53,501 bases of DNA from Hassallia byssoidea VB512170 (lineage in GTDB: Bacteria > Cyanobacteriota > Cyanobacteriia > Cyanobacteriales > Nostocaceae), in assembly GCF_000817785.2 (NCBI RefSeq), contig NZ_JTCM02000039.1:1-53501 (forward strand), read 5' to 3'. Both the position numbers and the translations under genes were made by a program. Shown here piece by piece: positions 1-53,501 of this stretch (within the stretch, counting starts at the first letter, position 1; every line of letters begins with the position of its first letter). The notes under the pieces are model-generated. The model searched no databases. It was not told the origin of the DNA and saw only the letters and a list, made by a program, of their open reading frames with translations.

Positions 1-438
1 CCAGACGCGAAGCGCGAACATCCTTTGTGACTCGCTATCGTGTTGAGGATCTTTAAAACAAGCCTGTCCATTTTTGTCTACATGAGTGTGAAACCCCCAT
101 TTTTTCAGCCTTGCCTTTGACCTCCCGCTCGGTATGAAGTGAAGTTCCAAGGGCGTGTAACGTATATAGGTAAAAGGTTGCTCGTTTTTCTCTCTTTTTT
201 TCCACGGCGTATTTCCGCCCAAGTCTACTAGTGCTTTTGATGAGGCGATCGCGCACCCGTGTAGAAAATTCTCACCCATGTGGAAGTTGCAAAAAAGCGC
301 AAATCTTCAAATATTCCTGGAAAAAAAATGCTTTCGGGTCTTATAGGGCAAACGCATCAAAATAGGATCTAAAGATGAGGTATAGTAGGGGGTTGTATTT
401 TTGCCAGCATTTCAGGCGATCGCAAAGGAAGTAGATTA
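1..438. other. Upstream region of the kinase operon, no gene seen
   Basis: No convincing gene is visible. The first ~50 bases resemble the edge of a dispersed cyanobacterial repeat. A minus-strand open frame at 53-256 has a low-complexity basic product, no ribosome-binding site and no family resemblance, so it is not annotated. A TATAGT hexamer at 381-386 could be a -10 box for the downstream kinase gene, but I see no good -35. A GGAAG ribosome-binding site lies at about 428-432, just ahead of the ATG at 439. Confidence 0.4.
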
Positions 439-2232
439 ATGAACCCGAATCAGTTCTGGCGAATGTTTGAAGACGAGTGGTTTACTCCTAAGTATCGGCT
501 GAAGAAGCTGTTAGGCGCGGGATCGTTTGGTGCTGTATTTCTTGCAGACGATGTGGTTGCCGATCGCATCATCAGAGAAGTTGCGATCAAAATTTTTTCC
601 AATGAAAGCGGACAGCAAGAGCGTCAAATTGCGGAGTTGCAAACTGCTATCTCTCTCAAACATCCTAGCTTACTTGAGGGTTTCAGTCCCGAACAGGGTT
701 GGCTCAAAGGGATTGAGTGTCTCGGTTTAGTCATGGAACTGGCTCAAGAGTCACTGGCGCTGCGGTTGCAACGGGGCAGTTTACCCTTAGCAGAAGTCAA
801 AGCTATGGTGAAGAACTTGGCGGGTGCTTTGGATTATTTGCACGGTCGCGGCATTGTCCATCGAGACCTGAAACCTGCCAATATCATGCAAGTGGGCGGA
901 CAATGGAAGCTGACAGATTTTGGGATTTCCCGGCTCTTGGAAAACCACAACGGCAGTGAAACCGCCCCCAGTCATCAAGTGGGGACGATCGCTTATGCAC
1001 CCCCAGAATCATATACTGGTAAAATTAGTCTGACGTGGGACTTGTGGTCATTGGGGGTGGTCATTGCCGAAACGCTGACAGGCAAACATCCCTTTGCAAG
1101 CAATACCATCGAAGAGATGATGCAGCGGGTGACAATTGAAAATTATTACCTCCCTTCAGAACTGCCTGCTCCCTTTGGTTCAATTGTCCAGGGTTGCTTG
1201 GTCAAAGACTACACAAAGCGCTGGACGGCTGCTCAGGTTCTCGCTGCTCTCGACCCCACTTCAGATTTAGGCAGAGTAACGGTGTTATTGCCTCTTTCGC
1301 CCAGCTTTCGCAAAATTCTCCCTACAGGAGCAGGAGCGCAGGGATACGTCTCAATCCCAAACTCAGGAATTCGGATTGAAGTTGAGGAGTCGCCCAATAC
1401 TGAGTTAACAGAAGATGTCAGTGTACACAAGCAGGGCAAACAGAAGAGTCAAGCTCGCGCCCTGCCAAGGCGACAAATCAACTACCAAGAACGGCTTCCT
1501 GGTGGCGCAATGCTGGATATGATTGCCATTCCTGCTGGGAGTTTTTTAATGGGAACCGCCACAGAAGACATTGAGCAGGTTTTACGCCTGGAAACCTGGT
1601 TTAAACGCTCTCTTGTGGAAAAGTGGTTGCGCCCGGAAATGCCCCAGCATCGGGTTAATGTACCTGACTTTTCCATCAGTAAGACACCGATTACCCAAGA
1701 GCAATGGCAGGCTGTAATGCAAACCAATCCTTCGCAATTTAGCAGTCCTTTGCGCCCGGTGGAAAATGTCTCTTGGTGGGATGCACTTGAGTTTTGCGAT
1801 CGCCTTTCTCAACTCACAGGCAAACTTTATTGCCTGCCCACCGAAGCGGAGTGGGAATATGCTTGCCGCGCCGGAACCCAAACCCTCTACAGTTTCGGTA
1901 ACCGTAAACAGCTGCTCCCAAACTATGCCTGGTACACCTGGAACGCCCGGAACAAAACTCAACAGGTAGGACAAAAGAAGCCAAATGCTTGGGGGCTGCA
2001 CGATCTGCACGGCTTAGTCTGGGAGTGGTGTGAAGATACCTGGCACGAGAGCCACAATGGTGCACCCACGGATGGCAGCGCTTGGAGCGACGAAGCAGGG
2101 CATTCGACGAAGCACGTAGTACGAGGTGGCTCTTGGTACAGCTTGGCAGATGATTGTCGCTGTGCCTACCGTTTTTGTTTTGATGCCAGTTTCCGATACC
2201 CTAGCATTGGAGTTCGCGTGGTGGCATCTTAA
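439..2232 (+). CDS. Ser/Thr protein kinase fused to FGE/SUMF1-like domain
   Basis: The N-terminal half (about residues 18-275) is a Hanks-type Ser/Thr kinase. It has a glycine loop GAGSFG (26-31), an ATP-binding lysine in AIK (51), HRDLKPAN (141-148) and DFG (160-162), so it should be active. A variable linker leads to a C-terminal FGE/SUMF1-type domain (about 355-597) that starts with IPAGSFLMG and ends with the RGGSW...R...GVR signature. The first active-site cysteine of true formylglycine-generating enzymes appears to be replaced (GGSWYS), so this is more likely a binding module or another activity. No membrane helix is seen. The gene is first in a plus-strand run with ClpB-like, VWA and FHA genes. 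The FHA protein is an obvious candidate reader of its phosphothreonines. The start has a GGAAG site 7 bases upstream. Confidence 0.88.
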   Translation: MNPNQFWRMFEDEWFTPKYRLKKLLGAGSFGAVFLADDVVADRIIREVAIKIFSNESGQQERQIAELQTAISLKHPSLLEGFSPEQGWLKGIECLGLVMELAQESLALRLQRGSLPLAEVKAMVKNLAGALDYLHGRGIVHRDLKPANIMQVGGQWKLTDFGISRLLENHNGSETAPSHQVGTIAYAPPESYTGKISLTWDLWSLGVVIAETLTGKHPFASNTIEEMMQRVTIENYYLPSELPAPFGSIVQGCLVKDYTKRWTAAQVLAALDPTSDLGRVTVLLPLSPSFRKILPTGAGAQGYVSIPNSGIRIEVEESPNTELTEDVSVHKQGKQKSQARALPRRQINYQERLPGGAMLDMIAIPAGSFLMGTATEDIEQVLRLETWFKRSLVEKWLRPEMPQHRVNVPDFSISKTPITQEQWQAVMQTNPSQFSSPLRPVENVSWWDALEFCDRLSQLTGKLYCLPTEAEWEYACRAGTQTLYSFGNRKQLLPNYAWYTWNARNKTQQVGQKKPNAWGLHDLHGLVWEWCEDTWHESHNGAPTDGSAWSDEAGHSTKHVVRGGSWYSLADDCRCAYRFCFDASFRYPSIGVRVVAS

Positions 2233-2349
2233 CCTTTACCTATTACCTTATATATAGTAGTAACAATCACATTGGATTTCCGCCCCTGCTTAAAAGACCG
2301 AGGAATTATTAGAGAAGACTATCCTTGTCGTATTTTCTGTGTGTTTGCC

Positions 2350-4350
2350 ATGTTCCCAATTTCTGCCCGTTGGATTCAAGAGTTTGAAAAGCACCTGTAT
2401 CGCCGCCAGCATTTGATTCTATATAGCAACATTCACGATCAATTTCTCTGGGAGGGCACTTATCAGGGCATGGCAGAATTCCTCAATGCCTATTTCCTCA
2501 ACCTGGGATTTGACCTGATTATTCGTTACGATCCGGTGGATGGCTTGACCTTTCCTCAGTCAGAAATGCGGCAACTGTTTGATGAACTGGCACGGCAGCG
2601 ATTGGCAGAAAGCAACAAAGAACGCCTGGGACAGTCCTCTACTCCGACGGCACCTGCAATTGCAGATCCCATGCAGCTTCCATCTCGTGCCAATCCAGGA
2701 GCAGTGGTGCAACGGCTGACCAGCACTTACTTGTCGCCAGATGTAGCATTTGGTCATCTGCGGGCAGTGATTTCCCAGCCCTTAACCTCAGTGGTGGCGA
2801 TCGCCGATTTGGGGGATATGCTGACTGCCGATCCAGAACGCTACCTGGTAGATGAACGCCATCTACTCATGTTGCTGAAAAAATGTACCCTGGAAGGAGC
2901 GGTAATTCGTGAAGGACATCTCACCGGCTATCGCAACACCCTCATCCTTTTGGCAAGCGATCTCCGGCGAGTGCCTGCCTGGTTTTACACTAGCAATCCC
3001 TTTGTCGCCTTAGTGCAGGTTTCCCGCCCCAATAAGGAAGAACGCCTTCAGTTTATCCTACGCTTTGGTCAAAAGGGATTTTATGGAGGAGACCAGATCA
3101 ATGTCCAACGTTCCAGCCCTCAGCAACTATGCGATCTCGAACTTGCCGCTGAGGAATTTGCTGCCTTAACTGAGGGTTTTCAAACGATGGATCTAGAAGC
3201 TATCCGGCACACATCGTGGCGAGAACGCATTCCCTTGGGTCCCAAAACAGTGTTGCGCTTGGTAGACTTCTACAAATTTGGACAACGGGATGAACCCTTT
3301 GAGAAGATCAGTGCAGATAAAATTGCTTATGCTAGGGAGGAACTATCCGAATCTGTCATCGGTCAACCTCGCGCTATAGAAGCCGTAACCAATCTACTTA
3401 CTAGCGCCAAAGTGGGTATCAGCCTGAGTAATGTCAGCGGTCGTAACAGCAAGCCAAAAGGAATTTTCTTTTTCGTTGGACCTACTGGTGTTGGTAAAAC
3501 CGAGTTAGCAAAATCACTCACGCGCCTGATCTTTGGAGATGAGCAGGCGTTTGCCCGCTTTGATATGAGCGAGTACAAAGAAGAACACGCGGCTGAGAAA
3601 TTAGCGGGTGCCCCACCTGGTTTTGTCGGTTATGAAGAGGGAGGAATACTCACTAACCGCATCTTGGAGCGTCCTTACAGCATTCTGCTGTTTGATGAAA
3701 TTGAAAAAGCTCATCCCAAAGTCCTGGATAAGTTTCTCCAAATTTTGGAGGATGGTCGCCTTACTGATGGTAAAGGTCAGACAGCTTATTTCAATCAGAC
3801 CGTAATTATTTTCACCAGTAACATTGGCGCTTCTGACTTAAGCGATCCTCAAACGGGAGCCATTATCCGTAATGGCATTATGACCGAGGTGCAACGGCAA
3901 GGCGTTAATTCCTTCAATTATGGTCAGGTCGAAGCGCATTTTCGCTCGGAAGTTCACTGGCACTTCACCAGCCGTATTGGTCGTGCTGAACTCCTGAATC
4001 GTCTGGGTGACAGTATTGTGGTGTTTGACTTGCTCCGTCCGGAGTTTGTCTGGAAAATTGGCGAGAAGTTTCTTCGGCAGTTGGCTGAATCTGCCTGGGA
4101 CAAATATCAGCTAATGGTGCTGTTTCAAACTTCGGTGCTGGAAGTCCTGAGTATTAATATGCAGGAAGCTGATAATTTACTGTTTGGCGGTCGGCGGATT
4201 AAAACTTTACTAGAAACCCTGATTGAACGCCCTCTTAACCGCTGGATTTTTGAGAACTATCCTGATTTCAACGTCCTGGCAGGAAAGCGGTTAATTGTCG
4301 GTCTCGGACACAACAGTGTACTATCGGTAACAGAGAGTCTGTCTGGATAA
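2350..4350 (+). CDS. ClpA/ClpB-type AAA+ protein with degenerate first ATPase domain
   Basis: This looks like a Hsp100-type AAA+ ATPase of about 666 residues. The C-terminal module is a canonical ClpA/B D2-type domain: Walker A GPTGVGKT near residue 377, the AGAPPGFVGYEEGG pore-loop region, Walker B LLFDEIEKAHP near 449, and a C-terminal small domain with the GGRR(I)K motif. The N-terminal ~300 residues resemble an AAA+ fold without a Walker A; the expected Walker B is replaced by VVAIADLGDM, so this half is probably non-hydrolysing. The N-domain and coiled-coil M-domain of ClpB are not seen. I chose the ATG at 2350; the frame is open back to a TTG at 2272. The gene sits between the kinase-FGE and VWA genes. 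ClpB proper is excluded by length and by the degenerate half. Confidence 0.8.
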   Translation: MFPISARWIQEFEKHLYRRQHLILYSNIHDQFLWEGTYQGMAEFLNAYFLNLGFDLIIRYDPVDGLTFPQSEMRQLFDELARQRLAESNKERLGQSSTPTAPAIADPMQLPSRANPGAVVQRLTSTYLSPDVAFGHLRAVISQPLTSVVAIADLGDMLTADPERYLVDERHLLMLLKKCTLEGAVIREGHLTGYRNTLILLASDLRRVPAWFYTSNPFVALVQVSRPNKEERLQFILRFGQKGFYGGDQINVQRSSPQQLCDLELAAEEFAALTEGFQTMDLEAIRHTSWRERIPLGPKTVLRLVDFYKFGQRDEPFEKISADKIAYAREELSESVIGQPRAIEAVTNLLTSAKVGISLSNVSGRNSKPKGIFFFVGPTGVGKTELAKSLTRLIFGDEQAFARFDMSEYKEEHAAEKLAGAPPGFVGYEEGGILTNRILERPYSILLFDEIEKAHPKVLDKFLQILEDGRLTDGKGQTAYFNQTVIIFTSNIGASDLSDPQTGAIIRNGIMTEVQRQGVNSFNYGQVEAHFRSEVHWHFTSRIGRAELLNRLGDSIVVFDLLRPEFVWKIGEKFLRQLAESAWDKYQLMVLFQTSVLEVLSINMQEADNLLFGGRRIKTLLETLIERPLNRWIFENYPDFNVLAGKRLIVGLGHNSVLSVTESLSG

Positions 4351-4415
4351 ACTATCTGATTTTAGATATTTATTATAATCTAAAATCCAAAATTTAAAAT
4401 AAAAATCTTATTGAT

Positions 4416-5624
4416 ATGTTCAACTTGCAACTTGCCTGGGATCGTCCTGCCAAAATAAATTCGCAATCGGAACACATTTTACGGGTACGGATCGTACCTT
4501 CGGGCGTAAGCACCCAAACCTTACCTTTGCAATTGGCAGTTGCTCTAGATACTAGCGCTTCGATGCAAGGTGAAAAGTGGGAACGAGCGAAAGCAGCCTG
4601 TCAAGAATTAGTCGCGCAGCTACGACCAGGCGATCGCCTCTCCTTATCAGGATTTGCCGACTGGGTGACTCCTGTTGTGCAAAATCTTCAACACAACCAA
4701 GGCGAACTCCAAGCTGTTCTGGACACGCTGGTTGCCGAAGGAGTCACCCGAACTGACTTGGCGCTGAACTGGATAAAGTCTGCTTTGCCGCCATCAAGCA
4801 AAGCAAGGGTAGGAATTATAATTACAGACGGGCATCCAACCACTGACTCTGGAGAAATTCTGGAGGATATAAGCCCACTGGTTGAGCAAGCCGAGACGAT
4901 GGCAGCCGAGGGCATTACCCTTTGTACGGTAGGATTAGGGGATGCTGGCGACTTTAATTCACCGCTTCTGATCGGACTTAGCGATCGCTCTGCTGGCGCA
5001 TTTATATATGCCGATAACCCTACATTGCTCGCAACCCAACTGCAAGACCGTTTACAGGCATTACAGACGATTGCAGTTGAAGATGTAACCATAAAACTGG
5101 ACTTAGCTGCGTTCGTCAAATTAAAAAGCTGCTGCCAGTTTCGTCCTGATTACCTCCCTTTGGCAGAAACTGCTACGGGGGAAATTTTTCTGCGAAACTT
5201 GCGAGCAGATATCTCAACAGATGTGCTGTTGGCGTTAGAAGTATCTGCCCAGAAACCAGGTCAACTAAGCGGTAGTTACACAATTGCACAGATTCAATTG
5301 CAGACATCAGAATTTTCTCTCACGGCTAGTGCAGCGCTGCAATTCACTTCCTCTTATCGAGAGGCACAACAAATTAATCTGGAAGTAGATCGCGATCGCC
5401 TAGTATGGGACATCAATCGCTTCAGCACAGAACTAGCTTATGTAAACGATCCTCTGCAAACTGGGGAACTACTCAGCCACATCCAAGCAGCAGCGCTCAA
5501 ATCCGGGCAAATAGCCATTGCGGCTGAGGTAACGCAGCAACTGGATGACTTGTATAAAACGGGCAAACTGACCGCCCACCAAGCAACAGGCTTGCTCAGA
5601 GCAACTCGTCAATATAATTCATAA
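4416..5624 (+). CDS. VWA-domain protein with intact MIDAS motif
   Basis: The protein is a 402-residue von Willebrand factor A protein. The metal-ion-dependent adhesion site is complete: DTSAS at 45-49, a threonine around 111-113 and ITDG near 136-139. A beta-rich C-terminal part follows. There is no signal peptide or transmembrane helix, so it is probably cytoplasmic. In bacteria, soluble VWA proteins commonly partner AAA+ ATPases such as MoxR/GvpN-type proteins. Here the neighbours are a ClpB-like ATPase upstream and, farther away, GvpN, so an adaptor role for an ATPase is a reasonable inference. The gene is separated from the ClpB-like gene by 65 AT-rich bases. Confidence 0.85.
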   Translation: MFNLQLAWDRPAKINSQSEHILRVRIVPSGVSTQTLPLQLAVALDTSASMQGEKWERAKAACQELVAQLRPGDRLSLSGFADWVTPVVQNLQHNQGELQAVLDTLVAEGVTRTDLALNWIKSALPPSSKARVGIIITDGHPTTDSGEILEDISPLVEQAETMAAEGITLCTVGLGDAGDFNSPLLIGLSDRSAGAFIYADNPTLLATQLQDRLQALQTIAVEDVTIKLDLAAFVKLKSCCQFRPDYLPLAETATGEIFLRNLRADISTDVLLALEVSAQKPGQLSGSYTIAQIQLQTSEFSLTASAALQFTSSYREAQQINLEVDRDRLVWDINRFSTELAYVNDPLQTGELLSHIQAAALKSGQIAIAAEVTQQLDDLYKTGKLTAHQATGLLRATRQYNS

Positions 5625-5760
5625 TTAATAATTAATAATTCATAATTGCACTTTCTTTGGAGCTTGAACTCTCCATTTAAAAAGTTGACCACAGCGAGTT
5701 GAAGAATGGCTGGGGAACGCAAGTACCCTTTTTTAATTATGAATTATGAATTAATAATTA
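5614..5760. repeat. AT-rich repeated segment built of AATTCATAATT/AATTATGAATT units
   Basis: The stop of the VWA gene is followed by iterated TAATTAATAATT and ATTCATAATT words (about 5614-5647). About 90 bases later, AATTATGAATTATGAATTAA (about 5735-5754) carries the complementary words. The two blocks are therefore loosely inverted around a short spacer, like a small non-coding dispersed element. I see no coding capacity in it. Confidence 0.5.
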
Positions 5761-5783
5761 TTTGGTCAATTGGGAGATGTATG

Positions 5784-6191
5784 ATGTTTGGTGGCTTTGG
5801 TTGCGATCCGATTCCTGGTTTAGCTCAACTTAAACCTGAAACAACTTATCTGCTTGTCCTAAATGGTCCTAAAGCGAACGAATCCTTTTCTCTGAATCGG
5901 TTGCGATCGCTGCTTGGGCGTAACCATCCCCCTCACTTTACTGTCGATATTGACCTGAGTACCTATGAGTTAAGCTTTCCTGCTACAATCTCGCGTCATC
6001 ATGCGGTTATCCAGTGGGCTAACAGTAAACTTCAGATTATCGACCTCAAAAGTCGCAATGGTACGTTTGTCAATGAGCAGCAACTGACTCCTCAATCAGC
6101 CAATCAGCCCTCAGCTTCCGTTGTACTCACAGTGGGTAGTAAAATCAGACTTGGCGATCTGGAGTTTGCAATTGTTGTTGCTGGATTTTGA
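5784..6191 (+). CDS. FHA-domain phosphothreonine-binding protein
   Basis: This is a small (about 135 aa) single-domain forkhead-associated protein. The FHA core is clear: LLGRN, then SRHHAVI, then DLKSRNGTFVN. These residues contact phosphothreonine in the family. The start is taken at 5784 because GGGAG at 5772-5776 lies 7 bases upstream. The frame is open to 5706, but that extension runs through the AT-rich repeat and looks artefactual. The gene is the last of the plus-strand run that begins with the Ser/Thr kinase, so it is the natural phospho-reader of that kinase. It converges on the Cdc48-like gene (stop at 6221). Confidence 0.85.
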   Translation: MFGGFGCDPIPGLAQLKPETTYLLVLNGPKANESFSLNRLRSLLGRNHPPHFTVDIDLSTYELSFPATISRHHAVIQWANSKLQIIDLKSRNGTFVNEQQLTPQSANQPSASVVLTVGSKIRLGDLEFAIVVAGF

Positions 6192-6220
6192 CGCTTATAA
6201 GAATCTCCTCTGCGATCGCT

Positions 6221-8080
6221 CTAATCAGCAACTGAGGCAGGACGTTGTTGGCTCAAAACCAGGTAAGCATAGCTAAAATCGTCAGTAGTAATGCGAATTG
6301 CAGCCGGATCGCTCATCCCATTAGAGCGATAGCGACGGATAGCTTCCACAGCAGAGCGATCGCCTAGCAATGCCAAATCTGCGCCGTTCCAACCCTCAGT
6401 TAATGCCGCCCAGTATGCTAAATTCACATCCTGCAATGGACGGTCTTGGTTGTGGACTTGCAGAATTGCCAAGCGGCTTTCTAAATTTGGTAAATCCACT
6501 AACAACTGTAAATCTAACCGTCCAGCCCTGAGTATAGCTGAGTCTAAGGCATTAGGACGATTGGTGGCAGCAATCACCAGGATGGTAGCGCCTGTTTGCA
6601 AACCGTCCAATTCTGTGAGCAATTGTCCCACGACGCGATCGCTCACTCCAGAATCGCCATTGTAACGCCCTCTGGCTGGTGCTAAAGTATCGATTTCGTC
6701 TATAAATATAACGCACGGAGCTGCAAGTCTAGCTTTGGCGAACAATTCCCGCACTGCTTGTTCGCTCGCACCCACCCACTTACTTAGTAATTCCGGACCA
6801 TTGACGCAGATAAAATTAGCTCTAGCTTGGGAAGCAACGGCTTTGGCTAACATAGTTTTGCCAGTTCCGGGTGGTCCCCAAAGTAAAATGCCTTTGGGTG
6901 GTCGTGCTTTTGTTTTTAGGTAAAGTTCTCGATGTAGGAGTGCGCCTTCTACCGATTCGCGCAGGGTTTGTTTGATTTCCTCCAGTCCACCAATTTCTGA
7001 CCAAGCAACGTTGGGGGATTCTACTTCTACCGAACGCAAAACGGCGGGTTTTATTTCTTTAAGTGCTTGCAAAAAATCTGACTGCTGTACTGTCATCGTG
7101 TCGGGAATTTGAGCCTCAATTGAGGGGACTTGGCGGCGCAAGGCGCTGTAGGCAGCTTTTTGACAGACAGCTTTCAAGTCTGCACCCACAAATCCGACGG
7201 CTAAATCTGCGATCGCTTCTAAGTTTACCGTTTCGTCTAAAGGCATAGCGCCAGTGAGAATTTGCAATATCTCCAAGCGCCCCTGACGGTCTGGAACGCA
7301 AAACAGCACTTCCCGGTCAAATCTGCCGGGGCGACGTAATGCGGGGTCAAGATGGTCGGGGCGGTTTGTAGCAGCTAGCACAATAACGCCTTTAGTTTGG
7401 GCAAAGCCGTCCATCAGGCTGAGGAGTTGTGCGACTAGCCGTTTTTCCACTTCCCCTTCTACTTTGCTGCGATCTGGGGCGAGGCTGTCGATTTCATCAA
7501 TAAATATTATGCATGGGGCGCTTTTCGCAGCTTTATCAAAGAGTTCCCGCAGTCTTTGTTCGGCTTCTCCGTAGTGCTTGCCAATGACTTCTGGTCCGAC
7601 TATGGCGATGTGGTTAACTCCCAGTTCTTCTGCAAGGGCGCGGGCGGTAAGAGTTTTGCCAGTACCGGGGGGACCAACCAATAGAACGCCGCGTGTTGGT
7701 TCTAGTCCAAGTTTGGCGAGTAAGTCAGGACGTTTTAAAGGTATGGCGATTAATTCTTTCAGTTCTTTGAGGACTTCTCCAAGTCCGCCCACATCTTTCA
7801 AGGAGGAACTTGCTGATGAGGAGTGAGGTGTAACTGGGTTTGAGGATGTAGAACTCGCTACGCCAGTATTATAGCTAGATGGCTGTGGAGTGCGGAAGCT
7901 ACTTGTGCCTGCATGGACATTCACATTACCAGGACGGGGAATACCACCTGAACGGGGTATACTGCTAAGAGGACGAGTTCGGAACTGCATATCTGCCTTG
8001 AGTTCTCCATTTTCAATCTTTTCTTCCAAGGCTTTCGCAAGTTCTAATAACTGCTCAAAACCTTTGAATAAATCGCTCAT
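6221..8080 (-). CDS. Cdc48/VAT-like tandem AAA ATPase lacking the N-domain
   Basis: A protein of 619 residues with two classical AAA modules. Module 1 has Walker A GPPGTGKT at 136-143, IFIDEID and a GRFDRE second-region-of-homology motif. Module 2 has LWGPPGTGKT at about residue 400, IFIDEIDTLAP and GRLDLQ. Both modules look catalytically intact. The double-psi-barrel N-domain of Cdc48/VAT is absent; a short helical segment (FEQLLELAKALEEK) and a Ser/Pro-rich linker take its place. The same N-terminal helix occurs in the paralogue at 23607-25427, which suggests a dedicated docking element. The start is the ATG at 8080, with a GGGGAG site upstream. Its role is presumably unfolding or remodelling of a protein made by this locus. 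Confidence 0.88.
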   Translation of the reverse strand: MSDLFKGFEQLLELAKALEEKIENGELKADMQFRTRPLSSIPRSGGIPRPGNVNVHAGTSSFRTPQPSSYNTGVASSTSSNPVTPHSSSASSSLKDVGGLGEVLKELKELIAIPLKRPDLLAKLGLEPTRGVLLVGPPGTGKTLTARALAEELGVNHIAIVGPEVIGKHYGEAEQRLRELFDKAAKSAPCIIFIDEIDSLAPDRSKVEGEVEKRLVAQLLSLMDGFAQTKGVIVLAATNRPDHLDPALRRPGRFDREVLFCVPDRQGRLEILQILTGAMPLDETVNLEAIADLAVGFVGADLKAVCQKAAYSALRRQVPSIEAQIPDTMTVQQSDFLQALKEIKPAVLRSVEVESPNVAWSEIGGLEEIKQTLRESVEGALLHRELYLKTKARPPKGILLWGPPGTGKTMLAKAVASQARANFICVNGPELLSKWVGASEQAVRELFAKARLAAPCVIFIDEIDTLAPARGRYNGDSGVSDRVVGQLLTELDGLQTGATILVIAATNRPNALDSAILRAGRLDLQLLVDLPNLESRLAILQVHNQDRPLQDVNLAYWAALTEGWNGADLALLGDRSAVEAIRRYRSNGMSDPAAIRITTDDFSYAYLVLSQQRPASVAD

Positions 8081-8083
8081 CAA

Positions 8084-8328
8084 ACTTCTCCCCTTTTTTT
8101 GCAGTCACACTTTTACTCGTCAAACTGTGTAGAGTTGCTACTATAAAATCCTACTATTTTTGTACGATTGTTGTACAACTAGGTAGTTGCTGTGGCTGTT
8201 TAATATTATTTTTAGTATCAGATTTATGAATGAACCGCAGAGGCACACAGAGAAGCCAGCGCGTTGCTCTGGTTCCCAGAGTTGTAGCGACTGGCGCGAC
8301 ACAGAGAGGATGAATGAAGAGCGCTTAC
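8084..8328. repeat. Gap with a dispersed palindrome-bearing repeat (about 8227-8312)
   Basis: The gap separates the Cdc48-like and ArsA-like genes. Its right half (about 8227-8312) reads AACCGCAGAGGCACACAGAG and then GTTGTAGCGACTGGCGCG. It shares GCGCGTTGC, GGTTCCC and GTTGTAGCGACTG with the repeat at 27935-28045, so the two belong to one dispersed family. The left half is AT-rich and could hold the promoter of the Cdc48-like gene. No gene is visible. Confidence 0.5.
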
Positions 8329-10209
8329 TTAAAATAATAGATTGGCTGCTCCTTTAATTCGGTCTAGCGGTTCCACAGAACGAGGTAAAATTGGTAAGCG
8401 AATAATAGTTTGCTCAACAAATAAACTATCATCAAGTGAACTATCTTGACTGTAACGGTTATGCACTATATAACGCTGTGGAACTCTCATGTTTTGCAAA
8501 GACTGAGTTAACCGCACTTGTTCGGCAATAATTGCAGCTTGAGCTTGGATGACACCAATAAATTCAGTATGGTGGGGATCTTTTAATTTCTTCTGCGCTT
8601 GTACAACTTGTTGTCGTAAATTCCGCAGCCTTGCCATAAAATCTACTCTACCTAAAATATTTTGATACTTCATCCACAGTTTGAATATCCAGGCTAGCCA
8701 ATCTGCCAATGCAGATGGCATTTCCAGAAAGCGTAGAAGATGACCGGTAGGGGCAGTATCCAAAATAATTAAATCTTGCTGTTTGCGCTCTAATAAATCC
8801 ATCACTCTAATCAGAGACAGCATTTCATCAATACCAGGTAAAGCTTGGGCTACAATTTGTCGCCATGCTTGGGGAGTGTAAGCGATTTTTACAGCTCCTG
8901 CTTCAGGTCTTTCACCGCTCATCATTTCGGCTAATTCCCAGAGATAGTCATTTCGGAACTGTTCTAATACTATCTCGGCATCGATTTCTTGACCACTTAA
9001 ATTGGCAGTTATCTGAGTGGGTTCGTGTTTTAATTTTGCCCCAAAAGCATCTCCCAAAGAATGGGCGGGGTCGATGGAAATGAGGCGAATATTTTTATCA
9101 GGATAACGACTTGCTAACGCCCACCCTATAGCAGCTGCTACTGTCGTTTTTCCAACTCCTCCTTTGCCGCCAACAAGGATAAGTTGCCGTCCTTCTGCGA
9201 TAAAATCGCTGAAACTGGGTAGGACTTTAGCTGACCATTGTATAAGTGGTGGTGGCGCAATTGCAACTGTATCAATTTTTTTAATTTTGCTAATAATATT
9301 ATCTAACGCTGCACTGCCAAGGGGTTCTAATGCTTGTTGCGGTACAATAAAAACAGCTTGTTTTCTTGGTAGTTTTACGAATTTATCTAGTAATTTTTGT
9401 TGTTCGCTATAGCGATCTAAATCTGTATCGGCATCTGTTAAAATCCGGTTAATGAATAAGCCACTGCTCGGAATTTCTAATACTTGCAAGCTTTCTAGAA
9501 ATCGTTCTGTTTCCAAGAGGCTCATAGGTTCAGCTTGCGCCACCACCAAGCAAGCGCTTATATCTTGATTTTGCAGCAGGCATCTGCCTTCTGCTAATTC
9601 ATGTTTCATCTTGAGCAAAAAGTCATCGACTTTATCGGCGGTATAACTTCGCTTAAAAGTTTGGGTAATAACCCGATGTTTTTCTTGGAATAATTCTAAA
9701 GAATTTAAAACTATATCTAAAAAATCTTTGATTCCCAATAAGTTTAATGTGTGACCGGAAGGAGCCATATCTACTACTACGCGGTCTACCACTTTTTCTG
9801 TCAGCAGGCGTTGAATTTCCAACAGACCCATAATTTCATCTAAACCGGGCCAGTCTAAATCCCAAACAGGTGTTAAGTCTTCGCCCTCAACAAAACTTCC
9901 CCGCTCAACTAATACCTCTAAAAACTTGCCGTATTTTGCCTTAAATTCTAGGAGTAATTCTTTAGCATCTAACGCCCGAACGCTCAAGTTAGGTAAATCA
10001 GGTAAGGGTAAAGCGTTGTCTTGCACTTTTATTTGTAACACATCGCCTAAAGAATGTGCTGGATCTGTAGATATTAACAGTATTTGTTCGTTGGGAAATA
10101 ATCTCGCCCAGCGCCGAGCAAAACCGCAGGCAATGGTAGTTTTTCCTACTCCACCTTTACCGCTAAACATTGCTAGGTGAAGCGAGTCGTACTTTACCAT
10201 ATCATCCAT
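8329..10209 (-). CDS. Two-domain ArsA/Get3-family ATPase
   Basis: A protein of 626 residues made of two tandem deviant-Walker P-loop ATPases. Each half starts with GKGGVGKTT (residue 17; residue ~347), contains DPAHSLGDV/DPAHSLGDA, and carries the ArsA-signature APSGH/APTGH (VDMAPSGH and LDTAPTGH). Family members either drive arsenite efflux (ArsA) or deliver tail-anchored proteins (Get3). No ArsB, ArsR or ArsC gene is nearby, so an arsenic role is unlikely. Placement 49 bases downstream of the LamG-GvpF/L fusion gene, on the same strand, suggests handling of hydrophobic gas-vesicle or membrane clients, which is inference. The ATG at 10209 follows an AGGAGG site. Confidence 0.88.
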   Translation of the reverse strand: MDDMVKYDSLHLAMFSGKGGVGKTTIACGFARRWARLFPNEQILLISTDPAHSLGDVLQIKVQDNALPLPDLPNLSVRALDAKELLLEFKAKYGKFLEVLVERGSFVEGEDLTPVWDLDWPGLDEIMGLLEIQRLLTEKVVDRVVVDMAPSGHTLNLLGIKDFLDIVLNSLELFQEKHRVITQTFKRSYTADKVDDFLLKMKHELAEGRCLLQNQDISACLVVAQAEPMSLLETERFLESLQVLEIPSSGLFINRILTDADTDLDRYSEQQKLLDKFVKLPRKQAVFIVPQQALEPLGSAALDNIISKIKKIDTVAIAPPPLIQWSAKVLPSFSDFIAEGRQLILVGGKGGVGKTTVAAAIGWALASRYPDKNIRLISIDPAHSLGDAFGAKLKHEPTQITANLSGQEIDAEIVLEQFRNDYLWELAEMMSGERPEAGAVKIAYTPQAWRQIVAQALPGIDEMLSLIRVMDLLERKQQDLIILDTAPTGHLLRFLEMPSALADWLAWIFKLWMKYQNILGRVDFMARLRNLRQQVVQAQKKLKDPHHTEFIGVIQAQAAIIAEQVRLTQSLQNMRVPQRYIVHNRYSQDSSLDDSLFVEQTIIRLPILPRSVEPLDRIKGAANLLF

Positions 10210-10258
10210 CTCTACACCTCCTGATATTTTTTATATTGAAAAATTCCAGATATAACTT

Positions 10259-12589
10259 TTAGATAAAATGGTAAGGAGGTAAGGCGAGTCCTAACTGTAA
10301 TTCCCAACGAGAACACGCTTTTTGCCAAGCTAGAAATTGTTCTGCAAGTAAAGGTTCGTCTTGACAACTGACTAAAAGATAAATCCGCGCTTCTTCACCC
10401 TGCGGTTGAACAACAATTGCCGACTTATATATCTGGGTAATTAGATGAACTGCATTTTCCCATTCCGCAGTTTGAGCTATTTGAAAGTCTTGCTGTGTTT
10501 GATAACGTTGTTTCTTTGCTAAAAAATACTGTCTTCCTCCTGATTCAGGCGTTATAACTGGTTCATCTATTCGGGGAATAAACTTCAAGATATATTCGGC
10601 TTTACCATTTAGTTGGCGTAGCTTTTCTAGATATTTCTCAGCGTGGGATTCTAGATGAGTCAGTAAGCTTTCTTTTGAGGCAAAGGAAGTGCCGAACCGC
10701 AAGGGTAAAATTGTAGTCTGGCGAAATAGTTCGCAAATGACTTGATCGTGCGACAAAACTGCTTGGATTAATCGTTCGTCATCGTTTTGCAATGATTCTA
10801 AAGACACTTCTGGTTCCACCAAAGCTGAAACGCCAGCATGACTTATAAAAAGTACGCGATCGCTAATGCCCTTAGGTAACTCCAAAACGGTGGCTGGTGT
10901 CAAGAGAAAAGCGTAAGTGTAAAAGTTAGACAGTTCCACGCTTAGTCGCAAAGGTAAAACTTTTTTATCAATTGGCACTTCAACTTGTTTCCAGGTTGCT
11001 CCAGTTATCTGACCGTGATTGGCATTTTTGGTTTTGTCAGAGACTGTATCACCATTACCTTCATTCAAGGGCCAGTAGCCCACTAATCCGGGTTCGTTGC
11101 CCACGAGACGACGCGACATATCGGCTTGGATTTCCACTTGGGAACGAGCTGAATTCCAAATGCGAAATTCAGCCATTTGCCCTTTAAAGAAATGCCGCCC
11201 CCCTCCCACTGCCCCTCGACTTAAGTAGAGCGGTGAATTGTTCTGAGTTGTTCCTATGGTTGTGTCATTTGCGCTTGCCACTTCGACACCATCTACATAC
11301 AAGTACAGTTGCGAACTTTGCTTAACAAACGCAACGTGATGAAACTGTTGATCGTTAATCGGTTCCAAACAGGAGACTGCTGGATTCTTTTTCTCATCAT
11401 CATACCGAGACGCATAGAGGCGACCATTCTTACTGCTGTATCGGATGGCGTATGGAAATGGGGTTCCTACCCATTTTTCGAGGACATTGATATCGAATAT
11501 TGTTTTGCTCTTACTTTCCTCCATAGGGTCTGGCTTCAGCCAAACTTCGATCGCAAAATCTTGCGCTTGGGCAAAGTCTAAAGTAGGTGAATATGGGATT
11601 TCTACATAATCATCTTGCCCGTCAAACATCAATACTGGCTGTAAAGATTTCTCTGGCTCTTTAGTGGGCGATTCTTCAAAAAAGGACTCAGGAGGAGTTG
11701 TAACAGGAGGCTTTACAGGTACTTCTGGTTGCTTTACCTCTAAAGGTGGAGTCGGGGTGGGTGGAGTGGTAGGTACTTCTGGTTGCTTTGCCTCTAAAGG
11801 TGGAGTCGGGGTTAGTAGAGTGATAGGTACTTCTGGTTGCTTTACCTGAGAAAGGGGAGTCGGGGTTAGTGAAGTGATAGGTACTTCTGGTTGCTTTACC
11901 TGAGGAAGTGGAGTCGGGGTTAGTGAAGTGATAGGTACTTCTGGTTGCTTTACCTCTAAAGGTGGAGTAGAAGTGGGTGAAGTGGGTTCGGCAGTTTTAG
12001 GCGATCGCTCAATAGCAAGAGTCTGAATTTCAACTGGGGAAAGCGCTTTCGCCCAAATCCGCACTTTAGTAATACTGCCGTGAAAAAAACACGAACTTGC
12101 TCCAGCTTCGGTTGCTCCTGCGCCCACGTGCAATGGATGGCGATCGTTTGGTTTAAACTGAATTCCTGTGTATTGCCCCACTGCTCGACCATTAATATAG
12201 AAAGCCATTGTTTGGGATAGTGAGTCATAGGTTCCTGCTAGATGAGTCCAGATGTCTTCTTTAGCTTTCGAGCCTGTAAGAATAACCCAAGGAATTCCTA
12301 TCTGACCGCTACCGAGCCAAAACTGCCACTGTTGTGCTGCGTTCACACAGAAGACATACCCTCGACGCCCAAGGCTTGCAGAACCACTGACGGAAGTCAA
12401 AATCGCTCGATAGCCTCTACCGCCCTGAAACTGAACCGACATCTCGACCGTAAAGCTAGTGGGGTTGATATCTGCTGCGTAGGGAATATCAATCTGATCG
12501 CTAGTGCCATTGAAGTAGGGAGTTGCCGAGGCAGGATAACCAAGGTCAATATCTTTTGGTTGTCCGGCAACAGTTTCTTGCTGTTTCAT
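10259..12589 (-). CDS. LamG-LamG-GvpF/L fusion protein
   Basis: A 776-residue chimera. Residues about 20-195 form a LamG/concanavalin-like jelly-roll domain (AYDIN-type strand pattern, HLAGTYD, VRIWAKALS). A Pro/Thr-rich linker with five KQPEVP repeats follows. A second LamG domain spans about 320-545 (FDGQDDYVEIPY, FRIWNSARS, GYWPLNEG). The last ~230 residues match the GvpF/GvpL family: YTYAFLLTP near the start, TILPLRFGT and LNGKAEYILKF. There is no signal peptide, so the LamG domains appear to be cytoplasmic or vesicle-surface modules. GvpF/L proteins normally assist vesicle nucleation and are ~240-270 aa. I know of no characterised LamG-GvpF/L protein. The first LamG is paralogous to that of the 18932-21904 protein. 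It is first in a minus-strand run with the ArsA-like gene. Confidence 0.85.
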   Translation of the reverse strand: MKQQETVAGQPKDIDLGYPASATPYFNGTSDQIDIPYAADINPTSFTVEMSVQFQGGRGYRAILTSVSGSASLGRRGYVFCVNAAQQWQFWLGSGQIGIPWVILTGSKAKEDIWTHLAGTYDSLSQTMAFYINGRAVGQYTGIQFKPNDRHPLHVGAGATEAGASSCFFHGSITKVRIWAKALSPVEIQTLAIERSPKTAEPTSPTSTPPLEVKQPEVPITSLTPTPLPQVKQPEVPITSLTPTPLSQVKQPEVPITLLTPTPPLEAKQPEVPTTPPTPTPPLEVKQPEVPVKPPVTTPPESFFEESPTKEPEKSLQPVLMFDGQDDYVEIPYSPTLDFAQAQDFAIEVWLKPDPMEESKSKTIFDINVLEKWVGTPFPYAIRYSSKNGRLYASRYDDEKKNPAVSCLEPINDQQFHHVAFVKQSSQLYLYVDGVEVASANDTTIGTTQNNSPLYLSRGAVGGGRHFFKGQMAEFRIWNSARSQVEIQADMSRRLVGNEPGLVGYWPLNEGNGDTVSDKTKNANHGQITGATWKQVEVPIDKKVLPLRLSVELSNFYTYAFLLTPATVLELPKGISDRVLFISHAGVSALVEPEVSLESLQNDDERLIQAVLSHDQVICELFRQTTILPLRFGTSFASKESLLTHLESHAEKYLEKLRQLNGKAEYILKFIPRIDEPVITPESGGRQYFLAKKQRYQTQQDFQIAQTAEWENAVHLITQIYKSAIVVQPQGEEARIYLLVSCQDEPLLAEQFLAWQKACSRWELQLGLALPPYHFI
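11695..11995 (-). repeat. Five tandem KQPEVP-linker repeats within the LamG-GvpF/L gene
   Basis: The word AGGTACTTCTGGTTGCTTT (plus strand) recurs five times at ~53-55-base spacing, encoding KQPEVPxTxxTPTP units of about 18 residues. It forms the Pro/Thr-rich linker between the first and second LamG domains. Near-identical copies imply recent expansion by slippage or recombination. The 990-residue paralogue has its own shorter Pro/Thr linker. Confidence 0.85.
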
Positions 12590-12720
12590 CGATCGCTCAC
12601 TCCCCTTGACCGGCTTTCTATTAGAGGTTCTACTAAAAATTTTGCCCAGCTTTAGTAATAGTATTTACGAACGCTGATTGCTAATTATAGTATTATTTAT
12701 AGGTTACTTATAAAGTATAT

Positions 12721-13068
12721 ATGAAAAACATTCCCCCGCGCCGCACAATTCAGCCTAAAATCAGCACCATCCATCGTCAGAAAAGTGAAGCTGCTGAACA
12801 ATTAGATTTGTATAAAATGGTAACGAAACGACAGCGTATCCAGCAAGAATTGCAGTTTATGGAACAGCGTCTTCAACTATTGAGACAACAACTGGGCATT
12901 CTCGATAGCCAAATAGAGAATACAGAAAAAACTATTCAGAGCTTGCGTCAATCAACTCCTAGTTCTTCTCAAAGTGCAAACAATAATACTTGTTCTCCTC
13001 AAAATACGACCAGTCCTAATAAGAGTGTTAAGTCGAGTTCTTTCCAAACTTTCTATCTTGAATATTAA
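12721..13068 (+). CDS. Small coiled-coil protein in the gvp cluster
   Basis: A protein of 115 residues. Residues about 20-80 are a strongly heptad-patterned helix (LDLYKMVTKRQRIQQELQFM...LRQQLGILDSQI), and the last 35 are Ser/Asn/Thr-rich. It lies alone on the plus strand between the divergently read LamG-GvpF/L gene and the gvpJ-K-F-G operon, and converges on gvpG. Small coiled-coil accessory proteins (gvpV/W-like) occur in cyanobacterial gvp clusters and this may be one, but I cannot match it securely. An AT-rich 131-base gap upstream holds its promoter and that of the divergent gene. Confidence 0.65.
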   Translation: MKNIPPRRTIQPKISTIHRQKSEAAEQLDLYKMVTKRQRIQQELQFMEQRLQLLRQQLGILDSQIENTEKTIQSLRQSTPSSSQSANNNTCSPQNTTSPNKSVKSSSFQTFYLEY

Positions 13069-13087
13069 TTTCTGACTTCTGACTTTT

Positions 13088-13114
13088 GTACAAACGCCCT
13101 TAGAGCGTTTGTAC
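13088..13114. terminator. Bidirectional terminator-like hairpin
   Basis: A perfect 10-bp stem GTACAAACGC / GCGTTTGTAC with a 7-base loop lies exactly between the stops of the convergent coiled-coil gene (13068) and gvpG (13118). Its position suits a shared terminator. Confidence 0.7.
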
Positions 13115-13117
13115 CTT

Positions 13118-13363
13118 TCATTCAGATTCTTCTGCTGCTTCTTCCAAGGCTTGAATTTTCAGCAAAAGTTCTTCTTCTTGAATTTCAAAGTCCTCTTCTG
13201 AAATCTCACCTATATCAAAGGCTAACTGTAAAGTTAATAACTGTTTTTGCAAATTTTGTGCATCATCTAATTCAGCATTAGCACGCTCTAGAAGTTGCTC
13301 TCCTATCCAGATGATTCCACCAAGGGGTCCGGAAATAGGAAAAGTTAATAGATCCAGAAACAT
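13118..13363 (-). CDS. gvpG: Gas vesicle protein GvpG
   Basis: An 81-residue GvpG-family protein. The N-terminus (FLDLLTFPISGPLGGIIWIGEQLLERA) is the family signature, followed by a Glu-rich helical tail (QEEELLLKIQALEEAAEE). GvpG is an accessory protein that acts with GvpF/L in vesicle nucleation or assembly. It is last in the gvpJ-K-F/L-G operon, 14 bases after gvpF/L. Confidence 0.92.
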   Translation of the reverse strand: MFLDLLTFPISGPLGGIIWIGEQLLERANAELDDAQNLQKQLLTLQLAFDIGEISEEDFEIQEEELLLKIQALEEAAEESE

Positions 13364-13377
13364 AATATTAGCTTTCT

Positions 13378-14112
13378 TTAAGAAAGCTGGGCAAATGTAT
13401 AAGGAGCCGTAAAATTGTTGTAGCGAATTCGCAGGCGATCGGCAAATTTCTGGTCGATTGCTTCTACTTTGTCGCTAAAGTTAGATTCACTTTCCCAAGG
13501 AATCAAATAAGCCGCATTATAAATCATCTCTTCCGTCATCGTATCGTTTTCCACAAATTCCTCTGCTAAAGCGTTCAATTCAGAACGGAAAACATCAATG
13601 ACTGTTTGCTTGCGAACTTGCAATCCATTTTCAATCAGCTTGCCAATTTCAATGATTTCCGACCTACTTAAAGCTTTACCTTCCATCGCATCGCGCTTTT
13701 TTTTCAAGCTGACATTTGACTCTAATAACCCCTGAATCTCCGATTGGCTATTCCAAAATACCTTGACGCTAACTTCTCTGCGTCCTTCCAATTTTTGAAA
13801 TAACTCTTCGAGTTTTTCTTTATGGGGACGAGTCAATTGATCGGTGACTGTTTCCCAGGTTTTCACTACCAATCCAAAGCGAAGAGGTAGTAAAGTACGG
13901 AACCCCTCACTCATGGCGAGTTCCAAAACTTTTTCGTGGCACAATAAATTGCGTCGGGAAGTGAGATATTTTTCTTTTTTAGCTTCTGAGTATAAAAAGT
14001 TGAACCCGTCAACACTATAGCTCTGAACTGGTTGTTGATCTAGTCCTTCGAGGACTACTTTTTCGGAAATAGGTGCGGGTAAAATGCCGTAAAGATAAAG
14101 ACCATTACTCAT
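13378..14112 (-). CDS. gvpF: Gas vesicle protein GvpF/GvpL
   Basis: A 244-residue GvpF/L-family protein of normal length. It shows the opening LYLYGILP, the conserved LLPLRFG, the VKVFW strand, and the closing GPW-equivalent region YTFAQLS. The family binds GvpA and helps start or hold the assembling shell. It shares this fold with the C-terminal domain of the LamG fusion (10259-12589), so the locus encodes two GvpF/L-type modules. Whether this one is best named F or L is arbitrary; cyanobacteria often write gvpF/L. The ATG at 14112 lies 23 bases after gvpK. Confidence 0.92.
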   Translation of the reverse strand: MSNGLYLYGILPAPISEKVVLEGLDQQPVQSYSVDGFNFLYSEAKKEKYLTSRRNLLCHEKVLELAMSEGFRTLLPLRFGLVVKTWETVTDQLTRPHKEKLEELFQKLEGRREVSVKVFWNSQSEIQGLLESNVSLKKKRDAMEGKALSRSEIIEIGKLIENGLQVRKQTVIDVFRSELNALAEEFVENDTMTEEMIYNAAYLIPWESESNFSDKVEAIDQKFADRLRIRYNNFTAPYTFAQLS

Positions 14113-14135
14113 AATTTTTTTAAATAAAAGAACAT

Positions 14136-14606
14136 TTATATCGATTTTGATGTTAAAATCACCCGCAGCTTTGCGTGAATCAAATTTAGGTTACCCAAGC
14201 CTAAATCAACATCGCCATGCACCACAATTCCAACATTTAAAAGTCTGTCTAGCAGTTCCAAGATAGAAGGACTGTTGCTAGTTTCCCCCGGATAGTAAGT
14301 TCCAGGCGGTGGTAAAAGGGTGCCGAATTCTCCCAGATTGACATTCAAGTCTGCTGGATCAATTTCAAAAATCTCGCATAAGCGTAGCACTTGTTCTTCC
14401 AGTTTTTGCAGACTTTCTGCTGCTTGATCTAAGTCTGATTCGTCTATAAGTTGCTGTTCCATGCGGCGAATGACTTGCGCTTCCATTAACTGGCGAATTA
14501 ATTCCACCACTGTTAACAGTAAAGAAGCCAGTCCTGCCTTACTGTTCAATTGGTTAGGGGTACTTGCTATCTCAGGATTTTCAGAGGGTGTGCCAACTAA
14601 TGTCAT
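14136..14606 (-). CDS. gvpK: Gas vesicle protein GvpK with GvpA/J-like C-terminal segment
   Basis: A 156-residue protein. Residues about 22-105 are GvpK (GLASLLLTVVELIRQLMEAQ, RRMEQQLID, ending DLNVNLGEFGTLL). After a Pro/Gly linker the last ~45 residues (SILELLDRLLNVGIVVHGDV, then LNLIHAKLRVIL) match the amphipathic core of the GvpA/GvpJ family. The tail probably lets GvpK contact the GvpA shell. From memory this extended form is found in other cyanobacteria. It is spaced 12 bases from gvpJ in the same operon. Confidence 0.9.
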   Translation of the reverse strand: MTLVGTPSENPEIASTPNQLNSKAGLASLLLTVVELIRQLMEAQVIRRMEQQLIDESDLDQAAESLQKLEEQVLRLCEIFEIDPADLNVNLGEFGTLLPPPGTYYPGETSNSPSILELLDRLLNVGIVVHGDVDLGLGNLNLIHAKLRVILTSKSI

Positions 14607-14618
14607 AATGCCAATTTT

Positions 14619-15050
14619 TTACCTTTCATCTGGAGGGTTAATGCCCTTTTCAGCAGAGGGAGACTTTTTCGGCATAGAATAAGGATTCGTTAGTTCACTG
14701 GTAGCTAAAGCTTTGAGCGATCGCATTTCTGCTTCTATACTTTGCAACCGTTCCTGAAGTTGGCGATTTTCGTCAATTAACGTCTGCGCCTTGCTGCTGA
14801 GATAGGGGTCATTTTCCCACCAATTTATTCCCATCTCCCGCGCTTTATCCACTGAGGAAATCAACAAACGAATTCGGATATGCAAAAGTTCGGTGGAGGC
14901 GACAGAAACAGAGATATCACCTGCAATCACAATTCCCTTATCCAAAACTCGTTCGAGAATATCCGCCAAAGTTGAGCCTTGGGTAGATGTTGCAATTGCT
15001 CGACTAGCGTTGGATTGAGAATTTTTCGGCAGGATAGGCGTAGAAGTCAC
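14619..15050 (-). CDS. gvpJ: Gas vesicle protein GvpJ (minor shell protein)
   Basis: A 143-residue GvpA-related minor structural protein. Residues about 28-72 are the GvpA/J core (TLADILERVLDKGIVIAGDI, then LLHIRIRLLISSVDKA), and residues 73-143 form a helical tail (LIDENRQLQERLQSIEAEM). The start must be the GTG at 15050: an in-frame TAA lies just upstream and there is no earlier ATG before the conserved core. First gene of the minus-strand operon, diverging from gvpA across the control region. Confidence 0.92.
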   Translation of the reverse strand: MTSTPILPKNSQSNASRAIATSTQGSTLADILERVLDKGIVIAGDISVSVASTELLHIRIRLLISSVDKAREMGINWWENDPYLSSKAQTLIDENRQLQERLQSIEAEMRSLKALATSELTNPYSMPKKSPSAEKGINPPDER

Positions 15051-15894
15051 GATTGTTTAGATTTCTCTATAGTATTTGACGCTTTCTTATGTTATACGAG
15101 AATATAAAAAATTTTTCTTTTTTTGAATCCCCTAAATTTATCTGGATTTATTTCTTCGGAATTTATTTCTCAGGATGCCTTTTTAGACCTAGCATAGCTG
15201 TGTCAACAGCATTTCTAGGAGGAAATGTGAGAAATTTCTCTTTTATCTTAATAATTTGTCTTGGAGTTTAGCGATCGCCCTTGCTGAAAATAGCGCTCCT
15301 TTGCTACTGCCTAGCTTCTTGATAATAAATCGGATCTCGTGTTTTTGGTATTTGGGATATTTAAATAATTATTAAAACGTTTGCAAACTCAGAAAAAGTA
15401 GGAAAAGTACATTTATCCTTTCAGATAAAATCTATTTTGTCAATGATCGATTTGACTTTTTTTTAGATAGATTATACTAATATTTTGCTATATACTGAAA
15501 CTTCAGCGCCAAAGTGAATCATGAGTAATTTGGTTACGCCTTAGCGAAGGCGTAGCTTGCGCCTCTGGTACGAGGCTCCTTTTTTGTCGGCTCGCTCCCA
15601 CAAAAATTACGTTTTTTACCACGTTCTTCCAAAATAATTAAGTAATATTGCTTATTTACAAAATTTCCAAAACCTTTTATAAGAATGAGAAAATTACTGG
15701 AATTTAGACTAAGCTTTGCCAGATTTGGCAGCAATAAGTCATTAAATTTTCTTTTTCAAAAAATTAAATTTTGGACATAGATACAACATTTGGATTTGAA
15801 AATTTCTCTTTTGGGATTAAGATAAAATGGCTACTCAAAAAGTCTGTCGCCAGTAGGTGGTTACAGAATTTTATATATATCGAGAGAAGTAATT
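15051..15894. promoter_or_regulatory. Divergent gvpJ/gvpA control region
   Basis: These 844 bases separate the divergent gvpJ and gvpA operons and hold no convincing gene. They are strongly AT-rich. Candidate promoter elements for gvpA are TTGACT (15452-15457) with TATACT (15473-15478), and a nearer TTGAAA (15796-15801) with TAAGAT (15818-15823), about 70 bases from the gvpA ATG. Between them lies a double-hairpin dispersed repeat (15535-15576) followed by a T-run. A weak AGAGAAG ribosome-binding site precedes gvpA. The length suggests regulated transcription. Confidence 0.45.
15535..15586. repeat. Tandem-hairpin dispersed repeat upstream of gvpA
   Basis: Two adjacent perfect hairpins: TACGCCTT / AAGGCGTA (15535-15542 with 15547-15554) and GCCTC / GAGGC (15561-15565 with 15572-15576), then a run of six T's. 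The layout is like the hairpin pair at 17706-17733. It may be a mobile palindrome or act as a terminator for read-through from the left. Confidence 0.55.
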
Positions 15895-16113
15895 ATGGCA
15901 GTTGAAAAAGTAAACTCATCTTCTAGTCTGGCTGAAGTCATCGATCGCATTCTTGATAAGGGTGTTGTCATCGATGTGTGGGTACGGGTATCCCTTGTGG
16001 GAATCGAGCTGTTAGCAGTGGAAGCACGGATTGTAATAGCATCAGTAGAAACTTATTTGAAGTATGCAGAAGCTGTTGGCTTGACCGCTCAAGCTGCTGT
16101 ACCAGCGATCTGA
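15895..16113 (+). CDS. gvpA: Gas vesicle major shell protein GvpA
   Basis: A 72-residue GvpA, nearly canonical for cyanobacteria: [53 protein letters not shown]. It polymerises into the ribbed gas-permeable shell and sets vesicle hydrophobicity. One gene copy is seen here, followed by gvpC and gvpN on the same strand. The 57-base gap to gvpC carries two direct TATAGCG words around a T-rich stretch. Confidence 0.97.
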
Positions 16114-16170
16114 ACGTTTATAGCGTACCTTTTTATTTTTGGTAGGTATAGCGCCAAAGGAGCCTAGATA

Positions 16171-16542
16171 GTGTCTCTTAGAGAACAATGGAACGCTGCC
16201 CGAGTGCAACGCCAAGAAGAAGTCCGCGAACGTCAACAGGATGTGCTGGAGTATCGTCAGCAGATTCAAGCAGAGATGGCAGCACTGCATCAGTATCAGC
16301 GGACAATGTTGAGTAACTTCCGCAGCACTTTGCAAGCCGATGTAGCTGCTTTCCTAGAGGAGACGCGATCGCATCAGCAGGAAGTCTGGTTCGACCAGCG
16401 ACAGCAACGAGCGGCTTACGTAGCAGCGATACAAAATTATGTATGGGGGACAACGCCCATTCCTGAAAATGGCAGTTATGCAACAGGTGTTTCACCTTCG
16501 CAACCTTCTACTGTTATCCCAACAGATATGAGGCGAGATTAG
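16171..16542 (+). CDS. gvpC: Gas vesicle protein GvpC, short form
   Basis: A 123-residue helical protein in the canonical gvpC position. The Gln/Arg/Glu-rich helical content ([19 protein letters not shown] and [19 protein letters not shown]) fits GvpC, the surface strut protein that strengthens the shell. Well-studied GvpC has several 33-residue repeats; here only about two weak repeat-like segments can be seen, followed by a Pro/Thr-rich tail. It starts with GTG at 16171 after AAAGGAG. Shortened GvpC is expected to give weaker or wider vesicles unless other coat proteins compensate. Confidence 0.82.
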
Positions 16543-16544
16543 TT

Positions 16545-17459
16545 GTGACCACAGTTCTGCAAGCCAACTCCCATAATTTTGTCGATACACCAGCAATCAA
16601 TCGTCTGACTGGGCGTGCGCTGCGCTATCTTCACGCTGGTTTCTCTGTCCACCTGCGCGGTCCTGCTGGAACCGGCAAAACAACATTGGCAATACATTTG
16701 GCGAATCTTTTGGAGCGTCCAATTTTGCTGATGTTTGGAGATGATGAACACAAGTCTTCCGATCTGATTGGTAATCAACGGGGCTATAACCGCAAGAAAG
16801 TTGTTGATAATTTTATTCACACTGTTGTCAAGCTGGAAGATGAATTCCGCCAGACCTGGGTCGATGCCCGCCTGACCACTGCCTGCCGTGAGGGTTTCAC
16901 CTTGGTCTACGATGAGTTCAATCGTTCCCGTCCTGAGGTGAATAATGTGCTGCTCTCCGTATTGGAGGAAAAGCTACTGGTGCTACCAAGCGCTGCTCAA
17001 CAACAGGAATATATTCGTGCCCACCCCCAGTTCCGAGTCATCTTTACCTCGAATCCAGAGGAGTATTGCGGAGTTCATGAAACTCAGGATGCACTGATGG
17101 ATCGCCTGATAACGATTGATATTCCAGAGCCAGACGAACTGACTCAGGAGGAGATTGTTGTCCAAAAATCAGGATTGACACGAGCAGATGCCTCAGTGAT
17201 TGTGTCTCTTGTCAAGAGGTTTCGGGAGCGCACACAGCAAAAAGAAAAGTCCTCCGGTTTGCGAGCGTGTCTAATCGTTGCTAAAGTCTGTCACAGCAAT
17301 AATATTCCTGTTGTGCCGACTGGCGCTGACTTTCAAGATATCTGTGCAGATGTCCTGCTGTCGCGTTCCAAACTGTCCTGGGGTGAAGCAAGCTTGATTC
17401 TTGGGGAACTGTTTGCCGAAGTTCGGTCAGCAAAAAAACTTTCTGCTAAACGGAGGTGA
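16545..17459 (+). CDS. gvpN: Gas vesicle AAA+ ATPase GvpN
   Basis: A 304-residue MoxR-clade AAA+ ATPase of the GvpN family. Walker A GPAGTGKT (39-46), the family motif [16 protein letters not shown], Walker [17 protein letters not shown], sensor [20 protein letters not shown]. GvpN is needed for vesicle elongation. It starts with GTG two bases after the gvpC stop. MoxR-type ATPases usually pair with VWA proteins; the VWA gene at 4416-5624 is a possible partner. Confidence 0.95.
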
Positions 17460-17463
17460 AACA

Positions 17464-17655
17464 ATGATCCTTATTCGTACCGTGCGGCAAATTCGTACTG
17501 GTGGAATGATTCCTAGTTTCCGTGCTTGCCAAACTTTAAGCGGTTTGGATTTGTCGAAGAGCGATCGCGCCCGTTGCATTGGTGCATCAGCAAAAATGCT
17601 GGCAAGTGAAGCTCGCAGACAGTGGCACATTAGACAATGGAAAAGAGGTTCCTAA
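17464..17655 (+). CDS. Small protein of unknown function after gvpN
   Basis: 63 residues starting MILIRTVRQIRTGGMIPSFR and ending with a basic helix. The start is the ATG at 17464 because CGGAGGTG sits 6-12 bases upstream, overlapping the gvpN stop; a longer frame from 17401 is rejected. It is clearly translationally coupled to gvpN. I do not recognise a family. Confidence 0.65.
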   Translation: MILIRTVRQIRTGGMIPSFRACQTLSGLDLSKSDRARCIGASAKMLASEARRQWHIRQWKRGS

Positions 17656-17703
17656 TAAAAATTAGGATTTGAGAATCTTTGAGTAGACATAGTTAGTCTC
17701 GGC

Positions 17704-17745
17704 TAGCTACGATAGCGTAGCGTGGCGAAGCCATAGTTACGCCTG
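17704..17745. repeat. Tandem-hairpin dispersed repeat inside the gvpA operon
   Basis: GCTACG / CGTAGC (17706-17711 with 17716-17721) followed directly by TGGC GAA GCCA (17723-17733), in the 187-base gap between the two small genes after gvpN. Same two-hairpin design as at 15535-15576. It could attenuate transcription or set message stability. Confidence 0.5.
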
Positions 17746-17842
17746 TAGATTGTTGGATTTGTCTCCCTAGGATGAAGTGCTGAAATAGACAAGTAGTTGT
17801 ATTGTACAACTATGATAAGTTCTATGTAGCAGGTTTCTACTC

Positions 17843-18115
17843 ATGGCGAATCTTGATAATATCCCAGTACACAGGCTTGACAGCGAACATTATCGTCAAA
17901 TGCTTGTCCGAGACGGCGAACGTCGCTTTCGGGAATGGCATGGCGAGTTTCTCAGGTATCAAGGCGAGTTTCTCAAAGATCAGCATAATCGAATTCGTGA
18001 GCTTGAGAACTTACGCAAGAGCATCTACGCAGATCACAAACGTCGTTCTCAGGAATCGCGCGATGAATTTTTGCGCTACTACTACAAATTCCTTGCTGAA
18101 ATGCGTCGCTACTAG
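17843..18115 (+). CDS. Small charged helical protein, possibly gas-vesicle surface related
   Basis: 90 residues, almost entirely predicted helix, rich in Arg/Glu/Tyr/Phe, with internally repeated aromatic-Leu units (EFLRYQGEFL and EFLRYYYKFL). The pattern of aromatic-hydrophobic pairs on an otherwise charged helix resembles GvpC-type helices, but I see no direct family match. Lies at the end of the gvpA-C-N run, before a hairpin terminator. A GvpC-like or adaptor role is inference from position and composition. Confidence 0.65.
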   Translation: MANLDNIPVHRLDSEHYRQMLVRDGERRFREWHGEFLRYQGEFLKDQHNRIRELENLRKSIYADHKRRSQESRDEFLRYYYKFLAEMRRY

Positions 18116-18125
18116 AAGCTCATCC

Positions 18126-18156
18126 GAGTGCGATCGCCGTTTGGGCGATCGCACTC
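18126..18156 (+). terminator. HIP1-containing terminator hairpin after the gvpA operon
   Basis: A perfect 13-bp stem, GAGTGCGATCGCC paired with GGCGATCGCACTC, around a 5-base loop, starting 10 bases after the preceding stop codon. Both arms contain the HIP1 octamer. No long T-run follows. Confidence 0.6.
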
Positions 18157-18211
18157 TAGCAGAGCATCGCTCATTTGTTTGGCGAACTATTAGGAATTCG
18201 CAAAGGATATT

Positions 18212-18880
18212 ATGAATGAGAAAATTTTACGCCTATTTAGTCGTCAATCCCCCGTGAGCGTACTCGGTCCTGGGCAAAGAGCCGTGATTTGGGTACAAGG
18301 TTGTAGGTTCGCTTGTAAAAATTGTATAGTGCCTGAGTCTTGGGATGAGTCAGCAGGAGAACTGGTGAGCGTGGCAGAAATGGCAGCTTGGGTACTAGCT
18401 CAACCTGGAATTGAGGGGATAACCTTCTCTGGAGGAGAGCCGATGCTGCAAGCAAAGGCACTGGCTGACCTGATAGACTTAGTTCGGGCGAAGGCAGATA
18501 TGGGAGTGGTATGCTATACAGGCTATCGTCTGGAGCAGCTACAACAGCAAGGTACACGAGAACAACAAGAGCTATTGCAGCGAATCGATCTGCTGATAGA
18601 TGGTGTTTACATCGAACAACAGCACGCAGATTTGCTCTGGCGTGGTTCGGCTAACCAGCGATTGTTACCTATGACAGAGCGTTATCAAGCTTTGATTATA
18701 GACCAATTGGCGCAAAAAGAGCGATCGCAAGGTTTACAGTTTTTCATGGAAACAACCGGACAAGTCCAGTTTGTAGGGATTCCCAAGCAACCAGGTTTTC
18801 GTCAAGAATTTGAGTCTCGAATGTTGAGTCGTGGTGTGATTATGAACCCAGTAAAGGAGCCTTGTACAAATCAACCATAA
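18212..18880 (+). CDS. NrdG-like radical-SAM protein without a visible glycyl-radical partner
   Basis: 222 residues. The [4Fe-4S]/SAM site is CRFACKNC with cysteines at 31, 35 and 38 (CxxxCxxC), followed by SGGEP near 73, LLIDG and an NrdG-like opening LGPGQRAVIWVQGC. This is the fold of anaerobic ribonucleotide reductase activase and related activating enzymes. No nrdD or other glycyl-radical enzyme lies in the window. It is 50 bases upstream of the LamG-repeat gene in the same orientation, so its substrate may be a locus-encoded protein. Start ATG has AAAGGA upstream. Confidence 0.85.
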   Translation: MNEKILRLFSRQSPVSVLGPGQRAVIWVQGCRFACKNCIVPESWDESAGELVSVAEMAAWVLAQPGIEGITFSGGEPMLQAKALADLIDLVRAKADMGVVCYTGYRLEQLQQQGTREQQELLQRIDLLIDGVYIEQQHADLLWRGSANQRLLPMTERYQALIIDQLAQKERSQGLQFFMETTGQVQFVGIPKQPGFRQEFESRMLSRGVIMNPVKEPCTNQP

Positions 18881-18931
18881 TGTGCATTAGCGATCGCCAC
18901 GTTTACGTATGCTTAAAGTAGCACCAAGCAG

Positions 18932-21904
18932 ATGCTGACAATCGACAAGTTAAGGGTTGGAGTTGCAGGAATTTCCATTAGCACCCTGCGACGCGGCAAT
19001 CCTCCCATTGACCGTATGGCACAGCAAACTGCGCTCTCCCAAACAACAATGCAGGAAACGCCTCAAAATGACTCTTTCCCAACTGCTCTTAGCTTTAATG
19101 GAGTCAGTGACAAATTGGATATGCCCTATGCTTCCGAGCTAAATCCTACCAGTTTCACAGTAGAAATGTGGGTCATGGTTGGTGGCGGCACGGGCTATCA
19201 GTCTATTGTAGCCTCGGTCGGAGGCTCACCCCTTGAAGGACGCAAGGGCTACCTTTTCTGCGTCACGCCTTCCCAGCAATGGCAGTTCTGGTTGGGGAAT
19301 GGGGAGCCACGGGCATTCTGGCGAGTCCTGACTGGACCAAAGGTAAGACCTGGTGAGTGGGCACATCTGGCAGGAACTTATGACCGAAACGAAGAGACAA
19401 TGACGTTCTATGTCAATGGGCAGGAAGTAGGACGACAAATTGATGTGCAATACTATCCTAATGACCGCAATCCCATGCGCGTCGGCGCAGGCGCTACAGA
19501 GCAGTTGGGGGCAAGTCCTTGCTTTTTCTGCGGCAAGATTACTGAGGTTCATATTTGGGACAGAGTCTTGAGTATCACTGAGATTGAAGCACTTTCAGTC
19601 CAGCAGTCAATCGAAATTCAAGCAGAACCCATTAGCGAAATCGACTCTCCTGAGTCTGCTTCTGTGAAGCAAGATATCCACGGCACTGTCAGACCATTGC
19701 CAAGTAAGGATACTCCCGCCCCAGATTTATCAAAGCCGGGTACTGGTACTGTGCCGAGCGTCACCCCTACTCCCTCAAATCTAAATAAAAATACTGTTAC
19801 CCCAGATTCATCAAAGCCGGGTACTGGTACTGTGCCGACAGTCACCCCTACTCCCTCAAAGCCAAGTATTGAAAAACCTATTACTCCGCCAGTTGTCGAA
19901 CAACCTCTCGCTTTGAAGCAACCCAGCACAGTTACTTCTATGTCTGACCCCCCACTCCTTCTCTGGCAAATTGGTAGACCTGGTCAAGGCGGAATACCGA
20001 TTCCAACAGGTGCTTGGACACAAGTATATAATTATATTATTAGCACAGACCCTGACCCCGTTAATCGTCCGGTCATTCCTTCTTGCCTGGTTCCTCCTAG
20101 TGCCAGCAAAATTCCTAACTCAACCAGCCAGCTGAACATTCATTTTGTCCTGCTAGATAATTATACTGAAGGTCAATTAGTTCTTTGTTATGACCGCTAC
20201 GGTTCTGGGGAAGACAATATATTTCTGGACGGGCAACTCATTGCCAAGACACCTGGTGCAGATAAAGTCCAGCTGAAGCAAACTCAAATACCATTAGGAG
20301 TCGTCCTCAAAGGACTTCACACGCTCTCCATTACAGTATCAAACAGTGCGGATAGCGCACACGTCATCGACTACCTGCAACTCCAAACCTCTAAACCTAT
20401 GCTTTCCAACCTCACGTCCCAACTTTCGCCCTCAGGCAATCAGCCCCGTAGAGGCAATCGACCAGCTTCTCAAAACGCCCAAGCTCAAGGCGGTCAAGGA
20501 GGTGGGCTGCTAGGCGGATTGGTATCTCCAGTAACAGGTATCGTCGGTCAGGTGGCAGGTGCTGCCGGAAACCCTGCCGAATTGGTTGGTGGATTGGTCG
20601 GTCAGGTGGCAGGTGCTGCCGGAAACCCTGCCGAATTGGTTGGTGGGTTAGTCGGTCAGGTGGCAGGTGCTGCCGGAAATCCTGCCGAATTGGTTGGTGG
20701 ATTGGTCGGTCAAGTGGCAGGTGCTGCCGGAAACCCTGCCGAATTGGTTGGTGGATTGGTCGGTCAAGTGGCAGGTGCTGCCGGAAACCCTGCCGAATTG
20801 GTCGGTGGATTGGTCGGTCAGGTAGCAGGTGCTGCTGGAAACCCTGCCGGACTGGTCGGTGGATTGGTCGGTCAGGTGGCAGGTGCTGCTGGAAACCCTG
20901 CCGGACTGGTTGGTGGGTTAGCCGGTCAAGTGGCAGGTGCTGCCGAATTGGTTGGTGGATTAGCCGGTCAGGTGGCAGGTGCTGCCGGAAATCCGGCAGG
21001 ATTGGTTGGTGGATTGGTCGGTCAGGTGGCAGGTGCTGCCGGAAACCCTGCCGGACTGGTCGGTGGATTAGCCGGTCAGGTGGCAGGTGCTGCCGGAAAC
21101 CCTGCCGGACTGGTCGGTGGGTTAGCCGGTCAGGTGGCAGGTGCTGCCGGAAACCCTGCCGAATTGGTCGGTGGATTAGCCGGTCAGGTGGCAGGTGCTG
21201 CTGGAAACCCTGCCGAATTGGTCGGTGGATTGGTCGGTCAGGTGGCAGGTGCTGCCGGAAATCCTGCCGGACTGGTCGGTGGATTAGTCGGTCAGGTGGC
21301 AGGTGCTGCCGGAAACCCTGCCGGACTGGTCGGTGGATTAGCTGGTCAGGTGGCAGGATTGGCGGGCGGATTACCAGGGCAATCTGCCGCAGGTTCAGGA
21401 AACCATCCTGCGGTCGCAACTGCCCTATCCGTCGAAGTCGTTGTCCAACTGGCTGGATTAGTCAATCAGTTGAGTGCGTTAATCGCCCAGCTCGGTCAGA
21501 TGCTCAATCAACTTGGAATAGTCAATCAATCTGCCGCAAGGGGGATGTTACCACCTCAACAGCTTGCTCATTTATCACCTCAACAGCTTGCTCATTTATC
21601 ACCTCAACAGCTTGCACAAGTGTATGCAGCAGCACAGCAAGTGCCCGGAACGACACCTCAAGTTGCATCCCCAATGCCAGCCCTATCACCTCAACAGCTT
21701 GCACAACTGCATGAAGCGGCACGGCAAATTCTGGGAATTGTACCTCAAGTTCCCTCCCCAATGGCTGGTCTATCACCTCAACAGCTTGCACAAGTGTATG
21801 CAGCAGCACAACAAGCTCCCGGAATGGCATCTCAAGTTCCACCCGGAATGGCAGCCCTGCCACCGGAACTGCTAGCTCAACTGGTGTATGGACTCCAGCG
21901 GTAG
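18932..21904 (+). CDS. Giant LamG protein with glycine-rich 18-residue repeats
   Basis: 990 residues. About 45-225: LamG/jelly-roll domain closely paralogous to LamG1 of the LamG-GvpF/L fusion (both share the FNG...D.(I/M)PYA...NPTSFTVEM opening). About 235-345: Pro/Thr linker with SKPGTGTVP repeats. About 350-495: a beta-sandwich, carbohydrate-binding-like domain (WQIGRPGQGG, INYLQL-type end). About 536-812: some sixteen GGLVGQVAGAAGNPAELV units (18 residues, one lacking GNPA). About 865-990: Gln/Ala-rich helical repeats LSPQQLAQVYAAAQQ. There is no N-terminal signal peptide. Glycine-zipper spacing in the repeat could insert into or stack along a hydrophobic shell. The start could instead be the ATG at 19016 or 19049. 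Confidence 0.82.
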   Translation: MLTIDKLRVGVAGISISTLRRGNPPIDRMAQQTALSQTTMQETPQNDSFPTALSFNGVSDKLDMPYASELNPTSFTVEMWVMVGGGTGYQSIVASVGGSPLEGRKGYLFCVTPSQQWQFWLGNGEPRAFWRVLTGPKVRPGEWAHLAGTYDRNEETMTFYVNGQEVGRQIDVQYYPNDRNPMRVGAGATEQLGASPCFFCGKITEVHIWDRVLSITEIEALSVQQSIEIQAEPISEIDSPESASVKQDIHGTVRPLPSKDTPAPDLSKPGTGTVPSVTPTPSNLNKNTVTPDSSKPGTGTVPTVTPTPSKPSIEKPITPPVVEQPLALKQPSTVTSMSDPPLLLWQIGRPGQGGIPIPTGAWTQVYNYIISTDPDPVNRPVIPSCLVPPSASKIPNSTSQLNIHFVLLDNYTEGQLVLCYDRYGSGEDNIFLDGQLIAKTPGADKVQLKQTQIPLGVVLKGLHTLSITVSNSADSAHVIDYLQLQTSKPMLSNLTSQLSPSGNQPRRGNRPASQNAQAQGGQGGGLLGGLVSPVTGIVGQVAGAAGNPAELVGGLVGQVAGAAGNPAELVGGLVGQVAGAAGNPAELVGGLVGQVAGAAGNPAELVGGLVGQVAGAAGNPAELVGGLVGQVAGAAGNPAGLVGGLVGQVAGAAGNPAGLVGGLAGQVAGAAELVGGLAGQVAGAAGNPAGLVGGLVGQVAGAAGNPAGLVGGLAGQVAGAAGNPAGLVGGLAGQVAGAAGNPAELVGGLAGQVAGAAGNPAELVGGLVGQVAGAAGNPAGLVGGLVGQVAGAAGNPAGLVGGLAGQVAGLAGGLPGQSAAGSGNHPAVATALSVEVVVQLAGLVNQLSALIAQLGQMLNQLGIVNQSAARGMLPPQQLAHLSPQQLAHLSPQQLAQVYAAAQQVPGTTPQVASPMPALSPQQLAQLHEAARQILGIVPQVPSPMAGLSPQQLAQVYAAAQQAPGMASQVPPGMAALPPELLAQLVYGLQR
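20539..21368 (+). repeat. 54-base tandem repeat array in the LamG gene
   Basis: About sixteen copies of a 54-base unit coding an 18-residue glycine/alanine/valine repeat. Two codon-level variants alternate (V/A at position 4 and E/G at position 16 of the unit), and one unit is 42 bases. Copies are nearly identical, which implies ongoing homogenisation and probable length variation between strains. Confidence 0.95.
21550..21870 (+). repeat. Gln/Ala-rich coding repeats at the C-terminus
   Basis: The 33-base word TCACCTCAACAGCTTGC recurs five times (about 21550-21790). It encodes SPQQLA(Q/H) helical units spaced about 38 residues apart where complete, each followed by VYAAAQQ or LHEAARQ and a Pro-rich turn. 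Confidence 0.85.
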
Positions 21905-22241
21905 GTAGCCAAGCAAATTGTGTAGGGGCGAACTGTGAGTAGGTTATAAGGACGGCAGGCTGAAAACCCTTGAGGAATAGCAACGTAGTTGCGAATTCTG
22001 TACTAAAGGTGCGGGGACGGCAGGTGCTACAACTTTCTCGGCACGTTTTGGGGGGAAGCGGAGGAACATAAGCTGACGAGTGGAAAATACGCAACGCACT
22101 GCCTCATGAAAGCCGATGTAGGCGTTTACGCCAATGCGAGTGCAATCTTTTTAATATCTTCTCCCAAAGGGAGACGCTGCACGAACAGATACGTTATGTA
22201 ATTTGTGCTAACATAAGCATAGTAGTTGGTTAGGTCGAGCC
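21905..22241. other. Unassigned 337-base gap left of the TnpB gene
   Basis: No coding frame is convincing. GACGGCAGG occurs twice (about 21952 and 22017). The segment 21930-22110 is relatively GC-rich, reads like structured RNA, and could be a left end of the IS or a remnant of a larger element. A TCTCCC AAA GGGAGA hairpin (22160-22174) opens a copy of the dispersed repeat also found inside tnpB. The left boundary of the IS cannot be set by eye. Confidence 0.35.
22160..22190. repeat. Dispersed repeat TCTCC-N3/4-GGAGACGCT family, copy 1
   Basis: TCTCCC AAA GGGAGA (22160-22174) continuing into CGCTGCACGAAC. The same core is at 22550-22576 (inside tnpB) and, reverse-complemented, at 38476-38517. 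Confidence 0.7.
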
Positions 22242-23591
22242 ATGATAATCTACGAGTTCAAGGTTAAAGGCAAAGATGAGCAGTATCGTGCAATAGACGA
22301 TGCTATTCGTGCCAGTCAATTTATCCGAAATAAGTGTTTACGCTATTGGATGGACAATGAAGGCACAAGTTTAAATCGATACGACTTAAACAAATATTGT
22401 GCTGTGTTAGCTGCTGAATTTTCCTTTGCGGATGAACTCAATTCAATGGCTCGACAATCTGCGGCTGAACGTGCTTGGAGCGCAATAGCTCGGTTTTACG
22501 ATAACTGTAAAAAGCGCAAAGTTGAGCCAGCGCTGCGTCCGGGTTTCCCTCTCCTTACGGAGACGCTACGCGAACGTGCTGGCTCTGGCGTTGGAGCGGA
22601 GGCTTCCTCCGCTCCAACCTTTGTAAGAGGGAAAGTTAAAGGATCGAGCGGGTATCCAAAGTTTAAAAAACACTGTCGTTCTGTTGAATACAAAACAAGC
22701 GGTTGGAAACTTTCTGCTACCCGCAAGGCAATAACTTTCTCGGACAAGAAGGGAATAGGAACTTTGAAGTTAAAGGGAACCTATGACCTCAACTACTATG
22801 ACATCAAACAAATTAAACGTGTCCGTTTAGTGCGTCGCGCCCAGGGGTACTACGCTCAATTTGCGATTGATGTTGACCTGAAAATTGAGACACAGCCAAC
22901 AGGTCAAGTAGTAGGTATTGACTTGGGATTGAAATATTTCATTGCTGATAACAGAGGTAATGTAGAGCAATCTCCTCAGTTTTACCGTAAGTCTGAAAAA
23001 CAGTTAAACCGTGCTAACCGCAAAAAATCCAAGAAATACGATAAGGCAAGGAAGAAAGCCAAGAAAGCGCAATCAACCAACTACCACAAAGCCAGAAACA
23101 GGTATGCTCGGAAACATTTAAGAGTAAGTAGGCAGCGAAAAGAGTATTGCAAGAGACTAGCGTACTCCGTCATCCAATCTAACGATTTGGTAGCCTATGA
23201 AGACTTGAATGTGAAGGGACTGGTAAGAAACCGACATTTGGCTAAATCTATCAGTGATGCTGGTTGGTCAACTTTCAGGTCATGGTTGGAGTATCTTGGT
23301 CACAAATATGGGAAAGTCACAGTAGCTGTACCTCCCCACAACACAAGCCAAAATTGCTCTAACTGCGGCAAAAAAGTGAAAAAATCTCTGTCTACCAGAA
23401 CTCATGTTTGTCCGCATTGTGGTTTTGTAGAAGATAGAGATGTGAACGCAGCTATCAACATCCTAAAATTAGGACTTAGTACCGTGGGGCACACGGGAAC
23501 TTACGCTTGGGGAGATTTGCCCTCTTGGGCGATTGGTGCAAACCTGTCGTCTAACGGCAAGTCATTGAACCAAGAATCCCCGTCTCAATAG
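22242..23591 (+). CDS. tnpB: IS200/IS605-family TnpB (RNA-guided nuclease/transposon protein)
   Basis: 449 residues. RuvC-type catalytic residues are all present: Asp in VGIDLGLKYF, Glu in VAYEDLNVKG, Asp in EDRDVNAAIN. The zinc ribbon CSNCGKK...CPHCG is intact. TnpB proteins are omega-RNA-guided nucleases that help keep IS200/IS605 elements at their sites. No tnpA (Y1 transposase) is present, so the element is non-autonomous. Residues about 95-128 are a ~33-codon insertion coded by a palindromic dispersed repeat, not seen in usual TnpB. The gene ends one base before the next start codon region, inside the element's right-end hairpin. Confidence 0.93.
   Translation: MIIYEFKVKGKDEQYRAIDDAIRASQFIRNKCLRYWMDNEGTSLNRYDLNKYCAVLAAEFSFADELNSMARQSAAERAWSAIARFYDNCKKRKVEPALRPGFPLLTETLRERAGSGVGAEASSAPTFVRGKVKGSSGYPKFKKHCRSVEYKTSGWKLSATRKAITFSDKKGIGTLKLKGTYDLNYYDIKQIKRVRLVRRAQGYYAQFAIDVDLKIETQPTGQVVGIDLGLKYFIADNRGNVEQSPQFYRKSEKQLNRANRKKSKKYDKARKKAKKAQSTNYHKARNRYARKHLRVSRQRKEYCKRLAYSVIQSNDLVAYEDLNVKGLVRNRHLAKSISDAGWSTFRSWLEYLGHKYGKVTVAVPPHNTSQNCSNCGKKVKKSLSTRTHVCPHCGFVEDRDVNAAINILKLGLSTVGHTGTYAWGDLPSWAIGANLSSNGKSLNQESPSQ
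22540..22625. repeat. Palindromic dispersed repeat inserted in frame in tnpB
   Basis: Contains the TCTCC-TTAC-GGAGACGCTACGCGAACG core (22550-22576) and a perfect 12-bp hairpin TTGGAGCGGAGG (22591-22602) / CCTCCGCTCCAA (22606-22617) with a 3-base loop. It is open in the tnpB frame and adds about 30 residues. Confidence 0.8.
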
Positions 23592-23599
23592 ATGCGGGG
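23578..23599 (+). other. Right-end hairpin of the IS200/IS605 element
   Basis: CCCCGTCT paired with AGA(TG)CGGGG; the tnpB stop (23589-23591) lies at its loop and first 3' stem bases. In this family the strand of the right end, together with the 3' end of tnpB, also forms the omega RNA that guides TnpB, so this stretch is probably transcribed and functional. Confidence 0.6.
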
Positions 23600-23606
23600 A
23601 GTGTCA

Positions 23607-25427
23607 ATGCGAGAATTTGAACAATTATTCATACTGGCAAAAACTCTGGAGAAAAAGGCTGAACGGCAAGTGTCGATCGCAAATGCCCGTACTAATCCCA
23701 AATCTGAAGAACCGTCGGTCAAAGCTATGGGTCGTCCTAAATCTGCTGGGCAGAAACCTCAATCGCAAGCTGATAATCACACTTTTCAGCCAAAGCCTGC
23801 CATGCGATCGCTAGAAGCCGTTGGGGGCTTAAGTGAAGTGCTTGCAGAACTCCGCGATTTGGTGGCTCTACCGCTCAAGCGCCCGGATTTACTAGAAAAA
23901 CTAGGATTAGAGCCGACGCGGGGAGTGTTGTTAATCGGTCCGCCAGGGACTGGTAAAACCCTGACCGCTCGCGCCTTGGCAGCAGAATTGGGTGTGAATT
24001 ACATCGCAATTGCAGGTCCTGAGGTAGTGGGTAAGTACTATGGTGAAGCAGAGGCGCGTTTGCGGCAGATTTTCCATAAAGCTACGGGATCGGCGCCTTG
24101 CCTAATTTTTATTGACGAGATTGACAGCCTTGCACCGGATCGCGCAAGCGTGGAAGGTGAAGTCGAGAAGCGCGTCGTTGCTCAACTCCTGAGTCTCATG
24201 GATGGCTTTGCTCAACTCAATGGGGTGATGGTTCTAGCAGCAACTAACTGTCCCGGTCGCGTAGATCCTGCCCTGCGTCGCCCAGGTCGCTTTGACCGCG
24301 AAGTGTATTTCCGCGTCCCCGATCGCAACGGTCGGTTGGAAATTCTCAAGATTCAGACTCGCTCGATGCCAATGGATGTATCTGTGGATTTGGAGGCGAT
24401 CGCAGATTTGGCAATCGGATTTGTTGGTGCTGATTTGCGAGGACTCTCTCAGAAGGCAGCGTATAATGCCTTGCACCGCTCTACTCTGTCTCTGGACTCA
24501 CCAATACCTAGCGATTTGGGCATCAGTCAGCAAGATTTTTTACAAGCATTCAAGGATGTCAAGCCCTCCGTCCTGCGTCCAGTGGCAATTGAAACCCCCA
24601 ACATTACTTGGGATCAAATTGGTGGGCTAGAAACCATTAAATCCATCTTACAGGAATCTGTAGAAGGTGCATTGCTTTATCCCGAACTCTACCGCCTGAT
24701 GAGAGCCATATCTCCACGCGGTATTCTACTTTGGGGACCGCCGGGAACTGGCAAAACTCTGCTGGCAAAAGCTGTAGCTGCTCAAGCAAGGGCAAACTTT
24801 ATTGCTGTCAATGGGGCAGAACTGCTCAGTCGTTGGGTGGGTGTATCGGAGCAAGCTGTGCGGGATTTGTTTACTAGAGCAAGGCAAGCAGCGCCCTGTG
24901 TCATTTTTATTGATGAAATTGATACCTTTGTCCCTGTTAGAGGGGGTTATGACAGTGATGGTGTGAGCGCTCGTGTCGTTGGTCAACTTCTTACAGAGAT
25001 TGATGGTATCCAATCTTGCGATAACGTTCTGATTATCGCCGCAACCAATCGACCAGATATGCTTGACCCTGCTCTCTTAAGAGCTGGTCGCTTGGATTTG
25101 CAACTTAAGGTGGATCTGCCGGATCTCACAAGTCGTCTGGAAATTTTACAGGTTCACAACCGCGATCGCCCCTTGGCAGAAGATGTAAACTTGGCAGCTT
25201 GGGCTGTGCGTACAGAAGGTTGGAACGGTGCCGAACTTGCACTCCTTAGCAATCAGGCTACTCTGCAAGCTATTCGACGCTATCGCATCCAAGGATTCAC
25301 CAACCCAACTGTTGCGAGCATTATCGCTGCGGATTTTGAAACTGCCTATCAATCTCTGCTAGAACGGCGGTACAGTCCGGAAAACCAGGCAGCTATGCTG
25401 AAAAACCAACAGCAGTTAAAAGTTTAA
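23607..25427 (+). CDS. Second Cdc48-like tandem AAA ATPase lacking the N-domain
   Basis: 606 residues, paralogue of 6221-8080. Two intact AAA modules: GPPGTGKT with IFIDEIDSLAPDR, and LWGPPGTGKT with IFIDEIDTFVP; GRFDRE and GRLDLQ motifs present. The N-terminus (MREFEQLFILAKTLEKK) matches the helical segment of the paralogue, which supports the ATG at 23607 over the one at 23592 that lies in the IS right-end hairpin. The IS end supplies bases up to the A of this ATG, so the ribosome-binding site (GGGGAG) is also IS-derived. Followed after 34 bases by the coiled-coil gene, probably in one operon. Confidence 0.88.
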   Translation: MREFEQLFILAKTLEKKAERQVSIANARTNPKSEEPSVKAMGRPKSAGQKPQSQADNHTFQPKPAMRSLEAVGGLSEVLAELRDLVALPLKRPDLLEKLGLEPTRGVLLIGPPGTGKTLTARALAAELGVNYIAIAGPEVVGKYYGEAEARLRQIFHKATGSAPCLIFIDEIDSLAPDRASVEGEVEKRVVAQLLSLMDGFAQLNGVMVLAATNCPGRVDPALRRPGRFDREVYFRVPDRNGRLEILKIQTRSMPMDVSVDLEAIADLAIGFVGADLRGLSQKAAYNALHRSTLSLDSPIPSDLGISQQDFLQAFKDVKPSVLRPVAIETPNITWDQIGGLETIKSILQESVEGALLYPELYRLMRAISPRGILLWGPPGTGKTLLAKAVAAQARANFIAVNGAELLSRWVGVSEQAVRDLFTRARQAAPCVIFIDEIDTFVPVRGGYDSDGVSARVVGQLLTEIDGIQSCDNVLIIAATNRPDMLDPALLRAGRLDLQLKVDLPDLTSRLEILQVHNRDRPLAEDVNLAAWAVRTEGWNGAELALLSNQATLQAIRRYRIQGFTNPTVASIIAADFETAYQSLLERRYSPENQAAMLKNQQQLKV

Positions 25428-25461
25428 GAATTATTTACTTTATTGACAAGAGAACGGTTTT

Positions 25462-26748
25462 ATGAGTGGCAGCCCCAAGTTTTCAGAAGCTGAAATTGCG
25501 GAGTGGAAGCAAAAAATTCTGGAAGCAGAGCGACAGCGTCGTTCAGAAGCAGAAGCCAGACGACGGCAGGAAGCCGAGGAGCAGGAGCGACAACGACAAT
25601 TGGAAATGTCTCGTAACCAAACCCATATACAGGTAAACGTGCTGCTGTCAGATTTACACTGGCAATGGGCAAATTTTTATCTTCAAGAAGCAGTGGCATT
25701 GCAATATCGTTGTCAGAATCAGTTGGAAGCGATCGCCTCCGCAGAGTCACCAGAAAAACTGCTGGCTATATCAGAAGAACTAGTGAGAATTGAACTGGCA
25801 ATGCAATTCGCTATCAAGCGCAAGCGGTGGGATGAGGCAGAAAATAAACGACGGGCAGACATCGAGCGACAACAGTTTGAACTAGAGGAACTCCAACTCA
25901 GAGTGGCGCAAATTCCAGAGGCAGAAGCTTTGAAGTTCGATGCTGCGGGTCGGCAACTCTTGCAGTGCGCCCTCCAAAATGTGCTTGAAGCGATCGCCGT
26001 AGGCAACCCGGTAGCGGTGCGCCGACCTCTGGCAGAAGCAACAGCGTTGGTGCAGAAGCACGTCCGTCAAATTGTCCAAGGGCAGGCAGACAGCCGACAG
26101 CTACAGGCACAGGCAAATCAACAGCTGGCAGAACTCCAGGTGATTTTGGCTGGTTTGAAGGCTGACCCCGTAGTGATGCGCTGGCAAACAGAAGCAGTGA
26201 CAGAATTAGAGAATCAGACGAATGCAGCGAAACTGGCGATCGCGTCCGGTAGGCTCAAACAGGTTATTTCCTGCTTAAGCGATCGCCAGCAACGCTCTCA
26301 AATAATTATCGAGACTGCCAACACAGCTCAAATACAGGCAGAGCGCCGGGATTACATTGCTGACAGCATTGCCGAAACATTGCAGGAAATGGGTTTCAGT
26401 ATTACCTTTCATCAACCAGAGCATCCAGAGCATCCAGCCAGTGCTATGATTCTAGGAGCCACCACTCAGACGGGCAAAGGGATTAGTGTCAGCGTCCCTA
26501 TAGCGGGACAGGTGTTTTATGACGTAGACGGCTATGTCAAGCACAGCGTCGCTACGGTTGACGGCAATACCGCTGCCGTCTGTGACGAAGCTGAACAGGT
26601 GCTTACCCAAATGCACACCTCCTTAAAGGACAAATTTGGTGTCATGATGGGCGAAGTGCTATGGCAGGGGAAAGACCCCAACCGCGTTCTCCGTCAAGCC
26701 GAACGGTTGCCAAGCGGTCAGCGCTATCAAAAACTTAGGCAAATTTAG
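25462..26748 (+). CDS. Coiled-coil protein with a conserved-looking C-terminal domain
   Basis: 428 residues. Residues about 8-60 and 125-300 are Gln/Glu/Arg/Ala-rich helices of coiled-coil character. The last ~125 residues form a distinct alpha/beta region (ETLQEMGFSITF, GISVSVPIAGQVFYDVDGYV, GVMMGEVLWQG). I do not recognise the family. Operon placement after the Cdc48-like ATPase suggests an adaptor or substrate of it. It overlaps the convergent Wzy-like pseudogene by four bases at the stops. Confidence 0.75.
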   Translation: MSGSPKFSEAEIAEWKQKILEAERQRRSEAEARRRQEAEEQERQRQLEMSRNQTHIQVNVLLSDLHWQWANFYLQEAVALQYRCQNQLEAIASAESPEKLLAISEELVRIELAMQFAIKRKRWDEAENKRRADIERQQFELEELQLRVAQIPEAEALKFDAAGRQLLQCALQNVLEAIAVGNPVAVRRPLAEATALVQKHVRQIVQGQADSRQLQAQANQQLAELQVILAGLKADPVVMRWQTEAVTELENQTNAAKLAIASGRLKQVISCLSDRQQRSQIIIETANTAQIQAERRDYIADSIAETLQEMGFSITFHQPEHPEHPASAMILGATTQTGKGISVSVPIAGQVFYDVDGYVKHSVATVDGNTAAVCDEAEQVLTQMHTSLKDKFGVMMGEVLWQGKDPNRVLRQAERLPSGQRYQKLRQI

Positions 26749-27887
26749 GTACTCAGTTGCAACCCCAAGCGCATCCTATTAACCCTATCATCTTCAACTG
26801 ACATCGCTAGAATACTGACGAAAAGAAAAGGGCTAAGTCCTTGTAATCCGGTGTGCAGGAAAAGACAGAAAAATAAATATGGGAAAATAAACTTAAAATT
26901 TTCTGGTTTATAATATCCGCTAACTACTCTTAAAATAACAAAAAAATAAAGAATACCAAGCGGAAGACCAGTATATGCAATCACCTCCAGAAAGGAATTA
27001 TGGATAATAGCACCAATCGGTCTAAAAACAGATTCATAATCAGCCCCATAGCCTTTTAAAGCTAAATCCCAATTATTAGAATAAGATTCAATCAACAATC
27101 TATTGGCTTCAAATCTGAGTAAATTAGATTTATCATTAAAGGAAAATAATCGACTTGAATCTGTGTTATAGCCAATGCCAATTTCGACATTGTTTAAAAA
27201 GTATTCTCCGACGAAAATACCAATTAAATTAGAAATAATAAATAACAAAACAAAATTTATTATGCTTGCTATTTTAGTAAACGGTTTTTAAAAATTCATA
27301 ATTAAAAAGAAAAATATCAGGCTGAAAAAATAATTTCTGCTAGCAAAAAGTAACGTAGAAACTAAAGCTATAATGATACCCGGCTTAAACTTGATTTTCA
27401 CGCAAAGGAAAAAGAAGAGTAACATGAATAGTCCGGAGATATTTGGATCTCCAACACTTAAAGTTATTCTTTCACTTCCATCAAACTGTACTAATCTATA
27501 TACAGCCATTTGATAAATAATTGCTGCATTTGTACACCAACACAAGCCTACTAAATAGCTTCTTTTGATGCTAATAAACTGAGAACCACTAAAGCCTATT
27601 GCCATTAAACAAATTGGCAAACTATATCTAAATAAGTGATAGCTATAAAAATTCAGAAAAGTTTCTATAATAATCAAGCAAACAGCGAGAATATCGATAT
27701 TTTGCAACTTGCTTCTGTAATAATAGAGTTGCCAAAGTAAAATTATCGTTAACAAAGGTAGACCGAGTTTTACATGTGGCAGTTGTAGTTCATAAGGTAT
27801 GATATATATAGCAACTATGCTGTAGAGGATGAGTCCATAAAAAAAGTAATTTATTTCTCCTTTTGCGATGTTTGCGTTGATATTCAC
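26745..27887 (-). pseudogene. O-antigen polymerase (Wzy)-like protein interrupted by an in-frame TAA
   Basis: Two hydrophobic reading frames lie in the same frame: 27887-27288 (199 aa, ending LIMNF) and a continuation to 26745. They are separated only by a TAA at 27288-27290; the next codons (KPFTKIASIINF...) carry straight on. Joined, they give about 380 residues with roughly ten transmembrane helices and the large loop (NRLLIESYSNNWDLALKGYG ... HNSFLEVIAYTGLPLG) typical of Wzy/WaaL polymerases/ligases. The GTG at 27887 is the start. One base change would restore it. Neighbouring genes are also damaged, so this is likely real decay rather than a sequencing error, though both fit. Confidence 0.78.
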
Positions 27888-27929
27888 TTTGTTGCCTCTA
27901 CTATTTATTTGAACTATATTATTTTTATC

Positions 27930-29207
27930 TCACGCAAAGTCGAGGCAGCGCGTTGCGGAGCCAGTGCGTTGGGCGGGGATGCCGACAGTCGCGCATCTGG
28001 CGTTGGGGTTCCCCCCGTTGTAGCGACTGCCGTCGCTGAGACGCAAAGGAAGAAATGAAGAGATAAGAGTGTGGTCTAAATATATGAAAATTGCTGTAAG
28101 TGTGCCAAGAATTTCTGCAAATAGTTTGGAGTAACGTTGAGCTTGCAGTTCTAAAGAGAATTCTTGTTCGACTTTTTCACGAGCGCGTTGTTGCAAAGAT
28201 AAAGAGCGATCGCTATCTGATAATACCCAGTCGATACCAGCTGCTAAACTTTCTACATCAATTGGTTTAGCCAAATAACCGTTGCGCTGATGTTCAATCA
28301 TATCAGGCATTCCGCCAATATCAAAGCCGACGCAGGGAGTACCGCAAGCTAGCGCTTCCATCACAGTATTCGGCAAATTATCTTGAGTTGAGGGTGCGAC
28401 AAAAACATCCGCAGCTGCATAAATTAGAGCTAGGGAGACATCATCGTTGAAGTTTCCCAAGTAGTGACACTTAAAGCCGAAGTTGCTTTGCTCCGTTGGT
28501 TGAGAAGCACCAAATACAACTAATTCTAGATTGTCTTTTTCTTTGGTTTGACTTAAGTTTTGTAAAGCTGATTTTAGTAAGTGAAACCCCTTTCTTGGCT
28601 GAGTAGTTGACGCAGCACCAAAGAGAATTAATTGTTTATCTTGAGGAAGATTCAGCCATTCTCTTGCTAGAGAACGGTTAATTGGTTTGTACCTTTGAAT
28701 ATCAATACCGTTGGGGATGACTTCTACGCGATAGTTGCGTAATAAAGAACTTTTGCGAACACACTCAGCTAACCATTTACTTGGTGTGACAATTGTCAAG
28801 TTGAGATGCTTCCATGCTTTAGCTTTGCGTTGCCATACCCAGCGGGATAAATCCTGCTCTTTTTGAGAGTGAAGTTGAATACATGCACCGCAAGAATTGA
28901 GATAGCGATCGCACTCTAAACTATAATGGCATCCTCCGGTAAAAGCCCACATATCATGAAGAGTCCAAATCAACGGTTTAGCAAATTTTGCCATACTCTC
29001 AATTTGGACGTAACCACAAATCCAATGAATATTAATAATATCTGGAGATAATTGCTTTATCTTTGACTGAATTAGATCGGGAAACCATTGTGGCGAAAAC
29101 GTAGCATAATTATGTTTAGGATAAAAAGCAAGTGGTAAGTTATCTAAAGTGGGTCGCATTCGATTAATCCACTTTTCTAACTTATTTTGCGAACCAATTT
29201 GAGTACA
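27930..29207 (-). pseudogene. GT4-family glycosyltransferase, N-terminally truncated, altered C-terminus
   Basis: Group-1 (GT4) glycosyltransferase core: WTLHDMWAFTGGCHY, VIPNGIDIQRYKP, LLFGAAS-type strand, ALACGTPCVGFDIGGMPDMI. Similarity runs upstream past the ATG at 29157-29159 to the TAA at 29208-29210 (CTQIGSQNKLEKWINR), but the ~50 residues of the usual N-terminal Rossmann entry are missing; a HepC-like fragment abuts there. The last ~45 residues (SDGSRYNGGNPNARCATVG...) are encoded by a dispersed repeat at 27935-28045, which has replaced the natural end. Truncated at the 5' end, it is unlikely to work. Confidence 0.72.
27935..28045. repeat. GC-rich dispersed repeat forming the 3' end of the GT4 gene
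   Basis: Contains GCGCGTTGC, GCCGACAGTCGCGCATCTGG, GTTGGGGTTCCCCCC and GTTGTAGCGACTG, much more GC-rich than the flanking AT-rich island. Shares words with 8260-8312 and with 22580-22600 (TCTGGCGTTGG). Confidence 0.6.
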
Positions 29208-29754
29208 TTAAATAACTGGGGCAACTTTTCTAAATTATACGGGAGCATTCCAAATTTTCGGGGCAATTGCTTAATGCTATTATTAGGCTGTTGCAATTGA
29301 AAGTTAGAAATTTGGAAAAGTCTGCCTTGTTTGCCGACGCACCATTGTTCGGTAAAGATTGGTTTTTTTAAGTAGATACTTTTCAGCGCGATCGCTCCGA
29401 AAACAGGACTGAGTATAATCAACAATACAAAGGCAATAATCCAATCGAGCGATCGCTTCACCAACCAAAGAATCGGGTGACGATATTCTGGTAGTTCCCG
29501 GTTTCGCGGTATCCACAAAAATATCTTTTTGTCAAAACGTTTGCAAAGCTTTGCCTATGTTTTCAGTTTACACTCACCAAAAACTGGATCTATCCGAACC
29601 AAACGTGCGCGACAATATTGCAACCACTCAGCTAAAAACTGTTCGTTTCGAGAAGACAGCAGATGAATTTCTTCAGCTATATTTGCTTGCCTAACTAACA
29701 GTTGCCCAAGTCGCAATTTGATTTTGTTTGTAGACGTATAATCGCGTTTACATA
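29177..29754 (-). pseudogene. HepC-like sugar transferase remnant with internal TAG
   Basis: Minus-strand frame from about 29754 reads IKLRLGQLLVRQANIAEEIH, LVRIDPVFGE and then KLKT-stop-AKLCKRFDKKIFLW, continuing in the same frame into IPRNRELPEYRHPILWLVKR with a hydrophobic helix, then ELPQLFNVLK-like KLPQLFNVLK. The TAG is at 29555-29557, where relatives carry a Trp codon. The frame ends just after NVLK; the GDMSLVGPRP part of the catalytic domain is missing, and the truncated GT4 follows. Related proteins (HepC) are undecaprenyl-phosphate sugar transferases used in heterocyst-envelope and exopolysaccharide synthesis. Broken twice. Confidence 0.7.
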
Positions 29755-29770
29755 GACAGGGGTTTCTAGA

Positions 29771-29990
29771 ATAATTAAAACTGATGTAACGTTTGTAACT
29801 GTTTCTTATAACTCTGGCAAAAGTTTGCGGGGTGCAATTGAATCTTGCTTAACAGCAGTTGAGAGGTACTATCCCGACACAGGCAAGGTTGTAGTTTACG
29901 ATAACGCTTCTAAGGATAGCTGTCCGCAAATTATCGATGATTTTGCCAAAAGATATCCAAAGTCGTTTATAGGTATTAACTGCAATCATA
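29771..29990 (+). pseudogene. 5' fragment of a GT2-family glycosyltransferase
   Basis: Frame from ATA at 29771 reads IIKTDVTFVTVSYNSGKSLR, then AIESCLTAVERYYPDTGKVV and VYDNASKDSC, the start of a GT2 glycosyltransferase (nucleotide-binding fold with the DNAS motif). About 70 residues remain; the rest is replaced by the ABC transporter remnant. The first codon ATA sits where an ATG would be expected, so the start may also be lost. Confidence 0.65.
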
Positions 29991-31731
29991 GCTGTAATAT
30001 TAACTTTATTGGGAGCAGTTATAGAAGCTGGAGGAATTGGTCTGATTGCATCTTTACTGCAAGGATTAACAAATTCCAACCAGCCACCTTTACATACAGG
30101 AATTGACTTTTTGGATGTTTGGTTATTAGGAACAAATGCGGCTGCATCTGAGCGCATATATCGCATATCTAGATTGATTTTAGTCACGGTTTGGTTACGC
30201 GCTGTCTTCAGCTATTTCGGACGTTATTTTGCCAAAGTGTGTGAAGTTTATTTAATAGATAGTCTTTGCAAACGGCTGTTTGAGCAATTTCAAAGACTTA
30301 GTTTGAGTTACTATACGCAAAGCCGTTCTGGAGAACTAATTAATACGTTTTCTAATGAAGTGACTTATATTAGTTATGCTTTTAATGAAATAATTAATTT
30401 TGTCACTAAAGCCTGCGTTATTCTCGCATATGCGATCGCCATGTTTGTCATCTCTTGGCAACTGACGCTGTTCACAGTACTTTTATTCAGCTTGCTTGCC
30501 GCAGTCGCATCAAATTTAGTTCGACGAGTTCGCGAAACCAGCTTTGAAATGACATCCGCAGGTGGAGAATTGACTTCAAAAGCGATAGAATTTATCGGGG
30601 GAGTTCGCACTGTCCAAGCTTTTTGGACTCAAGATTTTGAAAATAAACGTTTTCATAAAGTAGCTGAACGCTTCGCAAAAGCTTGGCTGAAAGCTTCCGC
30701 AATTAGTGGAATAGTCCAACCATTTGTTGAGGCAGTTGCGACGACAATTTTAATTGCGATGATTTTGGTGGCAGTCTCGACTCTTGTATCTAATGGCAGC
30801 TTGCATGTAATTTCATTATTAGCTTTTTTGTTCGCGCTGTTCCGCTTGCTGCCAATTATTGCTCACATGAATAGTTCTTGGGGGATAATTGCGATGCATT
30901 ACGGATCGGTGAAAAATGTCCACGAGATGTTGCGGACTGATGACAAGATTTATTTGAGAGATGGAGAAGTGAAGTTTTCTACTTTAAAAGAGGCGATCGC
31001 CTTCGTTGATGTAGACTTTGGCTATGACGATAAATTAGTATTACAAAATATTACCTTGACAATCGAACGCGGTCAGATGGTAGCGTTGGTGGGTGCTTCT
31101 GGTTCTGGTAAGACAACTATGGCAGACTTACTGATGCGCTTTTACGATCCTACCGCTGGTAAGATTTTGATTGATAAAGTTGACTTGCGGCAATATCAAC
31201 TAGCTTCACTGCGTTCTCAACTTGCGGTGGTGAGTCAAGATACTTTTATTTTTAATACGTCTGTTCGCGATAACATTGCTTATGGGTTAGAAAGTGTAGA
31301 CGATGCAGCAATTGAAGAAGCAGCAAGACTTGCCAATGCTTTAGAATTTATTTTAGATATGCCTCAAGGATTTGCGACTCAATTAGGCGATCGCGGAGTG
31401 CGTTTATCTGGTGGTCAACGTCAGCGAATTGCGATCGCAAGAGCGCTACTACGCAACCCAGAAATTTTGATTCTTGATGAAGCAACCAGCGCTCTTGATT
31501 CAGTTTCCGAACGCTTAGTTCAGCAGTCTGCGCGAAAAATTAGCAGTTGGACGAACAGTGATTGCGATCGCTCATCGACTGTCCACCATTTTTCGCGCAG
31601 ATAAAATCGTCGTACTTGAACAAGGTCGCATTGTCGAACAAGGAGGATATCAAGAATTAATCACCCAAGGTGGCAAGTTCTGGCAATATCACCAAATGCA
31701 GCATGAATTAGGTCAAGTGAACTCTAATTAA
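29973..31731 (+). pseudogene. HepA-like ABC exporter, 5'-truncated and frameshifted
   Basis: Fused membrane-ATPase exporter. Frame after a TAG (29970-29972) begins inside the first membrane helix (LTAIIAVILTLLGAVIEAGG), so the N-terminus is lost at the junction with the GT2 fragment. Walker A GASGSGKTT, signature LSGGQRQR and Walker B ILILDEATS are present. At about 31530 one extra base shifts the frame: the following sequence in the other frame reads [33 protein letters not shown] and ends at 31731. The unshifted frame stops at 31604. HepA exports envelope polysaccharide in heterocystous species. Confidence 0.78.
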
Positions 31732-31840
31732 AAACATTCACTTGCATTTATCAGATGTTCCATTTCCGCAAAATTCATACCAGAACTTCCCCAAAATTGA
31801 TGACTGAAAACAGCAACGGGGTTGCATTTGGGGAAGTCCC

Positions 31841-32770
31841 TCAAATTGGCATACCGTTAGAAGCAGTCCAGTGTTTTGCAAAATACTCAAAGAGCCATTG
31901 ATACTTTTGGGAACTTCTATCAAGATTATTTAAACTGGCTAAAGATTTATCTAAACCATTATCCCTGAACTTGTTAGAATTAGTGTAATGAATTGATACT
32001 AGGTTATCAAAACTTCTAATTTGCTCCGATTCGGGAACTCTATTATGTAAAGAAATAGGGTAATTGTACTGTGGAGATAAAGTCCATACATTTTCTGTCA
32101 TTGCACATATAGTAGCAGCCATTGTTGTTTGCGAAACATAAAAAATTCCTCCATTTCTTGGTTGTATTTTACTCTCCAGAACTTTCTCTAAATTATTTTT
32201 CCAATTAGAAAACAAGCCCAAATTTCTTTTGACTACAACCAGTCCTGCATTCCAATAAGCCCTAATATTTTTTTTATCGACTGTAGTAGTCACAAACATA
32301 TTGTATCTGTTTCCTACTATTTCATAGAGTTTCTGCCAATACTCTTCATTTGGGTCGTTTTGTCCTTCAGAACCAACATTTTTAATAAAGACAGGACGTA
32401 CTCCAATATCATATTCTGAAGGTAATAAAACCTCTTCAGGTTCATTAAATAAAATTTGATCGCTATCTAAAAGAACTAAAATATCCGCATCTAGGTTTTC
32501 CTCTGCCCAAGTACCAAGACAAGGTTGATTAGCAAAAGCAAAATCTGGATATTTATTATTTAAGAATTCTCTGACATGAACAACATCTAAAGCTTTCAAA
32601 GCTTTGGAAGTTTTTTGAGAAATATCTGGAGTATTTCTCACCTCAAAACTATATATGGGAGCATCTTTTAAAGAACCGCCAAATTTCCGAATACTCTCCA
32701 CAAGCAATAGAGAATAATCTTCTATAGGACCTGCTTCTGTACAAATTAGAAAAGCAATGGATGTTGACAT
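31841..32770 (-). CDS. Putative nucleotide-sugar glycosyltransferase (GT8-like fold)
   Basis: 309 residues, intact. IAFLICTEAG opening strand, then ADILVLLDSDQIL with a DxD-type DSD motif for divalent-metal/nucleotide-sugar binding, and FVTTTVDKKNIRAYWNAGLVV. These fit a GT-A-fold transferase, but I cannot name its family securely. It has no transmembrane helix and starts at ATG 32770. It is the first undamaged gene next to the broken island. Confidence 0.65.
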   Translation of the reverse strand: MSTSIAFLICTEAGPIEDYSLLLVESIRKFGGSLKDAPIYSFEVRNTPDISQKTSKALKALDVVHVREFLNNKYPDFAFANQPCLGTWAEENLDADILVLLDSDQILFNEPEEVLLPSEYDIGVRPVFIKNVGSEGQNDPNEEYWQKLYEIVGNRYNMFVTTTVDKKNIRAYWNAGLVVVKRNLGLFSNWKNNLEKVLESKIQPRNGGIFYVSQTTMAATICAMTENVWTLSPQYNYPISLHNRVPESEQIRSFDNLVSIHYTNSNKFRDNGLDKSLASLNNLDRSSQKYQWLFEYFAKHWTASNGMPI

Positions 32771-33219
32771 AAGTTTAAGCCCCTTGGTTTATATAACCTC
32801 TTGTATGAAGAAATTTTGCAGATACTGATTAATACATTTCAGACAATACTGAATAGACAAGATTGCATAAATAAATATTTTTTGCTTCACGCACAAGCAC
32901 AGCCGACGCTCAGACTGTCGGCTGACGGCAATCAGAACGCATCCTCGACAGAGGCACAGACAAAGAGTATAAAATTATGACTTTTGCAATAAGTGTAATA
33001 AGTATCTCGATAAAATTACAATACCATATCCTCAACGCTCTTAACAGTGAAGAACATAATAAATCTACCATTATAAAATATTATTTATAGTGGCTATTTA
33101 GGAAATTATTCTAATATATTATGGTTGTTTGTTTATTATATGAAAAAGTGTTTCAGTTGTTTTGAGAATGAACAATTTTTAGTATATTATATTCCGGACA
33201 TGGTAATAGAAAAAGCTAT
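32771..33219. other. AT-rich gap with a short repeat remnant
   Basis: No gene is visible. A short GC-rich patch (about 32888-32965: CGCACAAGCACAGCCGACGC, CAGACTGTCGGCTG) resembles the dispersed repeat family; CAGCCGAC pairs with GTCGGCTG across about 13 bases. The remaining sequence is AT-rich and probably holds promoters for the flanking divergent genes. Confidence 0.4.
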
Positions 33220-33606
33220 ATGAATAGGCGAAGCCTTTTAAAACTCAGTTTCCTCACTACTGTCTCTTGGTTCTTTTTCGAGTCATCAGTCAAAGCTTGT
33301 GTCAGTAATCGCGTTCTTGCTCAATTACATCAAAAGCTACTGAATTTACCACAGCTGAAGAATTTCCAAGTCATTGGAGAACGCTACCTCAAGTTGTATC
33401 CAGAGGAGACTCAACTGAAGCACCTGATTGCTGGGTTTAGCGAACTAGTTGTCATCGCAGGAGACTCACAGCTAGAAAATGATTGGTATCGGTGGCTGCA
33501 CTTCAAAATTAAACAAGACTTCAAGCACCGACAAACGGTTCAAATTGATGGGTGGATTTTTTCTAAGACAGAAGCTCAGTTATGTGCTCTAGCGACACGC
33601 TTGTAG
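33220..33606 (+). CDS. Short protein with twin-arginine-like signal, function unknown
   Basis: 128 residues. The N-terminus MNRRSLLKLSFLTTVSWFFF is a twin-arginine-type (RRSLLK) signal followed by a hydrophobic stretch, which suggests Tat export. The mature part is a small helical domain (QLHQKLLNLPQLKNFQVIG, ENDWYRWLHFKIKQDF) that I do not recognise. It lies 127 bases upstream of the MBOAT gene, same strand, so may belong to that acyl-transfer cluster. Confidence 0.6.
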   Translation: MNRRSLLKLSFLTTVSWFFFESSVKACVSNRVLAQLHQKLLNLPQLKNFQVIGERYLKLYPEETQLKHLIAGFSELVVIAGDSQLENDWYRWLHFKIKQDFKHRQTVQIDGWIFSKTEAQLCALATRL

Positions 33607-33732
33607 CCTTCGGCAGTACCTGTTCTCTGCTAATTCTAAATCGATTTTTAGAAAGTTAAATAGTTTCTGGCTTACCTTATTTGCAAGTTTTCTTATGCCA
33701 AACAAACTTGCAATCATCAAAGAAGAACATTT

Positions 33733-35205
33733 ATGCTATTTAATTCTTACGCTTTCATCTTTGTATTTTTACCGATAACACTTATCCTCTTCTTTAGTTT
33801 AGCTAGTTTACGTCTAACGCGGGGGTCTCTTGCCGTCCTCACGCTCGCCTCCCTAGTATTTTATGCTTACTGGAGTTGGGTTTATCTTCCCCTGCTGCTG
33901 ATTTCCATAGTGTTTAACTATCTTATGGGCAAGCGCATAAGCAAAGCCGATCGCGGCAGTAAGCTTTCTCAAATCTTACTGTTAGTGGGGATAGGGGTTA
34001 ACCTAGCCCTGCTAGGATACTACAAATATGCGGGCTTTTTTATCAGCTCAATCAACCACTTTAGCCACAGTAACTCGCCTATTCCTGACATCATCCTGCC
34101 GCTGGGCATTTCCTTTTACACCTTCACCCAAACCGCTTACCTAGTAGACACCTATCGCAGTGAAATACAAGATTCCAACTACGACCTGTTAACCTATAGC
34201 CTGTTTGTCACTTTCTTTCCCCACCTAATCGCAGGTCCCATCTTGCATCACAAGGACATGATTCCCCAGTTTCAAAGGCTGCGGAACTTTGTTTTTTCTC
34301 ATGAAAACCTGATGCGGGGTTTAACTTTATTTGTTCTAGGGTTATCCAAGAAATTATTAATTGCCGATAACCTATCGCCTTGGGTAGCGCCTATATTCGA
34401 TCATTCTAGCCACACTACCTTCAGCGAAGCTTGGGTAGGGACTCTCTCTTATGCCTTTCAACTATATTTTGACTTTTCTGGCTACTGTGATATGGCAATT
34501 GGCTTGGGTTGGATGCTGAATATCAACCTGCCAGCAAATTTTAACTCTCCCTACAAAGCAATTTCAATCAGTGACTTCTGGCTGCGTTGGCACATCACCC
34601 TATCCAACTTCCTGCGCGATTATCTCTATATCCCCTTGGGGGCTAATCGCTTGGGAGAAGTTCGCCAGTATCTTAATCTGATGATTACCATGCTGCTGGC
34701 TGGACTGTGGCACGGTGCCAACTGGACGTTTGTGGTGTTTGGTGGTCTGCATGGGGCGTATCTGTGCGTTGACCAGTGGTGGCGCAAGCAGGAGATTTCC
34801 TTACCGAAGTGGTTGGCGTGGAGCGTGACTTTTGTAGCTTTGTTGTTCAGCTTGGTGTTTTTTCGAGCGCACACCGTCGGGGATGCGATCGCACTTTTGC
34901 AAGTCATGATAGGGTTTAAAGGAATTGTGTTGCCGTTTAACCCACAGGGCTACTTTTCTGTGTTAACCCACTTTGGGGTGCAGTTGCAGGAGTGGAGTTT
35001 TTTCGCATACCTGCCACCTCCTGAGGAACAAAGCATTGGGAAACTGATCGGACTGTTGCTAGTGGTAACTTTGTTGCCCAATACGCTGCAAATTATGGAA
35101 TGGGTTCAACCGACTTGGCGGTGGGCAACTGTGGTGGGTATTCTCAGCGGATTTTGTTTTCTGTCACTCAACCACGTAGCTGAATTTCTTTACTTCCAGT
35201 TTTAA
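33733..35205 (+). CDS. MBOAT-family membrane O-acyltransferase (AlgI/DltB-like)
   Basis: 490 residues, polytopic. The MBOAT catalytic region is clear: LPLGISFYTF, FFPHLIAGPILH, FWLRWHITLSNFLRDYLYIP and the catalytic-histidine motif LLAGLWHGANW. The family transfers acyl groups from cytoplasmic donors to acceptors on the outer face (AlgI acetyl, DltB D-alanyl). It starts at ATG 33733. Twelve bases after its stop begins the FAAL-ACP-SGNH gene, whose domains match the donor-loading and periplasmic partners such an enzyme needs. Confidence 0.9.
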   Translation: MLFNSYAFIFVFLPITLILFFSLASLRLTRGSLAVLTLASLVFYAYWSWVYLPLLLISIVFNYLMGKRISKADRGSKLSQILLLVGIGVNLALLGYYKYAGFFISSINHFSHSNSPIPDIILPLGISFYTFTQTAYLVDTYRSEIQDSNYDLLTYSLFVTFFPHLIAGPILHHKDMIPQFQRLRNFVFSHENLMRGLTLFVLGLSKKLLIADNLSPWVAPIFDHSSHTTFSEAWVGTLSYAFQLYFDFSGYCDMAIGLGWMLNINLPANFNSPYKAISISDFWLRWHITLSNFLRDYLYIPLGANRLGEVRQYLNLMITMLLAGLWHGANWTFVVFGGLHGAYLCVDQWWRKQEISLPKWLAWSVTFVALLFSLVFFRAHTVGDAIALLQVMIGFKGIVLPFNPQGYFSVLTHFGVQLQEWSFFAYLPPPEEQSIGKLIGLLLVVTLLPNTLQIMEWVQPTWRWATVVGILSGFCFLSLNHVAEFLYFQF

Positions 35206-35217
35206 AGCAGAAAATCG

Positions 35218-38200
35218 ATGTTAGCAAAACCCGTACTCAAATTCTCGACATTAGTAGAGCTATTGCACAAAAGAGCCTTTGACCAGTCTGACCGCACAGC
35301 TTATACATTTCTAGAAGATGGAAACACAGAAGCCGGACACCTAACATATCATCAGCTCTGGCGACGCGCCCAATCGATAGCCGCTCAGTTGCAGTCCCTT
35401 ACCGCCACAGGCTCTCGAGCCTTGCTGCTTTACCCGCAGGGGTTGGAATTCATTGCTGCCTTTTGCGGTTGCCTGTATGCAGGAGTCATCGCCATCCCCG
35501 CGCCGCCACCCGATCCCACGCGACTGAAGCGAACCTTACCCAGACTTGAGGCGATCGCCCTCAATGCTGGAGCCACCCTGGTGCTGACCACTTCCCACCT
35601 CATGACTCAGCTTGAGGAAAACTCCTCACAGATAAAAGAATTCCCAGCCGACCACTGGCTTTGCACCGACAAGATTACAGAAGAATTAGCCCAAGAATGG
35701 CAACAACCAGAAATCAGCAGCGACACCCTAGCCTACCTCCAGTACACCTCCGGCTCCACCTCGACCCCCAAGGGAGTGATGGTCAGCCACGGCAACCTGA
35801 TGCACCATGCAACTTCCCTCCAAAAAGCGTGCGAATACACATCGGACAGCATCACCGTGACCTGGATGCCGTACTTCCACGATTATGGATTGGTTCAAGG
35901 CATGATCTTACCGCTTTACACAGGTACTCCCTGCTACCTGATGTCGCCCTTTTCCTTTATCAGGCGTCCGTTCCACTGGCTATTAGCAATTTCCCGTTAT
36001 CGAGCAACCCACAGCCAAGCACCGAATTTTGCTTACGACCAGTGTATTCGTCGGATTACAGCCTCCCAACGCACTCAACTAAATTTGAGTAGTTGGCAAG
36101 CCGCAGGCAACGCCGCTGAACCCATCAATCCTCTAGTGGTGCAAGAGTTTATTGAAACCTTTGCACCCTGCGGTTTCCGTGCTGAAGCCTTTGCACCGGC
36201 TTACGGACTTGCGGAAGCTACTCTGTTGGTTTCCAGCAGTCCGATAAGTTCACCTCCCGTGTATTGCACCCTTGAGGCGGCATCCCTAGAAAAAAATCGG
36301 GTAGTTGAGGCAACCGAACCTCAGGAAATGGTACGGACGATACCAGGATGCGGTCGCTTAGTAGGCGATACGAAAGTAGTCATTGCCAATCCTGACAATT
36401 TGACTCAGTGTGAGCCGGATGAAGTGGGCGAGATTTGGGTGTCAGACCCCAGTGTGGCACTAGGCTACTGGCAGCGCAACGAAGAAACCGAGAAAACCTT
36501 TCGAGCACAACTGCGAGACACACAAGAAGAACCCTTTTTGCGTACTGGCGACCTGGGATTCATCAAAGACGGTGAGTTGTTCGTCACGGGGCGAATTAAA
36601 GATTTAATCATCATCTTGGGGAGGAATTATTATCCCCAGGATATTGAATTCACTGTAGAACGAAGTCACAATGCCATTCGACCCAATGGTGGGGCGGCAT
36701 TTTCCGTCGAGGTGAATGGCGAAGAGCGACTGATAATTGTTCAAGAAATCGAACGCGGTCAATTGCGGAATCTGGATACGGATGAAGCGATCGAGTCAAT
36801 CCGTCAGGCAGTGGCACAAGAACACGAACTGCCAGTTTATGCCATAGTGCTAATTAAAGGTGGAAGCATTCCTAAGACTTCCAGCGGTAAAATCCAGCGC
36901 CGCGCTTGTCAGAGTGCGTTTCTTAGCGGTACTCTCGATGTCGTAGCTCAGTGGATGTCCAATCTGAACGGCGTTTGTGCAGAAACAGCGGCTACTCGTG
37001 AAACGGTCGAGTTGTTGCCAAAAAGCACCCCCATACAAAAAAAAATCGCCGCGATTTGGGCAAATTGCCTGGTTTTGCCACAAGTTGGACTTTATGACAA
37101 CTTCTTTATCCTGGGGGGACATTCTCTTCATGCGGTGCAAATTATCTCTGAAGTGGGTGAAGCCTTCTCCATAGATTTGCCCCCAAGCCAACTGTTGGAA
37201 TCCCCTACCGTAGCCAGTCTATCAGCGCAGGTAGAGGCAGCTGTCACACGCAAACGGCAACAGACTCAACACAAGAAAAAAGGCTTGAGAACTTACCAGC
37301 AATTTTATTGGGTTGTGGTGAGTGTTGTCTTGTTGCTTGTCTTGTCGATCGCCTCGTTCAACTGGGTAGTTGACCCCTATGGAGTGTTGAATAGCCCAAT
37401 TGTTCAAGGATTTAATCAGTTAAAACCAGAACAGATACACCATGAAAGACTCTTTAAAGCGATCGAGATTATCCACCTCAAGCCCCAAATAATTTTTTTT
37501 GGAACATCCAGAACTAAGCGGGGCTTAGATCCGAGGCATCCAATTTTTCATGACCAAAATGCCTATAATCTCGCAATGGCTGGAGCAACCATGTATGAAA
37601 TCAGGCGTTATTTTAACCACGTACTGGCTAATCAACCTAATCTTAAGCAAGTAGTTCTCGGACTTGATTATATTTCATTTGCTATGAATGAAAAATTTCA
37701 AGATGATTTTGATGAGGGAAGATTAGAGCAAAAAAGGATTACCCTGAAAGACTTAATCAGTGTTCTGTTTTCCACAGATGCTTTTGAAGACAGTCTTAAG
37801 ACCCTAGCTAAAAACTTGAGCCACTCAAAATCACAGAAGTATAGCTTTTTCAAAGGCTTAGAAATTATTGACGATCAAAAAGAGCTTCCCGGTTCTTTTC
37901 AAAATTTTATTCAGGGGGGAGTTTACCCTTTAAGAAAAAAGGATAAATATCTGCTATCAAAAGAACAATTAAAGGAATTGAAAAGTTTAATTGAAATCTG
38001 CCAGTCAATAAATATAGACCTAAAACTATTTATTTCGCCGATTCATGCAACACTGTTAGAAGTTTATCGCGTAAGAGATGAGTGGTCAGAAATTGAACGC
38101 TGGCTGCGATCAATTGTTAAACTGACTGATGTTTGGGATTTCTCTAGCTACAACAGCATCACGACAGAAGAAATCAAAAACCAGATGCAATATTACTTAG

Positions 38201-38406
38201 ACTATTCCCATTATCGAAAAGAAGTGGGTAATTTAATACTGAACCGTATATTCGATTTTCAACAAGAAACGGTGCCAAGAGATTTCGGAGTTATCATCAC
38301 TCCTGATAATATTGAGTCTCATTTGGCTCAAATCAATACTGACCATGCAGCGTGGGCAAAAAACCATCCCCAACTAGTAAAGTTAGCGCAGGATTTACAG
38401 AAATAG
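35218..38406 (+). CDS. Fatty-acyl-AMP ligase-ACP-membrane-SGNH fusion
   Basis: 1062 residues. About 1-580: fatty-acyl-AMP ligase, with YTSGSTSTPKGVMVSHGN, WMPYFHDYGLVQG, PNFAYDQC, and LRTGDLGFIK; the FAAL type adenylates fatty acids without CoA. About 600-680: acyl carrier domain with the phosphopantetheine serine in LGGHSLHA (~636). About 694-712: a transmembrane helix (WVVVSVVLLLVLSIASFNW). About 720-1062: SGNH/DltD-like domain with GTSRTKRG (~761) and C-terminal DYSHY (~995). Together with the adjacent MBOAT these correspond to DltA, DltC, DltD and DltB roles, with fatty acids in place of D-alanine. The acceptor is unknown; a surface polysaccharide is a reasonable guess. Confidence 0.88.
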   Translation: MLAKPVLKFSTLVELLHKRAFDQSDRTAYTFLEDGNTEAGHLTYHQLWRRAQSIAAQLQSLTATGSRALLLYPQGLEFIAAFCGCLYAGVIAIPAPPPDPTRLKRTLPRLEAIALNAGATLVLTTSHLMTQLEENSSQIKEFPADHWLCTDKITEELAQEWQQPEISSDTLAYLQYTSGSTSTPKGVMVSHGNLMHHATSLQKACEYTSDSITVTWMPYFHDYGLVQGMILPLYTGTPCYLMSPFSFIRRPFHWLLAISRYRATHSQAPNFAYDQCIRRITASQRTQLNLSSWQAAGNAAEPINPLVVQEFIETFAPCGFRAEAFAPAYGLAEATLLVSSSPISSPPVYCTLEAASLEKNRVVEATEPQEMVRTIPGCGRLVGDTKVVIANPDNLTQCEPDEVGEIWVSDPSVALGYWQRNEETEKTFRAQLRDTQEEPFLRTGDLGFIKDGELFVTGRIKDLIIILGRNYYPQDIEFTVERSHNAIRPNGGAAFSVEVNGEERLIIVQEIERGQLRNLDTDEAIESIRQAVAQEHELPVYAIVLIKGGSIPKTSSGKIQRRACQSAFLSGTLDVVAQWMSNLNGVCAETAATRETVELLPKSTPIQKKIAAIWANCLVLPQVGLYDNFFILGGHSLHAVQIISEVGEAFSIDLPPSQLLESPTVASLSAQVEAAVTRKRQQTQHKKKGLRTYQQFYWVVVSVVLLLVLSIASFNWVVDPYGVLNSPIVQGFNQLKPEQIHHERLFKAIEIIHLKPQIIFFGTSRTKRGLDPRHPIFHDQNAYNLAMAGATMYEIRRYFNHVLANQPNLKQVVLGLDYISFAMNEKFQDDFDEGRLEQKRITLKDLISVLFSTDAFEDSLKTLAKNLSHSKSQKYSFFKGLEIIDDQKELPGSFQNFIQGGVYPLRKKDKYLLSKEQLKELKSLIEICQSINIDLKLFISPIHATLLEVYRVRDEWSEIERWLRSIVKLTDVWDFSSYNSITTEEIKNQMQYYLDYSHYRKEVGNLILNRIFDFQQETVPRDFGVIITPDNIESHLAQINTDHAAWAKNHPQLVKLAQDLQK

Positions 38407-38475
38407 AACATAAAAACCCCATCTTTTAAACTAAGACTTACGCACTCTTTCAGGGAATAACGAACCGCAAAGGCA

Positions 38476-38517
38476 CGTTCGCGAAGCGTCTCGTTCACGA
38501 AGTGTCTCCGAAGGAGA
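38476..38517 (-). repeat. Dispersed repeat TCTCC-GGAGACGCT family, copy 3
   Basis: On the minus strand TCTCC TTC GGAGACACTTCGTGAACGAG and then GCTTCGCGAACG, a close match to the copies at 22160 and 22550. It lies in the gap before the GMC oxidoreductase and falsely extends that gene's frame upstream. Confidence 0.7.
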
Positions 38518-38591
38518 AGAGAAGGACACGAAGTAATAAGAGTTTGAGAGAGTTTTTGCGTAAGTCCTATAAACGTAAGGTAATAATTATT

Positions 38592-40154
38592 ATGCATATT
38601 GATGCAAGAACATTAGAGAATAACACTTTGATAAATGGCGATTTATGTATCATTGGTGCTGGTGCGGCAGGAATTAGTATTGCACGCGAGTTCATAGGTA
38701 CTCCTTACAAGGTGATTCTTTTAGAGAGTGGTGGGTTTGACTATGATGAGGAAACCCAGTCTCTTTATGAGGGTAAAAACATTGGCTTGCCCTATTTTTC
38801 CTTAGATCAAGCTCGGTTACGCTTTTTTGGTGGAGCGACAAACCACTGGCAAGGAATGTGTGCCCCGCTTGACCCGATTGACTTTGAGAAACGTGACTGG
38901 ATACCATACAGCGGCTGGCCAATCAGTTGGTCAGATTTAGATCCCTACTATTCTCGCGCCCAGAAGGTGTGTGAATTGGGACCCTATCGGTACGACATGG
39001 AATTCTGGGAACAGCAGGAGCGAGACTTAAATAGGCTGCCGTTAGATCCATCAACAATTTCTTACAAAATTTTTCAATACAGTCCGCCAACGCGCTTTGG
39101 TCAAGTGTATCGAGAGTCCTTGCTCACAGCAAATAATATAGTGCTGTGGACTTATGCTAATGTCACAGCAATTGAGACAACTACTAACGCAGCAAGGGTA
39201 ACGGGATTACGCATTAAGTGTCTCAACGGCAAAGAACATCAAGTTGTTTCCCGGTACTACGTGCTTGCTTGTGGGGCGATAGAGAATGCGCGGTTATTGT
39301 TAGTTTCAAATCAGATTGAACACCAGGGATTAGGAAATCGGCACGATCTAGTGGGGCGTTTTTTTATGGAACACATCCACGTAGGTTCTGCCCGTTTGCT
39401 GGTGTCAGCCTCGTTTCCTTTACAATATGTGGCTGATATAGGGTTCCAAGAGAAGGTACACTTAAGAGTGAGCGAGCAGTTGCAACGAAAACGTAAACTG
39501 TTGAATTGCGCCTTTGATTTGTACGCAACAGACCTTTTCCCAGCTGACTACTTCGACTATTCACAACATGAGGTATCGAAGGAAGAGATAAAGCTTTATT
39601 TGTCAGCACTACAAACCCTCAAAGATAGTTTTTGGGTGGATAAACGCGATCGCTTGCAGTCTCTAGACGATCCGATTGGGGTAGGGACTCGCGAACTGAT
39701 TGTTTTTGCTGCACTAGAGCAGGTTCCTAACCCGGCTTCACGAGTCACTCTAGATCGAGAGAAAGATAAGCTAGGTATTCACAAGAGCCAGTTAGATTGG
39801 CGTTTCACAGACCTAGAACGACGGACTATAGAAGAAGCCACTCAACTCATGGGTTATGAAATCGGGCGATCGCAATTAGGGCGTCTGCAAATATTTGACT
39901 GGCTAACTCAAGAAACTCATTCTTGGCCTCAATTTCCTGAAGTTTTGAGAGGAGGATACCATCACATGGGTACCACGCGCATGAGCGATAATCCTCATAG
40001 TGGCGTTGTCAACTCTAACTGTCAGGTTTATGGAGTTAGCAACCTATATATTGCTGGGTCATCTGTGTATCCCACTGCTGGTACAGCTAACCCAACCCTA
40101 ACCCTAGTTGCACTGGCGATCAGGCTAGCGGAGCATCTCAAGGGGCTGCTTTAA
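38592..40154 (+). CDS. GMC-family FAD-dependent oxidoreductase
   Basis: 520 residues. FAD-binding GxGxxG motif in LCIIGAGAAGISIA, followed by VILLESGG, FFGGATNHWQGMC and the C-terminal GMC signature with GGYHHMGTTRM and SNLYIAGSSVYPTAGTANPT. The active-site histidine pair region HHMGTTRM is present. Family members oxidise alcohols, sugars or sterols. Start is the ATG at 38592; the frame runs back to 38502 only through a repeat. It overlaps the convergent sulfotransferase by 17 bases. Its substrate is not evident from context. Confidence 0.88.
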   Translation: MHIDARTLENNTLINGDLCIIGAGAAGISIAREFIGTPYKVILLESGGFDYDEETQSLYEGKNIGLPYFSLDQARLRFFGGATNHWQGMCAPLDPIDFEKRDWIPYSGWPISWSDLDPYYSRAQKVCELGPYRYDMEFWEQQERDLNRLPLDPSTISYKIFQYSPPTRFGQVYRESLLTANNIVLWTYANVTAIETTTNAARVTGLRIKCLNGKEHQVVSRYYVLACGAIENARLLLVSNQIEHQGLGNRHDLVGRFFMEHIHVGSARLLVSASFPLQYVADIGFQEKVHLRVSEQLQRKRKLLNCAFDLYATDLFPADYFDYSQHEVSKEEIKLYLSALQTLKDSFWVDKRDRLQSLDDPIGVGTRELIVFAALEQVPNPASRVTLDREKDKLGIHKSQLDWRFTDLERRTIEEATQLMGYEIGRSQLGRLQIFDWLTQETHSWPQFPEVLRGGYHHMGTTRMSDNPHSGVVNSNCQVYGVSNLYIAGSSVYPTAGTANPTLTLVALAIRLAEHLKGLL

Positions 40155-41283
40155 CGGTAAGCTCATCTGGTACATCATATTGCCATTTTTCAATTGTAAA
40201 TCTCCATTGTTCAGTAATCTTTTTTATCGTTTCTTCATCTAAAGTGTACTTATTTGTTTCATAGTTAGCCTGAGATTGAATATATTTTTTGAATTCAGCT
40301 TCTGCTTGTTCAAAGCTAGGAAGGTTAAATTGAGCATATACCTGCTTGAGGTATTCGATTTCGTTGCCAATAAAATCTTCATATTTAATTTCAATCAAGT
40401 TTTCTGGCGGGAGAGAATTCTTATCAACTAGAAATTTTTGCATCATTTGTTTATAGATAAAAATTATATTTTCCTCTAGTTCCGCTTCATTTATCGTCTG
40501 AAACCCAAGAACTCGCACGAGTTTTTTATACAGTGTGTTTGTGGAAGCATAAATACTGTATGGATTTCGGTAAAGGTGAATGAATTTTGCGTCTGGAAAC
40601 ATTTCCAATAAAATTTTTATTCTGGCTGTATTTATGGGATTTTTGAGAATAAGTCGTTTTCCATTAACAGCCAATGTTATTCGCTTTAAATTTTTTATGT
40701 ATGCTCTTTTCCATTCAGTTTTTATCCGGTCATCAACACCTTCAAATAATACAAATTTCTGGAAAATTTTTCTCATATTATTAGGAAAATAAAACCACGT
40801 ATAAAAAGAATAAGGACAGGCATTTGCTAAAGGAAATTCTTCCTCCGCAGGAGAATTAGCATACATCATTACCTCGTCAGATATTCTTTTTCTGGGATAG
40901 TTTGAGTCTGCCCAACGTTTAGCTAATTCTGGGCTGCTCAGAAAGATTTCCGATCCCCTCATAGCTTGCCAATTTTCTAGATATCCTAGATTGGGATCTC
41001 GACTCATTAAATATTGGAAATAAGTTGTTCCACTGCGGGGATGCCCAAGAATAAATATAGGCGGTAGCTCAATTTCTAATTCGGCAATCTTTTGAGAAAA
41101 CTTGACGTTCTCAAAAATCTTTAAAGGAATGGTCAAAAAACTTGCAGTTGCTGCTGATAACGCTTGGGGTAAATATTCTCTATCTACACCCCCATTCCAG
41201 AGAAACAATTTCATCAAACTAATAAACGAGCTACCTGCTAGGGGGTGTTGTTCAACGGCAGTAATACGTTGTTTAGATTTCAT
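40138..41283 (-). CDS. PAPS-dependent sulfotransferase
   Basis: 381 residues. 5'-phosphosulfate loop LGHPRSGTTYFQ (80-90) and a 3'-phosphate-binding region with FIHLYRNPYSIY. These are the two signatures of the sulfotransferase fold. It uses PAPS to sulfate hydroxyl groups, here probably a polysaccharide or lipid. An APS kinase that makes PAPS lies at 49108-49665. Ends overlap the GMC gene by 17 bases; it is upstream of no other gene on its strand within 95 bases. Confidence 0.88.
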   Translation of the reverse strand: MKSKQRITAVEQHPLAGSSFISLMKLFLWNGGVDREYLPQALSAATASFLTIPLKIFENVKFSQKIAELEIELPPIFILGHPRSGTTYFQYLMSRDPNLGYLENWQAMRGSEIFLSSPELAKRWADSNYPRKRISDEVMMYANSPAEEEFPLANACPYSFYTWFYFPNNMRKIFQKFVLFEGVDDRIKTEWKRAYIKNLKRITLAVNGKRLILKNPINTARIKILLEMFPDAKFIHLYRNPYSIYASTNTLYKKLVRVLGFQTINEAELEENIIFIYKQMMQKFLVDKNSLPPENLIEIKYEDFIGNEIEYLKQVYAQFNLPSFEQAEAEFKKYIQSQANYETNKYTLDEETIKKITEQWRFTIEKWQYDVPDELTVKAAP

Positions 41284-41378
41284 CAGATTGCTCTTCTTCG
41301 CTCACGAATAGTGGGTCTAATTGTTGATAATTATAAGTTTTTTCGCTTAACTTACTTCTCCAATTTCAAAAAAATTTT

Positions 41379-43019
41379 CTATTTTTTATGAATTTTTTCG
41401 ACTTTCCACAGTTCTGTTACTGGCTCGTCAATCAACCTGAATGAATAGGTTTTATCCTCCTTAAATCGAGCAATCAAGTTTTTGCCAATAGTACTATCAT
41501 TCAAAAAGATATTGCTGGCTTCTTGGGGGAGGAGTGGCAGATGGTCACGTTGTGCAGTTAGTAAATTTATTTTTGAATTTAAAAGATGACTTAAAGTTAG
41601 CATGTGTCCGATATTATAAAAATCGTTGCTACTTAATAATAAAGTATTCTCGAATTTATTGATATATTTAGCCGTTGCTACCAAAGATTGACTACCTTCT
41701 TGTAGCCACCAAGTATCAGCTTTAAAAAAACTCACATCTGAGACTAGTCCAGCCAACAGAAATCCAACCATTAAACATTGCCCAACTTTTTGCTTCCAGT
41801 GCTTCTCAGAGAAGATATAGACACCTAAAACATAAGCCAAAGCAATTTGGATGCTGAGGTATAAAGGCATTTGATACCGAACATTAGTAGAGCGAATTCC
41901 CCCCGCAATCAGGTCGGGTAGCAGCAAGCAGAGAGATGGAACCGCTCCTAACAAAATCAGAAACAAACTAACTCTATTTAATCTTTTTTTAGATAAAAAA
42001 TACACTAATATTATTAAAACTAGAGAAAATATTCCAGCCATAACGCTGTAATATGTATGACTTGTTTCCCAAAATAATTCATTCCTCCAAGGCTTATACG
42101 AACTAAAGTTAATATCAAAAAATATTCGAGTGATGTGAGTCATAAAAATAGCAATTAAATTGAAAGGATTATCTAATTTATAGAATGAGAAATGGGACGT
42201 TTGCTGTTGGGCTGTGCTGATATGAGTAATGAGGACAAATATCCAAGGAAGAAAAATAAATAACCCAACTGTAGTTCCCAAGAGATAATTGGCAAGGGTT
42301 TTGTTAAAGCGAAAGCGTTGTTGAGAAGCCACATAAATGCCATGAGCCATTGCTACTAAAGCAGTGAATAAATGGGTATACAATCCCACAGCTAGGGTCA
42401 GGGCATATATTGCCCAGTTCAAGAAAGTTTCCCGTCGGATACTTCGCAACAAGGCAGCACTGCATACTAGAATTGTTACCATCCACAAACCGTACTGGCG
42501 TGCCTCTTGAGCGAAGAAAATCTCTAAGGGAGAAACAGCCACAATTGCGATCGCCACCCATCCCACAATTGGGGACTCGAACAACTCTAGACACAGCCAA
42601 TACACGCTCTGGAATATCAACAGACCGATCGCCGCTGATAAACTCCTCAGTCTGGCTGGTGAATCTCCAAATAGTTGCGCCCACAATCTCACCATCGCAT
42701 AATACAAAGGGGGATGCTGCGGGTCTGAGGTCATTAAATAGCGAACCGTGTCATTGATGCCTCGGTCTGGATCAAGGTGTTGATATTTATCCAAGGCAGC
42801 AACAGGAATTATGCGCTCATTAAAGACTTCGTGTCGAACCTCGGATACGGTATGACCTGAAATTGCCAAGGATGTAAAAGCTTCATCGTACCATATAGCT
42901 TTTTGTCCTAGATGTGCAAAGCGAAAGAAGATGCCTAACCCGATTAGGAAAATTACCAATATTTTTAACCAAATCGGGGGAATTTGCTTAACTATTGTGG
43001 ACGGTTTTTCTGGGTTCAT
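41379..43019 (-). CDS. GT39/ArnT-type membrane glycosyltransferase
   Basis: 546 residues with about ten to twelve membrane helices. Family features: WYDEAFTSL with the catalytic-type Asp-Glu pair, DPQHPPLYY in the first large loop, RSLSAAIGLL, and a C-terminal soluble tail. These enzymes transfer sugars from polyprenyl-phosphate donors at the outer face. It lies between the sulfotransferase and the chlorophyll-MFS fusion on the same strand. Confidence 0.82.
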   Translation of the reverse strand: MNPEKPSTIVKQIPPIWLKILVIFLIGLGIFFRFAHLGQKAIWYDEAFTSLAISGHTVSEVRHEVFNERIIPVAALDKYQHLDPDRGINDTVRYLMTSDPQHPPLYYAMVRLWAQLFGDSPARLRSLSAAIGLLIFQSVYWLCLELFESPIVGWVAIAIVAVSPLEIFFAQEARQYGLWMVTILVCSAALLRSIRRETFLNWAIYALTLAVGLYTHLFTALVAMAHGIYVASQQRFRFNKTLANYLLGTTVGLFIFLPWIFVLITHISTAQQQTSHFSFYKLDNPFNLIAIFMTHITRIFFDINFSSYKPWRNELFWETSHTYYSVMAGIFSLVLIILVYFLSKKRLNRVSLFLILLGAVPSLCLLLPDLIAGGIRSTNVRYQMPLYLSIQIALAYVLGVYIFSEKHWKQKVGQCLMVGFLLAGLVSDVSFFKADTWWLQEGSQSLVATAKYINKFENTLLLSSNDFYNIGHMLTLSHLLNSKINLLTAQRDHLPLLPQEASNIFLNDSTIGKNLIARFKEDKTYSFRLIDEPVTELWKVEKIHKK

Positions 43020-43075
43020 TGCTAGGTTTCCATCAAGAAAATTATCAGGGGGGTTACCCAGGGCGAATAGTAAGT

Positions 43076-45331
43076 CTAATTTTTGGGAATTTTAAGTTTT
43101 TTCGCCGTCTCTAACGCATAGAAATCTGGTTGACGACCTATGGCAAACCTGAGGGAGCTAGATAAGTCTTTGTTAATCAGAGTGATAAAAAAGATAAGTG
43201 TTAAGAAGGCTATGCCTGCACACAGCGAGTAAACACCTCGGTAACCTAGGCTCTCGGCAACAGAACCCATAACGTATCCAGCTAGGACAACTCCCAAGTC
43301 CAGACCACTAAGAGCGGCTGAGTAAGCCCTGCCACGTTCTTCGGATGAACAGCGATCGGCAACTAAAGTATTTAGCATTGGTGGCCAAGTTGCTGCTGCT
43401 GCTCCTTCAAGGAGAGCCGCGAATAAAAAAGCTAGTGTACTTTGAGCATAGGATAAGACCGCAAGGGACAGTCCGGACAAGACGAGACCACAACTAATAA
43501 ACAGTCCCCGTCCATAGAGATCCAAGACTCGACCGAAAATGAGGCGCATAGCAAGATTGGCAATGGCTGCCGTGGCAAAAAACCAGCCTACATTCAGGTT
43601 GACTTGAGTTTCTCTGATGAACAACCCCACAAAGATACTTGACGAACTAAAAACTAAATTACCCAATAGGAAAACTAGAAAAGGAACCCGGAACCGAGGG
43701 CTGATTAATAGCTGCCAAAACTCACTGAAGGCAAATGCAGAAGTTTTGGGTTGAGAAACCTTCCTCTGTTCGCGAATTTGGGCAACACATAATAGACCCA
43801 GCAAACCCAACGCTCCAGCACTGAAAAACAAGGTTGTGTAGCCAAACTCACTCATCAAAAAGCCACCTAAAGCAGGACCTATAAACAACGCTATGGGTCT
43901 TGCCATACTCAGAGAGCTAATTAATTGACCCCGCTTTTCTACTGGCGACAAATCGGCAACCAGAGCAGCGTAGCTCGTGCCGAAGGCAGCAATAGCTATG
44001 CCGTGGAAAGCTCGGATGAGTATCAGCAGTGGAATCGAATCTACAAACCTATAGGCTAAAGGTGCGATCGCCACTACACTGGTAGCGATGCCCAATACCA
44101 ACTTGCGACCGCGCTGGTCAGAGAGAGCGCCCATTGAAGGTTTAAACAACAACAGCCCAAAGGTCAAGCTGCCCATCACTATCCCAACCTGCTGATTGCT
44201 ACCTCCGACATCCGCAATATATTGAGGCAATGTGGGCAGCAGAGTATCGAAACTTGACCAAAACAGCAGCGAGGTGGCACCTGCAAACAGCAGCGAACGA
44301 TTGGTATCGGAGAGGTTCTCTACAGAGGAGTAAACTAGCTGGACTACGGGTGGGCGATCGCCTACAGCACGCAGCGCATGAAATAGATGTCCTCCCAAAA
44401 AGACAACACCTAGCCACAAATTTGCATTTGCTAGCCAGATGCGAGAAGTGAGAATTGTTCCATCCCCACTGTATAAAGCCGGAAAGGGGTGAAAGCCAAA
44501 ACTCAGCGTTGGTCCAAAGAACTCTGGTGGACAAGCGATCGCGTTGACACTAACAAACAAAGTGGCAATAAAAGCCATCAAACTGAGTGCGCCGATACTG
44601 TAAGATAAGTACGCTTCCGCTGACCAAACAAACAACGGTTTGACCACAAGCCACGGTTGGGTGAGGATATGCCAAATGCCACCAGCGATGCACATGATGC
44701 CAACATAAATATGACCCCCAATTATGTCTTCCAAATTATCCACGCTAGCCAACCAAAATTTTCCCTTCAGTCCGACTAGGTAGCTAAAAATAGTTGTTGG
44801 GTTCAATGTGGGGTCAGTCACTAAACGCACTTGGCTAATTGTTGAGTCGTAAATGCCACCAAAAAACATGGCTTTACTTACTAACAACAACGCTCCCACA
44901 CCCAAGAAAATCAGGTGAATGCCCAGAATTGTAGTTATTTTGTTGGCATCATCCCAGCCATAGCCATAGAATTTATCTTCTATGACATCTGGACCTTTAA
45001 GAGCATGAAACAGACCTCCAGCACCGAGAAAGGCTGAACTAATTAGGTGTAAAGCCGCAATTACAAAGTAAGGGTAGGTATCAATGACTTCACCTCCCTC
45101 ACCGATACCAAAGCCCAGCCGTGCCAGATTAGGCAGAACAATTAAACCTTGCTGGTACATTGGCTGCGCTGGGTTAAAGATGTGCAATTCAAAGGCGGCG
45201 ATCGCACCTACACAAAATACCATTAAACCAGCATAAGCAACATGAGCGCCCAGCAACTTTCCTGACAAATTGGGCAAACGAGCATTGCCTGACCACCAAG
45301 GAATATCCGACGAACTTTTAGGAAAATTCAT
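43076..45331 (-). CDS. Chlorophyll-binding antenna (IsiA/Pcb type) fused to an MFS transporter
   Basis: 751 residues. Residues about 1-335 are a CP43-like antenna: [20 protein letters not shown] opening, six membrane helices and the expected chlorophyll-ligand histidines ([56 protein letters not shown]). The long lumenal loop of CP43 is absent, so this is the IsiA/Pcb type. From about 345 a complete 12-helix MFS transporter follows, with [12 protein letters not shown] in loop 2-3 and [18 protein letters not shown]. The ATG at 45331 gives the usual Pcb start; it overlaps the methyltransferase gene by 14 bases. I know no characterised protein of this architecture. The frame is unbroken across the join. 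Confidence 0.9.
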
Positions 45332-45983
45332 ACACTTGATTATTGAAAGATTCACTTTTTTCCGTCAATTTAACCTTCACTTGATACCCCAGTAACTCTG
45401 CCGTTCTCTTTGGGTTATTAATTTCATCTCCTAAATCCGAATAATTCATCAAAATTTTGCCATCTGATTTGAGGTAATTTCTAGCTTGTCTGAGAAATCT
45501 TTCGTTAAGCGGATGACCTTCATCTGAGCTGGCGTTAAATGGACCACCTGCATAGTAAAACGGTTGATTGAAAACTATCAAATCAAACTGAATTGCTTGA
45601 TTGAGTTGTGCAAATAAATTGCTGTGTACTACCTCAATTGGAGCTAAATCGTTATTCAGCTTGATGTTTTCTTTTGTACACTCAACTGCTGCTGGATTTA
45701 TGTCTGCTGCCCAAACATTTGGCACTTTGTTTTGGCGGAGAGTCAATGCCAGATACCCGCTACCGCAGCCCAGATCCAGTGCTGTGTTGACCGAGTAAGT
45801 TTTTAGAACCTTTGCCATTAGTTTTGTTGTGTATCCCTGTTCTGGGGGGAAAACACCCTTGCCAATGTTAAGTTTTATTCCATCTAATTCTATTAAGTAC
45901 GGTTGACGTTGGTAAACTTCATACATTTTAGCGGTTCTTTCTTTTTGATCTGGCGAAAGTTCAAGTTTGTTTTCGCTATTCAT
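45318..45983 (-). CDS. Class I SAM-dependent methyltransferase
   Basis: 221 residues. SAM site [17 protein letters not shown], acidic [11 protein letters not shown], and NQPFYY (an NPPF/NPPY-like catalytic motif of the HemK/RsmC group that methylates amide, amino or RNA nitrogens). Its 3' end overlaps the start of the antenna-MFS gene by 14 bases, so the two are translationally coupled. The natural substrate is unknown; a small-molecule, peptide or RNA nitrogen is possible. Confidence 0.82.
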
Positions 45984-46104
45984 TTGGTTAGATCATTTAC
46001 TTAATTTAAACTACGTGCGAAGCATTTGTATATAACCTTTGGTTGACAATCCAACCTTTTCGGCATAATATCATGTCCGCATAATCACTTACTAAACCCG
46101 GAGA

Positions 46105-46173
46105 ACCCCACCCCGCCAAAGCTAGGCTTTGCCTCCCCTCCCCGCAAGCGGGGAGGGGATTAAGGGGTGGGGT
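46105..46173. repeat. Nested cruciform-type dispersed repeat
   Basis: Outer perfect 10-bp arms ACCCCACCCC (46105-46114) / GGGGTGGGGT (46164-46173). Inside them are AAAGC TAG GCTTT (46118-46130) and a perfect 11-bp hairpin CCCCTCCCCGC (46135-46145) / GCGGGGAGGGG (46148-46158). A known-looking cyanobacterial intergenic element. It may end transcripts from both sides. No gene is visible in 45984-46251. Confidence 0.8.
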
Positions 46174-46251
46174 GCAATGACTATGGGAATCACAACTAAT
46201 TACCCGGACATGATATAAGTGATTCACCCCTACTGGAGATTGACAAAACAC

Positions 46252-46788
46252 TTATGCCAAACGCAGTCGAGGACAATTTTCTAGAAACGAAGCCGCTTTA
46301 TTTTTAGCTTTCGGGTTATCAGTATGCGCTCTCGTGGGTCGGATAATGCCATTGAGCAAATCATCCAAACCATAAGGAGTAAAAAATTGCCATTCTCCAG
46401 AGGCATTTAGCCTCACTCCTACAGCGGTTGCGGTATGCAGCCAGTCTGCAATTCCTTCCTCGGTGCTATTGTAACGGGTAGAACCAGAACGCCAAATAGC
46501 AAAACTGGCTTGATTTTTAACATCAAACTCGTAGTCGGGAAATTGAGCCGAGAGGATTGCCTTTGCCGCGAGTTCTTGGGAGCGATCGCCTTGTGCATCA
46601 AAAAAAGCAATATCAAAGTCTTTGATGAATAATTGACAATCATCCCCAAACAGCGATCGCCAAACTGTATTTCTTACTGCACCTCCTGCCAACCACCAAC
46701 AAGATAGATTCAGTTGAGCTATCGCAGGTAATACAGTGGCAATGGGAGAGTTAATCAAAATCTTTTGCACTCGAACTGTACTATCCAT
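46252..46788 (-). CDS. Nucleotidyltransferase-fold protein
   Basis: 178 residues from the ATG at 46788 (a longer frame to 46938 overlaps the aminotransferase gene and is not used). CWWLAGGAVRNTVW is the GG-start of a nucleotidyltransferase fold and FIKDFDIAFFDAQ supplies the paired acidic residues. It resembles the uncharacterised DUF925 (NTP_transf_6) family. Function unknown. It follows the DegT aminotransferase on the same strand by 20 bases. Confidence 0.7.
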   Translation of the reverse strand: MDSTVRVQKILINSPIATVLPAIAQLNLSCWWLAGGAVRNTVWRSLFGDDCQLFIKDFDIAFFDAQGDRSQELAAKAILSAQFPDYEFDVKNQASFAIWRSGSTRYNSTEEGIADWLHTATAVGVRLNASGEWQFFTPYGLDDLLNGIIRPTRAHTDNPKAKNKAASFLENCPRLRLA

Positions 46789-46808
46789 TTCTTTCTCTAA
46801 TTTTGGGT

Positions 46809-48032
46809 TCAAGAAAGTTTTTGGCTGATAGATAGCCCATGTTCCAAAACAAACCGGATAATTCTTGTGATTTTGCTGATGTCTTCCGGTATTATTGCAG
46901 TTCCAGTAGGCAGAGTCAAAATTCGCTCTCCCAGACAATTGGTGTAAGGAAGCTGCTCTTGTGATAAGGGAAACAGCGAGCGGTAAGGTTCCATTTGGTG
47001 GCAGCCAGGGTAAAAGTATCGTCGTGCCAGAATGTTTTCAGCGTGTAATATCTGCATTAGGCGATCGCGACTAATTTGAGTAATCTTCTCGTCAATCTCC
47101 AAAACGATGTACTGGTAGTTGTTCTTCTCGCTTTCATTGAAGGTAAAAAAACGAACTCCGGGGATACCTCCTAGTTCTTGTTGGTATAGTTTGTAATTAC
47201 GGTGGTTGATAGTAATGAATTCGTCTAGGCTTTCCAACCCGGTTAAGCCCATTGCTGCACAGACTTCGTTCATTTTGCCGTTGGTGCCTATAGACATGGC
47301 ATTGTCGTAGCCTGCTGCAAAGCCAAAATTCACCATCAGGCGAATCGAGTTAGCTAACTCGTCATCATTGGTGACGACGGCTCCCCCCTCAAAGGTATTG
47401 AGAAACTTGGTAGCATGAAAGCTGAGAACTTCTGCCTGACCAAAATTGCCGATCGCTCGTCCTTGGTATGAACTGTAAAAAGCGTGTGCCGCATCAAAGA
47501 TAAGTTTGAGATTGTGACGCTGGGCGATCGCGCTTAGGGCTTCGACATTGCACGGCTGCCCCCAAACGTGGACACCAAGAATTGCGCTGGTGTCTCTTGT
47601 AATCAGCTTCTCGACCATTTGAGGATCGATTGTATGGGTATGGGGGTCAATATCGCAAAAGACAGGGGTAAGTCCTAGCCATTGTAAAGCATGAGCCGTG
47701 GCAATGAAGGTAAACGATGGCACTATGACTTCGCCTGTAAGGTTAGCAGCTTTAGCCGCAATCTGTAGAGCAACTGTGCCATTGCAGGTGGCAATGCAGT
47801 GCTTAACACCAAGAATCTTCGCGATGCGAGATTCAAACTCTTGGACATATTTCCCACCATTAGATAACCACTTTCTGTCCAAAATATCGTTAATGCGATT
47901 TAGCAGGTGCAAGCGATCGCCGATATTAGGACGACCTACATAAATTTTATCCCCAAAAGTAGGAGTGCCTCCGAAAATAGCAAGTTTCTGATTGAGTCTA
48001 ACAGAAGTTTTTTTTACCGAAGCTTGTACCAA
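46809..48032 (-). CDS. DegT/DnrJ/EryC1-type PLP aminotransferase
   Basis: 407 residues. PLP features: SFHATKFLNTFEGGAVVTND with the Schiff-base lysine in HATKFLN, GVHVWGQPCNVEAL, LIFDAAHAFYSSYQG. The family makes amino-sugars on nucleotide-sugar keto intermediates, fitting a polysaccharide role. No ATG precedes the conserved start; the TTG at 48032 has AGGA 8 bases upstream and an in-frame TAA bars any earlier start. Confidence 0.87.
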   Translation of the reverse strand: MVQASVKKTSVRLNQKLAIFGGTPTFGDKIYVGRPNIGDRLHLLNRINDILDRKWLSNGGKYVQEFESRIAKILGVKHCIATCNGTVALQIAAKAANLTGEVIVPSFTFIATAHALQWLGLTPVFCDIDPHTHTIDPQMVEKLITRDTSAILGVHVWGQPCNVEALSAIAQRHNLKLIFDAAHAFYSSYQGRAIGNFGQAEVLSFHATKFLNTFEGGAVVTNDDELANSIRLMVNFGFAAGYDNAMSIGTNGKMNEVCAAMGLTGLESLDEFITINHRNYKLYQQELGGIPGVRFFTFNESEKNNYQYIVLEIDEKITQISRDRLMQILHAENILARRYFYPGCHQMEPYRSLFPLSQEQLPYTNCLGERILTLPTGTAIIPEDISKITRIIRFVLEHGLSISQKLS

Positions 48033-48114
48033 TTGTTCTATCCTGTATTACTATTTTGATGGAATTATCTCTTTTCTGCACTATCTTGTGAACTCCAGAG
48101 TCATCAAAGATGAA

Positions 48115-49059
48115 TTAATTACGAATTGCTGCTTTTTGTTCCTTTTTTTCAATGTCCAATTTCTGATTTGTGATGATATCTTGACACAGCCCTATCCCAA
48201 AACTATGGTCGAATTCTTCAAACTTTTGCTGAAGGCTTTTCAAGTCTCCATTCATCACAGAGTCATAGATGGGTATAGAGAATTCTTCATAAATACAGGG
48301 TTTGATTTCTCCGTTTGGAGTTACATACAAACTTCCCTGTTCTCGACATAACTCTTTGGCATCATCAACATCCCCAGTCATCACTGCTGCCCTACAAAGA
48401 CAGCGCATTGTAGTAATGGTATTATTACCCTTTTTCCAAGTTTTTTTCAAATCTCCTTTCTCTAAAAAATAACCATTATCCTCTAGAAGACTTTCTAGCT
48501 TGATTATCTCTAAAGATGGATCGGAAAATCCTCCTAGTTCCAACACTTCAATAAACTTAATTTCTACTTTTGTTGATTCGGAAAAATTGAGTAGTTCTTG
48601 AGCATTGGCTAGGCTAATAAATGGAGTGTTCAATTTTGTGTAGATTCCCGCATTATAAGCTGCCATAACATTCTTAATGGTAGCTTCAAAGGGTAATTGC
48701 TTAATAGCTTCGTAGGCTTCTTTGCTTAGGGAATCCACATTAAATTTAATCTCGTCCAAGTAGGGGAATAGCTTATATAGACGGTCAGTGAGAGTACCAT
48801 TCGTGGTTATAGATAAGTATATTCCTCTCTCTTTAACCGCCTTAGCAATTTCGACAATATGAGGATTTAGTGTAGGTTCTCCACCACTTAGAATGACTTC
48901 TTCTGTCGGGACGATATCAAGTAACTTTCCTACAAACTCCTCATTCATAGTGCTATTAACTGGTACTGCCTGACCTTCATTATGGCAGTAAGGGCATTTG
49001 GCATTACAGTAGAAGGTAGTTAAAAATCTGATCCGTCTCGGTTTAATATGTAATTTCAC
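48115..49059 (-). CDS. MoaA/SPASM-like radical-SAM enzyme
   Basis: 314 residues. Radical-SAM site CNAKCPYC (cysteines 18, 22, 25), then EVILSGGEPTLNP and KFNVDSLSKEAYEA. The C-terminal half has extra cysteines (MRCLCRAAV, LCREQG, KPCIYEE, GLCQD) likely to bind auxiliary iron-sulfur clusters as in SPASM/twitch enzymes. Substrate unknown. Start is the GTG at 49059 with AGGAG upstream. It lies between the aminotransferase and the APS kinase, all on minus. Confidence 0.85.
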   Translation of the reverse strand: MKLHIKPRRIRFLTTFYCNAKCPYCHNEGQAVPVNSTMNEEFVGKLLDIVPTEEVILSGGEPTLNPHIVEIAKAVKERGIYLSITTNGTLTDRLYKLFPYLDEIKFNVDSLSKEAYEAIKQLPFEATIKNVMAAYNAGIYTKLNTPFISLANAQELLNFSESTKVEIKFIEVLELGGFSDPSLEIIKLESLLEDNGYFLEKGDLKKTWKKGNNTITTMRCLCRAAVMTGDVDDAKELCREQGSLYVTPNGEIKPCIYEEFSIPIYDSVMNGDLKSLQQKFEEFDHSFGIGLCQDIITNQKLDIEKKEQKAAIRN

Positions 49060-49107
49060 AACATTTGCTCCTAATTTTGGTAAACAATCGTTAAGATTAG
49101 CTTGCTG

Positions 49108-49665
49108 TTATCCTTTTTCTATTACCTGCCTTATCTTCGGAATATATTTGTATTCTTCTAAAGCTTGTATAACTTTATTTATACTTTCTCTAATATTTAA
49201 GCATTGAGTATCGCAAATGATTTCTGGACTTAATGGTTCTTCATACGGGCTATCAATACCTGTGAAATATTCAATCTTTCCGGCTCTAGCCAATGCATAT
49301 AACCCTTTGACATCTCGTTGTTCACAGGTTTGTAAAGATGCTTTAATGTACACTTCAACAAAGTTCTCTGACATGTGTCGAACTTCTTCGCGGACATCTC
49401 TATAAGGACTAATTGCCGCCACAATCGCGATAACTTGATTGCGGCTTAACAGGCTGGCAACAAATCCAATGCGACGAACGTTTATGTCTCGGTCTTGTTT
49501 GCTAAACCCTAACTCTTGTGAAAGGTGTGTCCGGACTACATCTCCATCTAAAATTTCTACGGGACAACTTCTTGCCTTTAATTCCAATGCCACGCCATTT
49601 GAAATTGTAGTTTTCCCAGCACCAGAGAGTCCTGTAAACCATAACGTAAATCCTGAATAGTTCAT
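49108..49665 (-). CDS. cysC: Adenylylsulfate (APS) kinase
   Basis: 185 residues. P-loop GLSGAGKTT (12-20), LDGDVVRTHLS, DRDINVRRIGFVA, and the EVYIKASLQTCEQRDVKGLY lid region are the CysC signatures. It phosphorylates APS to PAPS, the sulfate donor for sulfotransferases; one lies at 40138-41283. In cyanobacteria a second, cluster-linked CysC is consistent with sulfated surface polymer synthesis. Position at the start of the minus-strand run suits joint expression. Confidence 0.9.
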   Translation of the reverse strand: MNYSGFTLWFTGLSGAGKTTISNGVALELKARSCPVEILDGDVVRTHLSQELGFSKQDRDINVRRIGFVASLLSRNQVIAIVAAISPYRDVREEVRHMSENFVEVYIKASLQTCEQRDVKGLYALARAGKIEYFTGIDSPYEEPLSPEIICDTQCLNIRESINKVIQALEEYKYIPKIRQVIEKG

Positions 49666-50310
49666 GATGGAATATTACTAATTGCACATGAAGTTTTAGA
49701 AATAGAAGGTGACGCTAGCTCAAAAGATAGCGCAAATTCCACCGCGCACATAGCAAGATGATATTACATGAAAAGGTCAAGTTTAACAATAGTGGAGATT
49801 TGGTTTCTCTGATTAGCGTTTTTTTAGACTACAATTCGCCCGATCTATAAATCCAAAAGGCTTGTATTTAATGGCGTTTACATGGTAATTATCGTCTCTA
49901 ACAGAATTTTTACTGCTTGAACTTTTAAGTTTTATATATGAGCATAGCTGAAATTTCTGCCATTTTGGCAAGAGATATCATATTGTAATTGTTAAAATTA
50001 GCATGAATATAAACAACGTTGTCATACTGAATGAGTTACTTAAAGAAGAAGTCAGAATTCAGCTTGGACAATCAGTAGGCTATTTTGACTTGCCTACTAC
50101 GTTCTTCGCAAGGGTTTTCAGGGATAGAGCCGCTTACTACGTTCTTCGCAGGTTGATTAAAGTAAAAATTAACACTCTCGTTAATTTACATACAACATAT
50201 TTTTTTTTCCCGGAATCATAAGCGCGTGTTGTCGCGTCATCAAGAAGAGTAAAATTAATATTCCAAAAGTTTTCTTGCTCAACATCTGTCGAGATTAAAG
50301 GACTTTAATA
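49666..50310. other. Divergent control region between cysC and the wzc-like gene
   Basis: 645 AT-rich bases between divergent genes. An exact 16-base direct repeat TACTACGTTCTTCGCA occurs at 50095-50110 and 50135-50150, 40 bases apart. A short plus-strand frame (50003-50221, 72 codons) runs through it, but lacks a ribosome-binding site and family similarity, and is not annotated. An AAAGGA site (50297-50302) precedes the GTG of the wzc-like gene. Confidence 0.5.
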
Positions 50311-52536
50311 GTGGCTAATACTAGTCTGAATCAGGGGCAATTAATTACTACTTCCCCACACGCGGTTGACATCAGACAACTATCGGCAATTTTGTTTCGC
50401 CGACGCTTTCTCATCCTTGGTGTTTCTGGCTTAGTTATGTGCGTTGCCATTTTTCTGGCAACAATTGCTAAACCAAAATACCAAAGCTCTATGCAATTAT
50501 TGGTAAGTTCCAATTTGTATGAAGGCTTACAATCTAGAAATATTCAAGGAAATACAGATAGCCAATTTACCGACCCAAATTTTCAAGTTGTTGATTATAC
50601 TGCTCAGTTAAGGCTAATGCTGAGTACTAAGTTAATCCAAAAAGCTGTAGATTTACTCCGTCCGGAATATCCAGATATTCAAGTAGAAGATATTTTAGGT
50701 AAGAAAGGTAAACAAGCTAAACCAGGTTCTTTAGTTGTGGCTCAACTAGAAGGAGGGACAGGAGTTAATAAAGTTCCCAGTCAAGTATTTGAAATCACCT
50801 TCAAAGACGAAGATCCAATTAAAGCGGAAAAAGTACTGCAAGCATTAAAAAAGGTTTATCAAGATTACAATATAGAGCAACAAAAGCAACGTCTGAATAA
50901 AGGACTTTCTTTTGTTAACGATCGCCTACCGAAAATTAAACAAGAGGTGATTAAATCTGAGAATAATTTAGAACAGTTTCGGCAAAAACATAACTTACTC
51001 GATCCGGAAGCACAAGGTAAAATTATCCTCGATTCTCTAGCCGATACGCAAAAGCAACTCCAAAGCACTCGTGCCCAGCTGCAAGATGTCCGCGCTCGCT
51101 ACAATAACTTGCAGCGAAAAATGGCTGCCTCACCACAAAATGCGCTTATTTCTTCTCGTTTGAGTCAGTCAACTCGCTATCAAACGCTATTAAACGAGAT
51201 TCAAAAAACAGAATTGGCTTTAGCTCAAGAACGATTGCGCTATACAGACACCTCGCCGGCGATCGCCAAATTGACGCAGCAACGCTCCAATCAAGTATCA
51301 TTATTACGACAAGAAATTGGGCGATCGCTCGGAGATAAAGCACCCAAAACCCTCGAAAATGGAAAATCACTTCTCACGCAAGGGCAGATGGGAGAAGTTG
51401 ACCTCAAGTTGCTGGAAGAATTAATACAGGTACAAACAGCAACTCTTGGATTAGTTGCCAATGAACAAAGTTTAGCTAAGTCAGAACAGCAACTTCGCTC
51501 AGAGTTAGCCAAATACCCCACCTTAATCGCAGAATACAATCGGCTGTTGCCAGAAGTAGAAACTAATCGCAAAACATTAGAACAACTTCTGCAAGCGCAA
51601 CAATCTTTAGGAATGCAAATTGCTCAGGGAGGATTTGATTGGCAAGTCTTGGAAGAACCCCAACCGGGAATTTATATCGGTAGCGGTAGAACATTGCGTT
51701 TAGCTGGGGGAGCGGTAATCGGACCGATTTTAGGGATTGCGATCGCCCTAATTTGGGAAATGTCTAAAGATGCAATTTATTCTGAACAAGAGTTACAAAA
51801 TTTAACAAATCTGCGTTTACTTGGTAGAGTCCCGAAATTATCTTTACCGCTGAGGAAAAAGCGGCTTTCAGCGCTGTTTTTCCATGAAAAGGGCAGCTTA
51901 ACTCCCAGGTATCGTGACAAACAACTTAGTGTCTACACTCGGTTGCCCTTTCACGAAAGCCTGGATATGATCTACCAAAACATTCTTTTATCAAATCCCT
52001 ACGCCTTCAAGTCACTGATGGTGACTTCAGCACGAAGCGCAGAAGGTAAGACAACTATAGCGCAGGGGCTGGCGGTGAGTGCGGCAAGAATGCATCAGCG
52101 AGTTTTGCTGATTGATGCCAACATGCGCGAACCGCACCTGCACAACATTTTGGAGCTTTCTAACGACTGGGGACTATCTCTGCTATTAGTCGATGAGACA
52201 AATACCCCCCCCGATTACATCCAGCCAATTCACCCGGCGATCGATGTTTTGACCGCAGGACCGACACCAGAAGATACAGTGAAATTACTGAGTTCTCGGC
52301 GGATGAAAGAACTAATCCAAATCTTTGAGCAAACCTATGATTTAGTGTTGATTGATGCCCCAGCAATTTTAGGCACAGTTGATGCCAGGATTTTAGCAAC
52401 CTACTGTCATCAGATTGTATTGGTAGGAAAAATCGGTCTAGTGACTAGAAATGAATTGATTCAAGCTACAGAGATTTTAGGCGAGTTGAATGTAGTGGGC
52501 ATCATCGCTAATGAAGCGAATACAGCAAAAGCTTAA
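50311..52536 (+). CDS. Wzc-like polysaccharide co-polymerase / BY-kinase
   Basis: 741 residues. N-terminal Wzz domain: two membrane helices (FLILGVSGLVMCVAIFLATI near 32-52 and the second near 465-485) with long coiled-coil periplasmic part between. The C-terminal cytoplasmic ATPase shows the deviant Walker A SARSAEGKTT (~572-581), Walker A' VLLIDANMREP and Walker B LVLIDAPAI. It controls chain length and export of exopolysaccharide. The usual C-terminal tyrosine cluster is absent (ends ANEANTAKA), so tyrosine autophosphorylation may be reduced or use other residues. GTG start at 50311. Confidence 0.9.
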   Translation: MANTSLNQGQLITTSPHAVDIRQLSAILFRRRFLILGVSGLVMCVAIFLATIAKPKYQSSMQLLVSSNLYEGLQSRNIQGNTDSQFTDPNFQVVDYTAQLRLMLSTKLIQKAVDLLRPEYPDIQVEDILGKKGKQAKPGSLVVAQLEGGTGVNKVPSQVFEITFKDEDPIKAEKVLQALKKVYQDYNIEQQKQRLNKGLSFVNDRLPKIKQEVIKSENNLEQFRQKHNLLDPEAQGKIILDSLADTQKQLQSTRAQLQDVRARYNNLQRKMAASPQNALISSRLSQSTRYQTLLNEIQKTELALAQERLRYTDTSPAIAKLTQQRSNQVSLLRQEIGRSLGDKAPKTLENGKSLLTQGQMGEVDLKLLEELIQVQTATLGLVANEQSLAKSEQQLRSELAKYPTLIAEYNRLLPEVETNRKTLEQLLQAQQSLGMQIAQGGFDWQVLEEPQPGIYIGSGRTLRLAGGAVIGPILGIAIALIWEMSKDAIYSEQELQNLTNLRLLGRVPKLSLPLRKKRLSALFFHEKGSLTPRYRDKQLSVYTRLPFHESLDMIYQNILLSNPYAFKSLMVTSARSAEGKTTIAQGLAVSAARMHQRVLLIDANMREPHLHNILELSNDWGLSLLLVDETNTPPDYIQPIHPAIDVLTAGPTPEDTVKLLSSRRMKELIQIFEQTYDLVLIDAPAILGTVDARILATYCHQIVLVGKIGLVTRNELIQATEILGELNVVGIIANEANTAKA

Positions 52537-52562
52537 CGAAAGACCTACATCTACAATTTATT

Positions 52563-52591
52563 GTAGAGACGTTCCCTCGGAACGTCTCTAC
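52563..52591. terminator. Terminator-like dispersed hairpin
   Basis: A perfect 13-bp stem GTAGAGACGTTCC / GGAACGTCTCTAC around CTC. It lies between the stops of the convergent wzc-like and RTX genes. Similar GTAGAGACGTTCC hairpins are common in cyanobacterial gaps, so it may be a dispersed element acting as a terminator. Confidence 0.7.
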
Positions 52592-52641
52592 CGAAAACGC
52601 GCTTAGATTGGTAGGGTGCGTTACGAACAATAATGCATCAA

Positions 52642-53501
52642 CTATGCAAATAAGAAATTGGCTTTATTAGTAGAAGCCAAATTTGCACCAATGTTATCTG
52701 CTGTGAATCCAGTTGTGCCATTGAGCGTAAGTAGCACATCGCCAGTACCAAATCCATTATTACCCTGAAGCCTAAACCAAGTACTACTACCATTTACCAC
52801 AACGTCAATATCCGCAGTATCCGTAAAACTGAGTAAATCGCCACCCCCAGCTTGAGTAAAGTTGTTTACAGTATCTGTGCCATCACCACTGTTATAAACT
52901 ACCGTGTCAATACCCTGGTTTCGGGTCAGGTCAATCGTATCATCACCTTTGCCACCAACAAAGAAATGAGTACCCCTTCTGCCAGACAAAAAGTCATTAC
53001 CGTCACCACCGTTTAGGGTATAGTTACCGTTACCACCTGACAAAATGTCATTCCCAGCGCCACCCTCAACAGTACCATTAGTAGCTCCTCTGTTAGTGTT
53101 ATAAATATCGTTACCAGCACTGAGGAGAACATCACCGTTGATTGTCCCTTGGTTGTTAACCCTGACCGAAAGTACAGCATCACTAGCATCAATCGCCAGT
53201 TTTCCATTATTAAACGCGCCACCCTCAATAGTTCCCGTGTTGATGATCGAACCATTAAGTTGAACATTCGCTTGAATGACGACAGCTGCATTATTCTCAG
53301 CTACCAAAGTGCCGGAATTATCAATGTTGCCATTGAACACTGCATTTGACTCAACATCATCACCCCGGAACAAACGCACCGCTGCCGATCGATTAGTCCC
53401 AACTGCAACACCTCGACCTTGAAGTAACCCAGAGTTGACTAGCGAACCATTAACATTTGCCCCTAATTCCAAGGAAACAGCATCGCCATTGTTGCCGACA
53501 C
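52642..53501 (-). CDS. RTX calcium-binding-repeat protein, 3' part only
   Basis: The frame enters from beyond the window's right edge and ends at 52642; at least 286 codons are seen. The left-hand (N-terminal) part shows parallel beta-helix-like units (NGNIDNSGTLVA, NGSIINTGTIEGG, NNQGTINGD). Then RTX nonapeptides follow: GGAGNDILSGGNG, GGDGNDFLSGR, GGKGDDTIDL. The C-terminus is a beta-rich domain with NNFTQAGGGDLLSF. Such proteins are usually secreted and calcium-stabilised, often by type I secretion. Confidence 0.85.
   Translation of the reverse strand, partial: VGNNGDAVSLELGANVNGSLVNSGLLQGRGVAVGTNRSAAVRLFRGDDVESNAVFNGNIDNSGTLVAENNAAVVIQANVQLNGSIINTGTIEGGAFNNGKLAIDASDAVLSVRVNNQGTINGDVLLSAGNDIYNTNRGATNGTVEGGAGNDILSGGNGNYTLNGGDGNDFLSGRRGTHFFVGGKGDDTIDLTRNQGIDTVVYNSGDGTDTVNNFTQAGGGDLLSFTDTADIDVVVNGSSTWFRLQGNNGFGTGDVLLTLNGTTGFTADNIGANLASTNKANFLFA

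Follow-up and report, generated by a model that had tools for sequence, protein, structure and literature searches.

Can a chlorophyll antenna and a transporter be parts of one and the same protein and, if so, what would the antenna do there? The question is raised by a locus of Hassallia byssoidea VB512170, in which an earlier note, made from the letters alone, described an IsiA/Pcb-type antenna continuing in one frame into an MFS transporter at positions 43076-45331 of the window (the whole stretch of 53,501 nucleotides analysed here). These coordinates are exact, with the addition that the gene lies on the minus strand, which the note had left out. Throughout this work, G000 denotes the genome of the window, G302 the genome taken to be the MAG that contains contig REAP01000028.1 (its contig C257 has the same length), and other G-numbers the further genomes compared.

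The fusion gene and its two halves

The gene and its parts are the following:

43076..45331, minus strand: whole fusion gene, 751 amino acids plus stop
44360..45331, minus strand: antenna domain, residues 1-324, six-helix IsiA/CP43-type, without the long lumenal CP43 loop (PF00421, TIGR03041, AF2 fold)
44300..44359, minus strand: linker, residues 325-344, at the position of IsiA's short cytoplasmic C-terminal helix (helix 328-338 in the full-length model, low confidence)
43106..44299, minus strand: MFS domain, residues 345-742 (PF07690, motifs, predicted helices)

The minus strand is open for 751 codons, from an ATG at 45331 to the stop at 43076-43078, and frame 1 of the plus strand over 43076-45331 holds many stops. 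An alternative GTG start would give a longer protein of 759 amino acids; the ATG is preferred because its overlap with the neighbouring methyltransferase gene is identical in both genomes that carry the fusion. Pfam, run on the whole protein, finds PF00421 (PSII, best stretch 10-276, 5.1e-66) and PF07690 (MFS_1, best stretch from 354, 1.6e-49), and together with TIGR03041 these matches confirm the antenna and the MFS domain in a single frame. The assembled frame is also unbroken at residues 335-345, where the earlier note had wanted it checked. In both copies, stops interrupt one of the two other frames over codons 301-360, and the remaining frame is open but spells an unrelated sequence. Codons 319-356 contain no ATG, GTG or TTG in either copy, so that translation from any of these start codons cannot yield the MFS half without at least the last part of the antenna.

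The antenna half scores 367.4 bits against TIGR03041, an NCBIfam antenna subfamily with a cut-off of 335 (398.5 for the G302 copy), and falls below the cut-off of the NCBIfam CP43 equivalog model (364.1 against 603). Six transmembrane helices are predicted and, in the alignment with CP43, the large lumenal loop is absent. The structure prediction that the note had proposed gave an IsiA-like fold for the antenna alone and a weak model for the whole (pLDDT 69.3, pTM 0.56). When MAFFT aligned the fusion jointly with rows of antennas alone and rows of MFS domains alone, the latter landed in antenna columns. The alignment behind the full-length fold (A3), made with 22 of the 34 antenna stretches, had 16 residues out of place in every one of its 22 MFS rows, which accounts for the weakness of that model and is the reason why the antenna was folded separately. 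Residues 1-335, folded by AF2 with 33 sequences, reached pLDDT 83.3 and pTM 0.79, and matched IsiA chains with TM scores of 0.86-0.89 by query length (Foldseek). The nearest solved chain is 9zjt_2 (PDB 9zjt chain 2, 453.6 bits), followed by the IsiA-PsaL chain 7y3f_1 (376.8), CP43 chains (up to 366.6) and IsiA chains (311-323). In the antenna tree (69 of 113 rows used), the two fusions are sisters (100) within a 22-row group (89) of standalone antennas, the inner forks towards the G173 and G300 copies having support of 87-96 (SH-aLRT, quick search). Many members of this group adjoin an antenna gene of CBPV length, a class assigned by length alone (413-535 amino acids).

Eleven positions were taken as ligand-type (N16, H30, H33, H95, H109, H139, H207, H221, H304, H315 and H318), a choice of columns that follows CP43 in part. 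The G302 copy keeps all eleven and the window copy nine of them, the changes being H33 to Y and H304 to N, so the conserved histidines that had been claimed hold at 8 of the 10 histidine-type positions. Among 32 other rows, position 33 is H in 27 and Q in 5, and position 304 is H in 25 and Q in 4, with no letter in 3. IsiA1 has Q34 and IsiA2 has H34, according to the accessible parts of PMC9938196, and position 33 or 304 may be that site. At the 91 columns conserved in at least 95% of the rows other than the two fusions, the window copy departs at 10 and the G302 copy at 7. The other 32 rows show no departure in 9 cases, one in 6 and two or more in 17, with 12 and 8 departures in two short divergent isi-operon antennas and 0-3 in those 15 standalone rows that belong to the nearest type (14 assigned by the tree, directly or via another piece of the same gene, and L037 by similarity). 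Since two of the eleven ligand-type residues are lost in the window antenna and kept in the G302 copy, the former may be partly degenerate, and its chlorophyll binding may be reduced.

The MFS half exceeds the MFS_1 gathering score by a wide margin (169.2 bits against 33.4) and carries a motif A-like stretch at 401, R440 and GPALGG at 485. The features which we take to mark the DHA1 type (motifs A and C and the arginine in helix 4) are thus present, and NorA is the nearest solved transporter. The domain resembles both exporter and importer models, none of the MFS models among the 25 NCBIfam matches shown being scored above its specific cut-off. Standalone relatives are found in 137 of the 148 genomes of the order sample at E 1e-60 (G000 counted), and in the MFS tree (40 of 42 rows used) a branch of length 1.13 (support 100/100) lies between the two fused domains and the 38 standalone rows. 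The fused MFS and this widespread cyanobacterial transporter are deeply diverged relatives. Derivation of this half from the host's own standalone copy was considered, and is ruled out by the same tree. As for the standalone genes themselves, seven neighbourhoods were read. In four of them (G000, G001, G302 and G237) the gene that comes next after the MFS gene looks by eye like moaC; in the other three (G247, G273 and G289), where it is 53-55% identical to the fused domain, no moaC-like gene follows.

Distribution of the fusion and the surrounding cassette

The earlier note had held that the absence of the fusion from every other genome would speak against it. A scan of contigs (30 stretches pattern-matched) gave a single relative, the same antenna and MFS fusion on REAP01000028.1, an 80,573-base contig of an 'Oscillatoriales cyanobacterium' MAG (G302), with 83% identity over residues 1-745 and 60% over the 20 residues of the linker. 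G302 and G000 belong to different families of one order. The genome sets searched overlap, so the counts are not additive: among the matches listed, a full-length match occurs in one of 99 relatives (G000 itself), one of the five genomes of the genus and one of the 61 of G302's family, as well as, with the best 2 to 4 candidates per genome scored, in 2 of 388 genomes of the order sample, 1 of 217 of G000's family and 1 of 386 of the phylum sample (G302 not being among the matches listed there). None was found in the 20 genomes of the family to which the nearest antenna belongs. No third fusion appears among the matches listed in these sets; all the others are to an antenna gene or an MFS gene standing alone, with identities of at most 71% and 55%, respectively. 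In the plasmid collection, the full protein query returned 88 records, none covering 80% of the query (the first listed is a plasmid CP43, 52.5%), and none of 11 pattern matches in viral contigs was confirmed. Antenna matches running through stops in G113, G342, G012 and G124 were considered as candidate decayed fusions. For G113 and G342 this was rejected, as the next gene is an antenna-family ORF (491 and 456 amino acids) and not an MFS gene.

The genes around the fusion, compared with 55 kb of the G302 contig (blastp of window ORFs), are the following:

45318..45983, minus strand: methyltransferase, its last 14 nt overlapping the fusion start (ATGAATTTTCCTAA) in both genomes
46252..46938, minus strand: NTP_transf_6 nucleotidyltransferase-like protein (G302 partner 89%)
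46809..48032, minus strand: DegT/DnrJ aminotransferase, DesI-like, below the DesI model cut-off (no counterpart in the compared G302 stretch)
48115..49059, minus strand: radical SAM protein (G302 partner 83%)
49108..49665, minus strand: APS kinase, sulfate activation (no counterpart in the compared G302 stretch)
41379..43019, minus strand: PMT_2 mannosyltransferase-like membrane protein (no counterpart in the compared G302 stretch)
40138..41283, minus strand: sulfotransferase (G302 partner 72.5%)
38502..40154, plus strand: GMC oxidoreductase, convergent (G302 partner 80%)
35218-38406, plus strand: fatty-acyl-AMP ligase with carrier domain and a further C-terminal ~390 amino acids without Pfam match
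33220..33606, plus strand: small protein, with relatives beside the GMC oxidoreductase in G302 (70%) and G140 (45%)
31841..32770, minus strand: 309-aa protein without family match (G302 partner 72.5%)

Eight window genes are paired at 70-89%, namely those for the radical SAM protein, the nucleotidyltransferase-like protein, the methyltransferase, the fusion, the sulfotransferase, the GMC oxidoreductase, the small protein and the 309-aa protein (two of the eight have no family match); a ninth match, to an ABC transporter, reaches 28-33% only. The window adds the DesI-like aminotransferase, the APS kinase, the PMT_2 protein, the fatty-acyl-AMP ligase with carrier domain and an MBOAT acyltransferase, and the G302 stretch a further sulfotransferase (REAP01000028.1 15757-16632) without window partner. 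Among the shared cassette genes there is no biosynthetic core common to both genomes. The coupling to a methyltransferase that had been proposed is borne out by the 14-nt overlap in both genomes. The placement among surface-polymer genes holds in part: Wzz-like and glycosyltransferase genes lie further off, and the closest neighbours encode the sulfotransferase, radical SAM, aminotransferase, GMC oxidoreductase, mannosyltransferase-like, fatty-acyl-AMP-ligase and APS kinase proteins.

Relatives of the methyltransferase (E 1e-30 or better) occur in 3 of 310 genomes and those of the GMC oxidoreductase (1e-100) in 5 of 310, G000 and G302 included in both cases. In G330, a methyltransferase (40%) is followed ~330 nt on by a sulfotransferase (56%), with no ORF of at least 90 amino acids between them, and from this pair without fusion the fusion gene seems to have been inserted into a methyltransferase-sulfotransferase pair. 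G140 has the GMC oxidoreductase (60%) and its small partner near genes of 1621 and 4158 amino acids that resemble the window's adenylating enzyme and are read, from their sequences, as NRPS genes.

Elsewhere in the window there are unusual gas-vesicle genes. At 10259-12589 (minus strand), two Laminin_G_3 domains are fused to GvpL/GvpF (776 amino acids), and the gas-vesicle genes continue at 13378-15050 (minus strand): GvpL/GvpF occurs there as a protein of its own, GvpK is joined to a GvpA-like domain (156 amino acids), and a 143-aa protein also has a GvpA-like domain. Near them, the regions 6221-10209 and 16545-25427 encode two proteins with two AAA domains each, a doubled ArsA ATPase, an AAA_5 protein, a 990-aa LamG protein, a small radical SAM protein and a TnpB-like transposase protein. 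At 439-2232 (plus strand), a protein kinase is joined to a formylglycine-generating-enzyme-like domain.

Substitution rates between the G000 and G302 copies were estimated by the Nei-Gojobori method with our own script. For the antenna half dN/dS is 0.143 (dS 0.594) and for the MFS half 0.338 (dS 0.298), and both halves look to be under purifying selection. Within the cassette, dS is 0.40 for the fusion, 0.45 for the radical SAM gene, 0.48 for the GMC oxidoreductase, 0.54 for the nucleotidyltransferase-like gene, 0.59 for the methyltransferase and 0.90 for the sulfotransferase. Control genes of the same genomes give 1.77 (psbB), 1.31 (psbC), 2.34 (standalone MFS), saturation (moaC) and 4.1 (a small nearby gene), and two genes compared within the genus (G000 and G001) give 0.32 and 0.23. 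Highly expressed genes can show unusual dS; the contrast between cassette and controls also holds for the three non-photosystem genes of this small control set of five. That cassette dS lies below all five controls points to horizontal transfer of the cassette, direct or via others, as the simplest reading.

That two genes were joined by a missed stop, a frameshift or a misassembly has next to no probability. The source assembly is a draft (7.5 Mb in 219 contigs, the fusion contig measuring 55,193 bases), but antenna, linker and MFS share one frame in both copies, start codons are absent from codons 319-356, dN/dS is low in both halves, and the junction recurs with shared flanks on the separate contig. 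The same fusion, the same 14-nt overlap and common flanking genes in a MAG of another family make an artefact very unlikely, and the fusion is very probably a real protein architecture, as judged from these sequences.

Possible roles of the fused protein

The reading that we tentatively favour, while granting it less than even chances, is a bifunctional protein, in which a DHA1-type exporter of the cassette product is placed by its IsiA-type domain in the thylakoid at IsiA/photosystem I. MFS proteins start in the cytoplasm. IsiA, according to the accessible parts of PMC12808642, has a short cytoplasmic C-terminal helix reaching towards the photosystem I core, and with both ends on the same side the fusion is topologically sound. 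In Anabaena, a PsaL-like domain at the antenna's C-terminal end replaces PsaL (PMC9938196, in the passages available); from this replacement and the IsiA C-terminal helix, we take it that the antenna may serve for placement and that the MFS may export the cassette product. The MFS would be an exporter of the DHA1 (drug:H+ antiporter) type, presumably working outwards in exchange for protons. Its substrate would be whatever the surrounding cassette makes, probably a glycoside or lipid-like molecule bearing sulfate and methyl groups; as no biosynthetic core is common to both genomes, this product is a guess. The antenna domain, which would bind chlorophyll, may hold the transporter at a thylakoid site with a steep proton gradient, inside or next to assemblies of IsiA and photosystem I, a placement that can be likened to that of the IsiA-PsaL fusion, which puts the antenna at PsaL's place. 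Anchoring by the antenna domain may thus occur and belongs to this reading; against it, an MFS at the end facing photosystem I could block docking. A protein that is in full a pigment-protein-coupled, proton-driven exporter on or next to photosystem I, with a pigment domain that positions or light-tunes the exporter, and that has spread across families in a mobile biosynthetic cassette, seems to us rather unlikely.

It is somewhat unlikely, though to be taken seriously, that the antenna is a mere membrane-insertion or stabilising leader, from a chance fusion fixed together with a cassette exporter, so that the pigment sites slowly vanish, no light is harvested and the MFS works. The two changed ligand-type residues and the 10 departures of the window copy fit this explanation, as do the terminal antenna branches (0.14 in G000 against 0.055 in G302, while those of the MFS are 0.097 and 0.18) and the finding of the fusion in two genomes only, among the matches listed. 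Nevertheless, the antenna is under stricter constraint than the MFS (dN/dS 0.14 against 0.34), and most or all of its ligand-type positions are kept (9 of 11 in G000, 11 of 11 in G302); solved IsiA, according to the accessible part of PMC7214436, holds 17 chlorophylls per monomer. We consider it improbable that the protein serves one pigment pathway, the MFS delivering to the antenna, or taking away from it, some hydrophobic or photoreactive molecule (a carotenoid, a sunscreen or a chlorophyll catabolite). A pigment protein is here physically joined to a transporter, a molecule of this kind could be tailored by the products of the oxidoreductase, methyltransferase and sulfotransferase genes, and a carotenoid oxygenase-like ORF (by eye) lies at REAP01000028.1 204-1637, ~6 kb before the cassette. 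However, none of the eight shared genes (two without family match) was recognised as a chlorophyll or carotenoid gene, and the MFS half has seven Pfam matches up to E 10, none of them to PucC, of which Pfam presumably has a model (the HMMER filters dropping most matches above about 0.1).

An iron-stress protein, in which the MFS would export a siderophore-like metallophore and the antenna be the usual IsiA response, linking two functions of iron limitation, is in our estimate likewise improbable. IsiA family membership speaks for it, as does the similarity to the CntE metallophore exporter model (NF047574), whose score of 87.2 bits is nevertheless far under the cut-off of 235. The set of isi genes can be read on both sides. 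The G000 assembly has four PF00421 matches: CP47, CP43, the fusion and a piece of 257-269 amino acids on contig C144 (1447-2220), which lacks both the first and the last helix (its first residue corresponds to residue 54) and is followed by an apparent hydrolase fragment (by eye). In the antenna tree this piece groups with a CBPV-length gene of G002, of the same genus, in which antenna, CBPV-length, flavodoxin and hydrolase genes (the last two by eye) lie side by side. The C144 antenna being a remnant, the fusion is the sole intact IsiA-type gene in the G000 assembly, which favours the iron-stress reading; G302, on the contrary, has further IsiA-type antenna genes elsewhere (contig C169). In G001, of the same genus, the only two PF00421 matches are read as CP47 and CP43. 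The fusion gene itself lies outside an isi operon and travels with tailoring genes, the isi-type remnant being on another contig; a siderophore synthetase was recognised in none of the scanned window proteins, and no site within 3 mismatches of the 19-base Fur-box consensus occurs in the window (a weak test). These points speak against an iron-stress unit.

Relation to known antenna and transporter systems

The exporter placed by an antenna, as favoured here, has its closest known counterpart in IsiA2/CBPV, the IsiA-PsaL fusion of Anabaena, Nodularia and others (PMC9938196 and PMC3610870, in the parts accessible to us, to which the following comparison is confined). Both have an IsiA/CP43-type six-helix antenna with an extra membrane domain on the cytoplasmic C-terminus, but in CBPV this domain is PsaL-like and the genes sit with isi genes, whereas here it is a 12-helix transporter and the gene lies in a tailoring cassette. 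No PsaL domain was matched in the fusion by Pfam up to E 1, the C-terminal domain being MFS_1. The standalone isi-operon antennas of G173 and G300 are 70-71% identical to the antenna half and share its tree group, its fold family and, at most of the positions taken as ligand-type, its ligand pattern, yet they have no fused domain and lie beside other isi-type antenna genes. The standalone cyanobacterial MFS proteins are 36-55% identical to the MFS half (among the matches listed) and, in the copies examined, share the motif A region, the R of RxFHGI and GPAxGG (the motif A pattern is unmatched in one of five); unlike the fused domain, which forms its own deep branch, they are unfused. PucC/LhaA are MFS proteins that assist antenna assembly in purple bacteria, and so likewise work with a (bacterio)chlorophyll antenna, but as separate proteins, and PucC is not one of the seven Pfam families matched by the MFS half.

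The earlier note knew of no antenna joined to a transporter, and we found no description of such a fusion among the papers listed from the full-text literature searched (a corpus outside subscription journals and protein databases); as far as could be found, the architecture is undescribed. PsaL is the only fused partner of an IsiA/CP43-type antenna that we met in the accessible parts of that literature. If the pigment-protein-coupled transporter were true, no earlier case in which a light-harvesting protein is directly joined to a secondary transporter would be known, as far as we found. The locus also shows that an antenna gene can be part of a cassette that was probably transferred horizontally. 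The joining of an antenna to a transporter suggests that antenna domains may serve as modules placing other membrane proteins in the photosynthetic membrane, and offers a testable link between light-harvesting proteins and the export of specialised metabolites.
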